A program made the translations under genes and the position numbers. A stretch of 64,000 nt of DNA from Steroidobacter agaridevorans (GTDB lineage: Bacteria; Pseudomonadota; Gammaproteobacteria; Steroidobacterales; Steroidobacteraceae): assembly GCF_009932555.1 (NCBI RefSeq), contig NZ_BLJO01000005.1, forward strand, positions 85,140 through 149,139, written 5' to 3'. Shown here piece after piece: positions 1-64,000 of the stretch (position 1 is the first letter of the stretch; the number at the start of each line of letters is the position of its first letter). The notes beneath the pieces are model-generated. The model saw nothing but the letters and a program-made list of their open reading frames with translations. It made no database searches and was not told where the DNA came from.

Positions 1-751
1 CGGCGCGCAGGTCGGCCTCTTGGCTGTCGATGCCATAAGTCACGAACGGTCGATTGATCCGCGGCAGCAAGCTCTTTGCGATCGGATCGTCGGCGCACAC
101 CACAGCCAAGCCGTAGAACGGCAGGTTGTGCAGGAAGTCGATGAAGCTCTGCTTCAGCCGCTCGAAGTCGCCTTCGTGCGTGCCGAGGTGATCGTTGTCC
201 ACATTGGTGACGATCGAGATCATCGGCTGCAGATGCATGAACGACGCGTCGCTCTCGTCGGCCTCGGCCACGAGATATTTGCCGGCGCCCAGGCGCGCAT
301 TGCTGTCCGCGCTCTTCAAGCGGCCGCCGATGACGAACGTCGGATCCAGACCGCCCTCGGCGAGAATCGACGCGACCATGCTGGTCGTCGTGGTCTTGCC
401 GTGCGTGCCGGCGACCGCGACGGAATAACGGAAGCGCATCAGCTCGCCCAACATCACCGCACGCTGCACGATGGGCAGCCGGCGCGACTTTGCTTCGACG
501 ACCTCGGGGTTGTCCGCTTGCACGGCCGTCGACACGACGAGCACATCCGCCTTGCCGACGTTCTCCGCCGCGTGGCCGATCTTGATCTGCGCGCCCAGCT
601 TCGCCAGCCGCTGCGTGACGCCGTTCGGCTTCAGGTCGCTGCCTTGAACGTGATAGCCCAGGTTCAACAGCACTTCGGCGATGCCGCCCATGCCGCTGCC
701 GCCGATGCCTACGAAATGGATGTTATGAATGCGGCGCATGCGATCTTTCAT
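1..751 (-). CDS. murC: UDP-N-acetylmuramate--L-alanine ligase MurC (N-terminal part, cut by window edge)
   Basis: Cytoplasmic peptidoglycan ligase that adds L-alanine to UDP-MurNAc using ATP. About 250 N-terminal residues are visible. They show a glycine-rich nucleotide-binding segment ([10 protein letters not shown], about residues 14-23) and the Mur-ligase ATP loop GTHGKT (115-120), whose histidine is typical of MurC. The ATG at 751 overlaps the murG stop as ATGA, so translation is probably coupled. The rest of the central domain and the C-terminal domain lie beyond base 1. It is the last visible gene of the dcw operon here. Identity is firm; only completeness is unknown. Confidence 0.95.
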
Positions 752-1836
752 GCGACACCTCCCGCGGCGGCCACGCATGCATCGGCGAGACGCACGTCAG
801 CATCCGTGATCGCAACCGAGCGGGCACGCATGGCCATCGCTTTGAGTTGCTCACGTCCACCGCTCAGCAATTTGTTGAGCTCCTGCGCGAGCCGTTCCGG
901 CGTGAGATCGCGCTCGGCAATCGAGATGCCCGCCTGGGCATCGACCAGGAACTTCGCGTTGAGCGTTTGATGATCGTCGACGGCGGCGGCGAACGGCACG
1001 AAGATGGCCGGCAGTCCTGCCGCGGCCAACTCGGAAACCGTCATCGCGCCGGAACGACACACCACCACGTCGGCCCAGCTATACGCCTCGGCCATATCAG
1101 TGATGAAGGCACGAACGTCACCCTGCACGCCGTGCTTCCTATAAGTCTCTTGCACGACCGGCAAGTGACGCTCGCCGGCCTGATGAATCACCACGGGGCG
1201 AAACGCCGCATCGATGGTTGCGAGCGCCGCCGGCACCGTTGCGTTGAGCTTCATCGCGCCCTGGCTGCCGCCGATGATGAGCAAACGGATCGGACCGGTA
1301 CGGTCGGCGAAACGTTGCTCGGGCGGAGCAATCGCGGCGATCTCACGTCGCACCGGATTGCCCACCTGCTCGGCATGCATGCCCGACGGAAAACTCTTTG
1401 GAAATGCTTCGAGCACACGACGCGCCAACTTCGCCAGCATGCGATTCGTCATGCCCGCAACGGCGTTCTGTTCGTGAATAACCAGCGGCCGACGCGTGAG
1501 CCATGCAGCCACACCACCCGGACCCGCGACGAAGCCACCGCAGCCGAGCACCACAACGGGGTTGCGTCGGCGGATGACTTGCAGGCTCTGCCAGATCGAC
1601 TGCACTACCTTGAACGGCGCGAGCAACAACGTCGCCGCCCCTTTGCCGCGCAGACCGCTCATCGAGATCCACTCGATCTCGATCTGTGCCGGCGGGACCA
1701 GCTTCGCTTCCAAACCCTTTCTCGTCCCGAGCCATACGGGTTCGAAACCGCGTTCGCGCAAGACGCGAGCAGCCGCGAGCGCCGGAAACACGTGTCCGCC
1801 CGTTCCGCCGGCCATGATCAACACCGTGCGCTTCAT
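748..1836 (-). CDS. murG: UDP-GlcNAc:lipid I N-acetylglucosaminyltransferase MurG
   Basis: Membrane-associated GT-B glycosyltransferase that converts lipid I to lipid II on the inner face of the cytoplasmic membrane. The 362 residues match the usual MurG length. The N-terminal glycine loop GGTGGH (about residues 10-15) is present, as are the second-domain GGSQGA loop and the sugar-nucleotide segment with [20 protein letters not shown]. The start overlaps the ftsW stop and the stop overlaps the murC start, each by 4 bases, as expected inside a translationally coupled dcw operon. Confidence 0.96.
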
Positions 1837-3035
1837 TCGTCACTCTCCTCTCGCGCGCGGCGAGAAGGACGCGACACAGCGAGGCGGCCCGATGTCTGTG
1901 CCTCGTGATGAATGCGCATGAGGAAACCCAGCCAGCCGAGCGTCACCATCACGCTCGAGCCGCCGTAAGACATGAGCGGCAAGGTCAAACCCTTGGTCGG
2001 CAGGATGCCCATGTTCACGCCGACGTTGATGAAGGTCTGCAACGCCAGCCAGATGCCGAACGCCGCCGCGCAGTACGCCTGGAATGCGAGCCCCGCCTCG
2101 GACGCGATGCGCGAGATATAAAAGCTGCGCCACACCAGCAGCACGAACAGCGCCAGCGTGACGATCACGCCCGCAAGACCCAACTCCTCGGCGAGCACGG
2201 CGAACACGAAGTCGGTGTGCGCTTCGGGCAGGTAGAAAAGTTTCTGCACGCTGGAGCCGAGCCCGACGCCGAACAACTCGCCGCGACCGATGGCGATCAG
2301 CGACTGGGTCAGCTGGAAACCGGAATTGAATGGATCGGCCCACGGATCCATGAACGCGGTCAGACGCTTCATTCGATACGCTGAAGTCACCGCAATGAAC
2401 GCCATGCCTGCGGCGGCAATAGCCACGAGCGCGAGAAAGTGACGCAGCTTCACGCCGGCGAGGAACAGCACGCCAAGGCCGGTGGCCATCAGCACGGTCG
2501 CCGCACCGAAATCGGGCTCCAAAAGCAGCAGAGCCGCGGCGCCCATGAGCACGCCCAGCGGCTTGAGGAAGCCTTTCAGTTCTTCCTTCAACTCGCCTTG
2601 CCGCCGCACGACGTAGCTGCACAGATATATAAGTAGCAGCACGCGAGCCAGCTCGGACGCCTGGAAGTTCATGACGCCGGCACGCAGCCAGCGGCGGCTG
2701 CCGTTCACTTCGTGACCCAGGCCGGGAATCAGCACTGCCAACAGGAAAACGAAAGCGACCAGCAGCAGCGGCATGGCCAGCTTTTCCCAAACTGCCGTGG
2801 GAATGGACATCATGATCATGGCGCCGAGCACGCCGAAGCCCACGCCATAGAGCTGACGCTCCAGGAAATAGAGGGGGTCCTGCACTTGCTTGTCGGCGAT
2901 GCTGATGGACGCGGACGTCATCATCACCAGCCCGAGCAGCAAGATGCCGCCGATGGTCAGCAACAGCACGGAGTCGAACGCGAAGCGTCGCGGCCGGCCG
3001 TTGTTACGCGCGAATGCGAGAGGTACAGCGCTCAT
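1833..3035 (-). CDS. ftsW: Peptidoglycan glycosyltransferase FtsW (SEDS family)
   Basis: Polytopic septal glycan polymerase that works with FtsI on lipid II during division. The 400 residues contain about nine to ten hydrophobic helices and the SEDS signature PEAHTDFVFAVLAEELG in the large periplasmic loop region. A cytosolic basic N-terminus (ARNNGRPRRF) precedes the first helix, and the C-terminal tail is Arg/Ser-rich ([13 protein letters not shown]). It sits between murD and murG, the normal dcw position for FtsW rather than RodA. It overlaps both neighbours by 4 bases. Confidence 0.95.
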   Translation of the reverse strand: MSAVPLAFARNNGRPRRFAFDSVLLLTIGGILLLGLVMMTSASISIADKQVQDPLYFLERQLYGVGFGVLGAMIMMSIPTAVWEKLAMPLLLVAFVFLLAVLIPGLGHEVNGSRRWLRAGVMNFQASELARVLLLIYLCSYVVRRQGELKEELKGFLKPLGVLMGAAALLLLEPDFGAATVLMATGLGVLFLAGVKLRHFLALVAIAAAGMAFIAVTSAYRMKRLTAFMDPWADPFNSGFQLTQSLIAIGRGELFGVGLGSSVQKLFYLPEAHTDFVFAVLAEELGLAGVIVTLALFVLLVWRSFYISRIASEAGLAFQAYCAAAFGIWLALQTFINVGVNMGILPTKGLTLPLMSYGGSSVMVTLGWLGFLMRIHHEAQTSGRLAVSRPSRRAREESDE

Positions 3036-4366
3036 GCCTGCAACCCTCTAACCGCAGCGGCGAACACATCGCCGCGGTGCCCGTAGTCCCGAAACATGTC
3101 GAGGCTCGCGCACGCGGGTGACAGCAGGACCGTCTCGCCCGGACGCGCCGCATTCGCAGCCGACTGCACGGCCTCATTCATATCTTTCGCGAACTGAGTC
3201 GTGGCGATCCCGTGCAGGGCCGCGTCGATCTGTTTCGCGTCCTGACCAATGAGCACGACGTGCCGGACCTTGCCGCGAAACGCCTGAGCGAGCGGCTGGA
3301 AGTCCTGACCCTTGCCTTGACCGCCGGCGATCAACACCAACGAACCCGGCATGCCTGCCACGGCCGCGAGCGTCGCGCCGACGTTCGTGCCCTTCGAGTC
3401 ATCGACGAAGCGCACACCTTTCACGTCCGCAACCCACTGCGAACGATGCGGCAGTCCGGCGAACTCACGCAGCGCCTGCAAACAGGCGGGACGCGACAAG
3501 TTGAGGGCATCGCACATCGCGATCGACGCCAACGCATTCGCTGCGTTGTGCAGACCGCGAATCTTCAGCTCCGACATCGCGATCATTCGCTCGCGACCGT
3601 GCATGAGGACCACGTCATCGCCTTGCTGATGCACGTAGTAATCCGCCGTATCGGCATGCAGGCTGAAGCCGAAAACGCGCGACGACTGATAGCGCATGGA
3701 GCGAACTGCGATGTCGTCCATGTTCACGATGGCAGCCTGCGCGCGCTGGAAAATGCGCTCTTTCGCGGCCGCGTATTCTTCGATCGTCGCGTAACGATCC
3801 ATATGATCCGGCGTCACGTTCAACACAGTGGCGGCTGCGGCACGGAGCGACAGCGTCGTCTCCAACTGGAAGCTCGACAGCTCGAGCACATACAACTCGG
3901 GCACGGGATCGTCGAGCAGCTCCAACGCCGGCCGTCCGAGATTACCGCCGGCGATAGCGCGCCGACCCGCGGCGTTTGCCATGAGGCCAACGAGCGTCGT
4001 GACCGTGCTCTTGCCATTCGTCCCCGTGATCGCCGCGATCGGCGCTTTGGCCTCGCGCACGAACAATTCGATGTCGCCGACGATCGGAATGCCGCGCACG
4101 GCGGCACTCATCAGGAAAGGCTCTTTCAGCGACACGCCCGGCGACGCCACGATTTGCGACGCGCCGTCGAGCAACGCTTCGTCGAAGCCGCCGAAACGCA
4201 GTTCCGCTTCCGGCGCAAGTTTCTTCAGCGCCGCAGCTTCCGGCGGCGCCGCGCGACTGTCGGTGACAGCGAAGCTCAAGCCGCGAGACTGCAAATAACG
4301 CGCGCACGACAATCCCGTCCGGCCCAGGCCGACGACGATCGAACGTCCGCGCTGCTGCTGCGTCAT
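3032..4366 (-). CDS. murD: UDP-N-acetylmuramoyl-L-alanine--D-glutamate ligase MurD
   Basis: Cytoplasmic Mur ligase adding D-glutamate to UDP-MurNAc-L-Ala. The 444 residues carry an N-terminal Rossmann-like loop (VVGLGRTGLS, about 11-20), the ATP loop GTNGKST (115-121), the conserved TPDHMDRY segment in the central domain, and DDSKGTN near the C-terminal domain junction. Four bases separate its start from the mraY stop, and its stop overlaps ftsW. Length, motifs and position all agree with MurD. Confidence 0.96.
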   Translation of the reverse strand: MTQQQRGRSIVVGLGRTGLSCARYLQSRGLSFAVTDSRAAPPEAAALKKLAPEAELRFGGFDEALLDGASQIVASPGVSLKEPFLMSAAVRGIPIVGDIELFVREAKAPIAAITGTNGKSTVTTLVGLMANAAGRRAIAGGNLGRPALELLDDPVPELYVLELSSFQLETTLSLRAAAATVLNVTPDHMDRYATIEEYAAAKERIFQRAQAAIVNMDDIAVRSMRYQSSRVFGFSLHADTADYYVHQQGDDVVLMHGRERMIAMSELKIRGLHNAANALASIAMCDALNLSRPACLQALREFAGLPHRSQWVADVKGVRFVDDSKGTNVGATLAAVAGMPGSLVLIAGGQGKGQDFQPLAQAFRGKVRHVVLIGQDAKQIDAALHGIATTQFAKDMNEAVQSAANAARPGETVLLSPACASLDMFRDYGHRGDVFAAAVRGLQA

Positions 4367-4370
4367 GGCG

Positions 4371-5453
4371 TTAGCGCACCTTCAACGTCGCAAGGCCGAT
4401 CAGCACCAGGATCACGCTGATGATCCAGAAGCGCACGATGACCTTGGGCTCGGCCCAGCCCTTGAGCTCGAAATGATGATGGATCGGCGCCATGCGGAAG
4501 ATGCGCTTGCCGGTGAGCTTGAACGACGCCACCTGCAGCATCACCGACACCGTTTCCATCACGAACACGCCGCCCATCACGAACAGGACGATCTCCTGGC
4601 GCACGATGACGGCGACGATGCCTAGTGCCGCACCGAGCGCGAGGGCGCCAATGTCGCCCATGAACACTTGCGCGGGATAGGTGTTGAACCAGAGAAAGCC
4701 GAGACCTGCGCCGACCAGCGTCGCGCAGAACACCAGTATTTCACCGGTGCCCTCGATGAAAGGAATGCCGAGATAGCCCGAGAACACTGCATTGCCTGTC
4801 GCATAAGCGAACACCCCCAATGCTCCACCCACCAGAACCGCCGGCATGATGGCCAGACCGTCCAGGCCGTCGGTGAGATTCACCGCGTTGCTGGTGCCGA
4901 CCACGACGAAGTAAGCGAGCGCGACGTACCAGACGCCGAGCGGAATCACCACCTGCTTGAACAGCGGCACATACAACGCCGTCTCGGCCGGCGACTTGGC
5001 CGTCATGTACAAGGCGATCGCGCAGCTCAGGCCCGCGACCGACTGCCAGAAATATTTGTATCTGGCGATCAGGCCGCGAGTGTTGCCGACCACCAGCTTC
5101 AGATAGTCGTCCCAGAAGCCGATCAGGCCGAACGCCAGCGTCACCAGCAGCGTGACCCACACGAAGCGGTTGCTCAGATCGGCCCACAGCAGCGTGCTGA
5201 AGGTGATCGCGACCAGAATCAGCAGCCCGCCCATGGTCGGCGTGCCGGCCTTGGGCAAATGCGTCTTCGGGCCCTCGTCGCGCACGCGCTGGCCGATCTG
5301 GTTGACCTGCAGCTTGTTGATCATCCACGGGCCGATCAGGAACGAGATCACCAGCGCCGTGAGCGCGGCCAGAATCGCGCGCAGCGTCAGGTATTGGAAA
5401 ACGCGAAATGCGCCTTCCAGGAGTGCGAGCTGTTTGGTGAGATACAGCAGCAT
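4371..5453 (-). CDS. mraY: Phospho-N-acetylmuramoyl-pentapeptide transferase MraY
   Basis: Integral membrane enzyme that transfers phospho-MurNAc-pentapeptide to undecaprenyl phosphate, giving lipid I. The 360 residues (usual length) contain about ten transmembrane segments. The family signatures are visible: GGLLIL following PTMGG, the Asp-rich [17 protein letters not shown] and the cytoplasmic [13 protein letters not shown] histidine motif near the C-terminus. It lies between murF and murD in the dcw operon, 16 bases after murF. Confidence 0.97.
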
Positions 5454-5469
5454 TTAAGTAGTCGTTCTC

Positions 5470-6864
5470 TTAATGATGGCCGTTGGTATTGCCAGGCGGC
5501 ATCGCGGACAGTGCCGCCGACACGCGCTCCAACCGATTCGCTCGCGACCCTTTAATAAGTACCGCGACCCCGCCGCTCAGCGATGCCTTGGCTTCGCGAA
5601 TCAACGCGTCGATATCGGCGAACCATCGGCCACCGGGACCGAATGCCTCTACCGAGAAGCGCGAGCCTTCGCCGATGGCGAGCAGCCGCTCGATGCCCGT
5701 CTGCCGCGCATAGCGACCGACTTCGGCATGCAACTCATCGCTCGCATCGCCCAGTTCTTTCATTTCTCCCAACACCAGCCAGCGCGCGCCGGCGAAGCTC
5801 TTCATGGCGTCGAGCCCGGCCTTGAGCGAGCTCGGATTGGCGTTGTAGGAATCGTCGACCAGGAATGCGCCGTTGATGGCGGGCTTCAATTCGAGCCGGC
5901 CAGCCACCGTCTTCATCGCCGCAAGGCCTTTGACGATCTGCTCGACTGGCGTGCCCGCCGCGCATGCCGCCGCAGCCGCGCCCAGCGCGTTGCGCAGGTT
6001 GTGCAGGCCAGCGAGCGGAATGGTCGCAGCGACCGTCCCATCCGGCGTCACCAGATCGAAGTCGATGCGGAAGCCGGACGGCGAGTTGACCTCACGGACC
6101 TTGTGCGCCATGAAATCGGCCGGCTGCTCGAAACCAAACGTCAGGATGCGATCGGCCGCGCTCGCGTCGCGCCACTGCCACGCATATTTGTCGTCGGCGT
6201 TGATGACCGAGACGCCTTCGAACGGCAGCGCCTGAAACATCTCGCCCTTGCCGGTCGCGACGCCGTCCAGACTGCCGAACCCTTCGAGGTGCGCGGCGCC
6301 CGCATTCGTCACGATGCCGACCGTCGGCTCGGCCAGCGAAGCCAGATGGGCAATCTCGCCCAGATGATTCGCGCCCATTTCGATGACCGCGAAGCGATGC
6401 TCCTTGGTCAGCTCGAGCAGCGTCAGCGGCACGCCGATGTGATTGTTCAAGTTGCCCTTGGTCACGAGCGTCGGGCCGCGCTGCGACAGGATGGAGCCGA
6501 TCAACTCCTTGGTCGTCGTCTTGCCGTTGCTGCCCGTCACGCCGACCACGGGAATCGGGAACTGACGCCGCCACTCACGCGCGAACGCGGACAGCGCCGC
6601 CAATGGATCGGCAACGACGATCTGCGGAATGTCGACGGGCAACTGCCTCGCCACCAACGCGGCGGCCGCACCGTTCTGAGCCGCGGTCGCGACGAAATCG
6701 TGACCGTCGAACGACGGACCGCTCAGCGCGACGAACAACGCGCCCGGCTTGATGGTCCGCGTATCGGTCGAGACGCTGGTGAATGCACGATCGGCGCCGA
6801 CCAGCTGGCCCATGCCATTAGAGTGGGCAACCTTCACGAACTCACTCGGTTTCCAGGCAATCAT
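5470..6864 (-). CDS. murF: UDP-MurNAc-tripeptide--D-Ala-D-Ala ligase MurF
   Basis: Cytoplasmic ligase that adds D-alanyl-D-alanine to the UDP-MurNAc-tripeptide, the last soluble precursor step. The 464 residues show the N-terminal substrate domain with VSTDTRTIKPGALFVAL (about 31-47), the ATP loop GSNGKTT (111-117), NNHIGVPLT and the C-terminal DDSYNANPSS motif. The ATG at 6864 overlaps the murE stop (ATGA). No unusual feature was seen. Confidence 0.96.
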   Translation of the reverse strand: MIAWKPSEFVKVAHSNGMGQLVGADRAFTSVSTDTRTIKPGALFVALSGPSFDGHDFVATAAQNGAAAALVARQLPVDIPQIVVADPLAALSAFAREWRRQFPIPVVGVTGSNGKTTTKELIGSILSQRGPTLVTKGNLNNHIGVPLTLLELTKEHRFAVIEMGANHLGEIAHLASLAEPTVGIVTNAGAAHLEGFGSLDGVATGKGEMFQALPFEGVSVINADDKYAWQWRDASAADRILTFGFEQPADFMAHKVREVNSPSGFRIDFDLVTPDGTVAATIPLAGLHNLRNALGAAAAACAAGTPVEQIVKGLAAMKTVAGRLELKPAINGAFLVDDSYNANPSSLKAGLDAMKSFAGARWLVLGEMKELGDASDELHAEVGRYARQTGIERLLAIGEGSRFSVEAFGPGGRWFADIDALIREAKASLSGGVAVLIKGSRANRLERVSAALSAMPPGNTNGHH

Positions 6865-8432
6865 GACTGCCTCCCAAGCGCTTTGAGCGCCTGCTCGTGG
6901 TCGCTGAACGAGCGTCGCTCAGTCCCCACGATCTGATAGTCCTCGTGCCCTTTGCCCGCGATCAGCACCACGTCGGTCGCCGCACTCTCGGCAATCGCTC
7001 GATTGATAGCGGCCGCGCGGTCACGCTCGACGATCGCGGCTTCGGGACGAGTCAACCCTTTAAGAATGTCGGCGACGATCGCGTCACCGTTCTCGGTGCG
7101 CGGATTGTCGTCGGTGATGATGATGCGGTCGGCGAGACGCTCGGCGATCGCGCCCATCAAAGGACGCTTGCCCGCGTCGCGGTCGCCGCCGCAACCGAAC
7201 ACACAAACCAAATTGCCGGTGCGATGCTTGCGCACGGCCAGCAACGCCTTTTCCAACGCGTCCGGCGTATGCGCGTAGTCGACGATGGCGAGCGGACGGT
7301 TCGGCGCCGTGATCGTTTCCATGCGGCCCGGCGGCGGACCGCACTTCTCGAGCGCACCGATCGCGTCCTGCATGGACACGCCGCTGGTCAGCAAGGTCGC
7401 CAGCACGGCCAGCAAGTTCTCGACGTTGAAGTCGCCGACAAAGCGCGAACGCAATGTCGCCGCGCCCCAGCTGCCGTCGAAATCGATGTCGAGGCCGTTC
7501 GGGGCGGCGGTCACGCGGCGAGCAAACAATTGCTTCACTTCGCCCTTCTCGCTGCGCCAACGCGGATCCAACTGGATCTCGCCCGCGCGACTGAGCACGA
7601 CCAGGCAGGTGTGCGCCACTCGGGTCGCAATCTCGCGGCCGAACGCATCGTCCACGTTCACGATGGAATAGCGCAGCGACGGCCAGCGGAACAGATGCGC
7701 CTTGGCTTCGCCGTACGCTTCGAGCGTGCCGTGATAATCGAGATGGTCGCGCGTGAGATTCATGAAGACCGCAGTGTCGAACCGCACGCCGTTGACGCGA
7801 TGCTGATCGAGCGCATGCGAGGAAACTTCCATCCCCAGGCAACGCACATCTTCGTCGCGGAGTTCAGCGATCTGCCGATGCACGGTGATGCAATCCGGCG
7901 TCGTGTGCGAGCCTGAATGCAAGACGCCGACGCGGCCATAGCCGAGCGTGCCGGCGTAGGCGGAAGTCACATCCAACTGTTGCAAGGCGGCGGCGATCAC
8001 ATGCGCCGTAGTCGTTTTTCCATTGGTGCCGGTGACACCGATGACACGCACGCTCGCCGACGGCGCATCGAAAAACCAATCCGCAATTGCGCCGAGCCAG
8101 GCCGTCAGTCTGGGAATGCCGATCAGCGGCACGTCTTCCGGCAAGCGCGGCGGAATCACTCCTTCGACCGGCTCCCACAGAATGGCGGCCGCACCGGCGT
8201 TCACCGCCTGCGCCGCGAAGCCGATGCCATGAGTGCGCGTTCCGGGAAGTGCAACGAACGCAGCGCCCGGCGTCACTGCCCGGCTGTCGAGTGTGAGATC
8301 GGTGATCTCCAGATCGGGCGGCACGAAATCGACGGACGACACGCCGCTGTCCGCGAGCAGCTCCCGCAGATTCTTGGTACGCACGTTGTCGACCCGGCTG
8401 TTCATGGTGTTCTTTGCAGCGGCTGTCCTCAT
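6861..8432 (-). CDS. murE: UDP-MurNAc-L-Ala-D-Glu--meso-diaminopimelate ligase MurE
   Basis: Cytoplasmic Mur ligase that adds the third peptide residue. The ATP loop GTNGKT lies at residues 135-140, and the C-terminal DNPRTE motif (about residue 442) is the determinant associated with meso-diaminopimelate rather than lysine, so a Gram-negative mDAP wall is expected. At 523 residues it is slightly long. The start chosen at 8432 overlaps the ftsI stop as ATGA; an internal Met at residue 10 would give a more usual N-terminus and cannot be excluded. Confidence 0.95.
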   Translation of the reverse strand: MRTAAAKNTMNSRVDNVRTKNLRELLADSGVSSVDFVPPDLEITDLTLDSRAVTPGAAFVALPGTRTHGIGFAAQAVNAGAAAILWEPVEGVIPPRLPEDVPLIGIPRLTAWLGAIADWFFDAPSASVRVIGVTGTNGKTTTAHVIAAALQQLDVTSAYAGTLGYGRVGVLHSGSHTTPDCITVHRQIAELRDEDVRCLGMEVSSHALDQHRVNGVRFDTAVFMNLTRDHLDYHGTLEAYGEAKAHLFRWPSLRYSIVNVDDAFGREIATRVAHTCLVVLSRAGEIQLDPRWRSEKGEVKQLFARRVTAAPNGLDIDFDGSWGAATLRSRFVGDFNVENLLAVLATLLTSGVSMQDAIGALEKCGPPPGRMETITAPNRPLAIVDYAHTPDALEKALLAVRKHRTGNLVCVFGCGGDRDAGKRPLMGAIAERLADRIIITDDNPRTENGDAIVADILKGLTRPEAAIVERDRAAAINRAIAESAATDVVLIAGKGHEDYQIVGTERRSFSDHEQALKALGRQS

Positions 8433-10156
8433 GGATTGGCCTGCACCAACGTCGTGGCAGGCACTCGGTCGAGACCGTCGGGAGGAACACCCATCAAGCG
8501 CAACGCGCCCGCCATCACATTGGCGAACACGGGCGCGGCGACGTCGCCGCCGTTCTTTCGATCGCCGGTGGGCTCATCGATCACGACCAGCGCAGCCAGA
8601 CGCGGATGGCTCGCCGGCACCACGCCGCCGAACGATGACTTGTAGCGGTCGCTGGAATACGCGCCGGCATCGGCGGTCCACGCAGTGCCGGTCTTGCCGG
8701 CCACTCGATAGCCGATCAGCGAGGCGCGCTTGCCGGTGCCTTCCATCGAGACCACCGACTCCATCATCTCCAGCAATTCTTTGGCGGTGCGCGGATCGAT
8801 GACTTGCTCGCCCGGCACCGGCTCTTCCACTTTGCGCAATGTCACCGGCCGCTTCACGCCATAAGCGCCGAGCGTCGCGTAGGCGCGCACCAGCTGCAGC
8901 GGCGTGACTGACAAACCATATCCATAAGAGATGGTTGCCTGGCCGATCTTGCGCCAGTGCGAGTATTCATTGAGCAAACCGGCCGATTCGCCCGGAAAGC
9001 CGCTGCCGGTGACCTCGCCGAAACCGAACGCGGTCAGCGTGTCGTACATGGACTTGGGCGGCAGGCTCATCGCCATCTTGGTCATGCCGACGTTGCTGGA
9101 TTTCGCCAGCACCGTGGCCAGCGTGATCGGGCCCAGGTTGTGCTTGTCTGGAATTCGTTTGATGCCCACCTGCACGAAACCCGGCGAAGTGTCGATGATG
9201 GTGTTGCCGTGATAGCGCCCGCTCGCCACTCCGGCAGCGGCGATGAACGGCTTGATGCTCGACCCGGGCTCGAAGATGTCGGTGGCGGCGCGGTTGCGAT
9301 AACGCGAAGCCGCGACCTGGTCCCGATCGTTCGGGTTGTAAGCCGGCTGATTGACCATGGCCAGCACTTCGCCGGTCTCGATGTCGAGCACGATGACCGT
9401 GCCGGCCTTGGCGCCGTATTCCTGAACCGCTGCCTTCAGTTCGCGATAAGCAAGGTACTGGATGCGCAGATCGATACTGGTAATGAGATCGCCACCCGGA
9501 TGCGCCGGGCGGATGCTCTCCACGTCTTCTACCGTGCGGCCGAGACGATCCTGAATGACGCGCTTCGCGCCGGCTTCCGCGCCGAGCCAACGGTCGTACG
9601 CCAGTTCCAGTCCTTCCTGGCCGATGTCGTCATACTTCTTGGTGAAGCCGAGCAGATGGCCCGTGACTTCGCCGGCCGGATAGAAGCGCTGATATTCGCG
9701 CTGCAGGTACACGCCGGGAATCTTCAATTCCTTGACCTTCGCGGCATCGCTCGGGCGCATGTGGCGCACCAGATAAACGAACTCGCGATCCAGGTTGCTG
9801 GTGATGAGCTGCGTCAGCCAGCGCTTGTCGCGATTCAGTGCTTCGGCCAGGCTCGGGATCTGATCCGCGGCCTTCATGACTTCGGGCGGGTTCGCCCACA
9901 CAGTGTCCACCGGCATGCTGGCAGCCAATGGTTCGCCGTTGCGGTCGTAGATGCCGCCACGGTTCGCGGTCAATTTGGCGATGCGGGTGTAGCGAGCGTC
10001 GCCCTGACCTTCCAGGAACCCTTCGTCGAGTACCTGCAAATCCACCGCGCGCGCGACCAGGCCGGTCGCGATCAGCACCAGCGTGCCGAGCACGAACCGC
10101 AGGCGACCGCGGTACTGCTCGGGGGAAAAGCTCTTGGTTTCGTCGCGACGGATCAT
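8429..10156 (-). CDS. ftsI: Peptidoglycan D,D-transpeptidase FtsI (PBP3)
   Basis: Division-specific class B penicillin-binding protein that cross-links septal peptidoglycan in the periplasm. The 575 residues have a short cytosolic N-terminus, one anchor helix (about 23-40, VLGTLVLIATGLVARAV), a dimerisation domain and a transpeptidase domain. The three catalytic motifs are present: the SxxK serine in EPGSSIKPF (about residue 299), SSN (about 353) and KTGT (about 485). The start at 10156 overlaps the ftsL stop by 4 bases. Position next to ftsL supports FtsI over other class B PBPs. Confidence 0.96.
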   Translation of the reverse strand: MIRRDETKSFSPEQYRGRLRFVLGTLVLIATGLVARAVDLQVLDEGFLEGQGDARYTRIAKLTANRGGIYDRNGEPLAASMPVDTVWANPPEVMKAADQIPSLAEALNRDKRWLTQLITSNLDREFVYLVRHMRPSDAAKVKELKIPGVYLQREYQRFYPAGEVTGHLLGFTKKYDDIGQEGLELAYDRWLGAEAGAKRVIQDRLGRTVEDVESIRPAHPGGDLITSIDLRIQYLAYRELKAAVQEYGAKAGTVIVLDIETGEVLAMVNQPAYNPNDRDQVAASRYRNRAATDIFEPGSSIKPFIAAAGVASGRYHGNTIIDTSPGFVQVGIKRIPDKHNLGPITLATVLAKSSNVGMTKMAMSLPPKSMYDTLTAFGFGEVTGSGFPGESAGLLNEYSHWRKIGQATISYGYGLSVTPLQLVRAYATLGAYGVKRPVTLRKVEEPVPGEQVIDPRTAKELLEMMESVVSMEGTGKRASLIGYRVAGKTGTAWTADAGAYSSDRYKSSFGGVVPASHPRLAALVVIDEPTGDRKNGGDVAAPVFANVMAGALRLMGVPPDGLDRVPATTLVQANP

Positions 10157-10419
10157 GGCTTCACAATCCGCACTTCATCGGGGCGCGGCACGACCATCTG
10201 CAGATTCACGCGCGCGGTCTGCTCGACCCGCCCATGCATCGCAAAGGCGCTCTGCTCCAGCTTCAGCTGGCCCCATTCGATTTCGAGCCGGTCGCGCTCC
10301 GCATGCAGACGCTGCAGCTCGATGAACAAGCTGCGCTGCTCGTGCTTGCTCCACACGACGGCAATCGCGGCGCCGAGCAGCGCCACTCCCAACACTGGCA
10401 TGACGACGCGAGCGCTCAT
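10153..10419 (-). CDS. ftsL: Cell division protein FtsL
   Basis: Small bitopic divisome protein that bridges FtsB/FtsQ to FtsWI. The 88 residues have one N-terminal transmembrane helix (VVMPVLGVALLGAAIAVVW, about 4-22) followed by a periplasmic leucine-zipper-like coiled coil rich in Glu/Arg/Leu (about 25-70). FtsL is poorly conserved, so the call rests on size, topology and the invariant position between rsmH and ftsI, with 4-base overlaps on both sides. Confidence 0.9.
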   Translation of the reverse strand: MSARVVMPVLGVALLGAAIAVVWSKHEQRSLFIELQRLHAERDRLEIEWGQLKLEQSAFAMHGRVEQTARVNLQMVVPRPDEVRIVKP

Positions 10420-11345
10420 GCGGCCACCCTTTCCGCCACTCGCAGCACTGAGCTACGGGCGCGAGGGTTGGCGGCGACTTCGGCTTCGCTCGGATGAATC
10501 GGCTTGCCGACACGGCGCAGTTTCGGACGGGCGTGCGCAGGCACGTCGGGCAAGCCGGCGTACACGGGATCTTCCTGCGACTGCTCCTGCATGAAACGTT
10601 TGACGATGTTGTCTTCGAGCGAATGAAAACTGATGGCGCACAACCGCCCGTGCGGCGCCAATGCAATGAGGCTGCCGGCCAGCGCGGCCCGGATTTCCTC
10701 GAACTCCTGATTCACTTGAATACGAATGGCCTGAAACGTACGCGTCGCCGGGTGTTTGCCCGGCTCCCACTTGGGATTCGCCTGCGAAACGATTTGCGCG
10801 AGTTGCAACGTACTCACGACCGGCGCCTCACGGCGCGCATTCACAATGGCGCGCGCAATGCGCTTCGCAAACTTCTCCTCACCGAAATCACGAATGACGC
10901 GAGCGATGTCGTGCTCCGACGCCTTCGCGACGAAGTCCGCTGCGGTCATGCCGGATGAAACATCCATGCGCATGTCGAGCGGACCGTCCTGCGTGAAACT
11001 GAACCCTCGCGCGGCTTCGTCCAGCTGCGGCGACGACACGCCGAGATCGAGCAGCACGCCGTCGATGGCGCCTTCCAGCCCCATCTGCGTCACTACCGAG
11101 CCCAACCGCGAAAACGCACTGCTCACCAAAGTCATCCGCCCATCGTTGGCGAAGCGCTCGCGCCCGGCTGCGATCGCTGCCGGGTCCCGATCGAATGCGA
11201 TCAGCGCTCCCTGCGGCCCGACCCGCTCCAGAATCGCGGCGCTGTGGCCGCCGCGACCGAACGTGGCGTCGAGATAGCGGCCGCCCTCGCGTATATCGAG
11301 CGCGGCCAGCACTTCCTGCAGAAGCACCGGCGTGTGCGACAACAT
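10416..11345 (-). CDS. rsmH: 16S rRNA (cytosine(1402)-N(4))-methyltransferase RsmH
   Basis: SAM-dependent enzyme that methylates C1402 of 16S rRNA at N4. The 309 residues begin with the hallmark HTPVLLQEVLAAL and the SAM loop DATFGRGGHS (about 26-35). They continue with LDLGVSSPQLD, RGFSF and the C-terminal FHSLED/VKRF block. It is the second gene of the dcw operon, 9 bases after mraZ. Its partner for the same nucleotide, rsmI, lies just upstream of the cluster at 12696-13577. Confidence 0.96.
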   Translation of the reverse strand: MLSHTPVLLQEVLAALDIREGGRYLDATFGRGGHSAAILERVGPQGALIAFDRDPAAIAAGRERFANDGRMTLVSSAFSRLGSVVTQMGLEGAIDGVLLDLGVSSPQLDEAARGFSFTQDGPLDMRMDVSSGMTAADFVAKASEHDIARVIRDFGEEKFAKRIARAIVNARREAPVVSTLQLAQIVSQANPKWEPGKHPATRTFQAIRIQVNQEFEEIRAALAGSLIALAPHGRLCAISFHSLEDNIVKRFMQEQSQEDPVYAGLPDVPAHARPKLRRVGKPIHPSEAEVAANPRARSSVLRVAERVAA

Positions 11346-11354
11346 GACCGGGCC

Positions 11355-11810
11355 TTACAACGACAGCGATTCGAGCTCGGGGGGCAGCTCCTCGGCGGTT
11401 TCGTCGACCTTCAGCCACTGCTCGCGGCTGTCGTTCCACAACGCCTCGTCCCACAGCTCGAACCGGTTGCCCTGACCGATCAGCATCGCGGTCCGCGACA
11501 GCGTCGCGTACTCACGCAAGCTCGGTGGAATCAGGATGCGGCCGCTGGTGTCCAGCTCCAGATCAGTGGCGTGACCGATCATCAAGCGCTGCAAGCGCCG
11601 CGCGACCGGATTCAAGGTCGGCAGACGACGCAGCTTCAGCTCGATCTCTTCCCACTCCGGCAGCGGATAAATCAGCAGACATCGGTCGGCGCGATCGACG
11701 GTTGCGATCAGCCGCCCGTTGGAGCGCTCCACGATGCGCTCGCGATAGCGCGTCGGCATGGCTAGCCGACCTTTGCTATCGAGAGTGACCTTGTTTGCGC
11801 CCCTGAACAT
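11355..11810 (-). CDS. mraZ: Transcriptional regulator MraZ
   Basis: DNA-binding autoregulator of the dcw operon, forming ring-shaped oligomers. The 151 residues contain two SpoVT-AbrB-type half-domains, each with the DxxxR signature: [10 protein letters not shown] (D11, R15) and [10 protein letters not shown] (D87, R91). The start is the first ATG after the predicted leader. Ten bases upstream of the start begins an array of three 10-base-phased CCCAC/GTGGG repeats, the expected MraZ binding site, so autorepression is very likely. Confidence 0.96.
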
Positions 11811-11820
11811 GCCCCGCTAA

Positions 11821-11845
11821 CCCACGCATTCCCACTTTTTCCCAC
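11821..11845 (-). promoter_or_regulatory. MraZ operator (three GTGGG boxes)
   Basis: On the plus strand CCCAC occurs at 11821-11825, 11831-11835 and 11841-11845, exactly 10 bases apart; on the coding strand these read GTGGG followed by five variable bases. This matches the known MraZ box arrangement (TGGGN repeats spaced by about one helical turn). The array lies between the predicted transcription start (near 11847) and the mraZ start codon, so bound MraZ would block early elongation or promoter escape. Binding itself is inferred. Confidence 0.88.
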
Positions 11846-11853
11846 CGATTTGC

Positions 11854-11882
11854 ACTATAGGTACCGATGTGTCGCGGGTCAA
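11854..11882 (-). promoter_or_regulatory. Predicted sigma-70 promoter of the dcw operon
   Basis: Reading the minus strand, TTGACC (plus 11877-11882) is followed after 17 bases by TATAGT (plus 11854-11859), close to the sigma-70 consensus with optimal spacing. Predicted transcription starts near 11847, directly upstream of the MraZ boxes. Confidence 0.75.
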
Positions 11883-12240
11883 AAAAATTTGGGGCATTTC
11901 CTGTTTAGCGACAGGCACTTAGGACGTGAAGCTGGCACCCACCCCGAAAATTACAAAAACTGCTCTGACAGAAATCAGTGGGTTAGGAAACGTTCTTTGC
12001 GTGCCGCGGCACGAATACCAGGGTTTGTCCCCACCTGTGATTTCAACCAGTACAGGGAAAACCTTAAGCCGCGGAAATGCGCAATCGAAGGCTGAAGAGC
12101 GGCCGTTTCAGGGTCGAAATCGGGCCGATTGTGGCGTTTGCCGACGTAAGGATTTTGTCGACAGTGGTAGGTGATTCAGCCCAAAAGCGGTGCCGTAGGC
12201 TGAACAGCGTTTATTAAAATTTAATGATATCGAAACAGCC
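11883..12240. other. Intergenic stretch with no recognised gene
   Basis: About 360 bases between the dcw promoter and the hairpin after rnpB. Short open frames on the plus strand (11850-12095, 11926-12174) have no recognisable domain and no ribosome binding site that I can see. The end nearest rnpB (about 12205-12230) is A/T-rich. I see no RNA gene or repeat here. Confidence 0.5.
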
Positions 12241-12244
12241 GCCG

Positions 12245-12268
12245 GCCCCGGCATGTCGGTGCCGGGGC
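12245..12268 (-). terminator. Hairpin after RNase P RNA
   Basis: Perfect 9-base inverted repeat (12245-12253 with 12260-12268) around a 6-base loop, about 30 bases after the 3' end of rnpB on the minus strand. The downstream T-tract is weak (GTTT), so termination is plausible but may be Rho-assisted. Confidence 0.5.
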
Positions 12269-12296
12269 TGAGCGAGCCAAATCGAAAGTGGGAAAA

Positions 12297-12677
<381 letters not shown>

Positions 12678-12684
12678 GGCGCGC

Positions 12685-12690
12685 ATGATA
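12685..12690 (-). promoter_or_regulatory. Predicted -10 element of rnpB
   Basis: TATCAT on the minus strand ends 8 bases before the P1-defined 5' end of RNase P RNA, the expected distance for a -10 box. The -35 region is weak. The element lies in the short gap after the rsmI stop codon. Confidence 0.5.
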
Positions 12691-12695
12691 CAGAC

Positions 12696-13577
12696 TTATT
12701 CCCGTTTGCCACCGCTCAATTGCATGGCTCGCGCATAAAGATCGCCGCGCTTTTCGCCGCTGAGTTTTGCGGCGATTTTCGCCGCCTGCGATGGTGAGAG
12801 CTCGTCCAACAGCGCGCGCAGCAGCTGATCTGCATTCAAGCTCTGCGCTGTGCTCGCCTCATCAGGATTGCCGCTCACAACGATGACGATTTCGCCGCGT
12901 GACATATCGGCGTTTTGCTCGGCGATTTCACTCAACTGCGCGAGCGTGCCGGTGTATGTGGTCTCGAACCGCTTGGTAAGCTCGCGGCTCACCGATGCTG
13001 AACGCTCACTGCCCAATTCCGCCGCCATGTCGCGCAGAACTTCGGGCAAGCGATGCGGCGCTTCGTAGAAGATCATCGTACGTTGTTCGCTCGCCAGCGC
13101 TCGCAGCCGCGACACGCGAGCTGCGTTTTTCGCGGGCAAAAAGCCTTCGAAAGCGAATCGATCGGTCGGCAACCCGGCGATCGACAACGCCGCGATGGCC
13201 GCGCACGGCCCAGGCACGACCGCAATCGAAACACCCCGGGCCCGCGCCGCTGCGACGAGATCGAAGCCTGGATCGCTGATCAGCGGCGTGCCCGCATCCG
13301 AGACCAGCGCGATGGCTTCGCCGGCGAGCAAACGTGTGATCAGCGTCTCGCTCTTGTGCATCTCGTTGTGCTCGTGCAACGAAGTAAGCGCAGTATCGAT
13401 TCCGAACGCTTGCAACATTTGTCGGGTGTGCCGCGTATCTTCAGCTGCGATCAGCTGAACGCCCGACAACACCTCGCGCGCCCGTGCGCTGAGGTCGCCG
13501 AGATTGCCTATCGGCGTGGCCACGACGTAGAGCGTGCCGGCCGCCACCGCAGACTCGGTGCTAATTCCAGCGCTCAT
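12696..13577 (-). CDS. rsmI: 16S rRNA (cytidine(1402)-2'-O)-methyltransferase RsmI
   Basis: SAM-dependent 2'-O-methyltransferase of C1402 in 16S rRNA, the partner modification of RsmH. The 293 residues show the tetrapyrrole-methylase fold motifs TPIGNLGDLSARA, AEDTRHT, SDAGTPLISDPG and VPGPCAAIAALSIAGLPTDRF, then FYEAPHR. It is transcribed away from lpoA, the common arrangement in gammaproteobacteria, and its stop is only about 19 bases from the 5' end of rnpB. Confidence 0.96.
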   Translation of the reverse strand: MSAGISTESAVAAGTLYVVATPIGNLGDLSARAREVLSGVQLIAAEDTRHTRQMLQAFGIDTALTSLHEHNEMHKSETLITRLLAGEAIALVSDAGTPLISDPGFDLVAAARARGVSIAVVPGPCAAIAALSIAGLPTDRFAFEGFLPAKNAARVSRLRALASEQRTMIFYEAPHRLPEVLRDMAAELGSERSASVSRELTKRFETTYTGTLAQLSEIAEQNADMSRGEIVIVVSGNPDEASTAQSLNADQLLRALLDELSPSQAAKIAAKLSGEKRGDLYARAMQLSGGKRE

Positions 13578-13589
13578 TTTTTGACCCTA

Positions 13590-13595
13590 TATAAT
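13590..13595 (+). promoter_or_regulatory. Candidate -10 element for lpoA
   Basis: A perfect TATAAT lies 37 bases before the lpoA start codon in the rsmI/lpoA divergent gap. I see no convincing -35 at the right distance, so strength is uncertain. Confidence 0.4.
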
Positions 13596-13631
13596 GCCGT
13601 CCGCGGCTCACGCCGAGAGGTTGCAGTGGAA

Positions 13632-15518
13632 ATGAATGGCACAAAGACGGGTCGATTTGCGATGAATGGCATCGCCACCATCATACTGGCGATCGGCCTC
13701 ACCGCATGCGAAGTCACACCCGTCACCCCGGAGACCCCGAGCGCCGCCGCCGACCGGCAGGTCGATCAGGCCGAAGCCCTGTCTGGAAAGGGCGACTACA
13801 AGGGCGCCGCCCGCGCGTACGAAGCCTTGGCCGCACAGTCGCCGGGCGACTTGCGCGATCGCTTCCTGTTGCGTGCCGCTCGTGAATATGTTCGCGGTGA
13901 CGATACGGCTCAAGCGACAGCGCTGTTGAATCAGGTCAGCGCGTCGTTGCCTCGCGCCGATTTCGGATTGCGTTCGCTCGTGACTGCCGAGCTGGCATTG
14001 CGTGGCGGCCGTGGCGATAAGGCGCTCGCCGAGCTGGATCGTATTCCTCAGCCGGTGCCCAGTGAATTGTCTTCCGATGTGCTCGAGCTGCGCGCGCGCT
14101 CGTTGTTTGCGTTGAGCCGGCCGGCTGCGGCCGTCAGCGCCGCACTCGAGCGCGAGCGTTCGTTGACGAGCAAGGAAGATATTCGCGCCAATCAGCGGAT
14201 GATCTGGCAGGGCCTGCAAAAGAGCGCGGCAGGCAATGCTGATTTCACACCGCCGGCCGGTGCGAGTTCGACACTCGCTGGCTGGCTCGACCTGGGCCGC
14301 GCGGCGCTCGTGACTGCCCGCAATCCGTTTTCCGCGAATGAAGACATTGCGCAGTGGCGCAATCGCTATCCGACCCACCCGGCGAATTCGTTGATCTCTG
14401 AAGACGTGCTGCCGCAGTTGAGCGTCGGCCTGGATTATCCAACGCAGATCGCGCTGATTCTGCCGCTGTCGGGCCGTCAGCAGGCCGCAGGCATGGCGGT
14501 TCGCGATGGTTTCCTCGCCGCGTTATTGCAGCAGGAGGCGAGCCGTCGGCCGATGTTGAATGTGTATGACTCGGCGGAAATGGGCGCGACGACCGCCTAT
14601 CGCAAAGCTGTTGCCGACGGCGCGCAGTTCGTCGTCGGCCCGCTGACCAAGGAAGAAGTGACCGCGATTGCGACCTCGGGCGAAGTCTCCGTGCTCACGC
14701 TCACTTTGAACCAGACTGCGGACAATGTTTCTTCGCCGCCGCTGTTGTTCCAGTATTCGCTCGATCCGGAAGAAGAAGCTCGGCAGGTTGCGCAACGCGT
14801 GACTGCCGACGGCCGCATGCGAGGGTTGGTGCTGTTGCCGAACAACGAGTGGGGTCAGCGGGTGTTTCGTGCGTTCGACACGGAGCTGAAGACGTTGGGC
14901 GGTCAGATTGCGGGCATGACATTTTATGACGCGTCGGCGCGCGACTTTTCGCAGCCCATCACCGATTTGTTGCTGATCGACGAGAGCCGCGCTCGCGCGA
15001 ATTCGCTGTTTACCGCGCTCGGCATGAGGATGGAGTTCGAACCGCGGCGCCGTGGTGATGCGCAGTTCATTTTTGTCGGCGCGCAGCCAGTGCAAGGCCG
15101 CTCGATTCGCCCGGGCCTGAAATTTCATCTGGCGGGCGACCTGCCGGTCTATGCAACTTCGGACATTTTCGAGCCGGACACGCAAGCAAACAACGATCTG
15201 GAAGGCGTGATCTTCCCGGATATGCCCTGGGTCATTTCCCCCGACGCCGCTTCGACTCAACTCCGCAGCGCCCTCACCCGCCACTGGCCCGTCCGCGCCC
15301 GCGGCCGGGGCCGTTTGTATGCTTTCGGCTTCGACGCCTGCCGCATCGTTCCCCTGCTCAAAGCCGGCCAGACCGGCAGCGCGCATGCGATTCCAGGCAT
15401 GACGGGCTTGCTGTCCGTCGACGAGAAAGGCCACGTCAAACGCGAGCTCGACTGGGCCAAAGTCTCCGGCGGCCGCGCGTTGCCGTTAGGAACGGCGGCG
15501 ACGGCGTCGGCGCAGTAA
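13632..15518 (+). CDS. lpoA: Penicillin-binding protein activator LpoA (LppC family lipoprotein)
   Basis: Outer-membrane lipoprotein that reaches through the periplasm to stimulate the bifunctional synthase PBP1A. The start at 13632 gives 628 residues with a basic n-region (KTGR), a hydrophobic core and a lipobox LTAC (Cys26). A GTG at 13626 is an alternative closer to the GAGAGG sequence. An N-terminal TPR-like helical region (about 35-230) leads to a periplasmic-binding-protein-like C-terminal domain starting at QIALILPLSG, with FVVGPLTKEEV and LLPNNEWGQRV. It lies divergent to rsmI and upstream of yraN, the standard context for lpoA. Confidence 0.92.
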   Translation: MNGTKTGRFAMNGIATIILAIGLTACEVTPVTPETPSAAADRQVDQAEALSGKGDYKGAARAYEALAAQSPGDLRDRFLLRAAREYVRGDDTAQATALLNQVSASLPRADFGLRSLVTAELALRGGRGDKALAELDRIPQPVPSELSSDVLELRARSLFALSRPAAAVSAALERERSLTSKEDIRANQRMIWQGLQKSAAGNADFTPPAGASSTLAGWLDLGRAALVTARNPFSANEDIAQWRNRYPTHPANSLISEDVLPQLSVGLDYPTQIALILPLSGRQQAAGMAVRDGFLAALLQQEASRRPMLNVYDSAEMGATTAYRKAVADGAQFVVGPLTKEEVTAIATSGEVSVLTLTLNQTADNVSSPPLLFQYSLDPEEEARQVAQRVTADGRMRGLVLLPNNEWGQRVFRAFDTELKTLGGQIAGMTFYDASARDFSQPITDLLLIDESRARANSLFTALGMRMEFEPRRRGDAQFIFVGAQPVQGRSIRPGLKFHLAGDLPVYATSDIFEPDTQANNDLEGVIFPDMPWVISPDAASTQLRSALTRHWPVRARGRGRLYAFGFDACRIVPLLKAGQTGSAHAIPGMTGLLSVDEKGHVKRELDWAKVSGGRALPLGTAATASAQ

Positions 15519-15530
15519 ACCAATCAACCG

Positions 15531-15560
15531 AGCGCCGGTATCCATTTACCGGCGCTTTCG
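15531..15560 (+). terminator. Hairpin after lpoA
   Basis: Perfect 10-base stem (AGCGCCGGTA at 15531-15540 with TACCGGCGCT at 15547-15556), 6-base loop, then TTCG. It begins 12 bases after the lpoA stop. The T-tract is short, so termination efficiency is uncertain. Confidence 0.6.
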
Positions 15561-15633
15561 CCGAGAAATACGGCCTTCCGCCGCGACTCCATGCTGGCAC
15601 GGTGATGCCACTTCAAATGCGGCGGAGTGGATC

Positions 15634-16002
15634 ATGGATGATCGAGAACGCAAGGCCATCGGGCTGCTGGGCGAAGAACTGGCGTTGGCGTATTTGCTGT
15701 CGCAAGGGCTCAAGCCGCTCATTCGCAACTACCGCTGCAAGATGGGCGAGCTCGATCTGGTGATGATGGAGCGCGAGGTATTGGTGCTCGTCGAAGTTCG
15801 CACGCGTGCCAACAACGACTACGGCGGCGCGGCTGCCTCGGTGGACTGGAAGAAGCAGCACCGGCTCGTGCTCGCAGCGGAGCATTTGCGGATGAAGCGA
15901 GTCGACCTCCGGCGCTACGCGGCACGTTTCGACGTGGTCGCGATCACCACGGGCGAACCCAAGGCCAAGGTCGACTGGATCAAGAACGCATTCACGCTAT
16001 AG
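15634..16002 (+). CDS. yraN: YraN family endonuclease-like protein (UPF0102)
   Basis: Small protein of 122 residues with the restriction-endonuclease-like fold of the UPF0102/YraN family; physiological role poorly defined, often linked to DNA uptake or repair. The signature is visible: GLLGEELALAYL at the N-terminus, then RNYRCKMGELDLVMMERE and LVLVEVRTRAN, which contain the Glu/Asp/Glu-x-Lys-like acidic triad positions (the final Lys is replaced by Arg in EVRTR). It follows lpoA as in many gammaproteobacteria. Confidence 0.92.
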   Translation: MDDRERKAIGLLGEELALAYLLSQGLKPLIRNYRCKMGELDLVMMEREVLVLVEVRTRANNDYGGAAASVDWKKQHRLVLAAEHLRMKRVDLRRYAARFDVVAITTGEPKAKVDWIKNAFTL

Positions 16003-16040
16003 TCGAGCCGACCTCGGTCGCACCCGCCAGAGAAACCGTC

Positions 16041-16226
16041 ATGCTCGAAACGACCGCTGAAACCACCTGCCCCCATTGCGGCGAATCCATCACGCTGTTC
16101 CTGGACCTGTCGGTCGAATCGCAGGAATACATCGAGGATTGCTCCGTCTGCTGCCAGCCCATGACCGTTTATTACAGCGCCGAAGGCGGCGAGCTCACCG
16201 ATTTGCGGGTGGAATCCGCGAACTGA
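16041..16226 (+). CDS. CPXCG motif-containing cysteine-rich protein (zinc-ribbon-like)
   Basis: A 61-residue protein with CPHCG (Cys10, Cys13) and CSVC-C (Cys34, Cys37, Cys38). The four main cysteines make a small zinc ribbon of the Cys-rich CPXCG family, whose function is unknown. The remainder is acidic and soluble. It is 38 bases downstream of yraN on the same strand and may be co-transcribed. Confidence 0.85.
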   Translation: MLETTAETTCPHCGESITLFLDLSVESQEYIEDCSVCCQPMTVYYSAEGGELTDLRVESAN

Positions 16227-16273
16227 GACTTATCGCGCGGGGCGGGCCCGCTCGCTGCAGGTAACGTCAGCGC

Positions 16274-17044
16274 ATGTGGCGCAATTTCCGCATCCTGGTC
16301 CTGCTGCTGATCCTCCTGGTCGTCGCGCTGAACACGTATTTCGATCGCGTGTACTCGACGGACTGGAATAGCCCGCTGTACGTGACCCTCTATCCCATCG
16401 ACGGCGACGGCAGCCCGGTAACGCAGCAGTTCATCGGCGACCTGAAGCCGGATCGTTTCCAGGCGCTGGAAAATTTCTTCCAGGAAGAAGCGAGTTTCTG
16501 GGAGCTGCCGCTGCAGCGGCCGATCCAGTTCAAATCCGCACCCCAACTGCACGAGGTCCCGCCCGCGCTGGATCGTGACGCGAACGTATTCAGCATCCTG
16601 TGGTGGAGCCTGCGCATGCGGTACTGGGTCTGGCAATCGCCGGACCCGCCCGGCGTCGCGCCCGACATCAAGCTCTTCGTCGTCTATCACGACCCGGCGC
16701 TGACGCCGACGCTGGCCCACTCGATCGGCATGCAGAAAGGCTTGTACGGTGTCGTGAATGTCTTCGCCGACCGAACGATGACCGGCTCGAACGACATGAT
16801 CACCGCCCACGAGTTGTTACATACATTGGGCGCAACCGACAAATACGATCCGCGCACCAGCCAACCGATCCATCCGATCGGCTACGCCGAGCCCACCAAA
16901 GAACCGCTCTTGCCGCAAACCCACGCCGAGCTGATGGGTGGCCGCATCCCGCTGTCGAACGAAGAGTCGGTCACGCCCGAATCGCTGAACCAAGTCGTCA
17001 TTGGCGAGCTGACCGCCGCAGAGATCCGCTGGCTGAAAAAATAG
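16274..17044 (+). CDS. Membrane-anchored HExxH-motif protein (putative zinc metallopeptidase)
   Basis: The 256 residues begin with one transmembrane helix (FRILVLLLILLVVALNTYF, about 5-23), probably leaving the rest in the periplasm. A zinc-peptidase signature HELLHTLGATDKYD starts at His179 (His179, Glu180, His183), resembling metzincin-like HExxHxxG sequences; the third ligand could be the following Asp/Tyr region. I do not recognise a named family. It ends 1 base before the stop of the convergent inositol-phosphatase gene. The peptidase role is inferred from the motif alone. Confidence 0.7.
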   Translation: MWRNFRILVLLLILLVVALNTYFDRVYSTDWNSPLYVTLYPIDGDGSPVTQQFIGDLKPDRFQALENFFQEEASFWELPLQRPIQFKSAPQLHEVPPALDRDANVFSILWWSLRMRYWVWQSPDPPGVAPDIKLFVVYHDPALTPTLAHSIGMQKGLYGVVNVFADRTMTGSNDMITAHELLHTLGATDKYDPRTSQPIHPIGYAEPTKEPLLPQTHAELMGGRIPLSNEESVTPESLNQVVIGELTAAEIRWLKK

Positions 17045-17045
17045 C

Positions 17046-17807
17046 TCAGGCCAGCGCGCTCAGCACGGTCGAATGTAACTTGCCGTTCGCCGCGAGCACC
17101 GACGTCGTCTCCAGCGTCAGCGCCTTGCCATCGAGATCCGTGAACTTGCCGCCCGCGGCCTCGACGATCACCGAGCACGCGGCGACGTCCAGAATGTTCA
17201 CATCCGACTCGATGACCACATCGATCTTGCCCGCCGCCAGCAAGTGATAATGCAGGAAATCGCCATAGCCGCGGATGCGATGAGCGCGGGCAACCAGCTT
17301 GCCGTAACGATCCCAGCGCGGGCCGCTCGCCAATGTTTTCAAGTTGCCGCCGGAGATGGCGCCTGCCTCGACAGAATCGATCTCACTGACCTTGATCGGC
17401 TTGTCGTTCAACCACGCGCCCTTGCCGATCTCCGCCCACGCCAGCTCGCCATACACCGGCGCCGACGACACACCGACGATGAGCCGGCCGCGATGCATGA
17501 GCGCGATCTGCGTGGAGAACATCGGATACTCGCGCACGAATGCCTTGGTGCCATCGATGGGATCGACCAGCCACAAATATTCCGCATCCATCGCGCTCTG
17601 CCCGGTCTCCTCGCCGTAAAAACCGTGCGACGGAAAACGCGAGCTGATGATGCCGCGGATGACTTTCTCCGTCTCCACGTCGGCGTCGGTCACCGGCGTC
17701 TTGTCGGCTTTGATCGTGACCTGCAGATTGTTCTGGTAGTAACGACGGATAACGTCAGCCGCGGCGCGGGCGGCTTCGAGAGCGGTGTCTAGGAAAGGCG
17801 AATTCAT
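17046..17807 (-). CDS. Inositol monophosphatase family protein (HisN-like phosphatase)
   Basis: Mg2+-dependent, Li+-sensitive-type phosphatase, cytoplasmic. It carries the metal-site motifs GEETG (Glu66, Glu67), WLVDPIDGTKAF (Asp82, Asp85) and the C-terminal NILDVAACSVIVEAAGG in place of the usual WDxAA(G) motif. Substrate is uncertain: myo-inositol phosphate, histidinol phosphate (HisN-type) or 3'-phosphoadenosine phosphate. The start chosen at 17807 (MNSPFLD) fits the family; an upstream ATG at 17840 would add 11 residues. It follows the DUF2149 gene on the same strand and could be read from the cobN-like operon. Confidence 0.85.
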   Translation of the reverse strand: MNSPFLDTALEAARAAADVIRRYYQNNLQVTIKADKTPVTDADVETEKVIRGIISSRFPSHGFYGEETGQSAMDAEYLWLVDPIDGTKAFVREYPMFSTQIALMHRGRLIVGVSSAPVYGELAWAEIGKGAWLNDKPIKVSEIDSVEAGAISGGNLKTLASGPRWDRYGKLVARAHRIRGYGDFLHYHLLAAGKIDVVIESDVNILDVAACSVIVEAAGGKFTDLDGKALTLETTSVLAANGKLHSTVLSALA

Positions 17808-17849
17808 GGCGATAGGACAATGGCTGGGCGATGGCCTCATTGTAGCCGC

Positions 17850-18158
17850 TCATTGCCCCACCAGGATCAACTTGCCGGTTTTTGGATCGCGATACACCTG
17901 GCCCACCGGCTCCATACCGGCGCCCGCCGCCTGGCCGCGCAGACCCTCCGGCAACTCGGCCAGCTCACGGCCCGGCTCAACGACTTGCTTGCCACCCTCG
18001 GCGCTGCTGGAGGTCTTATTGAGCACCGGCTGTGCCGACACCAGCGCAACGATCAAGCCGCAAATGAACACCAGCATGATGTCCACGAGATTGACCAGCG
18101 ACGCCTGCGGGTCCTCGGGCGTCTCGTCGAATCGCGCGCTGCTCCAACGACGCCTCAC
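17850..18158 (-). CDS. DUF2149 family small membrane protein (ExbD/TolR-like topology)
   Basis: Start chosen at GTG 18158, preceded by GGAG at 8-base spacing, giving 102 residues. A basic, then acidic N-terminus (RRRWSSARFDETPED) leads into a single transmembrane helix from about residue 24 (NLVDIMLVFICGLIVALVS), then a periplasmic tail ending GQVYRDPKTGKLILVG, typical of DUF2149. Asp26 near the start of the helix (VDIMLV) resembles the proton-carrying Asp in ExbD/TolR (IDVMLV, LDVLLV). It is the third gene after the riboswitch, downstream of the ExbB-like gene, so the two probably form a proton-driven pair serving the CobN-like protein; that function is inferred. Confidence 0.8.
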   Translation of the reverse strand: MRRRWSSARFDETPEDPQASLVNLVDIMLVFICGLIVALVSAQPVLNKTSSSAEGGKQVVEPGRELAELPEGLRGQAAGAGMEPVGQVYRDPKTGKLILVGQ

Positions 18159-18202
18159 GACTGACGCTCCCAACGGAACTTCATGATTGTTGCTCCCAAC
18201 GG
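18155..18202 (-). repeat. Imperfect 26-base tandem duplication at a gene junction
   Basis: The 22 bases at 18155-18176 and 18181-18202 match at 18 positions, offset by 26 bases. Each copy holds a GGGAG Shine-Dalgarno-like sequence followed by ATGA or GTGA. The upstream copy covers the true ExbB-like C-terminus (RWEQQS, stop); the second copy would encode a ghost RWERQS and stop, and provides the ribosome binding site and start of the DUF2149 gene. Confidence 0.75.
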
Positions 18203-18618
18203 AGCAAAGCCTCGTCGTACCACCGTCGTCGCAACCGACCGATGATGAAGCCCACGACACCGGCAGCCAGCCCCAGCACGGTGGCGTCGAAGGCCGTCAG
18301 CATCGCTTCGGCCAGCAGGTTCAGACTGCCATTGCTGAGCGCCTTCAACCCAGGCCCGAGCGAGATCAACGTGGCCATCAAACCCAGCATCGGTGACGTG
18401 CGAGTAAGAATGTCCGCCCGCTCGATGCGTCGATGTGCCCGGCGTTCTACCGCGCCAATATCCGCTGGCCGCTCACGCCGGCGCAAGAACCCGCGTTCCC
18501 CGAACAGCACACCCACATCGACACAAGCGAGCGCGATGCAAACAAACAATCCGATGACCACTGGCGTCAAGAGCAGCGGCACCAGCGTGTGGGTCCATTG
18601 CACGATGAATGAGTTCAT
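18181..18618 (-). CDS. MotA/TolQ/ExbB proton channel family protein
   Basis: Start at 18618 overlaps the cobN-like stop as ATGA and gives 145 residues. A first hydrophobic helix (LVPLLLTPVVIGLFVCIALA, about 12-31) is followed by a basic cytosolic stretch and the family signature RTSPMLGLMATLISLGPGL, then AMLTAFDATVLGLAAGVVGF, the helix pair that lines the channel in ExbB/TolQ/MotA. It is shorter than canonical ExbB and lacks its large cytoplasmic domain. With the DUF2149 gene it probably harvests proton-motive force for a periplasmic partner. No tonB gene is in the window. Confidence 0.86.
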   Translation of the reverse strand: MNSFIVQWTHTLVPLLLTPVVIGLFVCIALACVDVGVLFGERGFLRRRERPADIGAVERRAHRRIERADILTRTSPMLGLMATLISLGPGLKALSNGSLNLLAEAMLTAFDATVLGLAAGVVGFIIGRLRRRWYDEALLRWEQQS

Positions 18619-21600
18619 GCGGAACGTTCCTTGGGAGCAATGTAACGTCCGCGGAGATATCCGGCGGACAGCAATACCGCGATCGCGAGCACGATGACCA
18701 GCAACGCCCAAGGCGAGCGACCGCTCGCACCCTCAGCATCAGAACGCTGCTTGGCCTCATCTTCAGTTGCTGCCTGCAGTTCCGCCATCGTCGTCGGCGA
18801 TGAAGCGGACTTCGCATCCACGCGCGCGCGTTCGAGCAGTTGCTTGAGCGGCTCGATCTGATCGGCCCGTAGATAAGGCTGCACCCACTGGAACACGGGA
18901 TGATCCGGCTGCGTGTGTCCGCTGCCCGGCAAGCCGTGTTCAAGCAACAGATCCACCCACTTCTGACTGAGCCGCTGCAACGTGGCCTCATCGGTCTGCC
19001 AGAACTGCTTCTCGGCGGCGACCAGCAGGATGGCAATCATGTTGGTCTTCACGTGCACATTGGAGCCCTGCTCGAGGAACTGGTCCAGTCCGAGGCCATG
19101 CGAGTCGTCGACATACACCTGCTTGACCTCGTCCCACGCCCAGCTCTTGATCACATCCGGGTTCGTGACCTGCCAGCCCCACAGGTACTCCATGAACTCG
19201 CTGCCCATGGTTCGAGCACCAGCGTAACCATGCTGCATCAACGGTTTGATCCACGCCGGATTCAGATAGCGGCCGCGCAGTTCGGACAACAACGCCGTAG
19301 GCAGCGGCTGCATCGTCGGCTGCGCTGGATTGGAATGATCGGCGACATGACTGGCCGGCACACGACCGCTCAACGTTTCCACCGCGAGGCTCAAGCCGCC
19401 CAGATAGTCGAACGCATCGTTGTTATCCATCAGGCCGTAGAGATTGCTCGACCGGCCCAGATAGGTGTTGCGCACCTCCCGCAAGTTGCTCTTCAGCAGC
19501 TCCTGTTGCGCCTGACTCGTCCCGTCGGCCGAGTATGCGTGCCCAATCCGGTCGATATAGATCTTCGCCAGCTCCTTGCGATCGTTCCAGCTGCCGGAGC
19601 GCTCCACCGCGCGATTGATGCCGGCGCTGTAATCGCCCGGCGATGTGCCGAACACACGCAAACTCGCCCGCTTACCCGCTTCTGCATGCCCGACGCGTTG
19701 CTTGATGAGCGCCGATGTTTCATTCACCCAATGGCGCGCAACATGATTTCGCGCCAGCGGCTCGTCACCGGGACTCGCCATCGGACCCAACGGCTCCAGC
19801 GCAGCGCGCAGTGCCGATGTCAGATCGGGGCGACTGCGCTCGATGGTGCGTCGGCTGCCATCCAGCGCCAGCAGCACGGCCTTGTCCAGCCAGACAATCT
19901 GCTGACCGAACAGATCTCGAAACAAACCCGACGTGACGAATACCGTATCGGCGCGCTGACCGACGTCGTTCAGCGGCAGGCGCTCGAGCCCCGCGACGAT
20001 GCCACGACTGTTCCACTGTGGCGCGACGCCGAGCAGTGACAACCCAAAGCCCACCATCGCACCTTCGTCCCGCACCGAATCGGACGCCCACAGGATGACT
20101 GCCTCCTTGCCATCCTCTTTCACTCTCGAGCGCGCCTCGCTCGCGAGCTTCGCGCCCAACGAATAACCCAGCCGTGACGGAATCAGACTGTTGTCGAGAC
20201 CATGAAAGTTACGCCCCGTCGGCAGCGCCTCGGCATTGCGAATGGGATCGCTGCCCGGACCGGCAGGAACGAAACGGCCCGCGAGACCGTGCAACAGCGC
20301 GCGCATTTCATTCTCGGGCGAGCTCTGCAGATTCTGTCGAAGCGCTTTGTCGTCGGCGCCTGCCTTCATGGACACCAGCATCGTGTCGAGGGCTTCCTTC
20401 TGCCACGGCTTGCCGAACACATGCAGGCCCAGCGGCATGAAATCTTCCTGCAAGTGCGTGAGGTAATGACCGATCTCGTGCACGAGCAACTCGTCGTCGG
20501 CCTGCTCGAACGAGATGCCGCGCACTTTCAACTCGGCGTCCATGCTTGCAGTCAGCGCGTCTTTGAGATGCAGCTCATCGATCAAACCGCGCATCGATTC
20601 AGCGGCTTGCTTGCGCAGGGCCGGGTTGTTCGACGACTCGTAACTTTCCACCAGCTGCCGAAGACGCAACAGGTCGTCATAGAGCGGTGTCGCCGTGAGC
20701 GGCGGAATCAAATGATCGACCATCACCGCGAGTCCGCGCCGCTTGGCCTGCAAACCCTCGCCGACGCCATCGACTATGTAGGGATAGATACCCGGAATGT
20801 CGCCGGCGATCAGCGCCGGATAATCCAGCTCATCCTGACCGACGCCTTTGCGCGGCAGGAACTCATAGGTCGAGTGACGTCCCAAATGCACGATGGCATC
20901 GGCGCGGAACTCGTGACGCAGCCAGAAATAGAACGCGAGGTACTGATGCGTCGGCGGAATGCTGGTGTTGGCGTGTAACAGCTCCTCGTTCAGCTCCCAG
21001 CCGCGCGGGGGCTGCGGCCCCACAAATATCTTGCCGAAGCGCACACCCGGCAGCACGAGCTTGCCTCTATTCACCATCACATTGCCCGGCAATTCGCCCC
21101 AGCCTCGCAGCCCTTCAACGCCGGTAGCTGCAATCGCGCGAGTCAGCGAGTCGATACGCGCTTCGTTGCCGCCTTTACTCAGCTGAGTTTCATACGCAGC
21201 TTGCAGCTGTTTCACGAGATCGAGGGCACGGTTTCGCGCGGGATGTTGTGCGCCTTCGAGCAGATGTTCGACCTCGTGCAGCGTTCGATTGACTTGACCC
21301 CGCGCTTCCTGAGGCAAGCGCGCAGCTTGTGCCGCTTGGACATTTGCTTGTAGCAATGCCAATGGGCCGCCGGTCATTTCCTTCTGCAACGGTTGCTGCA
21401 AGGCCGCGAACCATTGCGCATACTGCTCAGCGCTTACATTGGCAACTCGCGTCGCCATCGCGCGCAACACATCGCCCTGCTCGGGGAGATTCACGCCGTC
21501 CTGTTGCAGCCGCTCGAGCAGATCCGCCGATGACGCAGGCAGCGATCCCGTGTCGTAACCTTCGCGCTTCAAAGCCCGCAGGATTTCCAGCAACGAGGCT

Positions 21601-22925
21601 GGCACGTCGAGATTGTCCGCGCCGATGTTGTGACGACCTGGCGGATGGTTGTAGTAGACGATGGCGACGTGCTTGTCGGCGTTCTTCATCTGTTGCAGCC
21701 GTGCCCAACGCTCGATTCGCGCCGTCAGCTGCTCGAGTTGGGATGGAATGGCTGCGACTCGGGTCACTGCGATGCCGGTCAAAGCATCCAGCTGCGGAGC
21801 AGCCGCGGCCGCAACGACGATCGGCTGACTGATCCCTTGCAGCTCCGGCATGGCAACGCGGTAGTAAACACTGTCCCAAGCCAGTCCTTGCTCTGACATA
21901 CGCCAGCCTTCGACAGTGACATCGTGCAATCGAAGTGCTTTCAGCACAGGCACATCGAGCTGCTCGATGCGGCGCGTCGCCTCAGCGCGATCGCTGCTGC
22001 CACCGACGATGAAATCCTGCACGGACACGATCGCACCTAGACGGGCGCCGACCTTATCGGCAATCACTCCCAACGCGTCGCTGCTCGGCCTGCCCCAACC
22101 CGCGAGCACCGTCAGGCAATCCAGATCCCGCGCACTCAACGAGCGGCAGATTGCTTCACTCAAACTCGCATCGGCGTGCTGATCCTCGAGTACCGCGACT
22201 ACGCGTCGATCGCCGGAGATGCGCAATGTTTCGGCGGTCGACCACTCGCCGCGATAGTGAAAGCGCATGGGAAGCGCATCTTCGACGGGCTTGATGGCCG
22301 CCGCGGCCGCGCGATCTTGCTCGGACAGCATCAACGCCAGCAGCGAGATCAGATTGGACGCACCCCGGTTCTGCCAGTACGCGCGCGCTTGAATCCAGGG
22401 CGTCAGTTGCGGATGGCGACGAACGGCCGCAGCGACAGCGTCCGCGCTCGCATCCTTCTCTGCCGTCAGCGACGACAACTCCGCATAGCGCGGATCTTCA
22501 TCGACAAACAAACGTTTGCTGCCCCATCGACTCTGCCGACCGAGCGCCGGGTCGCCGGCAACGGAGATGATCTCGCGAGCGCGAGTCGCCGGAAGCAGCG
22601 CCTGAACGCGCTGAGCCGTTTCTTTGAACACCGTGGCGAGCAACAACGCATCGGCGCCGCTGATCAGTTCTTCCAACTGAGCATCGCTAAGCGCATCGAC
22701 TTGCGCGGTCGTGCGGAAGATCAATCGATGGTTGGGCAGCCGCTGGTTGACATCACGCGCCGCTTGCGCGAGATCGCCGGAATTGCGCTCGGATACGACC
22801 GCAACGAGCGTGGCCGCGGATATCTCGGCGGCGAAACAAGAAAGGATCAGGGCAAACAGTCCGCGTAACACACGGACGACGGGGCGAGACTGAGATCGCA
22901 CAGCGGGACCTGCGGGAGCTGACAC
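18615..22925 (-). CDS. cobN: Exported, membrane-anchored CobN-like chelatase subunit
   Basis: A 1436-residue CobN/BchH-family protein. The family core is clear: HLGRHSTYEFLP (His680, His684, Glu688), then GIYPYIVDGVGEGLQAKRRG and DHLIPPLTATP. Unlike cytosolic CobN it begins with a basic segment and Sec-type signal (GLFALILSCFAAEISA, about 23-38) and ends with one transmembrane helix (about 1400-1425) and a positive tail, so nearly all of it should be periplasmic. GTG 22925 is used; GTG 22901 is an alternative with a nearer GCAGG. A cobalamin riboswitch precedes it and ExbB/ExbD-like genes follow. True CobN needs AAA+ CobS/CobT partners, not seen here; HmuS of Bacteroidota heme-uptake loci is a closer functional model. 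Substrate (corrinoid or other tetrapyrrole) is inferred. The symbol denotes family only. Confidence 0.88.
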   Translation of the reverse strand: MSAPAGPAVRSQSRPVVRVLRGLFALILSCFAAEISAATLVAVVSERNSGDLAQAARDVNQRLPNHRLIFRTTAQVDALSDAQLEELISGADALLLATVFKETAQRVQALLPATRAREIISVAGDPALGRQSRWGSKRLFVDEDPRYAELSSLTAEKDASADAVAAAVRRHPQLTPWIQARAYWQNRGASNLISLLALMLSEQDRAAAAAIKPVEDALPMRFHYRGEWSTAETLRISGDRRVVAVLEDQHADASLSEAICRSLSARDLDCLTVLAGWGRPSSDALGVIADKVGARLGAIVSVQDFIVGGSSDRAEATRRIEQLDVPVLKALRLHDVTVEGWRMSEQGLAWDSVYYRVAMPELQGISQPIVVAAAAAPQLDALTGIAVTRVAAIPSQLEQLTARIERWARLQQMKNADKHVAIVYYNHPPGRHNIGADNLDVPASLLEILRALKREGYDTGSLPASSADLLERLQQDGVNLPEQGDVLRAMATRVANVSAEQYAQWFAALQQPLQKEMTGGPLALLQANVQAAQAARLPQEARGQVNRTLHEVEHLLEGAQHPARNRALDLVKQLQAAYETQLSKGGNEARIDSLTRAIAATGVEGLRGWGELPGNVMVNRGKLVLPGVRFGKIFVGPQPPRGWELNEELLHANTSIPPTHQYLAFYFWLRHEFRADAIVHLGRHSTYEFLPRKGVGQDELDYPALIAGDIPGIYPYIVDGVGEGLQAKRRGLAVMVDHLIPPLTATPLYDDLLRLRQLVESYESSNNPALRKQAAESMRGLIDELHLKDALTASMDAELKVRGISFEQADDELLVHEIGHYLTHLQEDFMPLGLHVFGKPWQKEALDTMLVSMKAGADDKALRQNLQSSPENEMRALLHGLAGRFVPAGPGSDPIRNAEALPTGRNFHGLDNSLIPSRLGYSLGAKLASEARSRVKEDGKEAVILWASDSVRDEGAMVGFGLSLLGVAPQWNSRGIVAGLERLPLNDVGQRADTVFVTSGLFRDLFGQQIVWLDKAVLLALDGSRRTIERSRPDLTSALRAALEPLGPMASPGDEPLARNHVARHWVNETSALIKQRVGHAEAGKRASLRVFGTSPGDYSAGINRAVERSGSWNDRKELAKIYIDRIGHAYSADGTSQAQQELLKSNLREVRNTYLGRSSNLYGLMDNNDAFDYLGGLSLAVETLSGRVPASHVADHSNPAQPTMQPLPTALLSELRGRYLNPAWIKPLMQHGYAGARTMGSEFMEYLWGWQVTNPDVIKSWAWDEVKQVYVDDSHGLGLDQFLEQGSNVHVKTNMIAILLVAAEKQFWQTDEATLQRLSQKWVDLLLEHGLPGSGHTQPDHPVFQWVQPYLRADQIEPLKQLLERARVDAKSASSPTTMAELQAATEDEAKQRSDAEGASGRSPWALLVIVLAIAVLLSAGYLRGRYIAPKERSA

Positions 22926-23027
22926 ACCACACGGTGCGAACGCCTTCAGGCATCGCTCCGTGAACCTGTCGCCGCTGCAGGAATTCCCGCTCGTTCAGCA
23001 CACCCCGGCTGCACGAAGACGACCACG

Positions 23028-23193
23028 GCAAGCTGGTCTCCTGGCTCGCGGCTTGAGGCCTACATCACCTTCCCAGGCGTGAAACCCAGTGGTCAGCTCT
23101 CGCGAGCTTCGATGGCGGCACCGCTTACAGTTGCGGGGGCAGCCCGGGCATTGCACCCGGTTCCCATGACTTGTCGTTCGCGCGACACCTTGC
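23028..23193 (-). promoter_or_regulatory. Cobalamin riboswitch upstream of the cobN-like operon
   Basis: On the minus strand the class hallmarks appear in order: GGGAA, the GGTGCAA-type stem, GCTGCCCCCGCAACTGTAAG, and the B12 box region AGCCAGGAGACC (plus 23035-23046). Ends were set by a P1 pairing of GCAAG (plus 23089... actually the complement at 23189-23193) with CTTGC (complement at 23028-23032). It starts about 10 bases after the cobU stop and lies about 100 bases before the cobN-like start, so B12 should repress this operon. The expression platform was not resolved. Confidence 0.95.
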
Positions 23194-23203
23194 GCGAAAA
23201 TTG

Positions 23204-23812
23204 TTACGTCGTCAATCGACCGCCACGGAACGTCTTGATGGGCACGGCAATTCCGGCGACTACCAAAGTCACTTCGTCGCAGGCCGCGGCCAGCATCTGG
23301 TTCAGCCGACCCTGCTCGTCCTGAAAGCGCCGCGCGACCGGCGACAACGGCACGATGCCCGCGCCCACTTCATTGGAAATCAACAGCACGTCGCGGCGAA
23401 CTGCCTGCAGCCATTGCAGAAAATCAGCGCGCTCCGACTCCCAGGCTGGCAGCTCCGCGGTCGGCGCATCCTCACGAAAATCCTTTAACAAAGCGTTGGA
23501 TAACCACAGAGTCATGCAGTCGATCACGAGCATGGACGATGCATCCTGGCCTCGCAGCGCTTGCGCAAGACCGGCCGGTGCTTCTAAGGTGCGCCACGTT
23601 GCCGGTCGCTCGGCCCGATGTAACGAGATGCGATGCTGCATCTCCTGATCGAGTGCTTGCGCGGTGGCGACGTAGGTGACATTCACGCCCCGCGCATCCG
23701 ACAGCGATTTCGCCAGAGCAAGGGCATGAGCGGTCTTCCCCGAGCGCGCACCGCCGATGATCAGGCGCCGCCCGACCGAAGCTCGCTCACCCGACACGTC
23801 ATCCTCTACCAT
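23204..23812 (-). CDS. cobU: Bifunctional adenosylcobinamide kinase / adenosylcobinamide-phosphate guanylyltransferase CobU
   Basis: Phosphorylates adenosylcobinamide and adds GMP from GTP, giving AdoCbi-GDP for the nucleotide-loop pathway; cytoplasmic. The protein (about 202 residues) has the P-loop GGARSGKT near the N-terminus, then YVATAQALDQEMQHRI and LHRAERPATWRTLE, which includes the guanylylated His region of CobU, and SNEVGAGIVPLSPVARRF near the C-terminus. ATG 23812 is used; GTGs at 23821 and 23797 are alternatives. It lies head-to-head with cobT, leaving almost no intergenic space, and its stop is next to the riboswitch. Confidence 0.94.
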   Translation of the reverse strand: MVEDDVSGERASVGRRLIIGGARSGKTAHALALAKSLSDARGVNVTYVATAQALDQEMQHRISLHRAERPATWRTLEAPAGLAQALRGQDASSMLVIDCMTLWLSNALLKDFREDAPTAELPAWESERADFLQWLQAVRRDVLLISNEVGAGIVPLSPVARRFQDEQGRLNQMLAAACDEVTLVVAGIAVPIKTFRGGRLTT

Positions 23813-23832
23813 TGCCTGCACTCACCGATCAG

Positions 23833-24852
23833 ATGCTGCCCATGATAACCAACGCCACCTTGCAACGCCGACTCGATACGCGCACCAAGCCGCAAGGGTC
23901 GCTCGGCGCACTGGAAACCCTGGCGGTCCGCATCGGCCTGGCGCTCGATACCGAAACGCCGGTGTTCCGCGCCCCGCAAATGTTTGTATTTGCAGGCGAC
24001 CATGGCATCGCCACCGATGGTGTCAGCGCTTACCCACAGTCCGTGACCTCGCAAATGTTGCTCAACTACTTGCACGGCGGCGCGGCCATCAATGTGCTGG
24101 CGCGTCAGCATGGCATTTCTTTGCGCGTCGTCGACGCCGGCGTCGCCAGCGACACTGGAGAACATCCGTCACTCGTTGCTCGCGCCATTGCCCGAGGCAC
24201 CCGTAACTTTCGAGTCGAGCCGGCGATGACACAAGCTCAATGCACGCAGGCGCTCGACACCGGTCGCGCGCTGGCGCAAGAAGCTTTGAGCGCAGGATCG
24301 AACGCGTTGCTGTTTGGCGAGATGGGCATCGGCAACACCGCTTGCGCCTCGATGCTGCTGCATCGGCGAACGGGTTGGTCCTTGGAAGATTGCGTCGGTC
24401 GCGGCACGGGCCTCGACGATGTCGGTTTGGCCCGCAAGCGCGAACGCCTGGCGGCCGCGTCGGCGCGTCGTCCCGAAAAGCTCTCGCCGCTCGAAACGAT
24501 CGCCGAATACGGCGGGTTCGAGTTGGCGATGATCACTGGCGCCTTGCTCGCAACCGCCGACGCGAAATGCATCGCCGTGATCGACGGCTTCGCTGTATCG
24601 GTCGCTGCGTTGCTCGCCATCGAGATCGATCCCCGAGTTCGGACCCGGTGCATCTTCAGCCATTGCTCGGCGGAACATGCACATCGAAACTTGTTAGCTC
24701 ATCTCGACGTGAAGCCGCTGCTCGACCTGGGCATGCGACTCGGCGAAGGGACGGGCGCGGCCATGGCGTGGCCCATCATCGACGCCGCAGCCCGCTTGAT
24801 GACCGAGATGGCCAGCTTCGAATCCGCAGGAGTGGACGACAAGGCTTCATGA
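23833..24852 (+). CDS. cobT: Nicotinate-nucleotide--dimethylbenzimidazole phosphoribosyltransferase CobT
   Basis: Activates the lower ligand base to alpha-ribazole phosphate for cobalamin assembly. The 339 residues show TKPQGSLGALE near the N-terminus, FAGDHGIATDGVSAYPQSVT, GEMGIGNTACASML and the catalytic C-terminal EGTGAAMAW region (LGEGTGAAMA). ATG 23833 is chosen over the in-frame TTG 23812 and ATG 23842; no strong ribosome binding site favours any. The stop overlaps the cobS start (ATGA). This is the salvage/assembly CobT, not the unrelated AAA+ cobaltochelatase subunit of the same name. Confidence 0.95.
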   Translation: MLPMITNATLQRRLDTRTKPQGSLGALETLAVRIGLALDTETPVFRAPQMFVFAGDHGIATDGVSAYPQSVTSQMLLNYLHGGAAINVLARQHGISLRVVDAGVASDTGEHPSLVARAIARGTRNFRVEPAMTQAQCTQALDTGRALAQEALSAGSNALLFGEMGIGNTACASMLLHRRTGWSLEDCVGRGTGLDDVGLARKRERLAAASARRPEKLSPLETIAEYGGFELAMITGALLATADAKCIAVIDGFAVSVAALLAIEIDPRVRTRCIFSHCSAEHAHRNLLAHLDVKPLLDLGMRLGEGTGAAMAWPIIDAAARLMTEMASFESAGVDDKAS

Positions 24853-25643
24853 GTAGCGAAGCTCGCACCGCTCGCCCTTCTCGCCTGCTCGCTGAGCTGC
24901 GGCTGCTGCTCATGGCGGTTCAGTATTTCACGCGCGTACCCATGCCAGCCTGGGTTGGCCACTCGGCGGAGAACTTGGGCAGCACGCCACGTTACTTTCC
25001 GGCGGTCGGCGCGCTGATCGGCGCTGTCGGAGCACTGGTGTTGTGGGCAACCAGTCTGGTTCTGGCCGGACCGTTGCCGGTCATCTTGAGCACAGCATTC
25101 ACCGTGTTCATGACCGGCGCATTCCACGAGGACGGTCTCGCAGACACGTTCGATGGATTGGGCGGTGGCGCGACACGCGAGCGCGCACTGGAAATCATGA
25201 AGGACTCGCGCCTCGGTACGTTCGGCACGGCTGCACTGGTGCTGACGTTACTGATCAAGATCGAAGCGTTGAGCGAATTGCCCGTAACGTTCGCGATCGT
25301 CGTGTTGATCGCCGGTCATGCATTCTCTCGCGCGTGCGCGGTAACGCTGATCTTTGCCGGCACCCTCGTCAGCAATCCCGAGCTGTCACGATCGCGAGCG
25401 GTTGCGCAGCCCATGGGCCGCGGCGAGCTGATCTTCGCGCTCGTAATTGGCATCGCGCCGCTGTACTGGTGCGGCACTTACGCGATCGCGGGATTTGTTT
25501 GCTCGCTGATCGTGTTGTATGTGCTCGCACGCTGGTTCATGCGAAGACTCGGCGGCTTCACCGGCGACACCCTGGGCGCCACCCAGCAGCTCACCGAGAT
25601 CGCGTTTTATCTGGGCGTACTCGCGTCGTGGAATTCTTTCTGA
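24849..25643 (+). CDS. cobS: Adenosylcobinamide-GDP ribazoletransferase CobS
   Basis: Membrane enzyme that joins AdoCbi-GDP to alpha-ribazole (phosphate) to make adenosylcobalamin (phosphate). The 264 residues have about six to seven hydrophobic helices and the catalytic acidic motif GAFHEDGLADTFDGLGGG, followed by KDSRLGTFG, the CobS/CobV signature. The ATG at 24849 overlaps the cobT stop. Its end overlaps the cobC start by 16 bases. Confidence 0.95.
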   Translation: MSSEARTARPSRLLAELRLLLMAVQYFTRVPMPAWVGHSAENLGSTPRYFPAVGALIGAVGALVLWATSLVLAGPLPVILSTAFTVFMTGAFHEDGLADTFDGLGGGATRERALEIMKDSRLGTFGTAALVLTLLIKIEALSELPVTFAIVVLIAGHAFSRACAVTLIFAGTLVSNPELSRSRAVAQPMGRGELIFALVIGIAPLYWCGTYAIAGFVCSLIVLYVLARWFMRRLGGFTGDTLGATQQLTEIAFYLGVLASWNSF

Positions 25644-26161
25644 TTCGCCACACCGCGCCCGCGGTGGTGAAAGGCGTGTGCTATGGCCAGACCGATGTGG
25701 CGCTGGCGGCGTCTGCGGAGCGCGACATTCAGGTCGCATTGGCGCCCTTGCCCAAGTTCGATCGGGTCTATTCGAGCCCGGCGCAGCGCTGCCTGCGCCT
25801 TGCCTCCGCGTTAGCACAAAGAGACCGGAGCCCCTTGGTGCTCGCGCCCGAGCTGCAGGAATTGAACTTCGGCGAATGGGAGCAATTGCCGTGGGCGCAG
25901 ATTCCGAGAGAACATAGCGACCCATGGGCGGCGGACACCTGGAACCTCGCGCCGCCCGGCGGAGAAACAGAACAGGCCTTATGGACCCGAGTCGCCACCT
26001 GGTATCGCACAGCTTCTTCGACGCCGGCCTCCCGTTGCGCAGTCGTCGCGCACGGCGGGTCGTTGCGGGTGTTGCGCTGTTTGATCCTGGGCCGACCCGT
26101 CGAGGATCGCTGGTCCTGGACCCTGAACTGGGGCGAGCACGCGCGCTTCGAGCCGGTCTGA
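25628..26161 (+). CDS. cobC: Histidine phosphatase CobC (alpha-ribazole phosphatase)
   Basis: Removes the phosphate of alpha-ribazole 5'-phosphate or adenosylcobalamin 5'-phosphate. GTG 25628 gives 177 residues beginning MEFFLIRHTAP, where RH is the phosphohistidine of the phosphoglycerate-mutase-like superfamily (RHG becomes RHT). YSSPAQRCLRLA, LQELNFGEWE and AHGGSLR (second catalytic His) follow. It overlaps cobS by 16 bases, consistent with a cobT-cobS-cobC operon. Assignment to CobC rather than a general phosphatase rests on this context. Confidence 0.9.
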   Translation: MEFFLIRHTAPAVVKGVCYGQTDVALAASAERDIQVALAPLPKFDRVYSSPAQRCLRLASALAQRDRSPLVLAPELQELNFGEWEQLPWAQIPREHSDPWAADTWNLAPPGGETEQALWTRVATWYRTASSTPASRCAVVAHGGSLRVLRCLILGRPVEDRWSWTLNWGEHARFEPV

Positions 26162-26204
26162 ATCCGCCCTGCAATAAAACCCCGCTGTTCCCGGTCTACT
26201 TCCC

Positions 26205-26723
26205 ATGAACGCTGCCGATAGTGCTCGTGAGCGCGGGCGCTTCGAGGCGCTGTGCATGCCGTTTCGGGCCGATGTGTTTCGGTTCGTGTACTGGCTTTGC
26301 CGAGACCGGGCGTTGGCGGAGGATGTGGTGCAAGAGACGCTGCTGCGAGCGTGGCGGTCGCTGGACTCGCTCGGCGACGAGAAGTCCGCGCGACCTTGGC
26401 TGCTGACGATTGCACGACGCGAGCTGGCGAGAGTGTTCGAGCGCAAGAGGCTGCCCATCGTGGACATCGATGTCGCCAACGAAGCCGAGCCCGACTCGCT
26501 GGCCGTCAACGATCAGCATGAAGTCGAGGACATGCGACGCGCGATTCTGAAACTGGACGTGACCCACCGCGAGCCGCTGGTGCTCCAGGTGCTGCTGGGC
26601 TATTCCACCGAGGAGATCGCCCGGCACCTGGACATCAGTGTCGCTGCCGTGTTGACGCGTCTGTTTCGTGCGCGACAGGTTCTGCGTCAGCAGCTTCTGG
26701 GCGCGGAGGGCTCGCGGTCATGA
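26205..26723 (+). CDS. ECF-family RNA polymerase sigma factor
   Basis: The 172 residues have sigma region 2 (PFRADVFRFVYWLCRDRALAEDVVQETLLRAW, about 19-50, split here by motif: FRFVYWLC and EDVVQETLLRAW), and sigma-70 region 4 with LQVLLGYSTEEIARHLDIS and ISVAAVLTRLFRARQ. No region 1 or 3 is present, which defines the ECF class. The stop overlaps the next gene (ATGA), a zinc-type anti-sigma factor, so it is probably sequestered until a periplasmic or redox/metal signal. Targets may include the nearby bufferin-like gene and doxX; that is inference. Confidence 0.92.
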   Translation: MNAADSARERGRFEALCMPFRADVFRFVYWLCRDRALAEDVVQETLLRAWRSLDSLGDEKSARPWLLTIARRELARVFERKRLPIVDIDVANEAEPDSLAVNDQHEVEDMRRAILKLDVTHREPLVLQVLLGYSTEEIARHLDISVAAVLTRLFRARQVLRQQLLGAEGSRS

Positions 26724-27391
26724 ACTGCGAAGAACTGCGCACGCTCGTCGGCGCCGAGCCCAACTCGACCAACCCCGAAGTCCTTGCGCACATCGAAAGC
26801 TGCCCTGAGTGCGCGCGCTATCGCCAGGAACTGCAGGCGATGGATCGGCTGATCTATCGCGCGCTGGCCGTCGAAGCGCCGACCGAGACGATCGCTTCGC
26901 CACCGAAGCAAACACAAAATCCGTCTCGTGTGTGGCGCATGGCCGCGAGCGTGCTCATTGCCGTGCTCGTAGGCGCCATGTCCCTGTGGCTGCTGACACC
27001 GAGAGAGAGCTTTGCAGCGGAAGCGATCAACCACGTAAAGCATGAGCAATTCTCGCTCGTGCGTACTTCGGAAACTGTAGATGACCAGGAGCTGGAAGCG
27101 GTTCTCGCAGCATCGCGCTTACGTTTGAAACCGGGCGCGGCGAAAGTGTCGTACGCGCAGAGTTGTCCGTTCCGTGGCCAACGCGTTCCGCATCTCGTAG
27201 TGCAAACGGAACAAGGACCCGTCACCGCGCTCGTTGTGACAGATGCGCCGACTCAGGGGCGCGAACATATCGACGAGCAAGGCTTCCAGGGCGAGATCAT
27301 TCCGGCGCCGCGCGGCGTGATCGTCGTGCTCGGGCAGAACGTGCCGGTAGATGCGGTCGCGAGAACGCTATTGAGCGCGCTGGAATACTGA
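26720..27391 (+). CDS. Membrane anti-sigma factor with zinc-binding HxxxCxxC motif (DUF3379-like)
   Basis: The 223 residues start with a short cytosolic anti-sigma-like segment carrying His24-x3-Cys28-x2-Cys31 (HIESCPEC), the ZAS-type metal site, plus Cys3. One transmembrane helix follows (about 73-92, MAASVLIAVLVGAMSLWLL), and a periplasmic domain of about 130 residues with an SYAQSCPFRGQRVPHLVV segment resembles DUF3379. It is translationally coupled to the sigma gene. The periplasmic part likely senses the inducer; nature of the inducer is unknown. Confidence 0.82.
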   Translation: MNCEELRTLVGAEPNSTNPEVLAHIESCPECARYRQELQAMDRLIYRALAVEAPTETIASPPKQTQNPSRVWRMAASVLIAVLVGAMSLWLLTPRESFAAEAINHVKHEQFSLVRTSETVDDQELEAVLAASRLRLKPGAAKVSYAQSCPFRGQRVPHLVVQTEQGPVTALVVTDAPTQGREHIDEQGFQGEIIPAPRGVIVVLGQNVPVDAVARTLLSALEY

Positions 27392-27400
27392 GCCTGAAAT

Positions 27401-27428
27401 GCACAGCGGCGCTTGCGCGCCGCTGTGC
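27401..27428. terminator. Bidirectional hairpin between convergent genes
   Basis: Perfect 12-base stem GCACAGCGGCGC (27401-27412) with its complement at 27417-27428 around TTGC. It sits between the anti-sigma stop (27391) and the stop of the convergent bufferin-like gene (27449). No T-tract on either side, so it may act as an RNA 3'-end stabiliser rather than an intrinsic terminator. Confidence 0.55.
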
Positions 27429-27448
27429 GAGTCGATTGCAGAACGCAA

Positions 27449-27700
27449 TTACTTCTTCACTTTCGCCTTGGCCGCGTCGCACTCGGCCTTGGTCAGCATC
27501 ACGTAGCCGGTGCCCTTGCACTTGTTCTGGCCCGCGCAGGCATTGGTGGCCGTGCTGCAAGCGGACTGGCCCTTGCACGCGTTGGCGCCTTCGCATTTCA
27601 CCTTGGCTTCGTCCGCCGCGTTCGCGGTGGTGGCGACAGTGGAAAACAGCAATGCCGCGGCGGCGGCCATGGCGGCGCGAGTGGCTTTCTGTGTGCTCAT
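27449..27700 (-). CDS. Bufferin-like (BufA2-type) cysteine-rich exported peptide
   Basis: ATG 27700 is preceded by AGGAGAG at good spacing and gives 83 residues. A signal peptide (AAMAAAAALLFSTVATTANA, about 10-29) releases a mature peptide of about 54 residues with six cysteines spaced x5, x5, x6, x5, x12 and KGQ/KGT motifs (CEGANACKGQSAC, CAGQNKCKGTG). This pattern resembles the BufA2 bufferins, periplasmic peptides that bind copper after cysteine modification by an MNIO (DUF692) enzyme. No MNIO gene is in the window. The assignment is by pattern and could be a paralogous cysteine-rich family of unknown role. Confidence 0.72.
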   Translation of the reverse strand: MSTQKATRAAMAAAAALLFSTVATTANAADEAKVKCEGANACKGQSACSTATNACAGQNKCKGTGYVMLTKAECDAAKAKVKK

Positions 27701-28142
27701 GAATTCTCTCCTGATCTGATTTCTCGAGCGGGTGTGAAACGGATCGTCATCGATGCCGCGAACAGCATCTTGCCCACAAGACCGGACCCGCCGCCATCCC
27801 ATTACATGCAAATCGAGTAATAAGCGAGCGCTGAGACCGGTCTGGTTAGCACAGCGACTCGGGCATCCTGCCACTCGCGCTGTGGCGCAGAGAGGAAAAG
27901 GCGCGACTTTTCCCCCTGCGCTCGCCGCCTGCGGCGGCGGGCACATTGCGCTGTGCTGTCCTGCTCCGCGCAAGCCCTGGGTGTACATCCGTGTACACCC
28001 GCTCGGCGGAGCGAAGCAGTGCTTCGCCGAAAGGCACCGCCGAGCCCCTGTGCCTGGGGTGGCTCGTATTGAGTTTCATGGATCGTGGGTCGGCTCGCAG
28101 CCGACGGAAAGCTAGCCAACAACCACAATCGGGAGTGAGAAC
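27701..28142. other. Intergenic region between bufferin-like gene and doxX
   Basis: About 440 bases without a supportable gene. It must hold the promoters of the divergent bufferin-like and doxX genes, but I cannot identify either with confidence. It contains a 16-base word at 27857-27872 that recurs at 48267-48282, and self-complementary segments (for example GTGTACATCCGTGTACAC near 27980-28000), typical of dispersed extragenic repeats. Confidence 0.5.
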
Positions 28143-28616
28143 ATGTTGAGCGATACCCTGATGGACCCGAAGAGTCCGCTGGCCCGGCTGCTCGACCACC
28201 TGCAGGCTCCGTTCGCGCTGGCTTCCCGGGTTTATGTGAGCTGGGTGTTCCTCAAGAGCGGCTACCTCAAGCTGTCGGACTGGGAGCAGACCGTGGCGCT
28301 GTTCGAGTACGAATATCGGGTGCCGCTGCTGTCCCCTCAACTCGCGGCCATCGCGGGTACGGCCGGCGAGCTGGTGTTTCCAACGCTGTTGATGCTCGGC
28401 CTGTTCGGCAGGATCAGCGCGCTCGGCCTGCAGGCCGTCAATGCGCTGGCGGTGATTTCATATGCGCACGTGCTGTTCCAGGAAGGCTTCGCGGCCGCCA
28501 TCGGCCAGCATTATCTGTGGGGTTATATTTTGCTGGTCCTGACGGTCTATGGGCCGGGCGCCTGGTCGCTGGACCACCAACTGCGCCGGCGACGCAAGAA
28601 TTCTTCCGACACTTGA
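28143..28616 (+). CDS. DoxX family membrane protein
   Basis: The 157 residues form about four hydrophobic helices with the DoxX-type features FALASRVYVSWVFLKSGYLK, a GTAGELVFPTLLMLGLFGR segment and a C-terminal GHHYLW-like stretch (GQHYLWGYILL). A GGGAGTGAG ribosome binding site precedes ATG 28143. DoxX proteins are quinone-linked or redox-associated membrane proteins that often accompany bufferin/DUF692 loci and their ECF sigma factors. Here it is the nearest plus-strand gene after the sigma/anti-sigma pair; a shared function is inferred. Confidence 0.85.
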   Translation: MLSDTLMDPKSPLARLLDHLQAPFALASRVYVSWVFLKSGYLKLSDWEQTVALFEYEYRVPLLSPQLAAIAGTAGELVFPTLLMLGLFGRISALGLQAVNALAVISYAHVLFQEGFAAAIGQHYLWGYILLVLTVYGPGAWSLDHQLRRRRKNSSDT

Positions 28617-28651
28617 CGAAGACCGGCGCGGACCTCATCCTCGCGCCGCGC

Positions 28652-28824
28652 GACAAGTTCCCCGTCAAGGGGATTCAAAGGGAACTCGGGTGTGAAGCCC
28701 GGGCTGCCCCCGCAACTGTAAGTGGTTCGCCGCGCGTCAAAAAACCACTGGCGTCACCCCAGGAATGGGTCCGCCGGGAAGGTGACGCGAGGACTTCAGC
28801 CATCAGCCAGGAGACCTGCTTGCC
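28652..28824 (+). promoter_or_regulatory. Cobalamin riboswitch upstream of btuB
   Basis: Contains GGGAACTC, a GGTGTGAAG-type stem, GCTGCCCCCGCAACTGTAAG and AGCCAGGAGACC (28805-28816), the conserved elements of the adenosylcobalamin riboswitch in the right order and spacing. The 3' limit follows CTTGC (28819-28823), which can pair with CAAG at 28654-28657. It lies 131 bases before the btuB start and should turn off the whole btuB-cobQ operon when B12 is plentiful. Confidence 0.96.
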
Positions 28825-28955
28825 GCCGTCGTCCATCGATCGGCCGGGGTGTGCCGAGAGAACGGGAATTTCCCTGTAGAGGCGACCGGTGCATGGGTCG
28901 CGACGCGTTTGTGAGTTGCAGCCCGTGCGGTTTGTAACTTACAGCGGAGCTCTCA

Positions 28956-30917
28956 GTGTCTACCCATCCCGTTTCCGGCCCCACCCCCCGGGCCTCGTCT
29001 CGCCTTCTCACCCTGTCCGTCGCCTTGCTGCTGCATCCCGCGTGGTCCGCGATGGCGGCCGATATGCAGGATGGCGTCGAAGATGTCATCGTCACCGCCA
29101 ATCGCATCGCGCAGGAAACATCGCGCGTCGGCGACTCGGTCACTGTAATTACCGCGAAAGAACAGCGTCTCAGCCAGAAAACCGCCGTGTCCGATCTGCT
29201 CGCGCTGACACCGGGCGTGACGGTCGCGCGCAATGGCGGCTTCGGCGGCACCACGACGATTCGAATTCGTGGCGCCGAGAGCCATCAGACGATGGTGCTC
29301 ATCGACGGCGTCAAGCTCAACGATCCGTCCTCGGCCAGCGGCGAATTCAACTTCGCGGATCTCATCACCACCGACTTTGCGCAGATCGAAGTGTTGCGCG
29401 GCCCGCAGTCCACGCTGTGGGGCAGTCAGGCGATCGGCGGCGTAGTAAACATCGTGACGCCGGTGCCCGAAGGCCCGCTGTCCGCATCTGTCTCCGCCGA
29501 GGGTGGCACTCACGAAACCGCGATCATGCGCGCTCACGCGCAGGCCGGCGGCGACCGTTTCGCCTGGCGCGTCAGCGGCAATTATTTGACCAGCGACGGC
29601 ATCTCCGCCTATTCGCGCGACCTGGGCGGTCGCGAGCCTGACGGCTATCGAAATGTTGGCTTCACGGCGCGCGGCATTCTGCACATCACTGACAACGTCT
29701 CCGCCGAAATCCGCTCGACCTGGAGCGACGGCCGCTCGGACTACGACGGCTTTGTGGGTTTCAATCTGGCAGACACGCCCGAGTACGGCACGACCGAAGA
29801 ATTGACCACCTACGCCGGTGTGAAATTCGATGTGTTCGACGGACGTTTCGAGAATCGCATCGGCTTCGCGTACACCGATACCGACCGCAAGGACACCGAT
29901 CCTTCGTCGACGGTGCCGACCACTTTCGATGCGGACGGTCGCAACGAGCGTTGGGAATATCAGGGCACGCTGCGTATCACGGAGCGCGTGAGCACCATCG
30001 TCGGCCTGGAGTCGGAACGCTCCGAGCTGAGTTCGGCATCGCCCACCACGTTCGATCCAGATCCCGCGCCGCTGACCGGCGAGGTGCAGATCGACAGCGC
30101 CTACGCGCAAGTCAACGTAACGCCGATCGATGCGTTGTCGTTGACGGCCGGCGTTCGCTATGACGATCACGATACCTTCGGCGGGCACACGACGACCCGT
30201 GCGTCGGCTGCATGGTCGGTCACGCCGTCGACGATCCTGCGCGCCAGTTATGGCGAAGGATTCAAGGCGCCGACGCTGTATCAGCTGTACAGCCTGTACG
30301 GCAATCTGAATCTCGACGCCGAAGAGGCCGAGAGCTGGGATGCCGGCATCGAGCAGCACTTCTTCGACAAGCAGCTGGTGGTGTCCGCGACCTACTTCGA
30401 CCGCGACACGACCAACATGATCGACTTCGTCTCCTGCTGGGGCGAGACCTCGCCGGATTGCCTGGCGCGGCCCGACGGTTACTACGACAACTTCCAGCAA
30501 ACGAATGCCCACGGCGTCGAACTGGCGATGGCCGCGCACTTGACCGAACAGCTCTCGCTCACCGTGAACTACACGAACATGGATGCGGAGAACACGGCGC
30601 GCGGCACCGCGAACTTCGGCCATTCGCTGCCGCGTCGGCCGGATGAAACGACCAATGCGCAAGTGAGCTATGAGTGGCCGGTCGGTCTGACGACGACGGT
30701 TGCCGTCCAGCATGCGAGCCGCAGCTTCGACACGATCTCGAATGCCGCCGTGCTGGATGGTTACACGCTGGTCGACTTCCGCGCATCGCTTGCGGTGAGC
30801 GATTCGTTGGAAGTCTACGGTCGCATCGAGAATGCGTTCGATGAAGAGTACGAGACCGTGAAGAACTACGGCACGCTCGGTCGCACGTTCTACGCCGGCC
30901 TGCGGCAGAGCTTCTGA
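28956..30917 (+). CDS. btuB: TonB-dependent vitamin B12 outer-membrane receptor BtuB
   Basis: Outer-membrane active transporter for cobalamin. GTG 28956 follows GGAG at 6-base spacing. The 653 residues have a signal peptide (to about 35), a TonB box EDVIVTA (42-48), a plug domain with VLIDGVKLNDP and RGPQSTLWGSQAIGGVVNI, and a 22-stranded beta-barrel ending in the outer-membrane signature FYAGLRQSF with terminal Phe. The riboswitch upstream and the B12 genes downstream justify BtuB rather than a siderophore receptor. The stop overlaps the next start by 1 base (TGATG). Confidence 0.94.
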   Translation: MSTHPVSGPTPRASSRLLTLSVALLLHPAWSAMAADMQDGVEDVIVTANRIAQETSRVGDSVTVITAKEQRLSQKTAVSDLLALTPGVTVARNGGFGGTTTIRIRGAESHQTMVLIDGVKLNDPSSASGEFNFADLITTDFAQIEVLRGPQSTLWGSQAIGGVVNIVTPVPEGPLSASVSAEGGTHETAIMRAHAQAGGDRFAWRVSGNYLTSDGISAYSRDLGGREPDGYRNVGFTARGILHITDNVSAEIRSTWSDGRSDYDGFVGFNLADTPEYGTTEELTTYAGVKFDVFDGRFENRIGFAYTDTDRKDTDPSSTVPTTFDADGRNERWEYQGTLRITERVSTIVGLESERSELSSASPTTFDPDPAPLTGEVQIDSAYAQVNVTPIDALSLTAGVRYDDHDTFGGHTTTRASAAWSVTPSTILRASYGEGFKAPTLYQLYSLYGNLNLDAEEAESWDAGIEQHFFDKQLVVSATYFDRDTTNMIDFVSCWGETSPDCLARPDGYYDNFQQTNAHGVELAMAAHLTEQLSLTVNYTNMDAENTARGTANFGHSLPRRPDETTNAQVSYEWPVGLTTTVAVQHASRSFDTISNAAVLDGYTLVDFRASLAVSDSLEVYGRIENAFDEEYETVKNYGTLGRTFYAGLRQSF

Positions 30918-31960
30918 TGGACAGTGGCGCCGACATTGCAGCCGGTCGTTTCGCACATCACGGTGGCCGGCTGTGTGTCGCGCGCTCGCTGTTTCCCGAT
31001 GTGCCTCAGCCGTGGATCGACCTGTCTACGGGCATCAATCCTTCGTCATATTCAGCGCCGCGAGCTTCGGCTCGCGAGCGCAATCGATTGCCGGAGCCGA
31101 GCGAGCTCGCGAAGCTCGAAGCGGTGGCAGCCGCGGCCTTTGGTGTAGACGATCCTGCGCGCGTCGTCGCGACTGGCGGGACGGAGAGCGCGCTTCGATT
31201 GCTGCCGTATTTGTTGAGGACCGGTTCGGCTGTCGTTGCGGGGCCGACGTATGGGTCGCATGCTGATGCATGGATGCGAGCAGGTGTAGATACGAATATG
31301 GTCGCCGACTCGGAGCTGGCGGCCCGAGCCAGCGCTGCCGGCGCTGCCATGACTGTCGTCAATCCAAACAATCCGGACGGACGCGTGCTGAGCCGCGAGC
31401 AACTACAAACGCTGCATGATTCTTTGCAAGCAAACGGTGGCGCGCTGATCGTCGACGAAGCGTTCGGCGATCTCGAGCCCACTCACTGCGTCGCCGGCCT
31501 GGCCGGCACGGACCGCGCGGCGCGCATGATCGTGTTGCGCTCGTTTGGGAAGTTCTATGGATTGGCCGGCGTGCGTTTGGGATTCGTCGTTGCCTCCCCC
31601 GTCATTGCCACTCAACTGCGTCACATGCTCGGCGACTGGCCCGTGTCTGTGGATGCGTTGCGCGCGGGACTCGCCGCCTACGCAGACGAGGCCTGGGCGG
31701 CGAAAACGCGGCTTCGCTTGCATCGCGCCGCGCAGCGTCTCGACAAGCTGCTCGTCGACGCCGGCATGACCATCGTCGGGGGCACCTCGCTTTATCGGCT
31801 GGCTCGTGCTTCGAACGCGCGCGCAAGATTCACGCAACTCATCTCACACGGCCTCCTCGCCCGGCCGTTCGACTACGACAGCACGCTGTTACGTTTCGGT
31901 CTGCCGCTCGGTGCAAAAGACTGGCGCCGTCTTGCGGACGCGCTGAAGGTGCAACCATGA
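30917..31960 (+). CDS. cobD: Threonine-phosphate decarboxylase CobD (class I/II PLP aminotransferase fold)
   Basis: Makes (R)-1-amino-2-propanol phosphate, the linker between corrin ring and nucleotide loop. The 347 residues show the family start GGRL...WIDLSTGINP, the cofactor segment VVNPNNPDGRV, DEAFGD and the PLP lysine Lys212 in RSFGKFYGLAGVRLGF. It overlaps btuB by 1 base and cobO by 4. The product would be used by CbiB, encoded in the same operon. Confidence 0.93.
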   Translation: MDSGADIAAGRFAHHGGRLCVARSLFPDVPQPWIDLSTGINPSSYSAPRASARERNRLPEPSELAKLEAVAAAAFGVDDPARVVATGGTESALRLLPYLLRTGSAVVAGPTYGSHADAWMRAGVDTNMVADSELAARASAAGAAMTVVNPNNPDGRVLSREQLQTLHDSLQANGGALIVDEAFGDLEPTHCVAGLAGTDRAARMIVLRSFGKFYGLAGVRLGFVVASPVIATQLRHMLGDWPVSVDALRAGLAAYADEAWAAKTRLRLHRAAQRLDKLLVDAGMTIVGGTSLYRLARASNARARFTQLISHGLLARPFDYDSTLLRFGLPLGAKDWRRLADALKVQP

Positions 31961-32586
31961 GCACACCGACCGACGGCCTTTCCGAAGCCGAGAAGGACCG
32001 TCTGCACGCCGAAGAAATGAGGCTGCGCCAGGCGGAGCGTCGCGCCGAGCGCGCAACCAAGAAGGAACGCGGCGGCCTGCTGATGATCCTCACCGGCCCT
32101 GGCAAGGGCAAATCCTCCAGCGCCTTTGGCATGGTGGCCCGCGCGCTCGGTTGGGACATGCGCATCGGCATCGTGCAGTTCATCAAGGGCAAGTGGCAGA
32201 CCGGCGAGAAACATTTCTTCCGCCGCTTTCCCGAACTGGTGACGTTCGAAGTGATGGGCGAAGGCTTCACCTGGGACGTGCAGGACCGCCAGCGCGACAT
32301 CGCCGCCGCCCAGAAGGCGTGGCAACGCGGCTGCGAGCTGATCGTCGATCCCGAGTATGACTTCGTGCTGCTCGATGAGCTGAACATCGCCATTCGCAAC
32401 GATTACGTCAGCATCGATGAAGTGGTTGCGTTCCTGAAGAATCGTCCGCGCGACAAGCATATCTGCATCACTGGGCGCGACGCGCGCCCCCAGCTGACCG
32501 AGATCGCCGATCTGGTCACCGAGATGACGCTGATCAAACATCCGTACGAGGCCGGTTTCAAACCGCAGCGTGGAGTGGAATTTTGA
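31957..32586 (+). CDS. cobO: Cob(I)yrinic acid a,c-diamide adenosyltransferase CobO (BtuR/CobA type)
   Basis: Transfers the adenosyl group of ATP to the reduced cobalt of corrinoids. The 209 residues have a charged N-terminal helix, the inverted-type P-loop GPGKGKSSSA (47-56), KGKWQTGE and LLDELNIA, and ITGRDARPQL. The ATG overlaps the cobD stop. It is one of two unrelated adenosyltransferases in this window; the PduO-type enzyme lies at 39126-39698. Confidence 0.95.
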   Translation: MSTPTDGLSEAEKDRLHAEEMRLRQAERRAERATKKERGGLLMILTGPGKGKSSSAFGMVARALGWDMRIGIVQFIKGKWQTGEKHFFRRFPELVTFEVMGEGFTWDVQDRQRDIAAAQKAWQRGCELIVDPEYDFVLLDELNIAIRNDYVSIDEVVAFLKNRPRDKHICITGRDARPQLTEIADLVTEMTLIKHPYEAGFKPQRGVEF

Positions 32587-33449
32587 AACCCTGGCTCGCA
32601 CCGCTGCTGGCCGCTCTATGGCTCGCGCCGGGCGCACAGGCGGGGGAACCGGCGCCTCACCCGATGCGCATCGTTTCGTTGAACATGTGCGTCGACAGCA
32701 TCGTCGTCGAACTGGTCTCGCACGATCGGATTGCGGCACTCAGCCACTACGCGCGCGATCCGCAGCGTTCAACGATTTCAGACGCGGCCCGACACCTGCC
32801 GATCACTTATGAAACCGCCGAGGAAGTCGTCGCGCTCCGGCCGGACCTGGTGCTCACCAGCCGCCACTCGGCGATTGCCACTCGCAATGCGCTGAAGCGG
32901 GTCGGCATTCGATTCGAGTTGTTCGATGTTCCGGCCAGCATCGAAGAGAGCCTGGCGCAGGTGAGACAGGTCGCGCATCTGCTGGGCGCGGAGCGTGAGG
33001 GCGAAGCGATGGTTGCGCGCATTCAGGCCGCGCTGGACGCTGCTCGCCTGCCTCCTGAAGAGCCACCGTTGACCGCCGCCATATATCAGCCCGGCGGCTT
33101 GTCTGCTGGCGCGGATACCGTCGTCGGTGAATTGATGGAGCTCACCGGCCTTAGAAACATCGCCGCGCGCTATGGCGTCGAGCAGTATCGTCCGCTGCCT
33201 TTGGAAGTGCTGGTTTCAGCGCCGCCGGATGTGTTGCTGGTGGGCGAGACTTCGCCCGGCGCACCGCTGCAGGCAGAAAAGATTGTGCGCCATCGCGCAT
33301 TGCACGCTTTGGATTCTCAAATGACACAAGCCGTGTTTCCAGCGCGGCTCCTGTACTGCGCCGGACCGACGATGGTCCCTGCGGCGGCTGCGCTTGTGCA
33401 TGCTCGTGAGCAAGCGTGGGCCGTGCGGCGTACGAGGGTCAGGCTGTGA
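32583..33449 (+). CDS. btuF: Periplasmic cobalamin-binding protein BtuF (class III ABC substrate-binding protein)
   Basis: Delivers B12 from the periplasm to BtuCD. The TTG start at 32583 overlaps the cobO stop; a signal peptide (WLAPLLAALWLAPGAQA, about 3-20) follows, with RIVSLNMCVDSIVVEL, the class III start. The 288 residues form two lobes joined by a long helix (SIEESLAQVRQVAHLLG). The usual start GxG/ALxP motif is altered (SLNMCVDSI), as in BtuF-like or cobamide/iron-chelate-binding homologues. Its place between cobO and btuCD supports a corrinoid substrate. Confidence 0.88.
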   Translation: MKPWLAPLLAALWLAPGAQAGEPAPHPMRIVSLNMCVDSIVVELVSHDRIAALSHYARDPQRSTISDAARHLPITYETAEEVVALRPDLVLTSRHSAIATRNALKRVGIRFELFDVPASIEESLAQVRQVAHLLGAEREGEAMVARIQAALDAARLPPEEPPLTAAIYQPGGLSAGADTVVGELMELTGLRNIAARYGVEQYRPLPLEVLVSAPPDVLLVGETSPGAPLQAEKIVRHRALHALDSQMTQAVFPARLLYCAGPTMVPAAAALVHAREQAWAVRRTRVRL

Positions 33450-34423
33450 CTTCGCGTCGGTGGGCCGTACCTTCGCTTTTGGCGCTCGTGGTCGTGCTCG
33501 CGATCCTGTCGATCGCCGTTGGCCGCGTGACGCTGACTTGGGATATGTGGAAGGCACAGGATGCTGTCAGCCGCGCGATTCTGCTCGAGCTGCGCCTGCC
33601 TCGCGCGATCCTGGGTGTATTGGTCGGCGCATCGCTCGGCCTTGCAGGCGCAGCGATGCAGGGATATTTGCGAAATGCCCTCGCCGAGCCGGGAACGTTG
33701 GGCGTATCGGCGATGTCGGCACTCGGCGCTGTGCTCAGCATCTTCTTCAACATCGCCGGACTGCATCCGTGGGTACTACCCATCTGCGGCGTGACAGGCG
33801 GCATGACGGCCATGGCTGCGTTGTTTGTTTTGTCCGGCATGGCGGCCAGCGTGCTGACGCTCGTCTTGTCCGGCATCATCCTGAGCGCGCTCGCCGTCGC
33901 CGGCATTTCGTTGGTGCTGTCGTTATCACCCAGCCCGTGGGCAGCCGGTGAGATCGTACGCTGGATGCTGGGTGGGCTCACGGATCGAAGCTTCGATGAG
34001 CTGACCATCGCCGCGCCGTTGATCGTGATTGGATGTATCGCGGTGCTCGGTTGTCGTCGTTCCCTGGACGCGCTGACGCTCGGCGAGACGGGCGCCCGCT
34101 CGCTCGGCATCGATTTGAACCGTGCGCAATGGCAGCTGGCCTTTGGCATCGGCCTGATCGTCGGTGGCAGTACTGCGGTTACGGGCGTGATTGGATTCGT
34201 CGGCCTGATCGTGCCGCACCTGATGCGCTCGCTGGTCGGCTCGCGCCCGGGCGCATTGTTAGTTCCCAGCGCCATTGGCGGCGCGGCCCTGGTGCTCGCG
34301 GCAGACATTGCCGTCCGACTCCTGCCCGGCGGCTCGGAGCTCGAGCTCGGGGTGGTGATGTCGTTGATCGGCGCACCGTTCTTCTTCGTGCTGCTGCACT
34401 CCATGCGGCGCAAGCTCACATGA
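33446..34423 (+). CDS. btuC: Cobalamin ABC transporter permease BtuC (FecCD family)
   Basis: Inner-membrane channel subunit for B12 import. GTG 33446 overlaps the btuF stop (GTGA) and gives 325 residues with about nine to ten helices. The FecCD signatures LRLPRAILGVLVGASLGLAG, GAAMQGYLRNALAEPGTLGVS and the cytoplasmic coupling loop GFVGLIVPHLMRSLVG are present. A GTG 30 bases upstream is possible but lies inside btuF. It is coupled to btuD by another 4-base overlap. Confidence 0.92.
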   Translation: MTSRRWAVPSLLALVVVLAILSIAVGRVTLTWDMWKAQDAVSRAILLELRLPRAILGVLVGASLGLAGAAMQGYLRNALAEPGTLGVSAMSALGAVLSIFFNIAGLHPWVLPICGVTGGMTAMAALFVLSGMAASVLTLVLSGIILSALAVAGISLVLSLSPSPWAAGEIVRWMLGGLTDRSFDELTIAAPLIVIGCIAVLGCRRSLDALTLGETGARSLGIDLNRAQWQLAFGIGLIVGGSTAVTGVIGFVGLIVPHLMRSLVGSRPGALLVPSAIGGAALVLAADIAVRLLPGGSELELGVVMSLIGAPFFFVLLHSMRRKLT

Positions 34424-35214
34424 CGCGGCCGGCTAGCAACCTGAAGATCAACGGACTACAGTTTCGACGTGGCAGCCGCGTCGTGCTGGATGCCATCGAT
34501 CTGCAACTGCAGTCGGGCGCAGTCACCGCGGTGCTCGGTCCGAACGGGGCCGGCAAGTCCACGCTATTGTCGTGCATCGCCGGCCTGCTTCGGCCGGAGC
34601 GCGGCTCGGTCGAGCTGGATGGAACATCACTGCATTCATTGGCCGCCATGCAACGGGCACGTCGCATCGCCTTTCTGCCCCAGACTCCCGAGATCGCCTG
34701 GGCGGTCGACGTGCAGACCCTGGTCGGACTCGGCCGCATTCCGTTTCAAGGCGTCAGCAGCGATGAGGAAGATCGCGCTGCCGTCGCTCGCGCCATGGCT
34801 AAAACCGAAGTCGCCCAGTGGGCCGAGCGCGCTGTGACGACGCTCTCGGGCGGTGAGCGCGCACGCGTGCTGTTGGCTCGTGTGCTGGCGGGCGAATCGG
34901 ATTGGATTCTGGCGGATGAGCCGTTCACCGGCCTCGATCCGTCCCATCAGTTCGAAGCGGCCGAACTGTTACGAGCCGCGGCCGATCAAGGCGGCGGCGT
35001 GGTGCTGACCATTCACGATCTCACGCTCGCGGCGAGAATCGCCGATCGCGTCATCATCATCGACGACGGCCGCATCGTTGCTGACGGCTCACCTCAGGAC
35101 GCCCTGACGCCGCAGATCCTGCGCGATGTTTATAACATCGACGCGCAGTGGCTCGAAGGCATGAATGGCACGCCGCCGACGATTGCCATTCACGGGCGTG
35201 CGACACGGGGCTAG
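34420..35214 (+). CDS. btuD: Cobalamin ABC transporter ATPase BtuD
   Basis: Cytoplasmic ATPase energising BtuC. The 264 residues contain Walker A GPNGAGKST (40-48), a Q-loop in AFLPQTPEIAW, the ABC signature LSGGERARV, Walker B WILADEPFTGLD and the H-loop TIHDLTLA. The ATG overlaps the btuC stop. A DSP-type C-terminal tail extends beyond the ATPase core. It is followed 4 bases later by cbiB. Confidence 0.93.
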   Translation: MTRPASNLKINGLQFRRGSRVVLDAIDLQLQSGAVTAVLGPNGAGKSTLLSCIAGLLRPERGSVELDGTSLHSLAAMQRARRIAFLPQTPEIAWAVDVQTLVGLGRIPFQGVSSDEEDRAAVARAMAKTEVAQWAERAVTTLSGGERARVLLARVLAGESDWILADEPFTGLDPSHQFEAAELLRAAADQGGGVVLTIHDLTLAARIADRVIIIDDGRIVADGSPQDALTPQILRDVYNIDAQWLEGMNGTPPTIAIHGRATRG

Positions 35215-35218
35215 CGAC

Positions 35219-36163
35219 ATGTTCGACCCCTGGTTACTCATCGCGGCGCTGATCGTCGAAGCCTGCGTCGGCTATCCGCTCGCCCTTTATCGCGCGATTC
35301 GTCATCCGGTGGTTTGGATCGGGATCGCGCTCGATGCGCTGGAGCGTCGCTGGAACCGACCGGAATTCGGCGATGGAGCGCGGCGCTCGCTGGGCGTTGT
35401 CACTGTCGTGTTGGTAGCGGGCGGCGCTGCTGGGATCGGTTACGTCGTTCAGACATTGGCCGGCCATGTTTCTTTCGGTTCGGCTTTGATTGTCCTGGTC
35501 GCGAGCACTGGCCTCGCTCAGCACAGTTTATTTACTCACGTTCGTGCTGTGCTTCAGCCGCTTGCCAGTGGCGATTTGGTTGCCGCACGCCGCGAAGTTG
35601 CGCAGATCGTTGGCCGTGATACGGAGGCGCTGAGCGAATCCGGTGTGGCGGGGGCAGCGCTGGAAAGTCTCGCGGAGAGTTTCAACGACGGTATCGTCGC
35701 GCCAGCGTTCTGGTTGTTCGTCGGCGGCTTGCCCGGCTTGTTTGCTTATAAAGCGCTGAATACCGCCGACAGCTTGATCGGCCATCGAGAGGCGCGCTGG
35801 CGGATGTTTGGTTGGGCGGCCGCGCGTGCCGACGACGTTGCGAATCTCATTCCCGCCCGCCTCGCTGGCGCGTTGCTCGCCATCGCTGGCGGCGGTGGAT
35901 TGTTAGTGATGTGGCGGGACGCGCCGAAACATGCATCGCCAAATGCCGGTTGGCCCGAAGCCGCGATGGCCGGCGCGCTGCGCATTCGACTCGGCGGACC
36001 GACGGCTTACGACGGCGTCATGCATGAACGGCCTGTGTTCGGCGCAGGTTCGTCGCCGACGGTTGACGACCTCAAGCGCGGACTTCGTATTTACGTGATC
36101 GCCTGCGGTTTGCTGTGGCTGACTGCGGTCGCGACGGGATTCGCGATGGGTGCGAACGGCTGA
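35219..36163 (+). CDS. cbiB: Adenosylcobinamide-phosphate synthase CbiB
   Basis: Membrane enzyme that amidates the propionate of adenosylcobyric acid with aminopropanol phosphate. ATG 35219 follows btuD by 4 bases and gives 314 residues with several helices. Family motifs seen are HPVVWIG near the N-terminus, ESLAESFNDGIVAPAFW, YKALNTADSLIGHR and APSPNAGWPEAAMAG-like (ASPNAGWPEAAMAGAL). The stop overlaps the cobQ start (TGATG). Also called CobD in the aerobic-pathway nomenclature. Confidence 0.94.
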   Translation: MFDPWLLIAALIVEACVGYPLALYRAIRHPVVWIGIALDALERRWNRPEFGDGARRSLGVVTVVLVAGGAAGIGYVVQTLAGHVSFGSALIVLVASTGLAQHSLFTHVRAVLQPLASGDLVAARREVAQIVGRDTEALSESGVAGAALESLAESFNDGIVAPAFWLFVGGLPGLFAYKALNTADSLIGHREARWRMFGWAAARADDVANLIPARLAGALLAIAGGGGLLVMWRDAPKHASPNAGWPEAAMAGALRIRLGGPTAYDGVMHERPVFGAGSSPTVDDLKRGLRIYVIACGLLWLTAVATGFAMGANG

Positions 36164-37638
36164 TGGCCGCGATCATGATCCAAGGCTGCGGATCGGACGT
36201 CGGCAAATCGTTGCTCGTCGCGGGGCTGTGCCGTCTGTTTGCGGATCGTGGGCTGACGGTGCGGCCGTTCAAGCCGCAGAACATGTCGAACAACGCGGCC
36301 GTCACGCCCGACGGTGGCGAGATCGGGCGCTCGACGGCGCTGCAGGCATTGGCCTGCCGGACCCCGCCGACTGTCGATATGAACCCGGTGTTGCTCAAGC
36401 CGCAAAGCGATCTGGGCTCGCAGCTGATCGTCCGCGGCCGGCGCCAGGGCGTCATGCAAGCCAGTGCGCATGGACGCGACAAACGGGAGCTGTTGCAGAT
36501 CGCGGTCGAGAGTTTCCGACGGTTGCAGCAAGAATCTGAGTTGGTGATCGTCGAGGGTGCGGGCAGCCCAGCGGAAACGAACCTGCGCACGCATGACATT
36601 GCGAACATGGGCTTTGCACATGCGGCCGATGTGCCCGTTGTGCTGGTAGGCGATATCGACCGCGGACATGTGATCGCTTCTTTGGTCGGCGCGCATGCTG
36701 TGCTCGACGAGGCCGATCGCGCTCGCATTCGGGGCTTCATCATCAACAAGTTTCGGGGCGATGCGAGTTTGTTCGATGATGGGCTCAGGACGATCGAGAG
36801 TCGCACCGGATGGTCTCGACTCGGCGTCGTGCCGTGGTTGCATCAGGCCGGCGCGCTGCCTGCGGAAGATGCCATGCAGTTGGATCAGTCGGGCATCGCG
36901 CCTGCTGTAGCTGCTCGAGATCGGATTCGCATCGTTATCCCTCGCCTGCCGCACATCGCGAACTTCGACGATTTCGACCCGCTGCGCGCGGAGCCACAGG
37001 TGGAGCTGCTATTCATTCACCCGGGTCAGCCGTTGCCGCTCGATGCGACACTGATCGTCCTTCCCGGCAGCAAGGCCACCATCGCCGATCTCGAATTCGT
37101 CCGCTCCCAAGGCTGGGACATCGACCTGCTCGCCCACGCCCGCCGCGGCGGCCGCGTGCTCGGCATCTGTGCCGGCTATCAAATGCTCGGCAACGTCGTC
37201 CTCGACCCGGAACGCATCGAAGGCCCCCAAGCCTCCGCCCGCGGCCTCGGCCTGCTCGACATCGCCACCACCATGACCGGCAACAAACAACTCCGCGCCA
37301 TCACCGGCACGGACCTGGTCACCGGCTCCGCCGTGAGCGGCTACGAAATGCACCTCGGCCTCTCCACCGGCCCAGCGACTGCGCATCCGTTCATCCGCTT
37401 CGACAACGGCACCACCGACGGCGCCCTCTCCCCAGACACCCGCATCCTCGGCTGCCACCTCCACGGCCTCTTCCACTCCCCCGCCTTCCGCTCCGCGTTC
37501 CTCGCCCGCCTGGGCGCTGAGTCGAATGAAGAGGATTACGCTTGTCGGGTGGAGCAATCGCTCGATGCGATCGCTGCTCAACTGGAACAAGCGTTGGATA
37601 TCGCGAAGCTCGCGGGAATCGCGAGGCTCGCCATCTAA
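36163..37638 (+). CDS. cobQ: Cobyric acid synthase CobQ/CbiP
   Basis: Glutamine-dependent amidase of four side chains of adenosylcobyrinic acid a,c-diamide. The 491 residues contain an N-terminal dethiobiotin-synthetase-like domain (IQGCGSDVGKS, FKPQNMSNN, VVEGAGSPAE) and a C-terminal triad GATase domain with nucleophile Cys336 in GICAGYQMLG and His434 in GCHLHGLF. ATG 36163 overlaps cbiB by 1 base. From about 37050 to 37510 codons end almost always in C, unlike the first half; see findings. No corrin-ring gene or cobB accompanies it here. Confidence 0.95.
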   Translation: MAAIMIQGCGSDVGKSLLVAGLCRLFADRGLTVRPFKPQNMSNNAAVTPDGGEIGRSTALQALACRTPPTVDMNPVLLKPQSDLGSQLIVRGRRQGVMQASAHGRDKRELLQIAVESFRRLQQESELVIVEGAGSPAETNLRTHDIANMGFAHAADVPVVLVGDIDRGHVIASLVGAHAVLDEADRARIRGFIINKFRGDASLFDDGLRTIESRTGWSRLGVVPWLHQAGALPAEDAMQLDQSGIAPAVAARDRIRIVIPRLPHIANFDDFDPLRAEPQVELLFIHPGQPLPLDATLIVLPGSKATIADLEFVRSQGWDIDLLAHARRGGRVLGICAGYQMLGNVVLDPERIEGPQASARGLGLLDIATTMTGNKQLRAITGTDLVTGSAVSGYEMHLGLSTGPATAHPFIRFDNGTTDGALSPDTRILGCHLHGLFHSPAFRSAFLARLGAESNEEDYACRVEQSLDAIAAQLEQALDIAKLAGIARLAI

Positions 37639-38329
37639 CCAGCGATTATCCGGATGCGCTCGTAAACCAGCTGAGCGCGATCCGCCTGATCATTCCCAGA
37701 TGCAATCAGTCCCGGCAGATAGTCGGCAAACAGCGGCGTCGCTAACAGACCTCCACAGTGCTCTCCCAGATACTTGCGTAAGTCATTGGGACTCGCGGCG
37801 ATCTCTTCGATCAAGCTCGGCCTGCCATCGATGACATTGACGATGTCTTCTAAATCGTGGCTTGCCAAGAGATCGCCGGCGCCGCGATCCGCATGTGCCT
37901 CGAACTTGGTCGCCAGAAAACTGGTGCGGCGATCAAGCGAATATCTTCGCCGTCCGGCAGTTTGAACGAAGTCGCACCGCTCACAGCGAGTGGGTACCAG
38001 CGATTGGCGAAGCCGAGAATACCGGGATCGGAGGGCATCACATCGACTTCTAGCCCTCGATAGCGCCAGCGACAGATAGGCGCTTCCGTCGCCATGTCTC
38101 GCTTGAAACCGAGCTTGGACAGCTCCCTTTCGATTCCGCGATAAGCAGACAGCGCCGAGACTGAAACGACGAGATCCACGTCCAGCGTGGCGCGCACAGG
38201 CGCAGCGGCTTCATCCGTTATGAGCAAACCGACTGCGCAACCTCCGACGAACACAACTTCTTTGCGCAACGGCCCGAGCGCATGAGCGACTAACTGTAAC
38301 TTTGCAACGTTGGGATCACGCGCTGCCAC
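37635..38329 (-). pseudogene. Frameshifted nucleotidyltransferase (AbiEii-like)
   Basis: GTG 38329 starts a protein with the nucleotidyltransferase features VFVGGCAVGLL and TLDVDLVV (Asp pair). After GEDIRLIAAPVF the frame goes off at a TTTT run (plus 37917-37920). One added T restores LATKFEAHADRGAGDLLASH and a continuous frame to 37635. The full protein would be about 230 residues, like AbiEii/MenA-type nucleotidyltransferase toxins. It overlaps the upstream regulator by 14 bases. Inactivation by a one-base deletion or a sequencing error are equally possible. Confidence 0.78.
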
Positions 38330-38861
38330 CGAAATACTTCTCCAACAGCTTCTGCGCCGCGGCTCGCTCGCGCGCTTGCCCGGACCGATATGCATCGAAT
38401 AGCGAAAGCACGGCATACAAATCCGCGTCTCGCGGAGCGGCTTCTGGAATAGTGGGATAGAGCGGCGCCAAGCTCACGCCGCGGGCTTTTCCATTCCTAT
38501 GAGCCCAAACCGGAATCGGATCGGTTGAAGGCGTGATGACGCTCTTCAATGGCTCAGCCGCATAAGCGGTGGGAACACCGCGACCGACTCGACCAAGTAC
38601 CGCCGGGAACGCGTACTTGGCACCTCCCAGAACGAACTCCTTCAGCTGCGGCCTCAGTATCGACGGCCGCCCCTCACGGATGACCGCCAGTCCCGCAAGT
38701 ACGGCCCGTTTCAAGGACGCGTGAACTGCCGATGCCGCCAAGCCAGTGCGCTCGGCGAGGCGCGCGTAGGTGGGACCGTTTTCGGCGCTGGTGAGCAGAG
38801 CCAGCAGAACGTACAAATCCTGCGGTTTCAACACCAGCTGCTGAGTGCTCCGTCGCGCCAT
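38316..38861 (-). CDS. Winged-helix regulator, AbiEi-like antitoxin candidate
   Basis: ATG 38861 gives about 181 residues; a GTG at 38903 is possible but would put the operator arm inside the gene. The N-terminal half has a helix-turn-helix pattern (TYARLAERTGLAASAVHASLKRAVLAGL, here about residues 31-60, shown as TYARLAERTGLAASAVH). The rest is unrecognised, with a C-terminal Ala/Arg-rich helix. It overlaps a nucleotidyltransferase gene and is preceded by a long inverted repeat, the layout of AbiE-type antitoxin/toxin pairs in which the antitoxin autoregulates. Family assignment is by context. Confidence 0.65.
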   Translation of the reverse strand: MARRSTQQLVLKPQDLYVLLALLTSAENGPTYARLAERTGLAASAVHASLKRAVLAGLAVIREGRPSILRPQLKEFVLGGAKYAFPAVLGRVGRGVPTAYAAEPLKSVITPSTDPIPVWAHRNGKARGVSLAPLYPTIPEAAPRDADLYAVLSLFDAYRSGQARERAAAQKLLEKYFGGSA

Positions 38862-38954
38862 ATTCTTGATTCTTGAATTGAGAATGCCGGCTTCGGCCAA
38901 CACCCTATCAGCCTGGTTATCGCAGTCAATATTCTCAATTCAAGAATAAAGAAT
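38862..38954. promoter_or_regulatory. 24-base inverted-repeat operator of the AbiE-like pair
   Basis: Arms 38862-38885 and 38931-38954 are inverted copies that differ at one base, separated by 45 bases. Each arm is itself near-palindromic (ATTCT-N7-AGAAT) with a further direct ATTCTT repeat. The left arm abuts the regulator start codon. The spacer contains a minus-strand TTGACT that could be a -35. Cooperative autorepression by the winged-helix protein is inferred. Confidence 0.8.
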
Positions 38955-39125
38955 GCCTGCCGCTTAAATTATTTCAACCTACTGATTTTTAAAGAAATGC
39001 TTGAAAGATAAGATATCGAAAAATTGTCAGTTTTGATGGATTTCGAGGCGCGCGCAGAGAAGAGTCGACAATCCCGGCCGATCCGGGCAAGGTTAGCCTT
39101 TCGACCACACTGACGAGTATTTGCC

Positions 39126-39698
39126 ATGGGCCACCGCCTCTCAAAAATCTACACACGCACCGGCGACGACGGCACGACCGGGTTGGGCGATGGGTCGCGG
39201 GTGGAGAAGACGCATGCGCGGATCGAGGCGTATGGGACGGTGGATGAGGCCAACAGTGCGATTGGGATGATCCTCGCTGTGCCTAACTTGCCGGCTGGTG
39301 TGTCGGCGGCGCTGACGCAGATTCAGCATGAGTTGTTCGATCTGGGCGGGGAGCTCGCGGTGCCGGGGTATCGGGTGATCACGGCGACGCATATCGATGC
39401 ACTGGAAGACACGCTGGATAAGTTCAACGAGCCGTTGCCGCCGTTGAAGGAGTTCATTCTGCCCGGCGGCGGGCCGGCGGCGGCTGCTTGCCATCTCGCG
39501 CGGGCTATCACGAGGCGGGCGGAGCGCTGCTCGTGGGCGGCGTCGAAGCAGGAAGACATCGCGCCGGAAGTCACGCGTTATTTGAATCGCCTGTCCGATC
39601 TGCTCTTCGTGATCGCGCGCGTCTTGGCGCGGCACGAGAACGGGCAGGAAGTGCTGTGGAAGAAAACGACGCCGGTCAGTTCAAAGCCAGCACGCTGA
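39126..39698 (+). CDS. PduO-type corrinoid adenosyltransferase
   Basis: ATP:cob(I)alamin adenosyltransferase of the trimeric PduO/MMAB family, not homologous to CobO. The 190 residues start with the ATP-binding IYTRTGDDGTTGLGDGSRV and continue with EAYGTVDEANSAIG, FILPGGG and ARAITRRAERC, then YLNRLSDLLFVIAR, all family signatures. It lies downstream of an A/T-rich gap after the AbiE-like module. Its 3' end overlaps the convergent tail-sheath gene by 23 bases. The first two thirds favour G-ending codons. Confidence 0.95.
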   Translation: MGHRLSKIYTRTGDDGTTGLGDGSRVEKTHARIEAYGTVDEANSAIGMILAVPNLPAGVSAALTQIQHELFDLGGELAVPGYRVITATHIDALEDTLDKFNEPLPPLKEFILPGGGPAAAACHLARAITRRAERCSWAASKQEDIAPEVTRYLNRLSDLLFVIARVLARHENGQEVLWKKTTPVSSKPAR

Positions 39699-41316
39699 TG
39701 AAATCGTCCTTGGGCGTGAGCCGGAGCGTGATTTCCTGCTCCAGCTCGCGCGACACGACCAAGGTGGCCTCGAAGCGATTGACCATCACCGGCTTCACTG
39801 TAGAACCGCCGGGCCGATGCGTCAGCATGAAGCTGTGATAAGCGCCGGCATGGGTCGCGGTGAACTGCACCAGAATGTGGATGCCGTCGCCTTCGTCATT
39901 GATGCGCTCGTCACAGATCACCAGGAACGCCTGATCCGCCGGCACTGAAGCGAAGGCGCCCGCACTTCGCAGCTCGCTCAAGAAATTAGAGATCTGCCGC
40001 GACACTCGCATCCAGGTGCTCGCTGCATTGGGCAGGCCCGCACACCAGCGCGTGCCGCGCTCGATGGCGTTGATCACAAACAGCGCGAAACGACGCTGCG
40101 CCAGATAAGACCAATCCGACGACGCACTCGCCCCGCAAGCCAAGGTCCGCAAGGCGGGCCATTCGCGATCGGGATTGCGCACCGACTGCAGCACATTGAC
40201 GCCCATGGCCGCGAGCAGCCAGCGATCGGAGTTGTTCACTTCTTTGGCCAGCTTGGCGCTGGAACGGAGCATCGGCTCCGGCTCGCGGTCTGAAACCGCC
40301 GCCGCAACCGCCTCACCCGAGCGCGACAGCAATCCGGCGACCGCACCGCCGTTACCAAAGACCTCGAGGCGTCCTCGCAGCCGGTCCATCGCCGAGATCC
40401 GCGGAAAAAACATCAGCGCGTTGTCACTGCGAAAGTCGAGCGCCTTGAGCGAACGAATCGCCTCGGGAGCGCTTTCCCACGACGACGGCGGATCGACGAT
40501 CAGCATCGCCCGCTTGTCCCGGCAGAAGCGGGTCGCGACCAGCAACGCGCTCACTCCCACATCGATGACTCGCGCCAGCGGCGGGATGTACAGGAACGCC
40601 AGATCGTCGACGCTTTCCAATGCAAACAATCCCGTGCCGCGGGCGGCCGAACCGATCACGTCATAGTCGGTGATGGGCTTGCCGTCATCACCATCGGGAT
40701 TGGAGTTCACATAGCCCACCGGCAGATTGGTGCCCGGCATGAGCGTGCGATCGGGCCGGATCAGCGGCACCGCGCCGCGCACCCGCATCAGGTCCGATTC
40801 CAACAGCACCGAAGTGACGAACCGGGGCGACTGCGGATCCACCGACAGGGCACGGAACGTTTCCTGCTCTTCGACCCGTTCCGAGCCCGGCGAGCGCACA
40901 CGTTGAATGACCAGGTTGAAGGTTTGTTCGTCGTTGCTATCGATATGGTCGTAATCGATCGACGCTCGCAGGAATTCACGAGTGCCGGGCGCTCGCGCTT
41001 CGAGCCGCAATGTCTCCCGGCCGCACTTCAACGAGAGCGTTACCGGCGCCGCGCCATTCGCCACCCGAACGATCACCGCCTGGCGACCGCCCTGCTCGAA
41101 GAAATGCTCGACTGCGTAGGCAAGGGGGCTCGGCTGCCACAGGCCGCCGAAGTGCTGCTGAAAGTCCGCGAAGCTGCGGACGACGATGGGTTGATGCAAC
41201 GGACCGCGAAGAGTACGACCGACGAACGCGGTCAGTTGCGCGTTGGCGCGCGCAATAGGTTGCTCCGCACTCGACGTTGCCGCGAACTGGATACCAGCGA
41301 GCGTTTGCTCCCGCAC
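39676..41316 (-). CDS. Orphan phage-tail-sheath family protein
   Basis: GTG 41316 follows GGGGAGG. The 546 residues resemble contractile-tail sheath proteins: an N-terminal SSAEQPIARANAQLTAFVGR-like start with FADFQQHFGG, a central variable domain (YDVIGSAARGTGLFALESVDD, about residue 220), and the conserved C-terminal domain with NAASTWMRVSRQISNFL, LRSAGAF and DQAFLVICDE. No tube, baseplate, spike, AAA+ or tail-terminator gene is nearby, so it is a stand-alone sheath. It could be a phage or eCIS remnant, or a domesticated structural protein. It ends inside the 3' end of the adenosyltransferase gene. Confidence 0.85.
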   Translation of the reverse strand: MREQTLAGIQFAATSSAEQPIARANAQLTAFVGRTLRGPLHQPIVVRSFADFQQHFGGLWQPSPLAYAVEHFFEQGGRQAVIVRVANGAAPVTLSLKCGRETLRLEARAPGTREFLRASIDYDHIDSNDEQTFNLVIQRVRSPGSERVEEQETFRALSVDPQSPRFVTSVLLESDLMRVRGAVPLIRPDRTLMPGTNLPVGYVNSNPDGDDGKPITDYDVIGSAARGTGLFALESVDDLAFLYIPPLARVIDVGVSALLVATRFCRDKRAMLIVDPPSSWESAPEAIRSLKALDFRSDNALMFFPRISAMDRLRGRLEVFGNGGAVAGLLSRSGEAVAAAVSDREPEPMLRSSAKLAKEVNNSDRWLLAAMGVNVLQSVRNPDREWPALRTLACGASASSDWSYLAQRRFALFVINAIERGTRWCAGLPNAASTWMRVSRQISNFLSELRSAGAFASVPADQAFLVICDERINDEGDGIHILVQFTATHAGAYHSFMLTHRPGGSTVKPVMVNRFEATLVVSRELEQEITLRLTPKDDFISVLALN

Positions 41317-41379
41317 CGTACCTCCCCAGGTGTGTGCGGAGCGTAAGTTATCATAGCTATTGACAGGAACTACAACTGT

Positions 41380-42228
41380 TTACAGCTGATTCGTGCCGAA
41401 AGTGTCACAAGCCTGCACCGAGCCCGTCTCGTAGCCGCGTTTGAACCATCGCACGCGCTGCTCCGAGCTGCCATGTGTAAACGACTCCGGCGCTATGTAA
41501 CCGCGCGCCTGCTTCTGCAAGCGGTCGTCGCCGATCGCGGCGGCGGCATTCAAACCTTCTTCGATATCGCCTTGCTCGAGCAGCTGACGGGAACGATCGG
41601 CGTTGTGCGCCCAGATGCCGGCGAAACAATCGGCCTGCAGCTCCTGCCGCACCGATAAAGCATTCGCTTCGGCCTCGCCGGCCTGCTGCCGTGCCGCCAT
41701 GTTGCGCTCCGAAATGCCAAGCAGCGTCTGGACGTGATGTCCGATCTCATGCGCGACCACATACGCCTGCGCGAAATCGCCCGGTGCGCCGAAGCGGTTT
41801 TGCAGCTCCTGATAGAACGACAGATCGATATAGACCTTGTGATCGCCGGGGCAGTAGAACGGCCCGACCGCAGCCTCGGCGAATCCGCAAGCCGACTCGA
41901 CCGCGCCCGAGAACAACACCAGCTTCGGCTGCTCATAGGTACGTCCAGCCTGGCTGAAGATCTGGCCCCATGTTTCTTCCGTATCCGCCAGCACCACGCT
42001 GACGAACTCGCGCGACTGCGCTTCCTCGGGGGTTTCCTCATAGGGACCTTCCTGGGACGTGGGCGCCGAAGGCTGCACGCCTTGCAGAACGACCGATGGG
42101 TCCTGACCGAAGTAGATGGCGATCAGCGCCAGCACGATGGTGCCGATGCCAATGCCGCCGGCCCGTCCGAAACGGACGCCACGCCGATCTTCGATGTTCG
42201 AGCTGCCTTGCCGACCTCGCCAACGCAT
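41380..42228 (-). CDS. ypfJ: Neutral zinc metallopeptidase, YpfJ/KPN_02809 family
   Basis: The 282 residues have a cytosolic basic N-terminus (MRWRGRQGSSNIEDRRG), one transmembrane helix (IGIGTIVLALIAIYF, about 26-40) and a periplasmic peptidase domain. The zinc motif HEIGHHVQ lies near residue 160, with GPFYCPGDHKVYIDLSFY before it and LQADCFAGIWAH after it, all family signatures; the family is largely uncharacterised. Monocistronic as far as can be seen. Confidence 0.92.
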   Translation of the reverse strand: MRWRGRQGSSNIEDRRGVRFGRAGGIGIGTIVLALIAIYFGQDPSVVLQGVQPSAPTSQEGPYEETPEEAQSREFVSVVLADTEETWGQIFSQAGRTYEQPKLVLFSGAVESACGFAEAAVGPFYCPGDHKVYIDLSFYQELQNRFGAPGDFAQAYVVAHEIGHHVQTLLGISERNMAARQQAGEAEANALSVRQELQADCFAGIWAHNADRSRQLLEQGDIEEGLNAAAAIGDDRLQKQARGYIAPESFTHGSSEQRVRWFKRGYETGSVQACDTFGTNQL

Positions 42229-42312
42229 GACGTCACTCCGCCGAGATTTCTTGTCGGTAGAGGTTATACGGCCTGGGACGCGAAGTGTTCCAGCCGTGGA
42301 GGAAAGTCGAGC

Positions 42313-43491
42313 TTACGCCGCCAGTTTCTTCGGGTCGGCAGTAATGAGGGAGGAATACAGCTCGGCCATCCGAGCGGCCGTCGCGCCGGCCGACCAGGTG
42401 GCGGCGTAGGCGCGCGCTTCAGTGGACATCGTCCGCCGCCGCTCTGGATCATTGAGCAACTCGACGACCAGGTTCGCGAAGCCTGCTTCGTCATCCGGCG
42501 CGACGCGCGCCCCGCGCTCGGGCTTCACGATGTCCGCAGTACCCATGTAAGCGGTGGAAACAACCGGCGTGCCGCAGGCCATTGCCTCCAACAGCACCAG
42601 GCCCTGGGTCTCGGTCTTCGATGAGAACACGAACAGATCGCCGGCGTTGTAGCAGTCCGGCAGCTCGCGCTCGCGCGACAGGTAACCGACGAACCGAACG
42701 TTCGCCGAAAGTTTCAACGACTCGACATAGGACTTGCAGTGCTCGAGGGCGGGCCCTTCGCCGGCCACGACCAGCATCGTCTCCGGCTTGCGCTTCACAA
42801 CGCGAACAAACATTCGCAACAGGAAATCGATGTTCTTTTCATGAGCGATGCGCCCGACGTGCACCAGCGTCGGCCGATCCGCGGCAATGCCGACGCGCTC
42901 GCGAAACCGGCGGCCATCGCCGCTCGCGAAACGTTCCATCTCCATGCCGGTGGGAATGATGTGCATCGGACAACGCACACCGTAGTCCTGCAATGCCTTC
43001 TGCATCGCCATCGACGGCACGACGAGCGCATCGAGCGCGGAACATTGCGATACCGTGAATCGACGCGCGACGAAGCGCATCACCGAGCGAGGAATGAGCG
43101 GCACGTAGTGATGCAGATACTCTTCGAAGTAGGTGTGATAGGTCTCGATCACCGGCACGCCCAGCTCCCTGGCGACGCTCACACCGTAATAGTGAGCGAT
43201 GAACGGCGTCTGGATGTGCACGAGATCGAAGCCGCCGCGCTTGAGCTCCGGACGCAGCGAGCGGAGAGCGTTCTGCCTGAGGATGCGATCTTCGGGATCG
43301 CGCGGCAGATAACGGGACGGCACCCGGATGACGGGCTCCTGGCCCGCGTCGGAATATTCGAGGGGATATTCCGGCGCGATCAGCACCGTTTCATGCCCGG
43401 CCGCGTGCAGACCCCGGCGGAATGTCTGGATCGAGGTGGAAACGCCGTTGATGCGCGGAAAATAAACATCCGAGATCATCAAGATGCGCAT
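42313..43491 (-). CDS. Family 4 glycosyltransferase (GT-B fold)
   Basis: The 392 residues match retaining GT4 enzymes: N-terminal RILMISDVYFPRINGVSTSI, VIETYHTYFEEYLHHY, the inter-domain HIIPTGMEMERFASGD, and the donor site VHVGRIAHEKNID and SSKTETQGLVLLEAMACGTPVV with the EX7E pair. This resembles diacylglycerol glucosyl- or mannosyl-transferases (alpha-monoglucosyl-diacylglycerol synthase type). Acceptor is not predictable. It stands alone next to a structured intergenic element. Confidence 0.88.
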   Translation of the reverse strand: MRILMISDVYFPRINGVSTSIQTFRRGLHAAGHETVLIAPEYPLEYSDAGQEPVIRVPSRYLPRDPEDRILRQNALRSLRPELKRGGFDLVHIQTPFIAHYYGVSVARELGVPVIETYHTYFEEYLHHYVPLIPRSVMRFVARRFTVSQCSALDALVVPSMAMQKALQDYGVRCPMHIIPTGMEMERFASGDGRRFRERVGIAADRPTLVHVGRIAHEKNIDFLLRMFVRVVKRKPETMLVVAGEGPALEHCKSYVESLKLSANVRFVGYLSRERELPDCYNAGDLFVFSSKTETQGLVLLEAMACGTPVVSTAYMGTADIVKPERGARVAPDDEAGFANLVVELLNDPERRRTMSTEARAYAATWSAGATAARMAELYSSLITADPKKLAA

Positions 43492-43570
43492 GCCGGCACT
43501 CGTGACTAGCGATGGGCGCGGAGCGTATGGCGTTTACATGACAGGTTGATGAACTAGGGGGACCTGAGAA

Positions 43571-43663
43571 CCCACCCCCTGGCCCCTCCCGATGGGAGGG
43601 GGAATAATTTTTTCTCCCTGCGGGAGACTGGCCTTTTTCAGAAGGGCCATCTCACGCCAGGGG
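43571..43663. repeat. Nested-hairpin extragenic element (REP-like)
   Basis: Outer stem CCCCTGGC (43576-43583) with GCCAGGGG (43656-43663) encloses three smaller hairpins: CCCCTCCC/GGGAGGGG (43583-43601) followed by a T6 run, CTCCC/GGGAG (43614-43626), and GGCC/GGCC. It lies between the divergently oriented 5' end of the glycosyltransferase gene and the 3' end of htpX. Whether other genomic copies exist cannot be seen here. Confidence 0.6.
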
Positions 43664-43686
43664 AATCATTCCTGCGGAGCCTTTCC

Positions 43687-43715
43687 AAAAAAAACGGCGG
43701 CCCACCCGGCCGCCG
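43687..43715 (-). terminator. Intrinsic terminator of htpX
   Basis: On the minus strand CGGCGGCC (complement of 43708-43715), a 5-base loop, GGCCGCCG (complement of 43695-43702), then eight T residues. It begins 22 bases after the htpX stop. A textbook Rho-independent terminator. Confidence 0.92.
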
Positions 43716-43736
43716 TCGTAGAGAAACTGACCTCGC

Positions 43737-44621
43737 TCAAGCCGCCTGGCGGAGCGCGGCGATGCGCTCTTCCAGCGGCGGGTGCGTCATGAACAATCGC
43801 GCCAGACCGCCGGGCTTCTTCTCAGTGCTGATGCCTAGGGCCTGCATCGAATCCGGCAGTGGCGTGGAATGCCCGTGACGCAAGCGCTCCAACGCGCCGA
43901 TCATATTTTGGCGACCGGCCAGGTTCGCGCCGCCCGCATCGGCGCGGAACTCGCGATAGCGCGAGAACCACATGACGATCATGCTGGCGAGAATGCCCAG
44001 CACCAACTGCGCAATGATCGTGGTGATCATGAAGGCCGGACCATGGTCGCGCTCCGTCTTGAACACGACGCGGTCGACGGTATAGCCGATCACTCGCGAC
44101 AGGAACACGACGAACGTGTTCACGACGCCTTGAATCAGCGTCAGTGTCACCATGTCGCCGTTCGCAACGTGGCTGACTTCGTGCGCGAGCACAGCTTCGA
44201 CTTGTGGTTGTGACATGTTGTGCAGCAGTCCGCTGCTCACTGCGACGAGCGCGTTGTTGCGATTCGCGCCAGTCGCGAACGCGTTCATATCGGGCGCATC
44301 GAAGATGCCGACTTCAGGCATGCCGATGCCGGCGGCCTGCGCTTGCTTGCGCACGGTCTCGACCAGCCACGCTTCAGTCGGATTGCGCGGCTGCTCGATC
44401 ACGCGCACGCCCATGCTGCGCTTGGCGATGAATTTCGACATGGCCAGCGAGATCAGCGAGCCCGCGAAGCCGACAACGGCGGAGAACACCAGCAGGTTGG
44501 TGAGATCGAGGCCGGTGCCTTGCTCGTTGAGAATGCGATCGACGCCGAGCAGGCGCAGGGTGACGCTGAGGACCAGCAGAATGGCCACGTTGGTGGCGAC
44601 GAACAGCAATATGCGTTTCAT
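43737..44621 (-). CDS. htpX: Membrane zinc protease HtpX
   Basis: Heat/envelope-stress M48 protease of the inner membrane that degrades misfolded membrane proteins. ATG 44621 ([17 protein letters not shown]) gives the usual 294 residues. Two N-terminal helices precede the catalytic HEVSH (about residue 149) with the third ligand in [16 protein letters not shown], and further hydrophobic helices lie between. [14 protein letters not shown] ends the protein, as in E. coli HtpX. An ATG 51 bases upstream is in frame but unsupported by the family. Confidence 0.95.
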
Positions 44622-44754
44622 AGTTGACTCGAGGCCGGTGGATCGATTCCTGGGGACAAACGCGCGGGGCATCGAACGCAGCTAACCTGCGGACGATATG
44701 CGGCCGGACGCCCGCCGCTTCAAGCGGGCGCCCGGTCGCAATAAACGAGAGGAT

Positions 44755-45999
44755 TTAGGAGCCGCTGGCGGCGCCAGCAGGCTTCGCGGCCGTCTTTTTG
44801 GCTTTCGGCGGCGTCTTCTTGGGCAACGGCTTACCGTCGCGCACCGCTTCGAATTCTTCGGCGAGAAACAGACCTTCTTCCGTGTAGTTCCAGGTTGCAC
44901 CTTGCGGCACCCGGTTCTCCACGCGACGCGCCCGGGCGAGATAGGCATCGACCGTCACGTTCTGGCGCGAAATCGGCATGGCGATGCCACGCGACTGCGC
45001 GATGATTTGATTCAGCAGCTCAACGTCGACAGCCGCGGCATGCTGTTGCAGTTTCTGCGACAACTTGTCGTTGATGCCGGCGGTGAGTAATTCCTCCGCG
45101 CCCTTGGGATGTTCGCGCTCGTCATCCTCGAGCACTGGAAATACCTGCACATACATCGCGTCCTTCTGCCAGCCGAAGACGAACGGCTGGTTGACGACGC
45201 TGACCTTGGTGCCGACCGGGATCTGGTCGTACAGCTGGGCGATGTCTTCCGGATAGAAACGAATGCAGCCGTGGCTCGAGCGCATGCCGACGCCGTAAGG
45301 CTTGTTCGTGCCGTGGATCAGATAGCTCGGCCAGCCGAGTGTCATCTTGAAAGCGCCGAGCGGGTTGTCCGGCCCCGGCGGCACACGCGCCGGCAACGGA
45401 TCGCCGTTTTCCTTGTGCTCCTTGCGCACCGACAGCGGCGGCGTCCAGGTCGGGTTCTTTTGTTTGCTGACGACCTTGGTGCTGCCTTCCGGCGTCTGCC
45501 AGCCGATCTTGCCGATGCCGATGGGATGCGTGATGACGGTGCGCATGCCGTCATCGACTTCGCCCTTCTTCAGCTTGGGCGGCTTCGGAAAATAATAAAC
45601 GCGCAGCTGTGCAAGATTTACAACGAGACCTTCGCGCGGGGCATCGGGCAACACGAACTGAGTCGGCACCACGATCTCGCGACCGACGCCGGGCAGCCAA
45701 GGATCGACGCCCGGATTGGCGCGCAGAATCTCCTCGTAGCCCACGTTGAAGCGCCGTGCGATGTCGGACAGCGTGTCCTCGCCTTGCACGTGAGTGATCT
45801 GGATCTCGCCGACCACTTCGTCGTGCGCAGGATCGAAGCGGAATTGATGGGTCGCGATCGGCGCTTCGATCGGCGGTGGCGCGGGTGGGGGCGGCGGAGG
45901 CGGCGGTTCGGCCGGACGGATGAGTTGGCAACCGGCGGCCACCAGAGCCGCGGCCAACACCACCAGACGGCCCAAGCCGGAACGAATCGACGGGTTCAT
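44755..45999 (-). CDS. Lipoprotein L,D-transpeptidase with LysM domain (ErfK/YbiS family)
   Basis: Periplasmic/outer-membrane enzyme that attaches lipoproteins to peptidoglycan or makes 3-3 cross-links. ATG 45999 gives 414 residues: signal with lipobox AAGC (Cys24), a run of about eight prolines (about 32-39), a LysM domain (VQGEDTLSDIARRFNVGYEEI), and a YkuD domain with catalytic Cys245 in RSSHGCIRFYPED. The C-terminal tail is Lys/Pro/Ala-rich (KKTPPKAKKTAAKPAG). Transcribed in the same direction as htpX. Confidence 0.92.
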   Translation of the reverse strand: MNPSIRSGLGRLVVLAAALVAAGCQLIRPAEPPPPPPPPAPPPIEAPIATHQFRFDPAHDEVVGEIQITHVQGEDTLSDIARRFNVGYEEILRANPGVDPWLPGVGREIVVPTQFVLPDAPREGLVVNLAQLRVYYFPKPPKLKKGEVDDGMRTVITHPIGIGKIGWQTPEGSTKVVSKQKNPTWTPPLSVRKEHKENGDPLPARVPPGPDNPLGAFKMTLGWPSYLIHGTNKPYGVGMRSSHGCIRFYPEDIAQLYDQIPVGTKVSVVNQPFVFGWQKDAMYVQVFPVLEDDEREHPKGAEELLTAGINDKLSQKLQQHAAAVDVELLNQIIAQSRGIAMPISRQNVTVDAYLARARRVENRVPQGATWNYTEEGLFLAEEFEAVRDGKPLPKKTPPKAKKTAAKPAGAASGS

Positions 46000-46069
46000 A
46001 GGGCTACTTATTACCTGATTGAGCCGCGCTTTTCCATTTCTGTCCCCGTTCAGAACCAAGCACGAACCC

Positions 46070-46561
46070 TCATAACAGCGTCGGGCGATCCGGCAATTCG
46101 TTGCGATCCGCGGCTGGAAAATGCCGCGAAATGAGCGCGCCTGCGGCCTGAATGCCAGCGATCATCGCGGAGGCCGCCGAGCCCTGGCTGAACAGCTGCT
46201 CCATGCGATGGCACACGTCGCTCCACTCCTGGGCGCTGATGCGGCCGTTGAAGCCACGATCGGCGACGATCTCGACATCGCGATCGGCCCACAGCACATA
46301 GATCAGCACGCCGTTGTTTAGTTCGGTGTCCCACACGCCCAAGTGGGAAAACGCCTGCAAGGCGCGCTGGCGCGGTGTGATGTCGCTGAACAATTCGGCG
46401 GGATCGAGGCTCGCTTCGAGCGCGATGCGCACTTCACCGCCGTGGGTCTTCTCGGTGTCGGTAATTGCCTTCTCGATCGCGTTCAGCGCGGCCTCATCGA
46501 AGGAGCGCCGCAGACTGCGTCGAGGCATGAAGATGTGTCGGGTGAGTCGGGCGAAATTCAT
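46070..46561 (-). CDS. TPM domain protein (second of a pair)
   Basis: The 163 residues form one TPM (PF04536-type) domain: FDEAALNAIEKAITDTEKTHGGEVRIALE, then GVLIYVLWADRDVEIVADRGF. No signal peptide or membrane helix is obvious, so it is probably cytosolic or membrane-associated through its partner. Some TPM domains have acid-phosphatase activity; the role of this family with LemA is unsettled. ATG 46561 follows the upstream TPM gene by 5 bases. Confidence 0.87.
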   Translation of the reverse strand: MNFARLTRHIFMPRRSLRRSFDEAALNAIEKAITDTEKTHGGEVRIALEASLDPAELFSDITPRQRALQAFSHLGVWDTELNNGVLIYVLWADRDVEIVADRGFNGRISAQEWSDVCHRMEQLFSQGSAASAMIAGIQAAGALISRHFPAADRNELPDRPTLL

Positions 46562-46566
46562 GAGGC

Positions 46567-47511
46567 TTACCACCGTCCCGAAGCACCGCCGCCGCTGAAG
46601 CCGCCACCGCCGCCGCTCCAACCGCCGCCTCCGCCAAAGCCACCGCCTCCGCCGAAGCCGCCGCCCCAGCCGCCACCGCCCCAACCGCCCCAACCGCCGC
46701 GACGATTGCTCCAGCCGCGGCCACCACCGCCGCCCCCGCCGCTGAACAGTGCGAACAGGAAGGCGACCACGGCCGCGATAAAGGAGATGGCCATGACGCT
46801 GGTCAATACCCACATCAACAGACCGGCAAGGCCCGCCGTCGCACCGGCGCCGCCAACCCGGCCGAGCAGGCCTCGCAAGATTCCGCTGCCGACGAAAACA
46901 AACATCAGCAGGATCGGCAGCGCATTCCCGATGCCCTGCGCCTCACCGCGCCCGGAGCGGCGCTCGGGTTCGGGCAGCGCCTCGCCTTCGATCACTGCGA
47001 TGATGCGAGTAATCGCTGCATTGATGCCGCCCGAGAAATCGCCTTCGCGGAAGTGCGGCACGATGACCTGAGAGATGATGCGGCTCGCAATGACGTCCGG
47101 CAGCGCGCCTTCCAGCCCAGTGCCGACTTCGATGCGCACCGCGCGATCGTTCTTCGCGACCAGCAGAATGATGCCGTCATCCGGCTCGGCTCGGCCGACC
47201 TTCCAGGCGTCGGCGACGCGAATGGAATATTGCTCGATCGACTCGGGCTGAGTCGTCGGCACGATGAGCACCGCGATCTGACTGCCCTTCTCTTGCTCGA
47301 AGGCGAGCAGCCTGCTCTTCAGCGCAGCGGTTTCTTCGGGCCGCAGCGTGCCCGTGAGATCCAGCACCGGCGCGTCCCGAGGCGGCGCTGGAACGGGCGG
47401 CTCTTGCGCGAACGCCGTGAGCGCCAGCAGCAGCGTCAGCAACAGCAGCCAGGGAATCGCAGCCCGCGGCGCTGGCAAGCGTCCGCGGGAGTTGGCGAAG
47501 GCGGTCATCAA
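46567..47511 (-). CDS. YgcG-type TPM protein with Gly/Trp-rich tail
   Basis: The 314 residues start with a signal or anchor (IPWLLLLTLLLALTAFAQ, about 19-36), then a periplasmic TPM domain (VLDLTGTLRPEETAALKSRLLAFE, split: VLDLTGTLRPEETAALK, and GIILLVAKNDRAVRIEVGTGLEG), two hydrophobic segments (about 200-255) and a tail of GGWGGG/GFGGGGG repeats with terminal SGGGASGRW. The same architecture is found in YgcG, which commonly sits beside LemA. It lies between lemA and the second TPM gene in one operon. Confidence 0.9.
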   Translation of the reverse strand: MMTAFANSRGRLPAPRAAIPWLLLLTLLLALTAFAQEPPVPAPPRDAPVLDLTGTLRPEETAALKSRLLAFEQEKGSQIAVLIVPTTQPESIEQYSIRVADAWKVGRAEPDDGIILLVAKNDRAVRIEVGTGLEGALPDVIASRIISQVIVPHFREGDFSGGINAAITRIIAVIEGEALPEPERRSGRGEAQGIGNALPILLMFVFVGSGILRGLLGRVGGAGATAGLAGLLMWVLTSVMAISFIAAVVAFLFALFSGGGGGGGRGWSNRRGGWGGWGGGGWGGGFGGGGGFGGGGGWSGGGGGFSGGGASGRW

Positions 47512-47537
47512 GGTATTCGCGCTGGTCTCGAGCCGGT

Positions 47538-48215
47538 TCAGCCGGGCTTCTCAACCTGGGGCTGCGGCGCCGGCTGCGCCGGCGGAGTCTGCTGCTGCGG
47601 CCCCGACTCGGTCCGGCCGAAGTCCACCGCCGGCGGACGCGCGATCTCGCGCTCGTTCTCGACCGAGAAATTCTGCTTCGATTCGTGCCCGAACACCTTC
47701 GCGGTCAGGTTGGTCGGGAACGAGCGCACGGTGACGTTATAAGTCTGCACCGCATCTATGTAACGTTTGCGCGCAACGGCAATCCGATTCTCGGTGCCTT
47801 CCAGCTGCGCCCGCAGATCGTCGAAGCCGGAGATGGATTTCAGCTCCGGGTACCGCTCCACGACCACCATCAGTCGCGACAACGCCTGGCTCAACTCGCC
47901 TTGCGCCGCCTGCCACTGCTGGAACGCCTGCGGATTGTTGATCAGCTCCGGGGTCGCCTGGATCGATGTGGCGCGGGCACGCGCTTCCACGACGCTGTCG
48001 AGAATGTCCTTCTCGGCCTGCACCGCGCCCTTCACCGTGTTCACCAGGTTGGGCACCAGATCGGCGCGGCGCTGATATTGGTTCAGCACTTCCGACCAAG
48101 CCGCAGTCACCTGCTCATCCTGCTGCTGCAACCGGTTGTAACCGCACCCGGTCAACAGCGCGCCGAGCAGTACCAGCAAACCTACGCGCAGAACATGCAT
48201 GACGGAGCCCTTCAT
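47538..48215 (-). CDS. lemA: LemA family lipoprotein
   Basis: The 225 residues have a signal with lipobox LTGC (Cys24), then the LemA helical domain: YNRLQQQDEQVTAAWSEV, YQRRADLVPNLVNTVKG, VVEARARA and YNVTVRSFPTNLTAKVFG. The C-terminal tail is Gln/Pro-rich. LemA proteins are envelope components of unknown mechanism, usually with TPM proteins as here. It is the first gene of the lemA-TPM-TPM group, 26 bases before the first TPM gene. Confidence 0.93.
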   Translation of the reverse strand: MKGSVMHVLRVGLLVLLGALLTGCGYNRLQQQDEQVTAAWSEVLNQYQRRADLVPNLVNTVKGAVQAEKDILDSVVEARARATSIQATPELINNPQAFQQWQAAQGELSQALSRLMVVVERYPELKSISGFDDLRAQLEGTENRIAVARKRYIDAVQTYNVTVRSFPTNLTAKVFGHESKQNFSVENEREIARPPAVDFGRTESGPQQQTPPAQPAPQPQVEKPG

Positions 48216-48442
48216 GATAATCGTCGTTTAGCCAGGGCCGGTCCTGCGCATCCCTGCGCTCCCGGCACTCGGGCATCCTGCCCAGTGTCTCTTGCCGCGC
48301 ACGTCAGCCACGCGCCGCCGGACCCGTCAGCGAAACCGTCCTGGATGGGTCAGAGTTCCGCTGACAGCAGCTGTTAAATTGGGGAAATTCACTCGAACTT
48401 TCAAGCGGTCGCCGGCGAATGCAGCAAAGTCGCCGGCGAGCT

Positions 48443-50500
48443 TCACCAAATGCGGACCCGATCGGCGGGCGCCTTGTACATCTTGTCGCCCGGCTTCACA
48501 GCGAAAGCCGCATGAAACTCCGGCAGATTCGCGACGACGTTATTGGTCCGGTACTCGCTCGGACTGTGGGGATCGGTCAGTAAGCGGCGCCGCAACTCGT
48601 CATCGCGGTACTTGCGCGCCCAGCCCTGGGCCCAGCCGATGAAGAAGCGCTGCTCGCCGGTGTACCCATCGATCACAGGCGCGGGCTTGCCGCGCAACGA
48701 TAACTGCCAGGCGCGATAGGCCATGGCGAGGCCCGCGACATCCGCGATGTTCTCGCCCATGGTGAGATCGCCGTTCACAAACAGGCCGGGCAACGGGCTC
48801 AGGGCGCTGTACTGCGCGCCCAGCTGCTTGGCGCGGGCGGTGAACTCGGCATTGTCCTCGGGCGCCCACCAGTCGTTCAGATTGCCCGCACCGTCGTAAC
48901 GACGGCCCTGATCGTCGAACCCATGACTGATCTCATGTCCGATGACCGCACCGATGGCGCCGTAATTGATGGCGTCGTCGGCGGCGACGTTGAAGAACGG
49001 CGGCTGCAGGATGGCTGCCGGGAACACGATCTCGTTGGTCGGCGGGTTGTAGTAGGCATTGACGGTTTGCGGCGTCATGAACCATTCGGTGCGATCGATC
49101 GGCCCGCCCAGCTTGGCGAGGTTGCGATCGAACACCACCGTCGCGGCGCGCATCTCGTTGCCAACCAGATCGTCGCGGCGAATTTCGAGCTTCGACCAGT
49201 CGCGCCATTGCGACGGGTAACCGATCTTCGTCGTCAGACGCTCCAGCTTCGCGTGCGCTTTTTGTTTGGTGGCCGGCGACATCCAATCCAGTGAATCGAT
49301 TCCTCGGGCGTAAGCACTCAGCAGGTTACCCACCAGCTCATCCATGCGGCGCTTCGCGTCCGGGCTGAAGTGACGGTCCACATACATCTTGCCGACCAGA
49401 TCGCCCATGGCGCCATCGACCGTATCCACCGCCCGCTTCCAGCGCGGCTTCACTTCTTCGATGCCCGACACGGTGCGCTGAGTGAAGTCGAAATGCAGAT
49501 GCGCGATGCTGCCCGGCAGATCGGGCGCATAAGTGCTGAGCAGCTTGTATCGGAAATAGCCGCGCCAATCGGCCACTGGCGTCGTCGCAATCAGCTTGCC
49601 CAGCGCTTCGAAATAGCTCGGCTGCGAGACGACCAGCGCCTGCGTCTTGTCCATGGGAATCTGCGCGCCGGCGAAGAATGAGTTCCAGTCGAAGCCCGGC
49701 ATGAGCTTCGGCAGCGCCGCGATTTCGTAACGGTTGTATGTTTTCTGCGCGTCGCGGTTCTGCACGCGCGTCCAGTGCGACTTCGCCAGCTGCGTCTCCA
49801 TCGCGACGATTTTCTCCGCGATACTCTCGGCTTTCGGCGTGTCCGCGGCGGCGAGCAGATCCTGCACGTAGATCTGATACTTCTCACGAATGCCCTTCAG
49901 CCGCTCGTCGCCGGACAGGTAATAGTCACGATCCGGCATGCCCAGACCGCTCTGCGCGAGGACGCCTGTGTACTGGCTGGAGTTCTTCCGGTCGATGGAA
50001 ACGTAATACGCGAACGGATGCATCACCGAGATGCGCTGGCTGTAGCCGATGTGACGCGCGACGTCCTGCTTGGTCTTCAAGCCGTCGATACGTTTCAGCT
50101 CGGCTGCGAGCGGCGCCAGCCCGCGCGCTTCGATGGTTGTCTCATCGAGATAGCTGGCATACAGATCGCCGACCTTCTGCGCGTCCGAGCCCACCGGCGC
50201 ATTGGCGGCCGCGGCTTCTTCAAGAATGGCCTTGAGATTTTCCTCGGCGCCGTCTTCGAGCAGCGCGAACGCGCCGTAGTTGGAACGATCGGCCGGGATG
50301 GTGGTGTTGGCGAGCCAGTGGCCGTTCACGAATCGATAGAAGTCATCCTGCGGCCGGACGTTCTTATCCAGATTCGAGCTGTAAACGCCGGAGCGCAGCG
50401 TCGAGGTCGATGCAGCTGGGGGCGCGCCGGTCGGCGGGCTCGAACAAGCGGCGAGAACGACGGCGCAACTCAACGCGGCAAGCAACGGTTTGGCGTTCAT
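48443..50500 (-). CDS. pepO: M13 family metallopeptidase (PepO/neprilysin-like lipoprotein)
   Basis: ATG 50500 gives 685 residues with a lipobox signal (LLAALSCAVVLAAC). The N-terminal M13 domain begins DDFYRFVNGHWLANTTIP. The catalytic part has NAYYNPPTNEIVFPAAILQPPFF, HEISHGFDDQGRRYDG (about residue 522) and the third-ligand motif GENIADVAGL, all neprilysin signatures. Likely tethered to a membrane facing the periplasm, or exported, and degrading small peptides. No operon partner is evident. Confidence 0.95.
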   Translation of the reverse strand: MNAKPLLAALSCAVVLAACSSPPTGAPPAASTSTLRSGVYSSNLDKNVRPQDDFYRFVNGHWLANTTIPADRSNYGAFALLEDGAEENLKAILEEAAAANAPVGSDAQKVGDLYASYLDETTIEARGLAPLAAELKRIDGLKTKQDVARHIGYSQRISVMHPFAYYVSIDRKNSSQYTGVLAQSGLGMPDRDYYLSGDERLKGIREKYQIYVQDLLAAADTPKAESIAEKIVAMETQLAKSHWTRVQNRDAQKTYNRYEIAALPKLMPGFDWNSFFAGAQIPMDKTQALVVSQPSYFEALGKLIATTPVADWRGYFRYKLLSTYAPDLPGSIAHLHFDFTQRTVSGIEEVKPRWKRAVDTVDGAMGDLVGKMYVDRHFSPDAKRRMDELVGNLLSAYARGIDSLDWMSPATKQKAHAKLERLTTKIGYPSQWRDWSKLEIRRDDLVGNEMRAATVVFDRNLAKLGGPIDRTEWFMTPQTVNAYYNPPTNEIVFPAAILQPPFFNVAADDAINYGAIGAVIGHEISHGFDDQGRRYDGAGNLNDWWAPEDNAEFTARAKQLGAQYSALSPLPGLFVNGDLTMGENIADVAGLAMAYRAWQLSLRGKPAPVIDGYTGEQRFFIGWAQGWARKYRDDELRRRLLTDPHSPSEYRTNNVVANLPEFHAAFAVKPGDKMYKAPADRVRIW

Positions 50501-50550
50501 GCCCGCGATCATAGCGGGCGCCGTTGCATTGCGGACGGGCTATTGAACAG

Positions 50551-51297
50551 TCAGTGAGGCCGGCCGACTTTCAGATGCAATGGCCAGGTCACTAACTTGG
50601 TCTCGACCGGCGAGCCCCAGCACGGCGCCATCTCGGCCCGCAGAGCGGGCAGCGGATCCTGGCCGGTCGTGCGCTTGTATCGTTGCACGGCGGACCAGGT
50701 GCCGAGATAGCCGATCAAGCTGTCCAGATCCCATTGCAGCTGCAGCTGAAATTGCGGCGTGCCGATCTCCTGGAACGGGAACGGCAGATCGCGATAGGCG
50801 CTCTCTACCCAGCGCCGCTCGGGCGGCCAGTAGCTGCCCACTACATCGCTGTAGAAATGCCGGACGATCGCATCGATCTGCGGCTCGACGTACGCGAGGC
50901 CGTAAGTCCACAAGGCCAGCGCGCCGCCGCTCTTCAGCACACGCTTCACTTCGGGATAGAAACGATCGTGATCGAACCAATGCGCGGCTTGCGCGGCGAC
51001 GACGAGATCGACCGTGCCAGCGCGCAGCGCCGGCTGCTCGGCCAGATTGCCGATGTATGCAACGTGCGGATGCTGTTCGGCGTTCTGCAGCTGGGACACG
51101 CTGCCATCGCTCGCGATCACCAGCTCGAAATGCCCGGCCAGCCCGACTGCCGCCTGTCCGCTGCCCGTGGCGCAATCGAGCGCGACCTTTCTTTGCGGCG
51201 TCAGTGAGGCGAGGTAGTCGAACAGCTCGGCCGGATAGTCGGGACGATATTTCGCGTAAGCATTCGCGTGGCCGGAAAAGTGATCCTTGAAACTCAT
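50551..51297 (-). CDS. Class I SAM-dependent methyltransferase
   Basis: ATG 51297 overlaps the stop of the upstream hydrolase gene (ATGA) and gives 248 residues. The SAM-binding motif I is ALDCATGSGQAAVGLAGHF, followed by VIASDGS, VDLVVAAQAAHWFD and an RVLKSGGALALWTYG post-motif, as in UbiE/Tam-like small-molecule methyltransferases (DUF-type SAM methyltransferase 11). Substrate unknown. It is co-transcribed with an alpha/beta hydrolase. Confidence 0.87.
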   Translation of the reverse strand: MSFKDHFSGHANAYAKYRPDYPAELFDYLASLTPQRKVALDCATGSGQAAVGLAGHFELVIASDGSVSQLQNAEQHPHVAYIGNLAEQPALRAGTVDLVVAAQAAHWFDHDRFYPEVKRVLKSGGALALWTYGLAYVEPQIDAIVRHFYSDVVGSYWPPERRWVESAYRDLPFPFQEIGTPQFQLQLQWDLDSLIGYLGTWSAVQRYKRTTGQDPLPALRAEMAPCWGSPVETKLVTWPLHLKVGRPH

Positions 51298-52157
51298 GGC
51301 AGCTCCGCCAGGAAGCGATCGAGCGCCGCGCGACATTGCGGCTCGTCGAGTTGCGGCACGTGCCCTCTGTTATCAACCGTCACTCGCTGCAGGCGCGGAT
51401 GCTCGCGTTGCATCCGATCGAATACATCCACGGACAATAGATCGGACAGCGCGCCGCGAATCGCCAGCGTCGGCGTGTCGCGCAACGCGTTGAAGGCGAG
51501 CCACATGCCTTGCGCTGCGCCCGGCGGCGGCTGGATCGCTCGGATCGCGTCGCCGATGCGAGGATCGGCTTCGAGCCGCGGCGAGCCCGTTTCGTCTTCG
51601 CTATAGGAGAGTCGCACGAAATCGCGCCACTGCGGTTCGGTGAAATCGGGAAGCGCCACGCCGAAAACATATTTCATCTGCTCGATGGCGTCGCCCCAAC
51701 TTCGCGGCGGCGGGAAGCGCCCCGCGTAACTGCGAATGCGCGCGGCGCCGACGGGATCGACTTCCGGCCCGATGTCGTTGAGCACGACGCCCGCGAAAGT
51801 TTGCGCGCGAACTGCCCCCATGAGCATCGCAACCAAGCCACCGAGCGATGTGCCAATGGCGATGACGCGATCGATGCCCAACTCCCGCAGCAACGACCAC
51901 AGGTCGTCGACGTAAGTCATCGGGTGATAGTTCATCCACATCGAGTCGTACTGCGACTGCCCGCGCCCGCGGAAATCCGGCGTGATGACTCGTCGCCCCG
52001 GCGTGATCCTCAACGCCAGAGCCTCGAAATCACGACAGTTGCGCGTCAGCCCATGCAGGCAAAGCACGGGCACTTTTTTCACGTCGCCCGGATAGTCGCG
52101 GTAGTAAAGCTTCAGGCCGTCGCGGGAACGGTAGGTCTGCTCGGAGTAAATCGGCAT
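51294..52157 (-). CDS. Alpha/beta-fold hydrolase
   Basis: The 287 residues have the fold's oxyanion HGLTRNCRDFEAL, a nucleophile elbow GTSLGGLVAML (Ser), an acid in a later strand (GALSDLLS) and the catalytic His in NRGHVPQLDEP. This matches soluble esterase/lactonase-like hydrolases without a signal peptide. Substrate unknown. Its stop overlaps the methyltransferase start, so the two probably act together. Confidence 0.86.
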   Translation of the reverse strand: MPIYSEQTYRSRDGLKLYYRDYPGDVKKVPVLCLHGLTRNCRDFEALALRITPGRRVITPDFRGRGQSQYDSMWMNYHPMTYVDDLWSLLRELGIDRVIAIGTSLGGLVAMLMGAVRAQTFAGVVLNDIGPEVDPVGAARIRSYAGRFPPPRSWGDAIEQMKYVFGVALPDFTEPQWRDFVRLSYSEDETGSPRLEADPRIGDAIRAIQPPPGAAQGMWLAFNALRDTPTLAIRGALSDLLSVDVFDRMQREHPRLQRVTVDNRGHVPQLDEPQCRAALDRFLAELP

Positions 52158-52189
52158 GCTCGCAGGATAACCCGCGGCAAAATCGAGGC

Positions 52190-52218
52190 AAAAAAAACCC
52201 CGAGCTTGGGGCTCGGGG
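52190..52218 (-). terminator. Intrinsic terminator
   Basis: On the minus strand CCCCGAGC (complement of 52211-52218), loop CCCAA, GCTCGGGG (complement of 52198-52205), then eight T residues. It terminates the transcript of the small gene at 52288-52482 before the hydrolase gene. Confidence 0.9.
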
Positions 52219-52287
52219 CAGAGAAGCGGACTTTCTGAAGGGAAGTAAAGCCCGCTAGGGGATCGAGGAATTTTGGGGGCACCCGCT

Positions 52288-52482
52288 TTAGTGCAACCGG
52301 CTCCACTGCAGAACCTTGATATCCTTGGTGTCGCATTCGAAGTTCTTCGCCAGCACCGTGGCGGCTTCCTTGAGGTCGCCGCGCAGCAAGGTGCGGTTCA
52401 CTTCGACCACGCCGCGGAACTCGCTCATGCCCTTGGGGGCCCGTTCTTGCAGCAGAAAGTGCGTGTAGTACTTGATGCTCAT
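52288..52482 (-). CDS. Small conserved-looking protein of unknown function
   Basis: A 64-residue soluble protein (YYTHFLLQERAPKGMSEFRG, then KNFECDTKDIKVLQWSRLH). No domain recognised. Support for it being real: it is followed by a strong intrinsic terminator, has no rival on the other strand, and uses ordinary codons. No clear ribosome binding site is visible before ATG 52482. It is divergent from greB. Confidence 0.6.
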   Translation of the reverse strand: MSIKYYTHFLLQERAPKGMSEFRGVVEVNRTLLRGDLKEAATVLAKNFECDTKDIKVLQWSRLH

Positions 52483-52594
52483 GGGACGGCAGAGTAAAGA
52501 GCGCGAGGGCCGGCGACCGTGAAGGATCTCTCAGAATTTCGGCCATTTGACGTTATCAGCGACGGCCTTACGAAAGCTTGGCAAACCGGCTCAC

Positions 52595-53107
52595 ATGTCC
52601 CGCTACCGACCGCCTCAACCAAAGGGTTCAAAGTTCATTACTCCTGTCGGTGCACAACGACTAAAGGACGAATTGGACCACCTGTGGCGCGTCTTGCGCC
52701 CGCAAGTCACGCAGGCCGTGCAAGAGGCCGCGGCCCAGGGCGACCGCTCGGAAAATGCCGAATACATCTATGGCAAACGTCAGCTGCGCGAGATCGATCG
52801 CCGTGTACGTTTTCTGCGGCAACGACTCGACGGCATGGTGATCGTCAGCCAGCCCCCGTCGGATTCATCCCGTGTGTTCTTTGGCGCCTGGGTGACGCTC
52901 GAAGACGACAATGGCGTCGAGAGCGAATACCGCATCGTGGGCCCCGACGAGTTCGATGCATCCCAGGGGTACATCAGCATGGACTCGCCATTGGGCCGCG
53001 CGTTGTTGCGCAAAGGTTTGGATGATGAAGTCCGCGTCGAAGTTCCGGGCGGTCTCAAGGCTTATGTAATAACCGCCGTGCGCTACGAGGCGCCATCAGG
53101 CGGATGA
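52595..53107 (+). CDS. greB: Transcription elongation factor GreB
   Basis: Binds the RNA polymerase secondary channel and rescues backtracked complexes. ATG 52595 (MSRYRPPQ) gives 170 residues. The N-terminal coiled coil has QGDRSENAEYIYGKRQLREIDRR, where the acidic DRSE tip is the catalytic end and YIYGKRRLREID distinguishes GreB from GreA. A C-terminal FKBP-like domain follows (VEVPGGLKAYVITAVRYE). An upstream in-frame ATG at 52547 is unlikely by family. Confidence 0.95.
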   Translation: MSRYRPPQPKGSKFITPVGAQRLKDELDHLWRVLRPQVTQAVQEAAAQGDRSENAEYIYGKRQLREIDRRVRFLRQRLDGMVIVSQPPSDSSRVFFGAWVTLEDDNGVESEYRIVGPDEFDASQGYISMDSPLGRALLRKGLDDEVRVEVPGGLKAYVITAVRYEAPSGG

Positions 53108-53136
53108 TTAAACGCCCGTTAACTGGACGATGACGG

Positions 53137-53694
53137 CTATAGCCCGAATAGGGAAAAGAGGCGGCGCACCGGTCCCGCGGCCGCATCCAGATCGCGCTTA
53201 CGACGGGTGTGCATGCGTTTCTGCAGCGTCTCACGGCGTTGACTCAGCCATTGCTCGCGATCCGCGCCAGGGGGCGAATGACGCTTGGCCAACTGCGCGG
53301 CGCGGAACTTACAGAAGTCGCGATACGACTCCAGATCGTGGTGCAGGTCACGACTGACCAGCTCGATCATGATGGCTTGATCGAGCAGCGCCGAAGAGGC
53401 TCCCGGCGCCGGCTCGCCAAAGCAGGCCAGCGCGTTCACCAAGCGCTGCGAATCTTCCTCACTCAGCCGCCACTCCGCGTCGTCCGCCATTTCGAGCAGG
53501 GTGCCGAGGCGCGAGTAACGTTCCTTCACGAAGTCGGCGAGATGCGCTTGCGAGCCTTTCAAATAAACCTCGCGTGCCGAAGCAACGATGCGCTCGATGG
53601 GCTGCGCACGCGCGGCCGACTGGCGCACCTGCGCGACTTCCGCGAGGTGCTGCAGATCGGCGTCGCCGAGATTGAAGCTGATTCTGAATGGCAT
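53137..53694 (-). CDS. YkvA-like (DUF1232-related) protein, divergent
   Basis: The 185 residues resemble gammaproteobacterial YkvA-like proteins at both ends: FRISFNLGDADLQHLAEV, IVASAREVYLKGSQAHLADF, RLVNALACFGEP and LLDQAIMIELVSRDLHHDLE with YRDFCKFRAAQ. The characteristic DLIPDxxP membrane motif between them is missing or degenerate (FGEPAPGASSALLDQ). No signal peptide. Function unknown. It is convergent with greB. The similarity is from memory of the family pattern and is not certain. Confidence 0.62.
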   Translation of the reverse strand: MPFRISFNLGDADLQHLAEVAQVRQSAARAQPIERIVASAREVYLKGSQAHLADFVKERYSRLGTLLEMADDAEWRLSEEDSQRLVNALACFGEPAPGASSALLDQAIMIELVSRDLHHDLESYRDFCKFRAAQLAKRHSPPGADREQWLSQRRETLQKRMHTRRKRDLDAAAGPVRRLFSLFGL

Positions 53695-53730
53695 GCCGAG
53701 ACTATCCCTAGTCTCGACATGAACGTCAGC

Positions 53731-55149
53731 TCAAACGATCACGTTTTTGAATTGCCACGGATCGGTCTTGTCGAGGTTCTCCTCGAACAGCCGGTTGCGA
53801 TCGAACAGCGGCGTCCAATCGCCGTACGCACCGACGACGGGGCCGAGGTACGGCATGCAGATCTCGAGGGCGCGGCGGAAGTCCAGCTCGTCCGGCTCGA
53901 CCACGCCGCGATTCGGATTTTCCATCGCCCAGATCATGCCCGCCAGCGCCGCGACACAGACTTGCAAGCTGGTCGCCGTGTTGTGCGGGCAGAGCTTGCG
54001 CGCTTCGTCGATCGACAGCTGCGAGCCATACCAGTACGCATTCTTCTTGTGACCCGCGAGCAGCACGCCGAGCTCGTCGATGCCGCCGGAGAGGATCTCC
54101 TGATTCAGAATGCGCTTGTGATCCTGCAGCCGCCAGTTGCGGCCGGCGAACTCGTACACCGACATCACCGCGTCGTCGCACGGGTGATAGGCGTAGTGCA
54201 CCGTCGGGCGGTACACGACCTTGTCGCCTTCGCGATGACTCAGATAGTCGGAGATCGAGATCGACTCGCCGTGCGTGATCAGGAAGCCGTGGAAATGTCC
54301 GGCCTTCGGCGTCCAGGTGCGCACGCGCGTGCCTGCTCCCGGCTGCATCAGATAGATCGCGCTCTGGCGGCCGAACTCGTGACGACGGCCCTGCGGCGGC
54401 AATTCCTTTTCGTGCGTGCCCCAGCCGAGCTCCGCCGGCTGACAACCTTCGCTGACGAAGCCGTCCACCGACCAGGTGTTCACGAACTCGTTGATCTTCT
54501 TCGGCGTGTTGGCGACCTGCGTGTCGCGCTCGGCGATGTGAATGACTTTCACGGCGAGCTTGGCCGCGAGCGCCGCCCACTCTTCGCGCGTCTTCGGGTT
54601 GCCCGCGTCAACGGACGTGTCCGCCGCGATGTTCAGCAGCGCCTGCTTCACGAAGTGCGACACGAGACCCGGGTTTGCGCCGTGGGTGATCACGGCGGTC
54701 GGCCCGCCCTTCTGCGCGTCGCGCACTTCCAGCATCTGCTCGCGCAGCGCGTAGTTGGAGCGCAGCGACGGCGGCACATTCGGATCGGTGTAGCCGCCCG
54801 GCCACGGCTCGATGCACGTGTCCAGATACAGCGCGCCTTTCTCGTGCGCCAGCTTGACCAGCGCGATGCTGGAAACATCGACCGACAGGTTCAGCAGGAA
54901 GTCGCCCTTGCCGACCAGCGGCTCGAGCACCTGACGATAATTTTCCTGCGTCAGCGGGTTGATGATGAACTTCACGCCGTATTCGGCAGCTTCCTGCTGG
55001 CCCAGATCTTCCGCGGTCACGATCGTGATGCGCTCCGGCGGGAGCGCGATGTGACGCAAGATGAGTGGCAAAACTCCCTGTCCGATGCTGCCGAAACCGA
55101 CCATCACCAGACGGCCGGGGAACTTGAAATGCACGGGATATTGGGACAT
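53731..55149 (-). CDS. hss: Homospermidine synthase
   Basis: NAD-dependent enzyme making sym-homospermidine from two putrescines (or putrescine and spermidine). ATG 55149 gives 472 residues with a Rossmann loop VMVGFGSIGQGV (15-26), LDTCIEPWPGGY, THGANPGLVSHFVKQALLN and GHFHGFLITHGE, all characteristic of bacterial homospermidine synthase/saccharopine dehydrogenase-like proteins. Putrescine would come via the arginine decarboxylase at 57039-59003, which is close but not in the same operon. Confidence 0.94.
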   Translation of the reverse strand: MSQYPVHFKFPGRLVMVGFGSIGQGVLPLILRHIALPPERITIVTAEDLGQQEAAEYGVKFIINPLTQENYRQVLEPLVGKGDFLLNLSVDVSSIALVKLAHEKGALYLDTCIEPWPGGYTDPNVPPSLRSNYALREQMLEVRDAQKGGPTAVITHGANPGLVSHFVKQALLNIAADTSVDAGNPKTREEWAALAAKLAVKVIHIAERDTQVANTPKKINEFVNTWSVDGFVSEGCQPAELGWGTHEKELPPQGRRHEFGRQSAIYLMQPGAGTRVRTWTPKAGHFHGFLITHGESISISDYLSHREGDKVVYRPTVHYAYHPCDDAVMSVYEFAGRNWRLQDHKRILNQEILSGGIDELGVLLAGHKKNAYWYGSQLSIDEARKLCPHNTATSLQVCVAALAGMIWAMENPNRGVVEPDELDFRRALEICMPYLGPVVGAYGDWTPLFDRNRLFEENLDKTDPWQFKNVIV

Positions 55150-55370
55150 AGCACACTCACTCACGCAAACAACAACCCAAAAAGTTTGGAACGTCGAACC
55201 TCGATTGCGAAATAGCTCGCTGGGCGACGGCGCGAAGTTTACTGACTTTTGCCGCCGCGTCGACCGTAATGAAAATCGACGGCGATAAGTGCGCCGCGTG
55301 AGCGCACTTTCAAGGTCTGGCAGAGAATTTTTCAGTGGCGACGCGCCCGTCAATGCGCGCCGCGGGCACG

Positions 55371-56039
55371 CTACTCTTTTTCTTTCCAGTGCGGCGGATA
55401 GGTTTTTTCGTAGCCGGGCAGCGCTTCCACGCGCTTGATCCACGCCGCGATGGCGGGAAAAGTCGTCTCGATCGGCAGCAGACGCGCGCGCAGATCTTCC
55501 GCCTCGCGCCGCTCCAGCACGCGCATCAACTGCTGGATGCCCGGGAAAATGACGATGTCGGCGGCCGAAAACGCCTCTCCGACCAGCCACGCGGACGTCG
55601 TCAGCCGATTCTCGATGGTGCGCGCCTCGGCGATCACGAAGTTGAGCGCACGCTCGATCTCCTCCATGTGCCCTTCGACGCCCTGGAACAGAATCGCGTA
55701 GATGAGCTTGGCGAGGTGGTCCTCGGCGTACGACTGGTACTCGCAAATCACGCGCGTGATCGTGCCCTCCTCCTCGGCGTTGTGACCGAAGATCGGGATC
55801 TCGGGATACTTGCGGTCCAGGTAGCGCAGGATGGCGAGCGACTCGAACACCACATAGTCGCCATCCTTGAGCACCGGCACGCGCCCGCGCGGATTCATCT
55901 GCAACATCTGCGGCGAGCGGTGCTCCTGCTTGGAGAACTGCACCAGATGCGACACGTACGGCAACCGCTTGTGCTCGAGCGCGAGCAGCGCGCGCCAGGA
56001 ATAAGGGCTGCCGCTACCCCACCACAGTTCCAGTGCCAT
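55371..56039 (-). CDS. Glutathione S-transferase family protein
   Basis: ATG 56039 gives 222 residues. The N-terminal thioredoxin-like domain has WGSGSPYSWRALLALEHK (candidate Ser/Tyr thiol-activating site) and NPRGRVPVLKDGDYVVFES with the cis-Pro and Glu-Ser glutathione-contact motif. The C-terminal helical domain contains LVGEAFSAADIVIFPGI, the GST N-capping box region. Substrate unknown. Divergent from sseA with about 70 bases between starts. Confidence 0.9.
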   Translation of the reverse strand: MALELWWGSGSPYSWRALLALEHKRLPYVSHLVQFSKQEHRSPQMLQMNPRGRVPVLKDGDYVVFESLAILRYLDRKYPEIPIFGHNAEEEGTITRVICEYQSYAEDHLAKLIYAILFQGVEGHMEEIERALNFVIAEARTIENRLTTSAWLVGEAFSAADIVIFPGIQQLMRVLERREAEDLRARLLPIETTFPAIAAWIKRVEALPGYEKTYPPHWKEKE

Positions 56040-56109
56040 GAAGTCGTCCCCACGAAGCCAAGGGCGGATTGTAACGAAGCCGGCCACAGTGGCTAGTACA
56101 CTAGCTGCC

Positions 56110-56955
56110 ATGCACACCACACTCGTCAGCGTCGGAACTCTGGCGCAACACCTGACCGATTCACAGTGGTTGATCGTCGACTGCCGCTTCGATCTGGCGC
56201 AGCCGGCGGCCGGCGAGACGGCGTATCACGCCGGGCACATTCCTGGCGCCATCTACGCGCATCTGGACCGCGACCTGTCGAGCCCGATCACGCCGACGAC
56301 CGGCCGGCATCCGCTGCCGGATCCTGAACGTTTTGCGCAGACTTTGAGCCGCTGGGGTGTCGGCGCCGACACACAAGTGATCGCGTATGACGCCGACAAC
56401 GGCATGTATGCATCACGCCTGTGGTGGCTGCTGCGCTGGGTGGGCCATCGCGCAGTGGCCGTGCTCGACGGCGGACTCAAAGCCTGGACCGCGGCGAGCC
56501 TGCCGCTCGCCACTGAAATTCCTGCACGTCGGCCGACACAATTTCAGGCGCGTCCGAACCGCGAGTTGTGGCTAGACGCCGACCAGGTGCAGGCGCGCGT
56601 GCAACAGCCTGACTGGAGATTGCTCGATGCGCGCGCGCCGGAGCGCTTCCTGGGCAAAGTCGAGCCGCTCGACAAAGTCGCCGGCCACGTGCCAGGCGCT
56701 CGCAATCATCCGTTCTCGACCAATCTGGCGGGCGACGGCCGCTTCGGCGCGCCGGAAGAATTACGACGTCGCTATGAGCAGTCGCAGGCGGGCGTCGCCG
56801 ACGATCGCACCATCGTAATGTGCGGCTCCGGCGTGACTGCGTGTCATCTGCTGCTCGCGATGGAAGTAGCCGGCAAACCCGGTGCGCGCTTGTACGCCGG
56901 ATCCTGGAGCGAATGGATCAGAGATCCGCGCCGAGGCGTTGCAACTACTGATTAA
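56110..56955 (+). CDS. sseA: Sulfurtransferase SseA (3-mercaptopyruvate or thiosulfate type)
   Basis: Two tandem rhodanese domains in 281 residues. The N-terminal, non-catalytic one has DCRFDLAQ and GHIPGAIYAHLDRDLSSP. The C-terminal one has LLDARAPERFLG, GHVPGARNHPF and the catalytic loop CGSGVTACH with Cys238. CGSGVTA is the 3-mercaptopyruvate sulfurtransferase type rather than the CRKGV/T thiosulfate type. Cytoplasmic. ATG 56110 is chosen by family. Confidence 0.92.
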   Translation: MHTTLVSVGTLAQHLTDSQWLIVDCRFDLAQPAAGETAYHAGHIPGAIYAHLDRDLSSPITPTTGRHPLPDPERFAQTLSRWGVGADTQVIAYDADNGMYASRLWWLLRWVGHRAVAVLDGGLKAWTAASLPLATEIPARRPTQFQARPNRELWLDADQVQARVQQPDWRLLDARAPERFLGKVEPLDKVAGHVPGARNHPFSTNLAGDGRFGAPEELRRRYEQSQAGVADDRTIVMCGSGVTACHLLLAMEVAGKPGARLYAGSWSEWIRDPRRGVATTD

Positions 56956-57038
56956 TCGTCGCGCTTAATTTAGCAATCTCTTTGCAGTATCGTTCGCGCC
57001 TTTCTTACACAGGCCCCACACCGGAGAGGCCAGCGCAC

Positions 57039-59003
57039 TTGGACTCCACTGCCAAAAAACCCCTGCCTTTGGGCGTCACCAACGGCTCCTGGGACACCGA
57101 GGATTCGCTCGAGCTGTATCAGGTGCCGCATTGGGGCAAGCACTACTTCAGCATCAACGCCGCCGGCCACGTCGTGGTGCGCCCGGATGGCTCGCCGGAT
57201 CGCGAGATCGATTTGTATGAAGTCGTCGAAGGACTGCGTCAGCGCGATCTGACCACGCCCGTGGTGGTGCGCTTCTCCGACATCCTGCGTCATCGGCTCA
57301 GCCGGCTGCAGAAAGCGTTCGCGCAGGCCATCGCCGAGAACGACTACAAGAACCGCTACACCGCGGTGTTCCCGATCAAGGTGAATCAGCAGCGCCTGGT
57401 GGTCGAAGAGGTGTATCGCTACGGCAAGGAATTCGGCTTCGGCCTGGAAGCCGGCTCCAAGCCCGAGCTGCTGGCGGTGATGGCGCTGACCGAAGATGCG
57501 CCCGAGCGCATGATCGTCTGCAACGGCTTCAAGGACGACAGCTACATCGAGGCGGTCATCCTCGCCACCAAGCTCGGCCGCACCATCATTCCGGTGATCG
57601 AGAACTTCGAGGAGCTGGCGCTGGTGCTGAAGCACGCGCAGAAGTATCAAGTGCGCCCGCGCATCGGCGTGCGTGTGAAGCTGGCGAGCGAAGGCGCCGG
57701 ACGCTGGCGCGATTCGGCCGGCGAGAAATCCAAATTCGGCCTGTTCGTCACCGAAATTCTCGATCTGGTGAAGGTGCTCAAGGCCAACAACATGCTCGAC
57801 TGCCTGGAGCTGGTGCACTGTCATCCCGGCAGCCAATTGCAGGACATCCGCAAGGTCAAAGACGCGATCAACGAGCTGGCGCATGTCTACGCCGAGCTCA
57901 AGCTGATGGGCGCCGGCCTGAAATATATCGACGTGGGCGGCGGCCTCGGCGTCGACTACGACGGCAGCGGCACCAACTTCGAATCGTCGATGAACTACAC
58001 GATGAACGAGTACGCCAGCGACGTCGTGTACCGCATCGGCAGCGTCTGCAACGCGCGCGGCATCGACCATCCCGTCATCGTCAGCGAATCGGGCCGCGCC
58101 ACCGCGGCTCATCACAGCGTGCTGGTGTTCAACGCGCTCGGCTCTTCGTGCCTCGATAAATTCCGCATCTCGGACCGTATCGAAGACGAATACAGCGGCG
58201 ACAAGGACGAGCTGCCGCAGCCCGTGCTCGATCTATTCGAAGCCTATCGCACGATTTCCGAGCGACGGCTGGTGGAGTGCTATCACGACGCTCTGCAGGC
58301 GCGCGAGCAGGCGCTGCAGATGTTCAACCTGGGCTTGCTGAGCCTGGAATTCCGCGGCCTGACGGAACGTTTGTATTGGGCGACCTGCGCCAAGATCCGC
58401 GACTACTGCCGCAAGCTGGAGCGAGTGCCGGAGGAACTGGAAGGCCTGGAGCTGATTCTTTCCGATACTTACTTCTGTAATTTCTCGGTGTTCCAGTCGT
58501 TGCCGGACAGCTGGGCCATCGACCAGCTGTTTCCCATCATGCCCATCCACCGGCTCGATGAGAAACCGACGCGCAATGGCGTGCTGGCCGATATCACCTG
58601 CGACTCGGACGGCAAGATCGATCGTTTCGTCAGCCAGCGCGAAGTGAAGCGCACGCTCGAGCTGCACGAATTGAAACCCGGCGAGGAATATTACCTGGCC
58701 GCGTTCCTGGTCGGCGCCTACCAGGAAACGCTGGGCGATTTGCATAATCTGTTCGGCGACACGCACGTCGTGCACATCCGCCTGCACGACGAGGGCGGCT
58801 GGTGGATCGAGGAGATCGTCAAAGGCGACACCGCCGGCGAAGTGCTCAGTTACATGCAGTACGACGTGGAGCGGTTGTTTCCACAATTCGCCCGCGACTG
58901 CGAACGCGCGGTCCGCGAAGGCCGCATGACGCTGGCCGAAAGCCAGGCGTTGCGCCGTTTCTACGAGTGGGAGCTGAACGGCTATACGTATTTGGAAGGT
59001 TGA
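57039..59003 (+). CDS. speA: Biosynthetic arginine decarboxylase SpeA
   Basis: PLP enzyme making agmatine, the first step of arginine-derived putrescine synthesis. The TTG at 57039 is preceded by GAGAGG at 9 bases and gives 654 residues; a TTG at 56982 is the farther alternative. Markers: PIKVNQQ (PLP lysine Lys114), LGLEAGSK-like FGFGLEAGSKPEL, HCHPGSQ, DVGGGLGVDYDG, ESGRA and the C-terminal CDSDGKIDRF and LVGAYQE. About 30 bases of leader separate sseA and this gene's start region. It feeds the polyamine pathway that includes homospermidine synthase. Confidence 0.94.
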   Translation: MDSTAKKPLPLGVTNGSWDTEDSLELYQVPHWGKHYFSINAAGHVVVRPDGSPDREIDLYEVVEGLRQRDLTTPVVVRFSDILRHRLSRLQKAFAQAIAENDYKNRYTAVFPIKVNQQRLVVEEVYRYGKEFGFGLEAGSKPELLAVMALTEDAPERMIVCNGFKDDSYIEAVILATKLGRTIIPVIENFEELALVLKHAQKYQVRPRIGVRVKLASEGAGRWRDSAGEKSKFGLFVTEILDLVKVLKANNMLDCLELVHCHPGSQLQDIRKVKDAINELAHVYAELKLMGAGLKYIDVGGGLGVDYDGSGTNFESSMNYTMNEYASDVVYRIGSVCNARGIDHPVIVSESGRATAAHHSVLVFNALGSSCLDKFRISDRIEDEYSGDKDELPQPVLDLFEAYRTISERRLVECYHDALQAREQALQMFNLGLLSLEFRGLTERLYWATCAKIRDYCRKLERVPEELEGLELILSDTYFCNFSVFQSLPDSWAIDQLFPIMPIHRLDEKPTRNGVLADITCDSDGKIDRFVSQREVKRTLELHELKPGEEYYLAAFLVGAYQETLGDLHNLFGDTHVVHIRLHDEGGWWIEEIVKGDTAGEVLSYMQYDVERLFPQFARDCERAVREGRMTLAESQALRRFYEWELNGYTYLEG

Positions 59004-59012
59004 TAACACTCC

Positions 59013-59037
59013 AGGCCGGGCGGAACCCGCCCGGCCT
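59013..59037. terminator. GC-rich hairpin after speA
   Basis: Perfect 11-base stem (59013-59023 with 59027-59037) around AAC, starting 10 bases after the speA stop. No T-tract follows, so it may be a REP-like or mRNA-stabilising element instead of an intrinsic terminator. Confidence 0.55.
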
Positions 59038-59338
59038 ACCTGCCCTCCTAGTTCGCACCTGCAAAAAAATCCAAAAATCCCGTTGTCAAGTAGGATCATT
59101 GCAGTCGCCAAAAGGCTGACGTAGTATCGGCCGCGGTCAGCTGAATACGCATTTCAACCTACAAGAGCGACCTTCGGACATACGCGCTGCATAGCTCGTC
59201 TCCTTACCACCGCCATTCCCATGGTTGATTGTCAGCGACCAAGACACGGCGATCGTTCTCTCATCCGGGAGCCCATGAGCTCGTCGGAGGCGATCGTTTG
59301 GCTGCAACTTTTGTCTGGCCTCAAAGAGTGATCCTTCG
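59038..59338. other. Leader region before the RRM protein gene
   Basis: About 300 bases without a gene. It must hold the promoter of the RNA-binding protein gene; a weak pair TTGCAG (59099-59104) and TAGTAT (59122-59127), 17 bases apart, is possible and would leave a leader of about 200 bases. Such long leaders occur in cold-responsive RNA-binding genes, but nothing proves this here. No small ORF is convincing. Confidence 0.4.
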
Positions 59339-59614
59339 ATGACGACGATCTACGTTGGCAATCTGCCGTTCAGCGCCACTGAAACGGACGTTCGCACCCT
59401 GTTCGAAAAACACGGCACGGTGCAGTCGGTCAAGTTGGTAAACGATCGCGAAACTGGCCGTCCGCGCGGCTTCGGCTTCGTGGAAATGCCTTCGGGCGAT
59501 GCCCAGACCGCCATTCAGCACATGAATGGCTTCGACATGGGCGGCCGTCCGCTGCGGGTGAACGAAGCCCGCGAGCGCGAAGCCCGTCCGCCGCGGCAAA
59601 ACGGCCGCTGGTAA
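59339..59614 (+). CDS. Single-RRM RNA-binding protein
   Basis: The 91 residues are one RNA recognition motif: RNP2 IYVGNL (4-9), RNP1 RGFGFVEM (43-50), with a C-terminal Arg/Glu/Pro-rich tail (AREREARPPRQNGRW). Such small bacterial RRM proteins (Rbp type) are often cold- or stress-induced and bind RNA without strict sequence preference. It stands alone and is followed by a strong hairpin. The start is fixed by the family. Confidence 0.92.
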   Translation: MTTIYVGNLPFSATETDVRTLFEKHGTVQSVKLVNDRETGRPRGFGFVEMPSGDAQTAIQHMNGFDMGGRPLRVNEAREREARPPRQNGRW

Positions 59615-59669
59615 CCAGCTCCGACAGCCTGCTGCAACCAGGCTGCCGTAACTGAACCGGTCCGTCTGC

Positions 59670-59711
59670 CCAGGCCACGCTCCGCAGGGCGTGGCCTGGG
59701 TCTGGTTTTGA
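59670..59711 (+). terminator. Terminator of the RRM protein gene
   Basis: Perfect 12-base stem CCCAGGCCACGC (59670-59681) with its complement at 59690-59701, 8-base loop, followed by TCTGGTTTTG. It begins 55 bases after the stop codon. Confidence 0.75.
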
Positions 59712-59765
59712 TTGCCACTGTCGCATCCACTATCTTCGCGGCTCGTGAGGTCGCGAGGAGAAGGA

Positions 59766-60602
59766 ATGAGATTGCCCTGCGTCGCCCGGTCGTTCCGTTG
59801 GTTCGTGCTGAGCGCGATAATTCTGACTGGTTGCGCGACGACGCCTGCCACCGATCCAGCCACCAACGCCGCGCTCGACACCATCCTTCGCGGTGAGCAC
59901 CGCGCACCCGAGCAGCGCGCGCGGGATATATACCGCCATCCCAAAGAGACGTTGGAATTCTTCGGCATCCGCCAGGACATGACGGTGGTCGAAGTGTGGC
60001 CGGGCGCCGGCTGGTACACCGAGATTCTCGCGCCGCTGCTGAAAGAACGCGGCCAGCTGTATAGCGCCCTGCTCGACCCCGCCGCCGGCGAGTACGCCAG
60101 GAGCACGGTCGAGACCTACAAGGAAAAACTGCGGATGCGGCCGGACCTGTACGGCAAAGTGATCATGACGACGCTGGCCGCGCCGCCGGCGAAGAACGAG
60201 ATCGCGCCCGCCGGCTCGGCCGACCTGGTGCTGACCTTCCGCAATCTGCACAACTGGATGATGTTCGGCTGGGAACGCGACGCCCTCGCCGCCATGCATG
60301 CGGCGCTCAAGCCAGGCGGCGTGCTCGGCGTCGTCGCACATCGCGGCGACCCGAAGCTGCCGCAGGATCCCAAGGCTGCCTCCGGTTATGTGAACGAGGA
60401 TGTCGCGATCCGGATGATCGAAGCCGCCGGCTTCCAACTGGTCGGACGTTCGGAGATCAACGCCAATCCCAAGGACACCAAGGCCTACGAGAAAGGCGTG
60501 TGGACGCTGCCGCCCGGCTTCGCCGACGGCGATGCTGAGCGTTACAAACAAATCGGCGAGAGCGACCGCTTCACGCTGAAGTTCGTGAAGAAGGCGTCAT
60601 GA
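59766..60602 (+). CDS. Exported methyltransferase-like lipoprotein
   Basis: ATG 59766 follows an excellent AGGAGAAGGA site. The 278 residues start with a lipoprotein signal ending LTGC (Cys23), yet the body resembles a class I SAM methyltransferase: VVEVWPGAGWYTEILAPLL (motif I), YSALLDPAAGEY, ADLVLTFRNLHNWM and ALKPGGVLGVVAH. Similar exported proteins occur in proteobacteria without a known substrate; SAM is not expected in the periplasm, so catalysis is uncertain. Its stop overlaps the next gene (ATGA), implying a functional pair with an aspartoacylase-family protein. Confidence 0.82.
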   Translation: MRLPCVARSFRWFVLSAIILTGCATTPATDPATNAALDTILRGEHRAPEQRARDIYRHPKETLEFFGIRQDMTVVEVWPGAGWYTEILAPLLKERGQLYSALLDPAAGEYARSTVETYKEKLRMRPDLYGKVIMTTLAAPPAKNEIAPAGSADLVLTFRNLHNWMMFGWERDALAAMHAALKPGGVLGVVAHRGDPKLPQDPKAASGYVNEDVAIRMIEAAGFQLVGRSEINANPKDTKAYEKGVWTLPPGFADGDAERYKQIGESDRFTLKFVKKAS

Positions 60603-61762
60603 AACGCGTCCTGACTGCGGCGCTGCTCGGTTGCCTGCTCAGCACCCTCGCGCACACCGCCGAAGAGCCAGTGGCGCCGACGCCGGCGCCCGCGACCATG
60701 GAGGGCTCGGAAACGCTGAAGCCCAAGGGCCGCCTGCGCCTGCTCGGCAGCGAAGTGCCGCCGGGCACGCGCAAGAAACTCACTTGGACCAGCGGCCAGG
60801 CGATGGAAGGTTTCGTCTCGCCCGTGCCGGTGTTCGTGCTCAACGGCAAAGGACCCGGGCCGGTGTTGTGCCTGACAGCCGCCGTGCATGGCGATGAGTT
60901 GAACGGCATCGAAGTTGCGCGCCGCGTGCTCGACGACATCGACGTCGAAGAATTGAATGGCGCGGTCATCGGCGTGCCCATCGTCAATATCCAGGGTTTC
61001 TATCGCGGCGCTCGCTACCTGCCCGACCGCCGCGATCTGAATCGTTACTTCCCCGGCAATCCGAAAGGCAGCGCCGCCACGCGCATGGCGCACTCGTTCT
61101 TCACCGAAGTCGTGAAGAATTGCTCGGCGCTGATCGACCTGCACACAGGCTCGCTGAATCGCACCAACCTGCCGCAAGTGCGCGCCGACCTGCGTCTGCC
61201 GCAAGTGTCCCGCATGACCAAAGCGTTTGGCGCGACGGTCGTTCTGCACAGTGTCGGCGAACGAGGTTCGTTGCGGCGGGCAGCGACCGAAGCAGGCATT
61301 CCTTCGGTGACGTTCGAAATGGGCGAGCCGATGCGCGTGCAATCCGAGCAGGTCGAGCATGGCGCCAAGGCGGTGGAAACATTGCTGTACTCGCTCGGCA
61401 TGACCAAGCAGCGCCGCTATTGGGGCGATCCGGAGCCGGTGTACTACGCCTCCAAATGGGTGCGCGTCGATCACGGCGGCATCCTGTTCTCCGACGTGGC
61501 GCTCGGCGAGCGGGTCAGCGAAGGCGAGTTGCTCGGCGTCGTCACCGATCCGATCTCGAATCAGCAGCATCGCATCTACGCGCCCACCAGCGGCCGCGTG
61601 CTCGGCATGGCGTTGAATCAGGTCGTGCTGCCGGGCTTCGCGGCCTATCGCATCGGCACCGCCACCACGCCCTCGAAGATGTCCAAACAAAGCGCCGAAG
61701 ATGCCGCCGAGGACGACGAGTCGGCGCCGCCCACCGAAGAAGCCGATCCTCCGCCAGGGTAG
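60599..61762 (+). CDS. Succinylglutamate desuccinylase/aspartoacylase family protein, exported
   Basis: The 387 residues have a signal peptide (to about residue 20), then a zinc carboxypeptidase-like domain with ligands in HGDE (His97, Glu100) and His182 in LIDLHTGS, plus the catalytic Glu in SVTFEMGE. A C-terminal beta-barrel and an acidic tail (EDAAEDDESAPPTEEADPPP) complete it. The family hydrolyses N-acyl amino acids or related amides; this member's substrate is unknown. Translational coupling to the preceding lipoprotein suggests both act in the periplasm. Confidence 0.88.
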   Translation: MKRVLTAALLGCLLSTLAHTAEEPVAPTPAPATMEGSETLKPKGRLRLLGSEVPPGTRKKLTWTSGQAMEGFVSPVPVFVLNGKGPGPVLCLTAAVHGDELNGIEVARRVLDDIDVEELNGAVIGVPIVNIQGFYRGARYLPDRRDLNRYFPGNPKGSAATRMAHSFFTEVVKNCSALIDLHTGSLNRTNLPQVRADLRLPQVSRMTKAFGATVVLHSVGERGSLRRAATEAGIPSVTFEMGEPMRVQSEQVEHGAKAVETLLYSLGMTKQRRYWGDPEPVYYASKWVRVDHGGILFSDVALGERVSEGELLGVVTDPISNQQHRIYAPTSGRVLGMALNQVVLPGFAAYRIGTATTPSKMSKQSAEDAAEDDESAPPTEEADPPPG

Positions 61763-61779
61763 GGGCCTGCTAACACGCC

Positions 61780-62313
61780 ATGAGCATCGAGAAACTCACC
61801 CACATCTTCACCGGTCGCGCCATCACGGTGAACGTCGAGGAAGTGCGACTGCCGAACGACCACCTCGCGACGCTGGACATGGTTCATCACCCCGGCGGCG
61901 CCGCCATCATGGCGCTCGACGACGCCGGCCGCGTTTGCCTGGTGCGGCAATATCGTCATGCGGCCAACGGCTACATCTGGGAATTCCCGGCCGGCAAGAT
62001 CGACAACAAGGAACCGCCGCTGCAGACCGCGCAGCGTGAGCTGGAAGAAGAGGCCGGCCGTCGTGCGCGCGAGTGGCGCAGCCTCGGCGACTTCCTGCCC
62101 TCTCCCGGTTTCCTGACGGAAGTCGTGCATTTGTTTCTGGCCACCGATCTGACCGAGGTCGCCAACCGGCTGGAAGCGAGCGAAGTGCTCGAAGCGCATT
62201 GGCTGCCGTTCGAGCAAGCGATGCAGATGGCGCAGTCCGGCGAGCTGCGCGATGGCAAGACCCTGGCGGCGCTGCTTCGAGCCGCTCCTTATGTGCAAAC
62301 ACGGGAGCCATGA
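61780..62313 (+). CDS. NUDIX hydrolase (ADP-ribose pyrophosphatase-like)
   Basis: The 177 residues have the complete Nudix box GX5EX7REUXEEXG at about residues 72-93 (GKIDNKE, then RELEEEAG), preceded by YIWEFPAGKID as in ADP-ribose pyrophosphatases. It hydrolyses a nucleoside diphosphate linked to another group, probably ADP-ribose. Cytoplasmic. It follows the aspartoacylase gene by 17 bases and may share its transcript, though function differs. Confidence 0.93.
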   Translation: MSIEKLTHIFTGRAITVNVEEVRLPNDHLATLDMVHHPGGAAIMALDDAGRVCLVRQYRHAANGYIWEFPAGKIDNKEPPLQTAQRELEEEAGRRAREWRSLGDFLPSPGFLTEVVHLFLATDLTEVANRLEASEVLEAHWLPFEQAMQMAQSGELRDGKTLAALLRAAPYVQTREP

Positions 62314-62461
62314 CTGTCGGTATTTTTAGCGCATTTGCAGCACTGTCGATGGTCATGACAGTCAAGGATGCACATCCGGCACTCACATCACACTTTTGCA
62401 ACTTGCCCGCGGTTGTGCGAAGCAATTCAATAACGGCACCCGTCCAAAGGGATACGAGGAC

Positions 62462-62893
62462 GTGGAATTCTCAACAGGGCCGGAAGGAGCAAGCCTCCCG
62501 ACGGGAGATGGAGACGCGGAGTTGAATGACGATTTGAAGAAACTGGGTTTCCGACTGCGGCCTCGAGTGGTCGAGCCGAAGCAGCCGGGCCGCATTGCCT
62601 TCGACGAGCGGGGCAATGCCGTTTACGAGTGGAAGGACGATCGCTTCACCGAAGACGGCGAGGAAGGCGAGCGCGCGCGCCGCAAGGCCCTCGATCACCC
62701 CGGCCTGTCGTTCGTGGAAGAAGAGCAGCCGGCCAACTCGATCCAGAACAACGCCAAAGGCACGCGCCTGGGCTACAACCCCTACGAGAGCGGACTTTTG
62801 AAGCGCAAGCCGGCCGCCCCGAAGCGCGACCTGCGCGAGCTGTCGAAGTGGATCGAGCTGAAGAAGAAGGTCGGCAACAACAGCGGCGAGTGA
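62462..62893 (+). CDS. Uncharacterised hydrophilic protein
   Basis: A soluble, charged protein of about 143 residues from GTG 62462. No domain recognised. Segments include NDDLKKLGFRLRPRVVE, AFDERGNAVYEWKDDRF and NSIQNNAKGTRLGYNPYESG. The start is uncertain: TTG 62522 has the better GGAG spacing, and TTG 62396 would be longer. It is convergent with the next gene, with 3 bases between stops. Confidence 0.65.
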   Translation: MEFSTGPEGASLPTGDGDAELNDDLKKLGFRLRPRVVEPKQPGRIAFDERGNAVYEWKDDRFTEDGEEGERARRKALDHPGLSFVEEEQPANSIQNNAKGTRLGYNPYESGLLKRKPAAPKRDLRELSKWIELKKKVGNNSGE

Positions 62894-62896
62894 GCC

Positions 62897-63550
62897 TCAC
62901 ACCGCGAGTTGCCTGATCTTCTCCTGATGTCCGCAACGGAAGAAGCGGCGTAGCTCGGCCAGCCACTTCTCCGGTTGCGAGCGCCGCGGATGCAGATAGC
63001 GCTGATCCAATGAGCGGCAATAGCGCGCCGCGTGCCGATTGGCTTCTTCGTAGCGACGCCGGCTGATCTCATCCAGCTGCGGCAGGAAACTCACCCCGTT
63101 GAACATCCTTGCATGCAACGCGCCCGGGAACGCGCCCGCGCGTTGCTGGGTGATCAAGGCGAGCGCCGTGGCGTACTTGTCCACTTCGGCCTGCAGCTCC
63201 AGCTCGAGCAGCGACACCGGCCGGCCGCGCGCCAGACTCCAGATCAAGTAGTGAAAGTGACTGACGCCTTCGAGCGCCGTGCAGAAGTCGTGCAGGTTGC
63301 CTTCGTCGAGCGCGTTCAGCGGATCCTGACGTTCCAGGCGGTCGAGCACCCGCTCATCGATGAACAGGCCGATGCGCACGTCGCCGTCTTCCTGCACCAC
63401 GAACACCTGCTCGTCGCTGAGCGGCCCGCGCTGATCGCCGACCACTTCACGCAGCCGTTGCGGGTCGCTGATCAAAAAATCTTCGGCGTCGTGCTCGACG
63501 GGAGCGTCGTACAGTCGGGTCAGGAGCGACTGCATACGACGCAGCAGCAT
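62897..63550 (-). CDS. Uncharacterised protein, first of a pair
   Basis: ATG 63550 (MLLRRMQSLL) gives 217 residues, rich in charged residues, with no signal peptide or membrane segment. Segments include VFVVQEDGDVRIGLFIDE and SHFHYLIWSLARGRPVSLLELELQAEVDKY (shown as SHFHYLIWSLARGRPVSLLE). No recognised domain. The start lies 1 base after the stop of the following minus-strand gene, so the two are probably translated together. Confidence 0.72.
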   Translation of the reverse strand: MLLRRMQSLLTRLYDAPVEHDAEDFLISDPQRLREVVGDQRGPLSDEQVFVVQEDGDVRIGLFIDERVLDRLERQDPLNALDEGNLHDFCTALEGVSHFHYLIWSLARGRPVSLLELELQAEVDKYATALALITQQRAGAFPGALHARMFNGVSFLPQLDEISRRRYEEANRHAARYCRSLDQRYLHPRRSQPEKWLAELRRFFRCGHQEKIRQLAV

Positions 63551-63551
63551 G

Positions 63552-64000
63552 TCAGTGCTCCTTTCTCCCGGCATTCACTGGCGCGACACCGAGACGCTGC
63601 AGGATCGCGAAGGCGCGCGGACTGCCCGTCTTCAGCCAGATCTCGTAGAGCCGCAGGATGTCCTTGTCGGTATGCTGATATGCCATCTCGGCCACATCGT
63701 TGAGCACATCGACCAGGCTCTGAAACTTTCTTGCGAGCTCCAGGAACACCGTCGCGAATGCCTGGCCACGGATCGAGTAGCGCATATTCTCGGCGAGCGT
63801 GCCGTACGCGCGGCCGCCCATCGCGATGTGGTAATCGATGTCGACCAGTTTGCGCGCGAAACTTTGCGCGAAGAAGCCAGCGATGAACAAAGAAACATCG
63901 CCCAACCGACGCAATGCCTCGTCACGCTGCTGACTGGATTGCGCGGCCGAGGCATCCGCCAGCATGTGCGCCAGCGGCTTGAGCCGGACGCCTTCGGGCG
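63552..64000 (-). CDS. Uncharacterised protein, 5' end cut by window edge
   Basis: Open to the right edge: residues upstream of the first internal Met read PEGVRLKPLAH, so the true start lies beyond base 64000. The visible 149 residues are helical with charged stretches and no signal peptide: LGDVSLFIAGFFAQSFARKL, KDILRLYEIWLKTG. No recognised domain. It overlaps nothing and is 1 base before the 62897-63550 gene. Confidence 0.7.
   Translation of the reverse strand, partial: PEGVRLKPLAHMLADASAAQSSQQRDEALRRLGDVSLFIAGFFAQSFARKLVDIDYHIAMGGRAYGTLAENMRYSIRGQAFATVFLELARKFQSLVDVLNDVAEMAYQHTDKDILRLYEIWLKTGSPRAFAILQRLGVAPVNAGRKEH

Follow-up and report, generated by a model that had tools for sequence, protein, structure and literature searches.

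A B12-controlled, exported CobN-family protein with ExbB and DUF2149 partners is a candidate corrinoid-salvage chelatase

The closest described counterpart of the locus reported here is the hmu operon of Bacteroidota (BtuS1/BtuS2 in B. fragilis), which codes for an exported, doubly anchored CobN-family protein (HmuS) together with HmuU (ExbB) and HmuV (DUF2149). Recombinant HmuS is described as turning over heme with NADH in a mixture that contains neither HmuU nor HmuV (PMC12583661), and thus a motor is not needed for metal chemistry in this cousin. A comparable gene arrangement is described for PA1922-PA1925 of Pseudomonas aeruginosa, which comprises a TonB receptor, a CobN-like protein, ExbD and DUF2149, but these genes belong to the Zur regulon, are controlled by zinc and include a receptor of their own (PMC9431628). 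Plasmid pSZ77 of Geobacter lovleyi carries a cobN-exbB-exbD-tonB cluster that, by its description, places a CobN-like protein and ExbB/ExbD in a B12 context where CobS/CobT are absent; it differs by its tonB gene and two flanking receptors, and its authors suggested that it transports siderophores, B12 or precursors of corrinoids (PMC3403914). A third CobN type has been credited to Rodionov et al. 2003 (via PMC6460266). However, none of the open-licence papers listed by our searches describes a riboswitch-controlled periplasmic CobN accompanied by ExbB and DUF2149.

The stretch of DNA analysed here (the window, 64,000 nucleotides from Steroidobacter agaridevorans) carries such a three-gene operon on the minus strand. 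The first gene (18615..22925, GTG start) codes for a 1436-residue exported CobN-family class I chelatase (PF02514, 842 bits). We use the name CobN* for this protein and for its signal-bearing, motor-linked relatives. The original prediction of an N-terminal signal and a C-terminal anchor agrees with hydropathy measures, which place a signal segment with a hydrophobic 12-mer at about residues 1-38 (22812..22925, minus strand) and a transmembrane anchor with a positive tail at about residues 1405-1424 (18654..18713, minus strand). By the same type of measure, a hydrophobic 12-mer (KD of at least 1.8) occurs in the N-terminal region of 84 of 84 CobN* proteins and of 0 of 6 cytosolic-type proteins, a hydrophobic C-terminal 15-mer occurs in 81 of 84, and the tail is net positive in 83 of 84. 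These membrane segments bear out the proposed periplasmic location of the chelatase body. The window protein falls far short of the NCBIfam equivalog cutoffs for CobN (600.9 versus 1619, 526.6 versus 822.05, and others), and its score of 580.1 against the BchH model is likewise under the cutoff of 829.

The cobN* stop codon overlaps the ATG of a gene for an ExbB/TolQ/MotA-like stator protein (18181..18618, minus strand; PF01618, 36.3 bits) in the sequence ATGA. The last gene (17850..18158, minus strand; PF09919, 44.7 bits) codes for DUF2149, an ExbD-like protein with one transmembrane segment that includes an Asp (NLVDIMLVF), and its start is best placed at the GTG at 18158 because a longer open reading frame beginning at 18260 overlaps exbB. 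The anticipated coupling of cobN* to genes for stator-like partners is therefore evident. In one genome scan, ExbB adjoins cobN* in all of the 80 best loci and DUF2149 in 79, a linkage that is more than chance, and the transmembrane Asp of DUF2149 is invariant in 81 of 81 sequences. This pair, a MotA/TolQ/ExbB channel domain and a one-segment partner with an invariant Asp, resembles the ExbB/ExbD, TolQ/TolR and MotA/MotB stators, in which a PF01618 channel protein is joined by a one-segment partner with a conserved transmembrane Asp. However, DUF2149 is short and perhaps lacks the periplasmic domain of ExbD, and no TonB-like arm was identified. The linkage of the genes and the invariant Asp of ExbD type lead us to infer that CobN* might perform proton-driven metal chemistry.

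The overall architecture of this operon is already known from HmuS and from the Zur-regulated PA1922-PA1925. As described in the respective sources, the gene trio hmuS-hmuU-hmuV matches cobN*-exbB-DUF2149 (PMC10434189), and the topology of HmuS is that of CobN* (PMC13227078). HmuS also shares the invariant HxGxH site, and its system likewise includes a TonB receptor. However, the hmu operon belongs to an iron/heme regulon and includes HmuT and HmuY. Thus, the analogy with HmuS drawn in the original prediction is sound for the common architecture, but CobN* is not an HmuS, given that the HmuS residues Met79, His254 and distal His1209 are not kept.

A cobalamin riboswitch precedes the operon as predicted (23014..23207, minus strand; RF00174, 99.6 bits versus a gathering score of 31.5), and another representative (28638..28837, plus strand; RF00174, 111 bits) lies ahead of a gene for a BtuB-like TonB-dependent receptor (28956..30917, plus strand; PF00593/PF07715). 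The best NCBIfam match of this receptor is TIGR01779 TonB-B12, at 327.9 bits and below the cutoff of 599.7. The surrounding genes include cobU/cobP for corrinoid salvage (23204..23821, minus strand; PF02283, NF004469 above cutoff), cobT for DMB phosphoribosyltransferase (23812..24852, plus strand; TIGR03160 above cutoff), the cobO/btuR adenosyltransferase gene (31957..32586, plus strand; PF02572), btuF- and btuC-like genes for parts of an ABC importer (32583..34423, plus strand; PF01497 and PF01032, assigned to B12 by context) and cobQ for cobyric acid synthase (36115..37638, plus strand; NF001989, 610.5 bits, cutoff 273). CbiC, our marker for corrin-ring synthesis, is absent from this genome (97.3% complete), as expected from the earlier claim that corrin-ring genes are missing. 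The riboswitch and the B12 gene neighbours also substantiate the proposed tie to corrinoids, as a link to salvage.

Among the Infernal matches listed, a B12 riboswitch lies within 450 nucleotides upstream of the start of the cobN* match in 33 of 49 genomes of relatives, and a same-strand representative lies 1.7-5.9 kb upstream in 12 more; no same-strand upstream match is listed for the other 4 loci. These counts use matches possibly inside the loci, with about 13 outside the locus ranges omitted, and contigs were matched by coordinate only. A regular expression also recovers 8 of the 12 far-upstream riboswitches in the locus sequence, but it misses compact riboswitches and gives no same-strand upstream match in 47 of 81 sequences, and so the Infernal counts are used instead. 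One of the 4 loci (L102) has a riboswitch site on the opposite strand next door.

Neighbours of cobN* in the best 80 loci include genes for TonB receptors (35), CobO (19), an aminotransferase (15), BluB (15), CbiB (13) and BtuF-like proteins (11). No CobS/CobT or ChlI/ChlD partners were recognised among the gene families found in at least 5 of these loci. CbiC is present in only 6 of 50 CobN* hosts and missing from 44.

In an unrooted tree, CobN* forms its own clade (SH-aLRT 100) apart from cytosolic CobN, ChlH and HmuS, and is best read as a fourth clade of class I chelatases. The phylogeny suggested in the original prediction hence clusters it with neither cytosolic CobN nor ChlH, although an AU test does not reject a sister relation to true CobN (p-AU 0.145). 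HmuS, which is a long branch in this unrooted tree, falls together with six further signal-bearing proteins (support 97), with CobN* outside. The first active-site motif, HLGRHSTYE (20862..20888, minus strand), includes the predicted core residues His680, His684 and Glu688, which are kept under their original numbering. In the alignment of 84 proteins, every position is invariant except 681 (L/V/I) and Tyr687 (82 of 84), and His684 aligns with HmuS His538, which is reported as essential in that enzyme (PMC12583661). The second motif, DNNDAFD (Asp1167-Asp1173; 19407..19427, minus strand), includes Asp1170 in the column of HmuS His1209. This position is Asp in 84 of 84 CobN* proteins and in the CobN structures 9uk9 and 7c6o, whereas it is His in HmuS and ChlH. 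By homology, Asp1170 is the predicted partner of His684. The HmuS motif LSLDHxxEFMGG, which carries His1209, is not matched, and CobN* has LMDNNDAFDYLGG in its place. However, Asp is also found in this column in 5 of 6 signal-bearing proteins on the HmuS side, and therefore it is not specific to corrins. At the columns of the HmuS heme ligands Met79 and His254, which lie in a divergent region, Met or His occurs in 0 of 30 CobN* proteins.

Models of the head/neck and body match structures of CobN, ChlH and HmuS. For the predicted C-terminal half, the closest are CobN structures (7c6o, Z 47.0, rmsd 1.8, 380 aligned; 9fpc, Z 46.7, rmsd 1.8, 376 aligned), followed by ChlH (4zhj, Z 43.6, rmsd 2.1, 382 aligned) and HmuS (9p4s, Z 35.7, rmsd 2.7, 399 aligned). 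The model of the body (pLDDT 73 overall) has low confidence in domain III, and so no His684-Asp1170 geometry was read from it.

Several functions could be served by a protein with these characteristics. CobN* might be a giant periplasmic corrinoid shuttle that performs no metal chemistry, in which case the ExbB-DUF2149 motor would load or unload it, or would help to energise BtuB and hand the corrinoid to BtuF. The TonB receptors in 35 and BtuF-like genes in 11 of the best 80 loci fit this idea, as do the transport role suggested by the Geobacter lovleyi authors (PMC3403914) and a head/neck model whose structural matches include periplasmic binding proteins (Z about 9-10) as well as chelatases. 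However, pure carriage does not demand metal-site residues that are invariant in 84 of 84 proteins, and a FecCD permease is present in 49 of 50 hosts (G312 is the exception), such that a transporter role would be additional. We consider the shuttle possible but doubtful. Alternatively, CobN* might strip cobalt from corrinoids or other cobalt chelates and feed it to cobalt importers and to CbiX/CobN. HmuS, which is described as taking iron from heme (PMC12583661), provides a precedent, and in Zoogloea (L146) the cobN* operon continues with CbiM-like, CobM-like and CbiX-like chelatase genes, of which the CbiM-like and CbiX-like matches are below model cutoffs. This cobalt scavenging is nevertheless quite improbable, because free cobalt has no known use connected with corrins in the 44 of 50 hosts without CbiC, and repression by B12 fits a need for corrinoid rather than for cobalt.

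The predicted fold is nearest to that of CobN, which shares the His/Asp metal-site pattern, and this would suit an ordinary cobaltochelatase of aerobic B12 synthesis whose membrane segments are incidental. Moreover, cobN* lies inside a CobG-type ring cluster in two genomes, G236 and G089, and by ORF reading also in G121, and no other CobN-like match is present among the 2 candidates scored for each genome. But cytosolic CobN has neither signal nor anchor, works with the AAA+ partners CobS/CobT and serves de novo ring synthesis, whereas CobN* carries a signal in 84 of 84 proteins and an anchor in 81, misses the CobN equivalog cutoffs by far, and occurs mostly in hosts without CbiC. Azotobacter (L142) even has a cytosolic-type CobN besides CobN*. 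We therefore regard this explanation as more improbable still. The least probable, and only barely plausible, is that CobN* is a dechelatase for heme or other metalloporphyrins, a true proteobacterial orthologue of HmuS. The matching gene trio (PMC10434189) and topology (PMC13227078), as far as these are described, would fit, but the separate clade, the missing heme ligands, the replacement of His1209 by Asp, the B12 riboswitch and the B12 gene neighbours all argue against it, and orthology to HmuS is disfavoured by the tree and the ligand residues.

We favour a model wherein CobN*-ExbB-DUF2149 is a B12-controlled, periplasmic, motor-coupled corrinoid-salvage chelatase, with a probability of roughly 0.6. 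Its parts differ in strength: service in corrinoid salvage is highly probable, energising of CobN* by the motor is likely, metal chemistry rather than mere handling is evenly balanced, and cobalt insertion in particular is less likely than not. Given that most hosts obtain B12-like molecules by scavenging instead of synthesis, CobN* probably processes corrinoids just outside the inner membrane. It probably edits their metal state, with cobalt loading preferred over removal. The dechelation of corrinoids raised in the original prediction would be the least useful reaction, since the 44 of 50 hosts without CbiC need an intact cobalt corrinoid.

According to this model, the three genes would give rise to a B12-repressed inner-membrane complex. 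Under B12 starvation, corrinoids would enter via the BtuB-type receptor and bind in the central cleft of CobN*, whose domain motions would be driven by the ExbB-DUF2149 stator and the proton gradient, thus replacing the ATP-driven role of CobS/CobT or ChlI/ChlD in cytosolic relatives. The likeliest reaction would be to mend or complete the metal state of corrinoids taken up by scavenging, chiefly by supplying cobalt to those that are metal-free (hydrogenobyrinate type). The product would be brought in by BtuCDF and finished by CobB/CobO/CobQ/CbiB/CobU/CobT/CobV. In its most specific form, the proposal makes CobN* a PMF-powered cobalt chelatase of the periplasm that would complete metal-free corrinoids obtained from neighbouring cells; this form is rather unlikely. 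Replacement of BtuCDF by the CobN* system is unsupported, considering the FecCD permease of nearly all hosts. A general role in late cobalt insertion during de novo synthesis was likewise rejected, based on the 44 hosts without CbiC and on some CbiC-bearing hosts with CbiG/CbiX-like genes. Some of the CbiC-bearing hosts examined have CobG and others have CbiG/CbiX-like genes, which means that no one need for a chelatase accounts for all of them.

CobB is present in 41 of 50 CobN* hosts, and so in 35 of the 44 without CbiC, and it is missing from 9, including the genome of the window. In 10 of the best 80 loci, from three lineages, its gene immediately precedes cobN*. In genomes of the class sample that lack both CbiC and the module, CobB frequency ranges from 14/238 to 100/238 depending on the treatment of a DsrN-like group. 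The TIGR00379 matches of this sample fall into two score groups, and the lower count sets aside those above about 360 bits as DsrN-like, leaves out fragments in G045, G067, G075, G186 and G259, plus G082, and includes a partial match in G238; the higher count takes every match. We presume that the high-scoring group is mostly DsrN-like, and all 3 examined matches above 360 bits (G099, G131 and G039) are beside DsrO/DsrP-like genes by ORF reading. Scores above 360 bits also occur in three of the 41 CobB-bearing hosts (G277, G291 and G292), two of which carry the gene beside cobN* or close to it; if these three are left out, CobB is found in 32 of 44 CbiC-less hosts. Fisher tests, which ignore kinship and compare hosts and controls from different draws, yield p values of 5e-25 (35/44) and 2e-21 (32/44) against 14/238, and of 5e-6 and 2e-4, respectively, against 100/238. 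Inside the class sample, CobB in 3/7 versus 14/238 gives 0.008, but versus 100/238 the link vanishes (p 1.0). The broad background and this last value lessen the weight of CobB as evidence for the salvage of metal-free corrinoids. Moreover, the expected compartment is the cytosol for CobB but the periplasm for CobN*, and thus the pair cannot represent two consecutive steps in one compartment.

If the most specific form of our proposal is correct, class I chelatases exist in two energised designs divided by a single tree branch: a cytosolic design with AAA+ motors (CobN, ChlH) and a periplasmic design with ExbB/DUF2149 motors (the HmuS kind, the zinc kind and CobN*). Whether this family has swapped an AAA+ motor for a proton stator is a question that can be addressed by mutating one Asp. 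CobN* also points to an uncharacterised step by which methylotrophic, soil and marine bacteria scavenge B12. It further shows that, in a bacterium without CbiC, a gene that matches a CobN model does not necessarily code for a biosynthetic cobaltochelatase, a caution for the prediction of B12 makers. Together, CobN*, HmuS and the Zur-controlled operon suggest that one architecture has been re-used for different metal complexes.

A PF02514 search also reveals a second CobN-like protein in the genome of the window, which is likewise signal-bearing and linked to ExbB and DUF2149. By its arrangement, this locus (L006) looks nearer to the PA1922-PA1925 kind.

In the window, a cobalamin riboswitch (RF00174; 23207..23014, minus strand; 99.6 bits) precedes cobN* (22925..18615, minus strand), an ORF that codes for a 1436-residue CobN-family protein (PF02514, 842 bits). 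The ATG start codon of an ExbB-family gene (18618..18181, minus strand) overlaps the cobN* stop codon, and a DUF2149 gene with a GTG start (18158..17850, minus strand) completes the module. The protein scores below the curated cutoff of every matched NCBIfam CobN/BchH equivalog model (nine models), and its nearest relatives, with up to 94% identity, are from Peristeroidobacter and Steroidobacter. The surrounding genes are corrinoid salvage genes: cobU, cobT, an alpha-ribazole-phosphatase-like gene, cobO, btuF/btuC-like genes and cobQ, together with cobV- and cbiB-like genes assigned by reading. A BtuB-like receptor gene is preceded by its own riboswitch, and the window's genome carries no CbiC, our marker of corrin-ring synthesis.

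The module is real and widespread. A near-full-length CobN* match is present in ten of 274 class-sample genomes, including the window's genome, and the other nine have 49-52% identity. Scanning a species-genome collection with two peptide patterns yielded 316 relative-encoding stretches (stretches, not genes), and the best 80 loci, which were read, span Gamma- and Betaproteobacteria, Nitrospirota, Nitrospinota, Myxococcota and Campylobacterota. The predicted coupling to motor-like genes extends to these best loci, where an ExbB gene lies downstream of cobN* in 80 of 80 and a DUF2149 gene is found in 79, the exception (L073) being located at a contig end. The transmembrane Asp of DUF2149, a hallmark of ExbD/TolR/MotB, is kept in all 81 proteins (79 loci, the window, and a second copy in the window's genome). 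Likewise, the proposed N-terminal signal and C-terminal anchor correspond to hydrophobic segments in 84/84 and 81/84 CobN* proteins, which come from the 80 loci, three class genomes and the window. The C-terminal tail is net positive in 83 of the 84, and none of six cytosolic-type relatives has either segment.

Riboswitch control, also part of the original prediction, was examined at 50 loci picked from the 80, of which one genome was dropped. All 49 remaining module-bearing genomes carry RF00174. Among the matches listed, it precedes the matched start of cobN* by no more than 450 nucleotides in 33, is found on the same strand 1.7-5.9 kb upstream in 12, and has no upstream copy in four. In Methylophaga, Poseidonibacter and Marinobacterium, the module resides amid apparently non-B12 genes and the riboswitch is still in front.

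The architecture was already known from hmuSTUV (excerpt of PMC10434189) and from PA1922-1925 of the Pseudomonas aeruginosa Zur regulon (PMC9431628, Table 2). A cobN-exbBexbDtonB cluster with no assigned role has been reported from Geobacter lovleyi (excerpt of PMC3403914), and an excerpt of PMC6460266 credits Rodionov 2003 with BtuS, a third CobN type. The open-licence literature searched yielded no description of the B12-controlled CobN* clade or of the salvage hosts that carry it.

A tree of 46 rows (LG+G4, short search, with four PDB chains entered as fragments only) puts the 30 CobN* proteins in a single clade (SH-aLRT 100). HmuS, the Bacteroidota heme dechelatase and a long branch here, groups with six other exported proteins (support 97). 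In the remaining rows, CobN clusters with one set of cytosolic relatives and ChlH pairs with a further relative. A single branch (one change) splits all exported rows from all cytosolic ones. ExbB and DUF2149 also occur at all six exported non-CobN* loci, and neither was found at the six cytosolic loci. The phylogeny suggested with the original prediction sets CobN* apart as its own clade, but a sister relation to CobN is not rejected (p-AU 0.145).

The claimed analogy to HmuS holds for the shared architecture (ExbB, DUF2149, export) but not for the residues that bind heme in HmuS: Met79 and His254 are retained in 0/30 CobN* compared. In HmuS, the essential His538 lies across the cleft from His1209 (excerpt of PMC12583661). 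The His538 counterpart, His684, is invariant in all 84 CobN* proteins, as are the signatures Arg683 and Ser685, and the His1209 column is Asp1170 throughout (84/84). Both CobN structures and five of six cytosolic relatives have Asp in this column; His occupies it in HmuS, ChlH, L050 (a ChlH-like relative) and a single exported protein, L058. With Asp also present in the five remaining exported HmuS-side proteins, the residue can at best be read as 'not porphyrin-like' and is no mark of 'corrin'.

Structure prediction gave a model of residues 38-575 (pLDDT 86) that aligns with CobN 7c6o (Z 13.9, rmsd 6.4, 371 aligned), ChlH (Z 13.9, rmsd 16.2, 386 aligned) and HmuS (9p4s: Z 11.9, rmsd 4.5, 262 aligned; 9d26: 11.7, 5.0, 387). 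Confidence is lower for the body model (pLDDT 73, with a poor domain III); the C-terminal half of that model aligns with CobN (Z 47.0 and 46.7, rmsd 1.8), ChlH (43.6, 2.1) and HmuS (35.7, 2.7).

CbiC occurs in 6 of the 50 hosts (49 genomes plus the window's) and in 29 of 274 class-sample genomes. These rates are about equal, and thus the presence of the module does not follow that of ring synthesis. CobG indicates late cobalt insertion in G236 (323 bits) and G089 (247 bits; cutoff 234.8), whose clusters both include cobN*. The G121 cluster is similar by ORF reading (G236:C14, G089:C2 and G121:C4; L139-L141, L045, L046, L048). No second CobN was found among two candidates scored in each of these three genomes; if truly absent, CobN* would be their sole large cobalt-chelatase subunit. 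Of the six CbiC-bearing hosts among the 50, all but G316 were examined. Azotobacter (L142) has a cytosolic-type CobN in addition to CobN*. By sequence reading, CbiG-like genes lie at one Duganella, one Oleispira and two Zoogloea loci, and two of these four loci also have CbiX-like genes, which points to early insertion. In Zoogloea (L146:4571-12707), the module is followed by CbiM-like, CobM-like and CbiX-like genes, and the CbiX-like protein matches sirohydrochlorin-chelatase models below cutoff. A single role has to suit ringless, early-insertion and late-insertion hosts alike. De novo cobalt insertion fails to do so, and corrinoid salvage does.

The a,c-diamide synthase CobB is found in 41 of the 50 hosts, including 35 of 44 that lack CbiC. 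Among 238 class-sample genomes with neither CbiC nor the module, it occurs in 14 when high-scoring hits, mostly DsrN-like, are set aside (p 5e-25) and in 100 when they are included (p 5e-6). Inside the class sample alone, 3/7 module hosts compare at p 0.008 with 14/238 and p 1.0 with 100/238, and therefore we give the CobB link less weight. TIGR00379 hits in this sample form two score groups, and the higher lies in dsr-like operons in three of three examples examined, making 'CobB present' unsafe for sulfur oxidisers. In 10/80 loci, from Nitrospirota, Methylophilaceae and Colwelliaceae, CobB immediately precedes cobN* (gap -196 to 67 nt); both CobB proteins checked, one adjoining cobN*, pass the NF002204 cutoff. 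Frequent neighbours in the 80 loci, named by sequence reading outside the window's reference genes, include TonB receptors (35), CobO (19), CobB (17), aminotransferases (15), BluB (15), CbiB (13) and BtuF-like proteins (11). A FecCD permease is present in 49/50 hosts.

The sequences directly show the riboswitch, the clade, the coupled genes, the conserved site and the membrane segments, and from these data we infer the substrate, energy use and reaction of CobN*. Its invariant metal-site residues suggest metal chemistry, and hosts that need a cobalt corrinoid would benefit from cobalt insertion rather than removal. Early corrinoids might be captured, fitting the late-pathway genes and CobB in most hosts, and cobalt might be added in the periplasm ahead of import and amidation. 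Cobalt insertion in particular is tentative, at roughly 30%. HmuS is active in vitro with NADH alone (excerpt of PMC12583661), which counts against a link between motor and chemistry.

One other CobN-like protein is encoded in the window's genome, on a different contig (G000:C13:46352-51101; L006:353-5102). It is exported, lies between a TonB receptor gene (L005:14401-16353) and ExbB plus DUF2149 genes, and has no riboswitch in the surrounding 36 kb. It falls on the HmuS side of the tree and lacks the distal His. The arrangement resembles Zur-controlled PA1922-1925, and by this likeness we guess that its substrate may be zinc or another metal complex.

The exported CobN-like protein of L058 (8257-12519) differs from its five relatives in carrying the distal His (LDTDHPFEYLGG), and is a candidate for a true heme dechelatase of a proteobacterium. 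A TRG[HS]H motif marks a small conserved membrane protein that occurs in 9/80 loci (e.g. L105:4483-5052) and at L147:8562-9203, adjoining cobO/cobB/btuB genes. A Pfam search of the L147 copy gave no match, and the protein is possibly a B12-related transporter component. Between a cobC-like gene and btuB in the window (26205-28616), sigma-like and anti-sigma-like genes and a small Cys-rich secreted peptide (within 27449-27988, minus strand) were read by eye. The interval also encodes an HvfX-like membrane protein, which matches NF050144 at 51.6 bits, short of the cutoff of 80, and it looks like a metal-binding RiPP system of the bufferin type.
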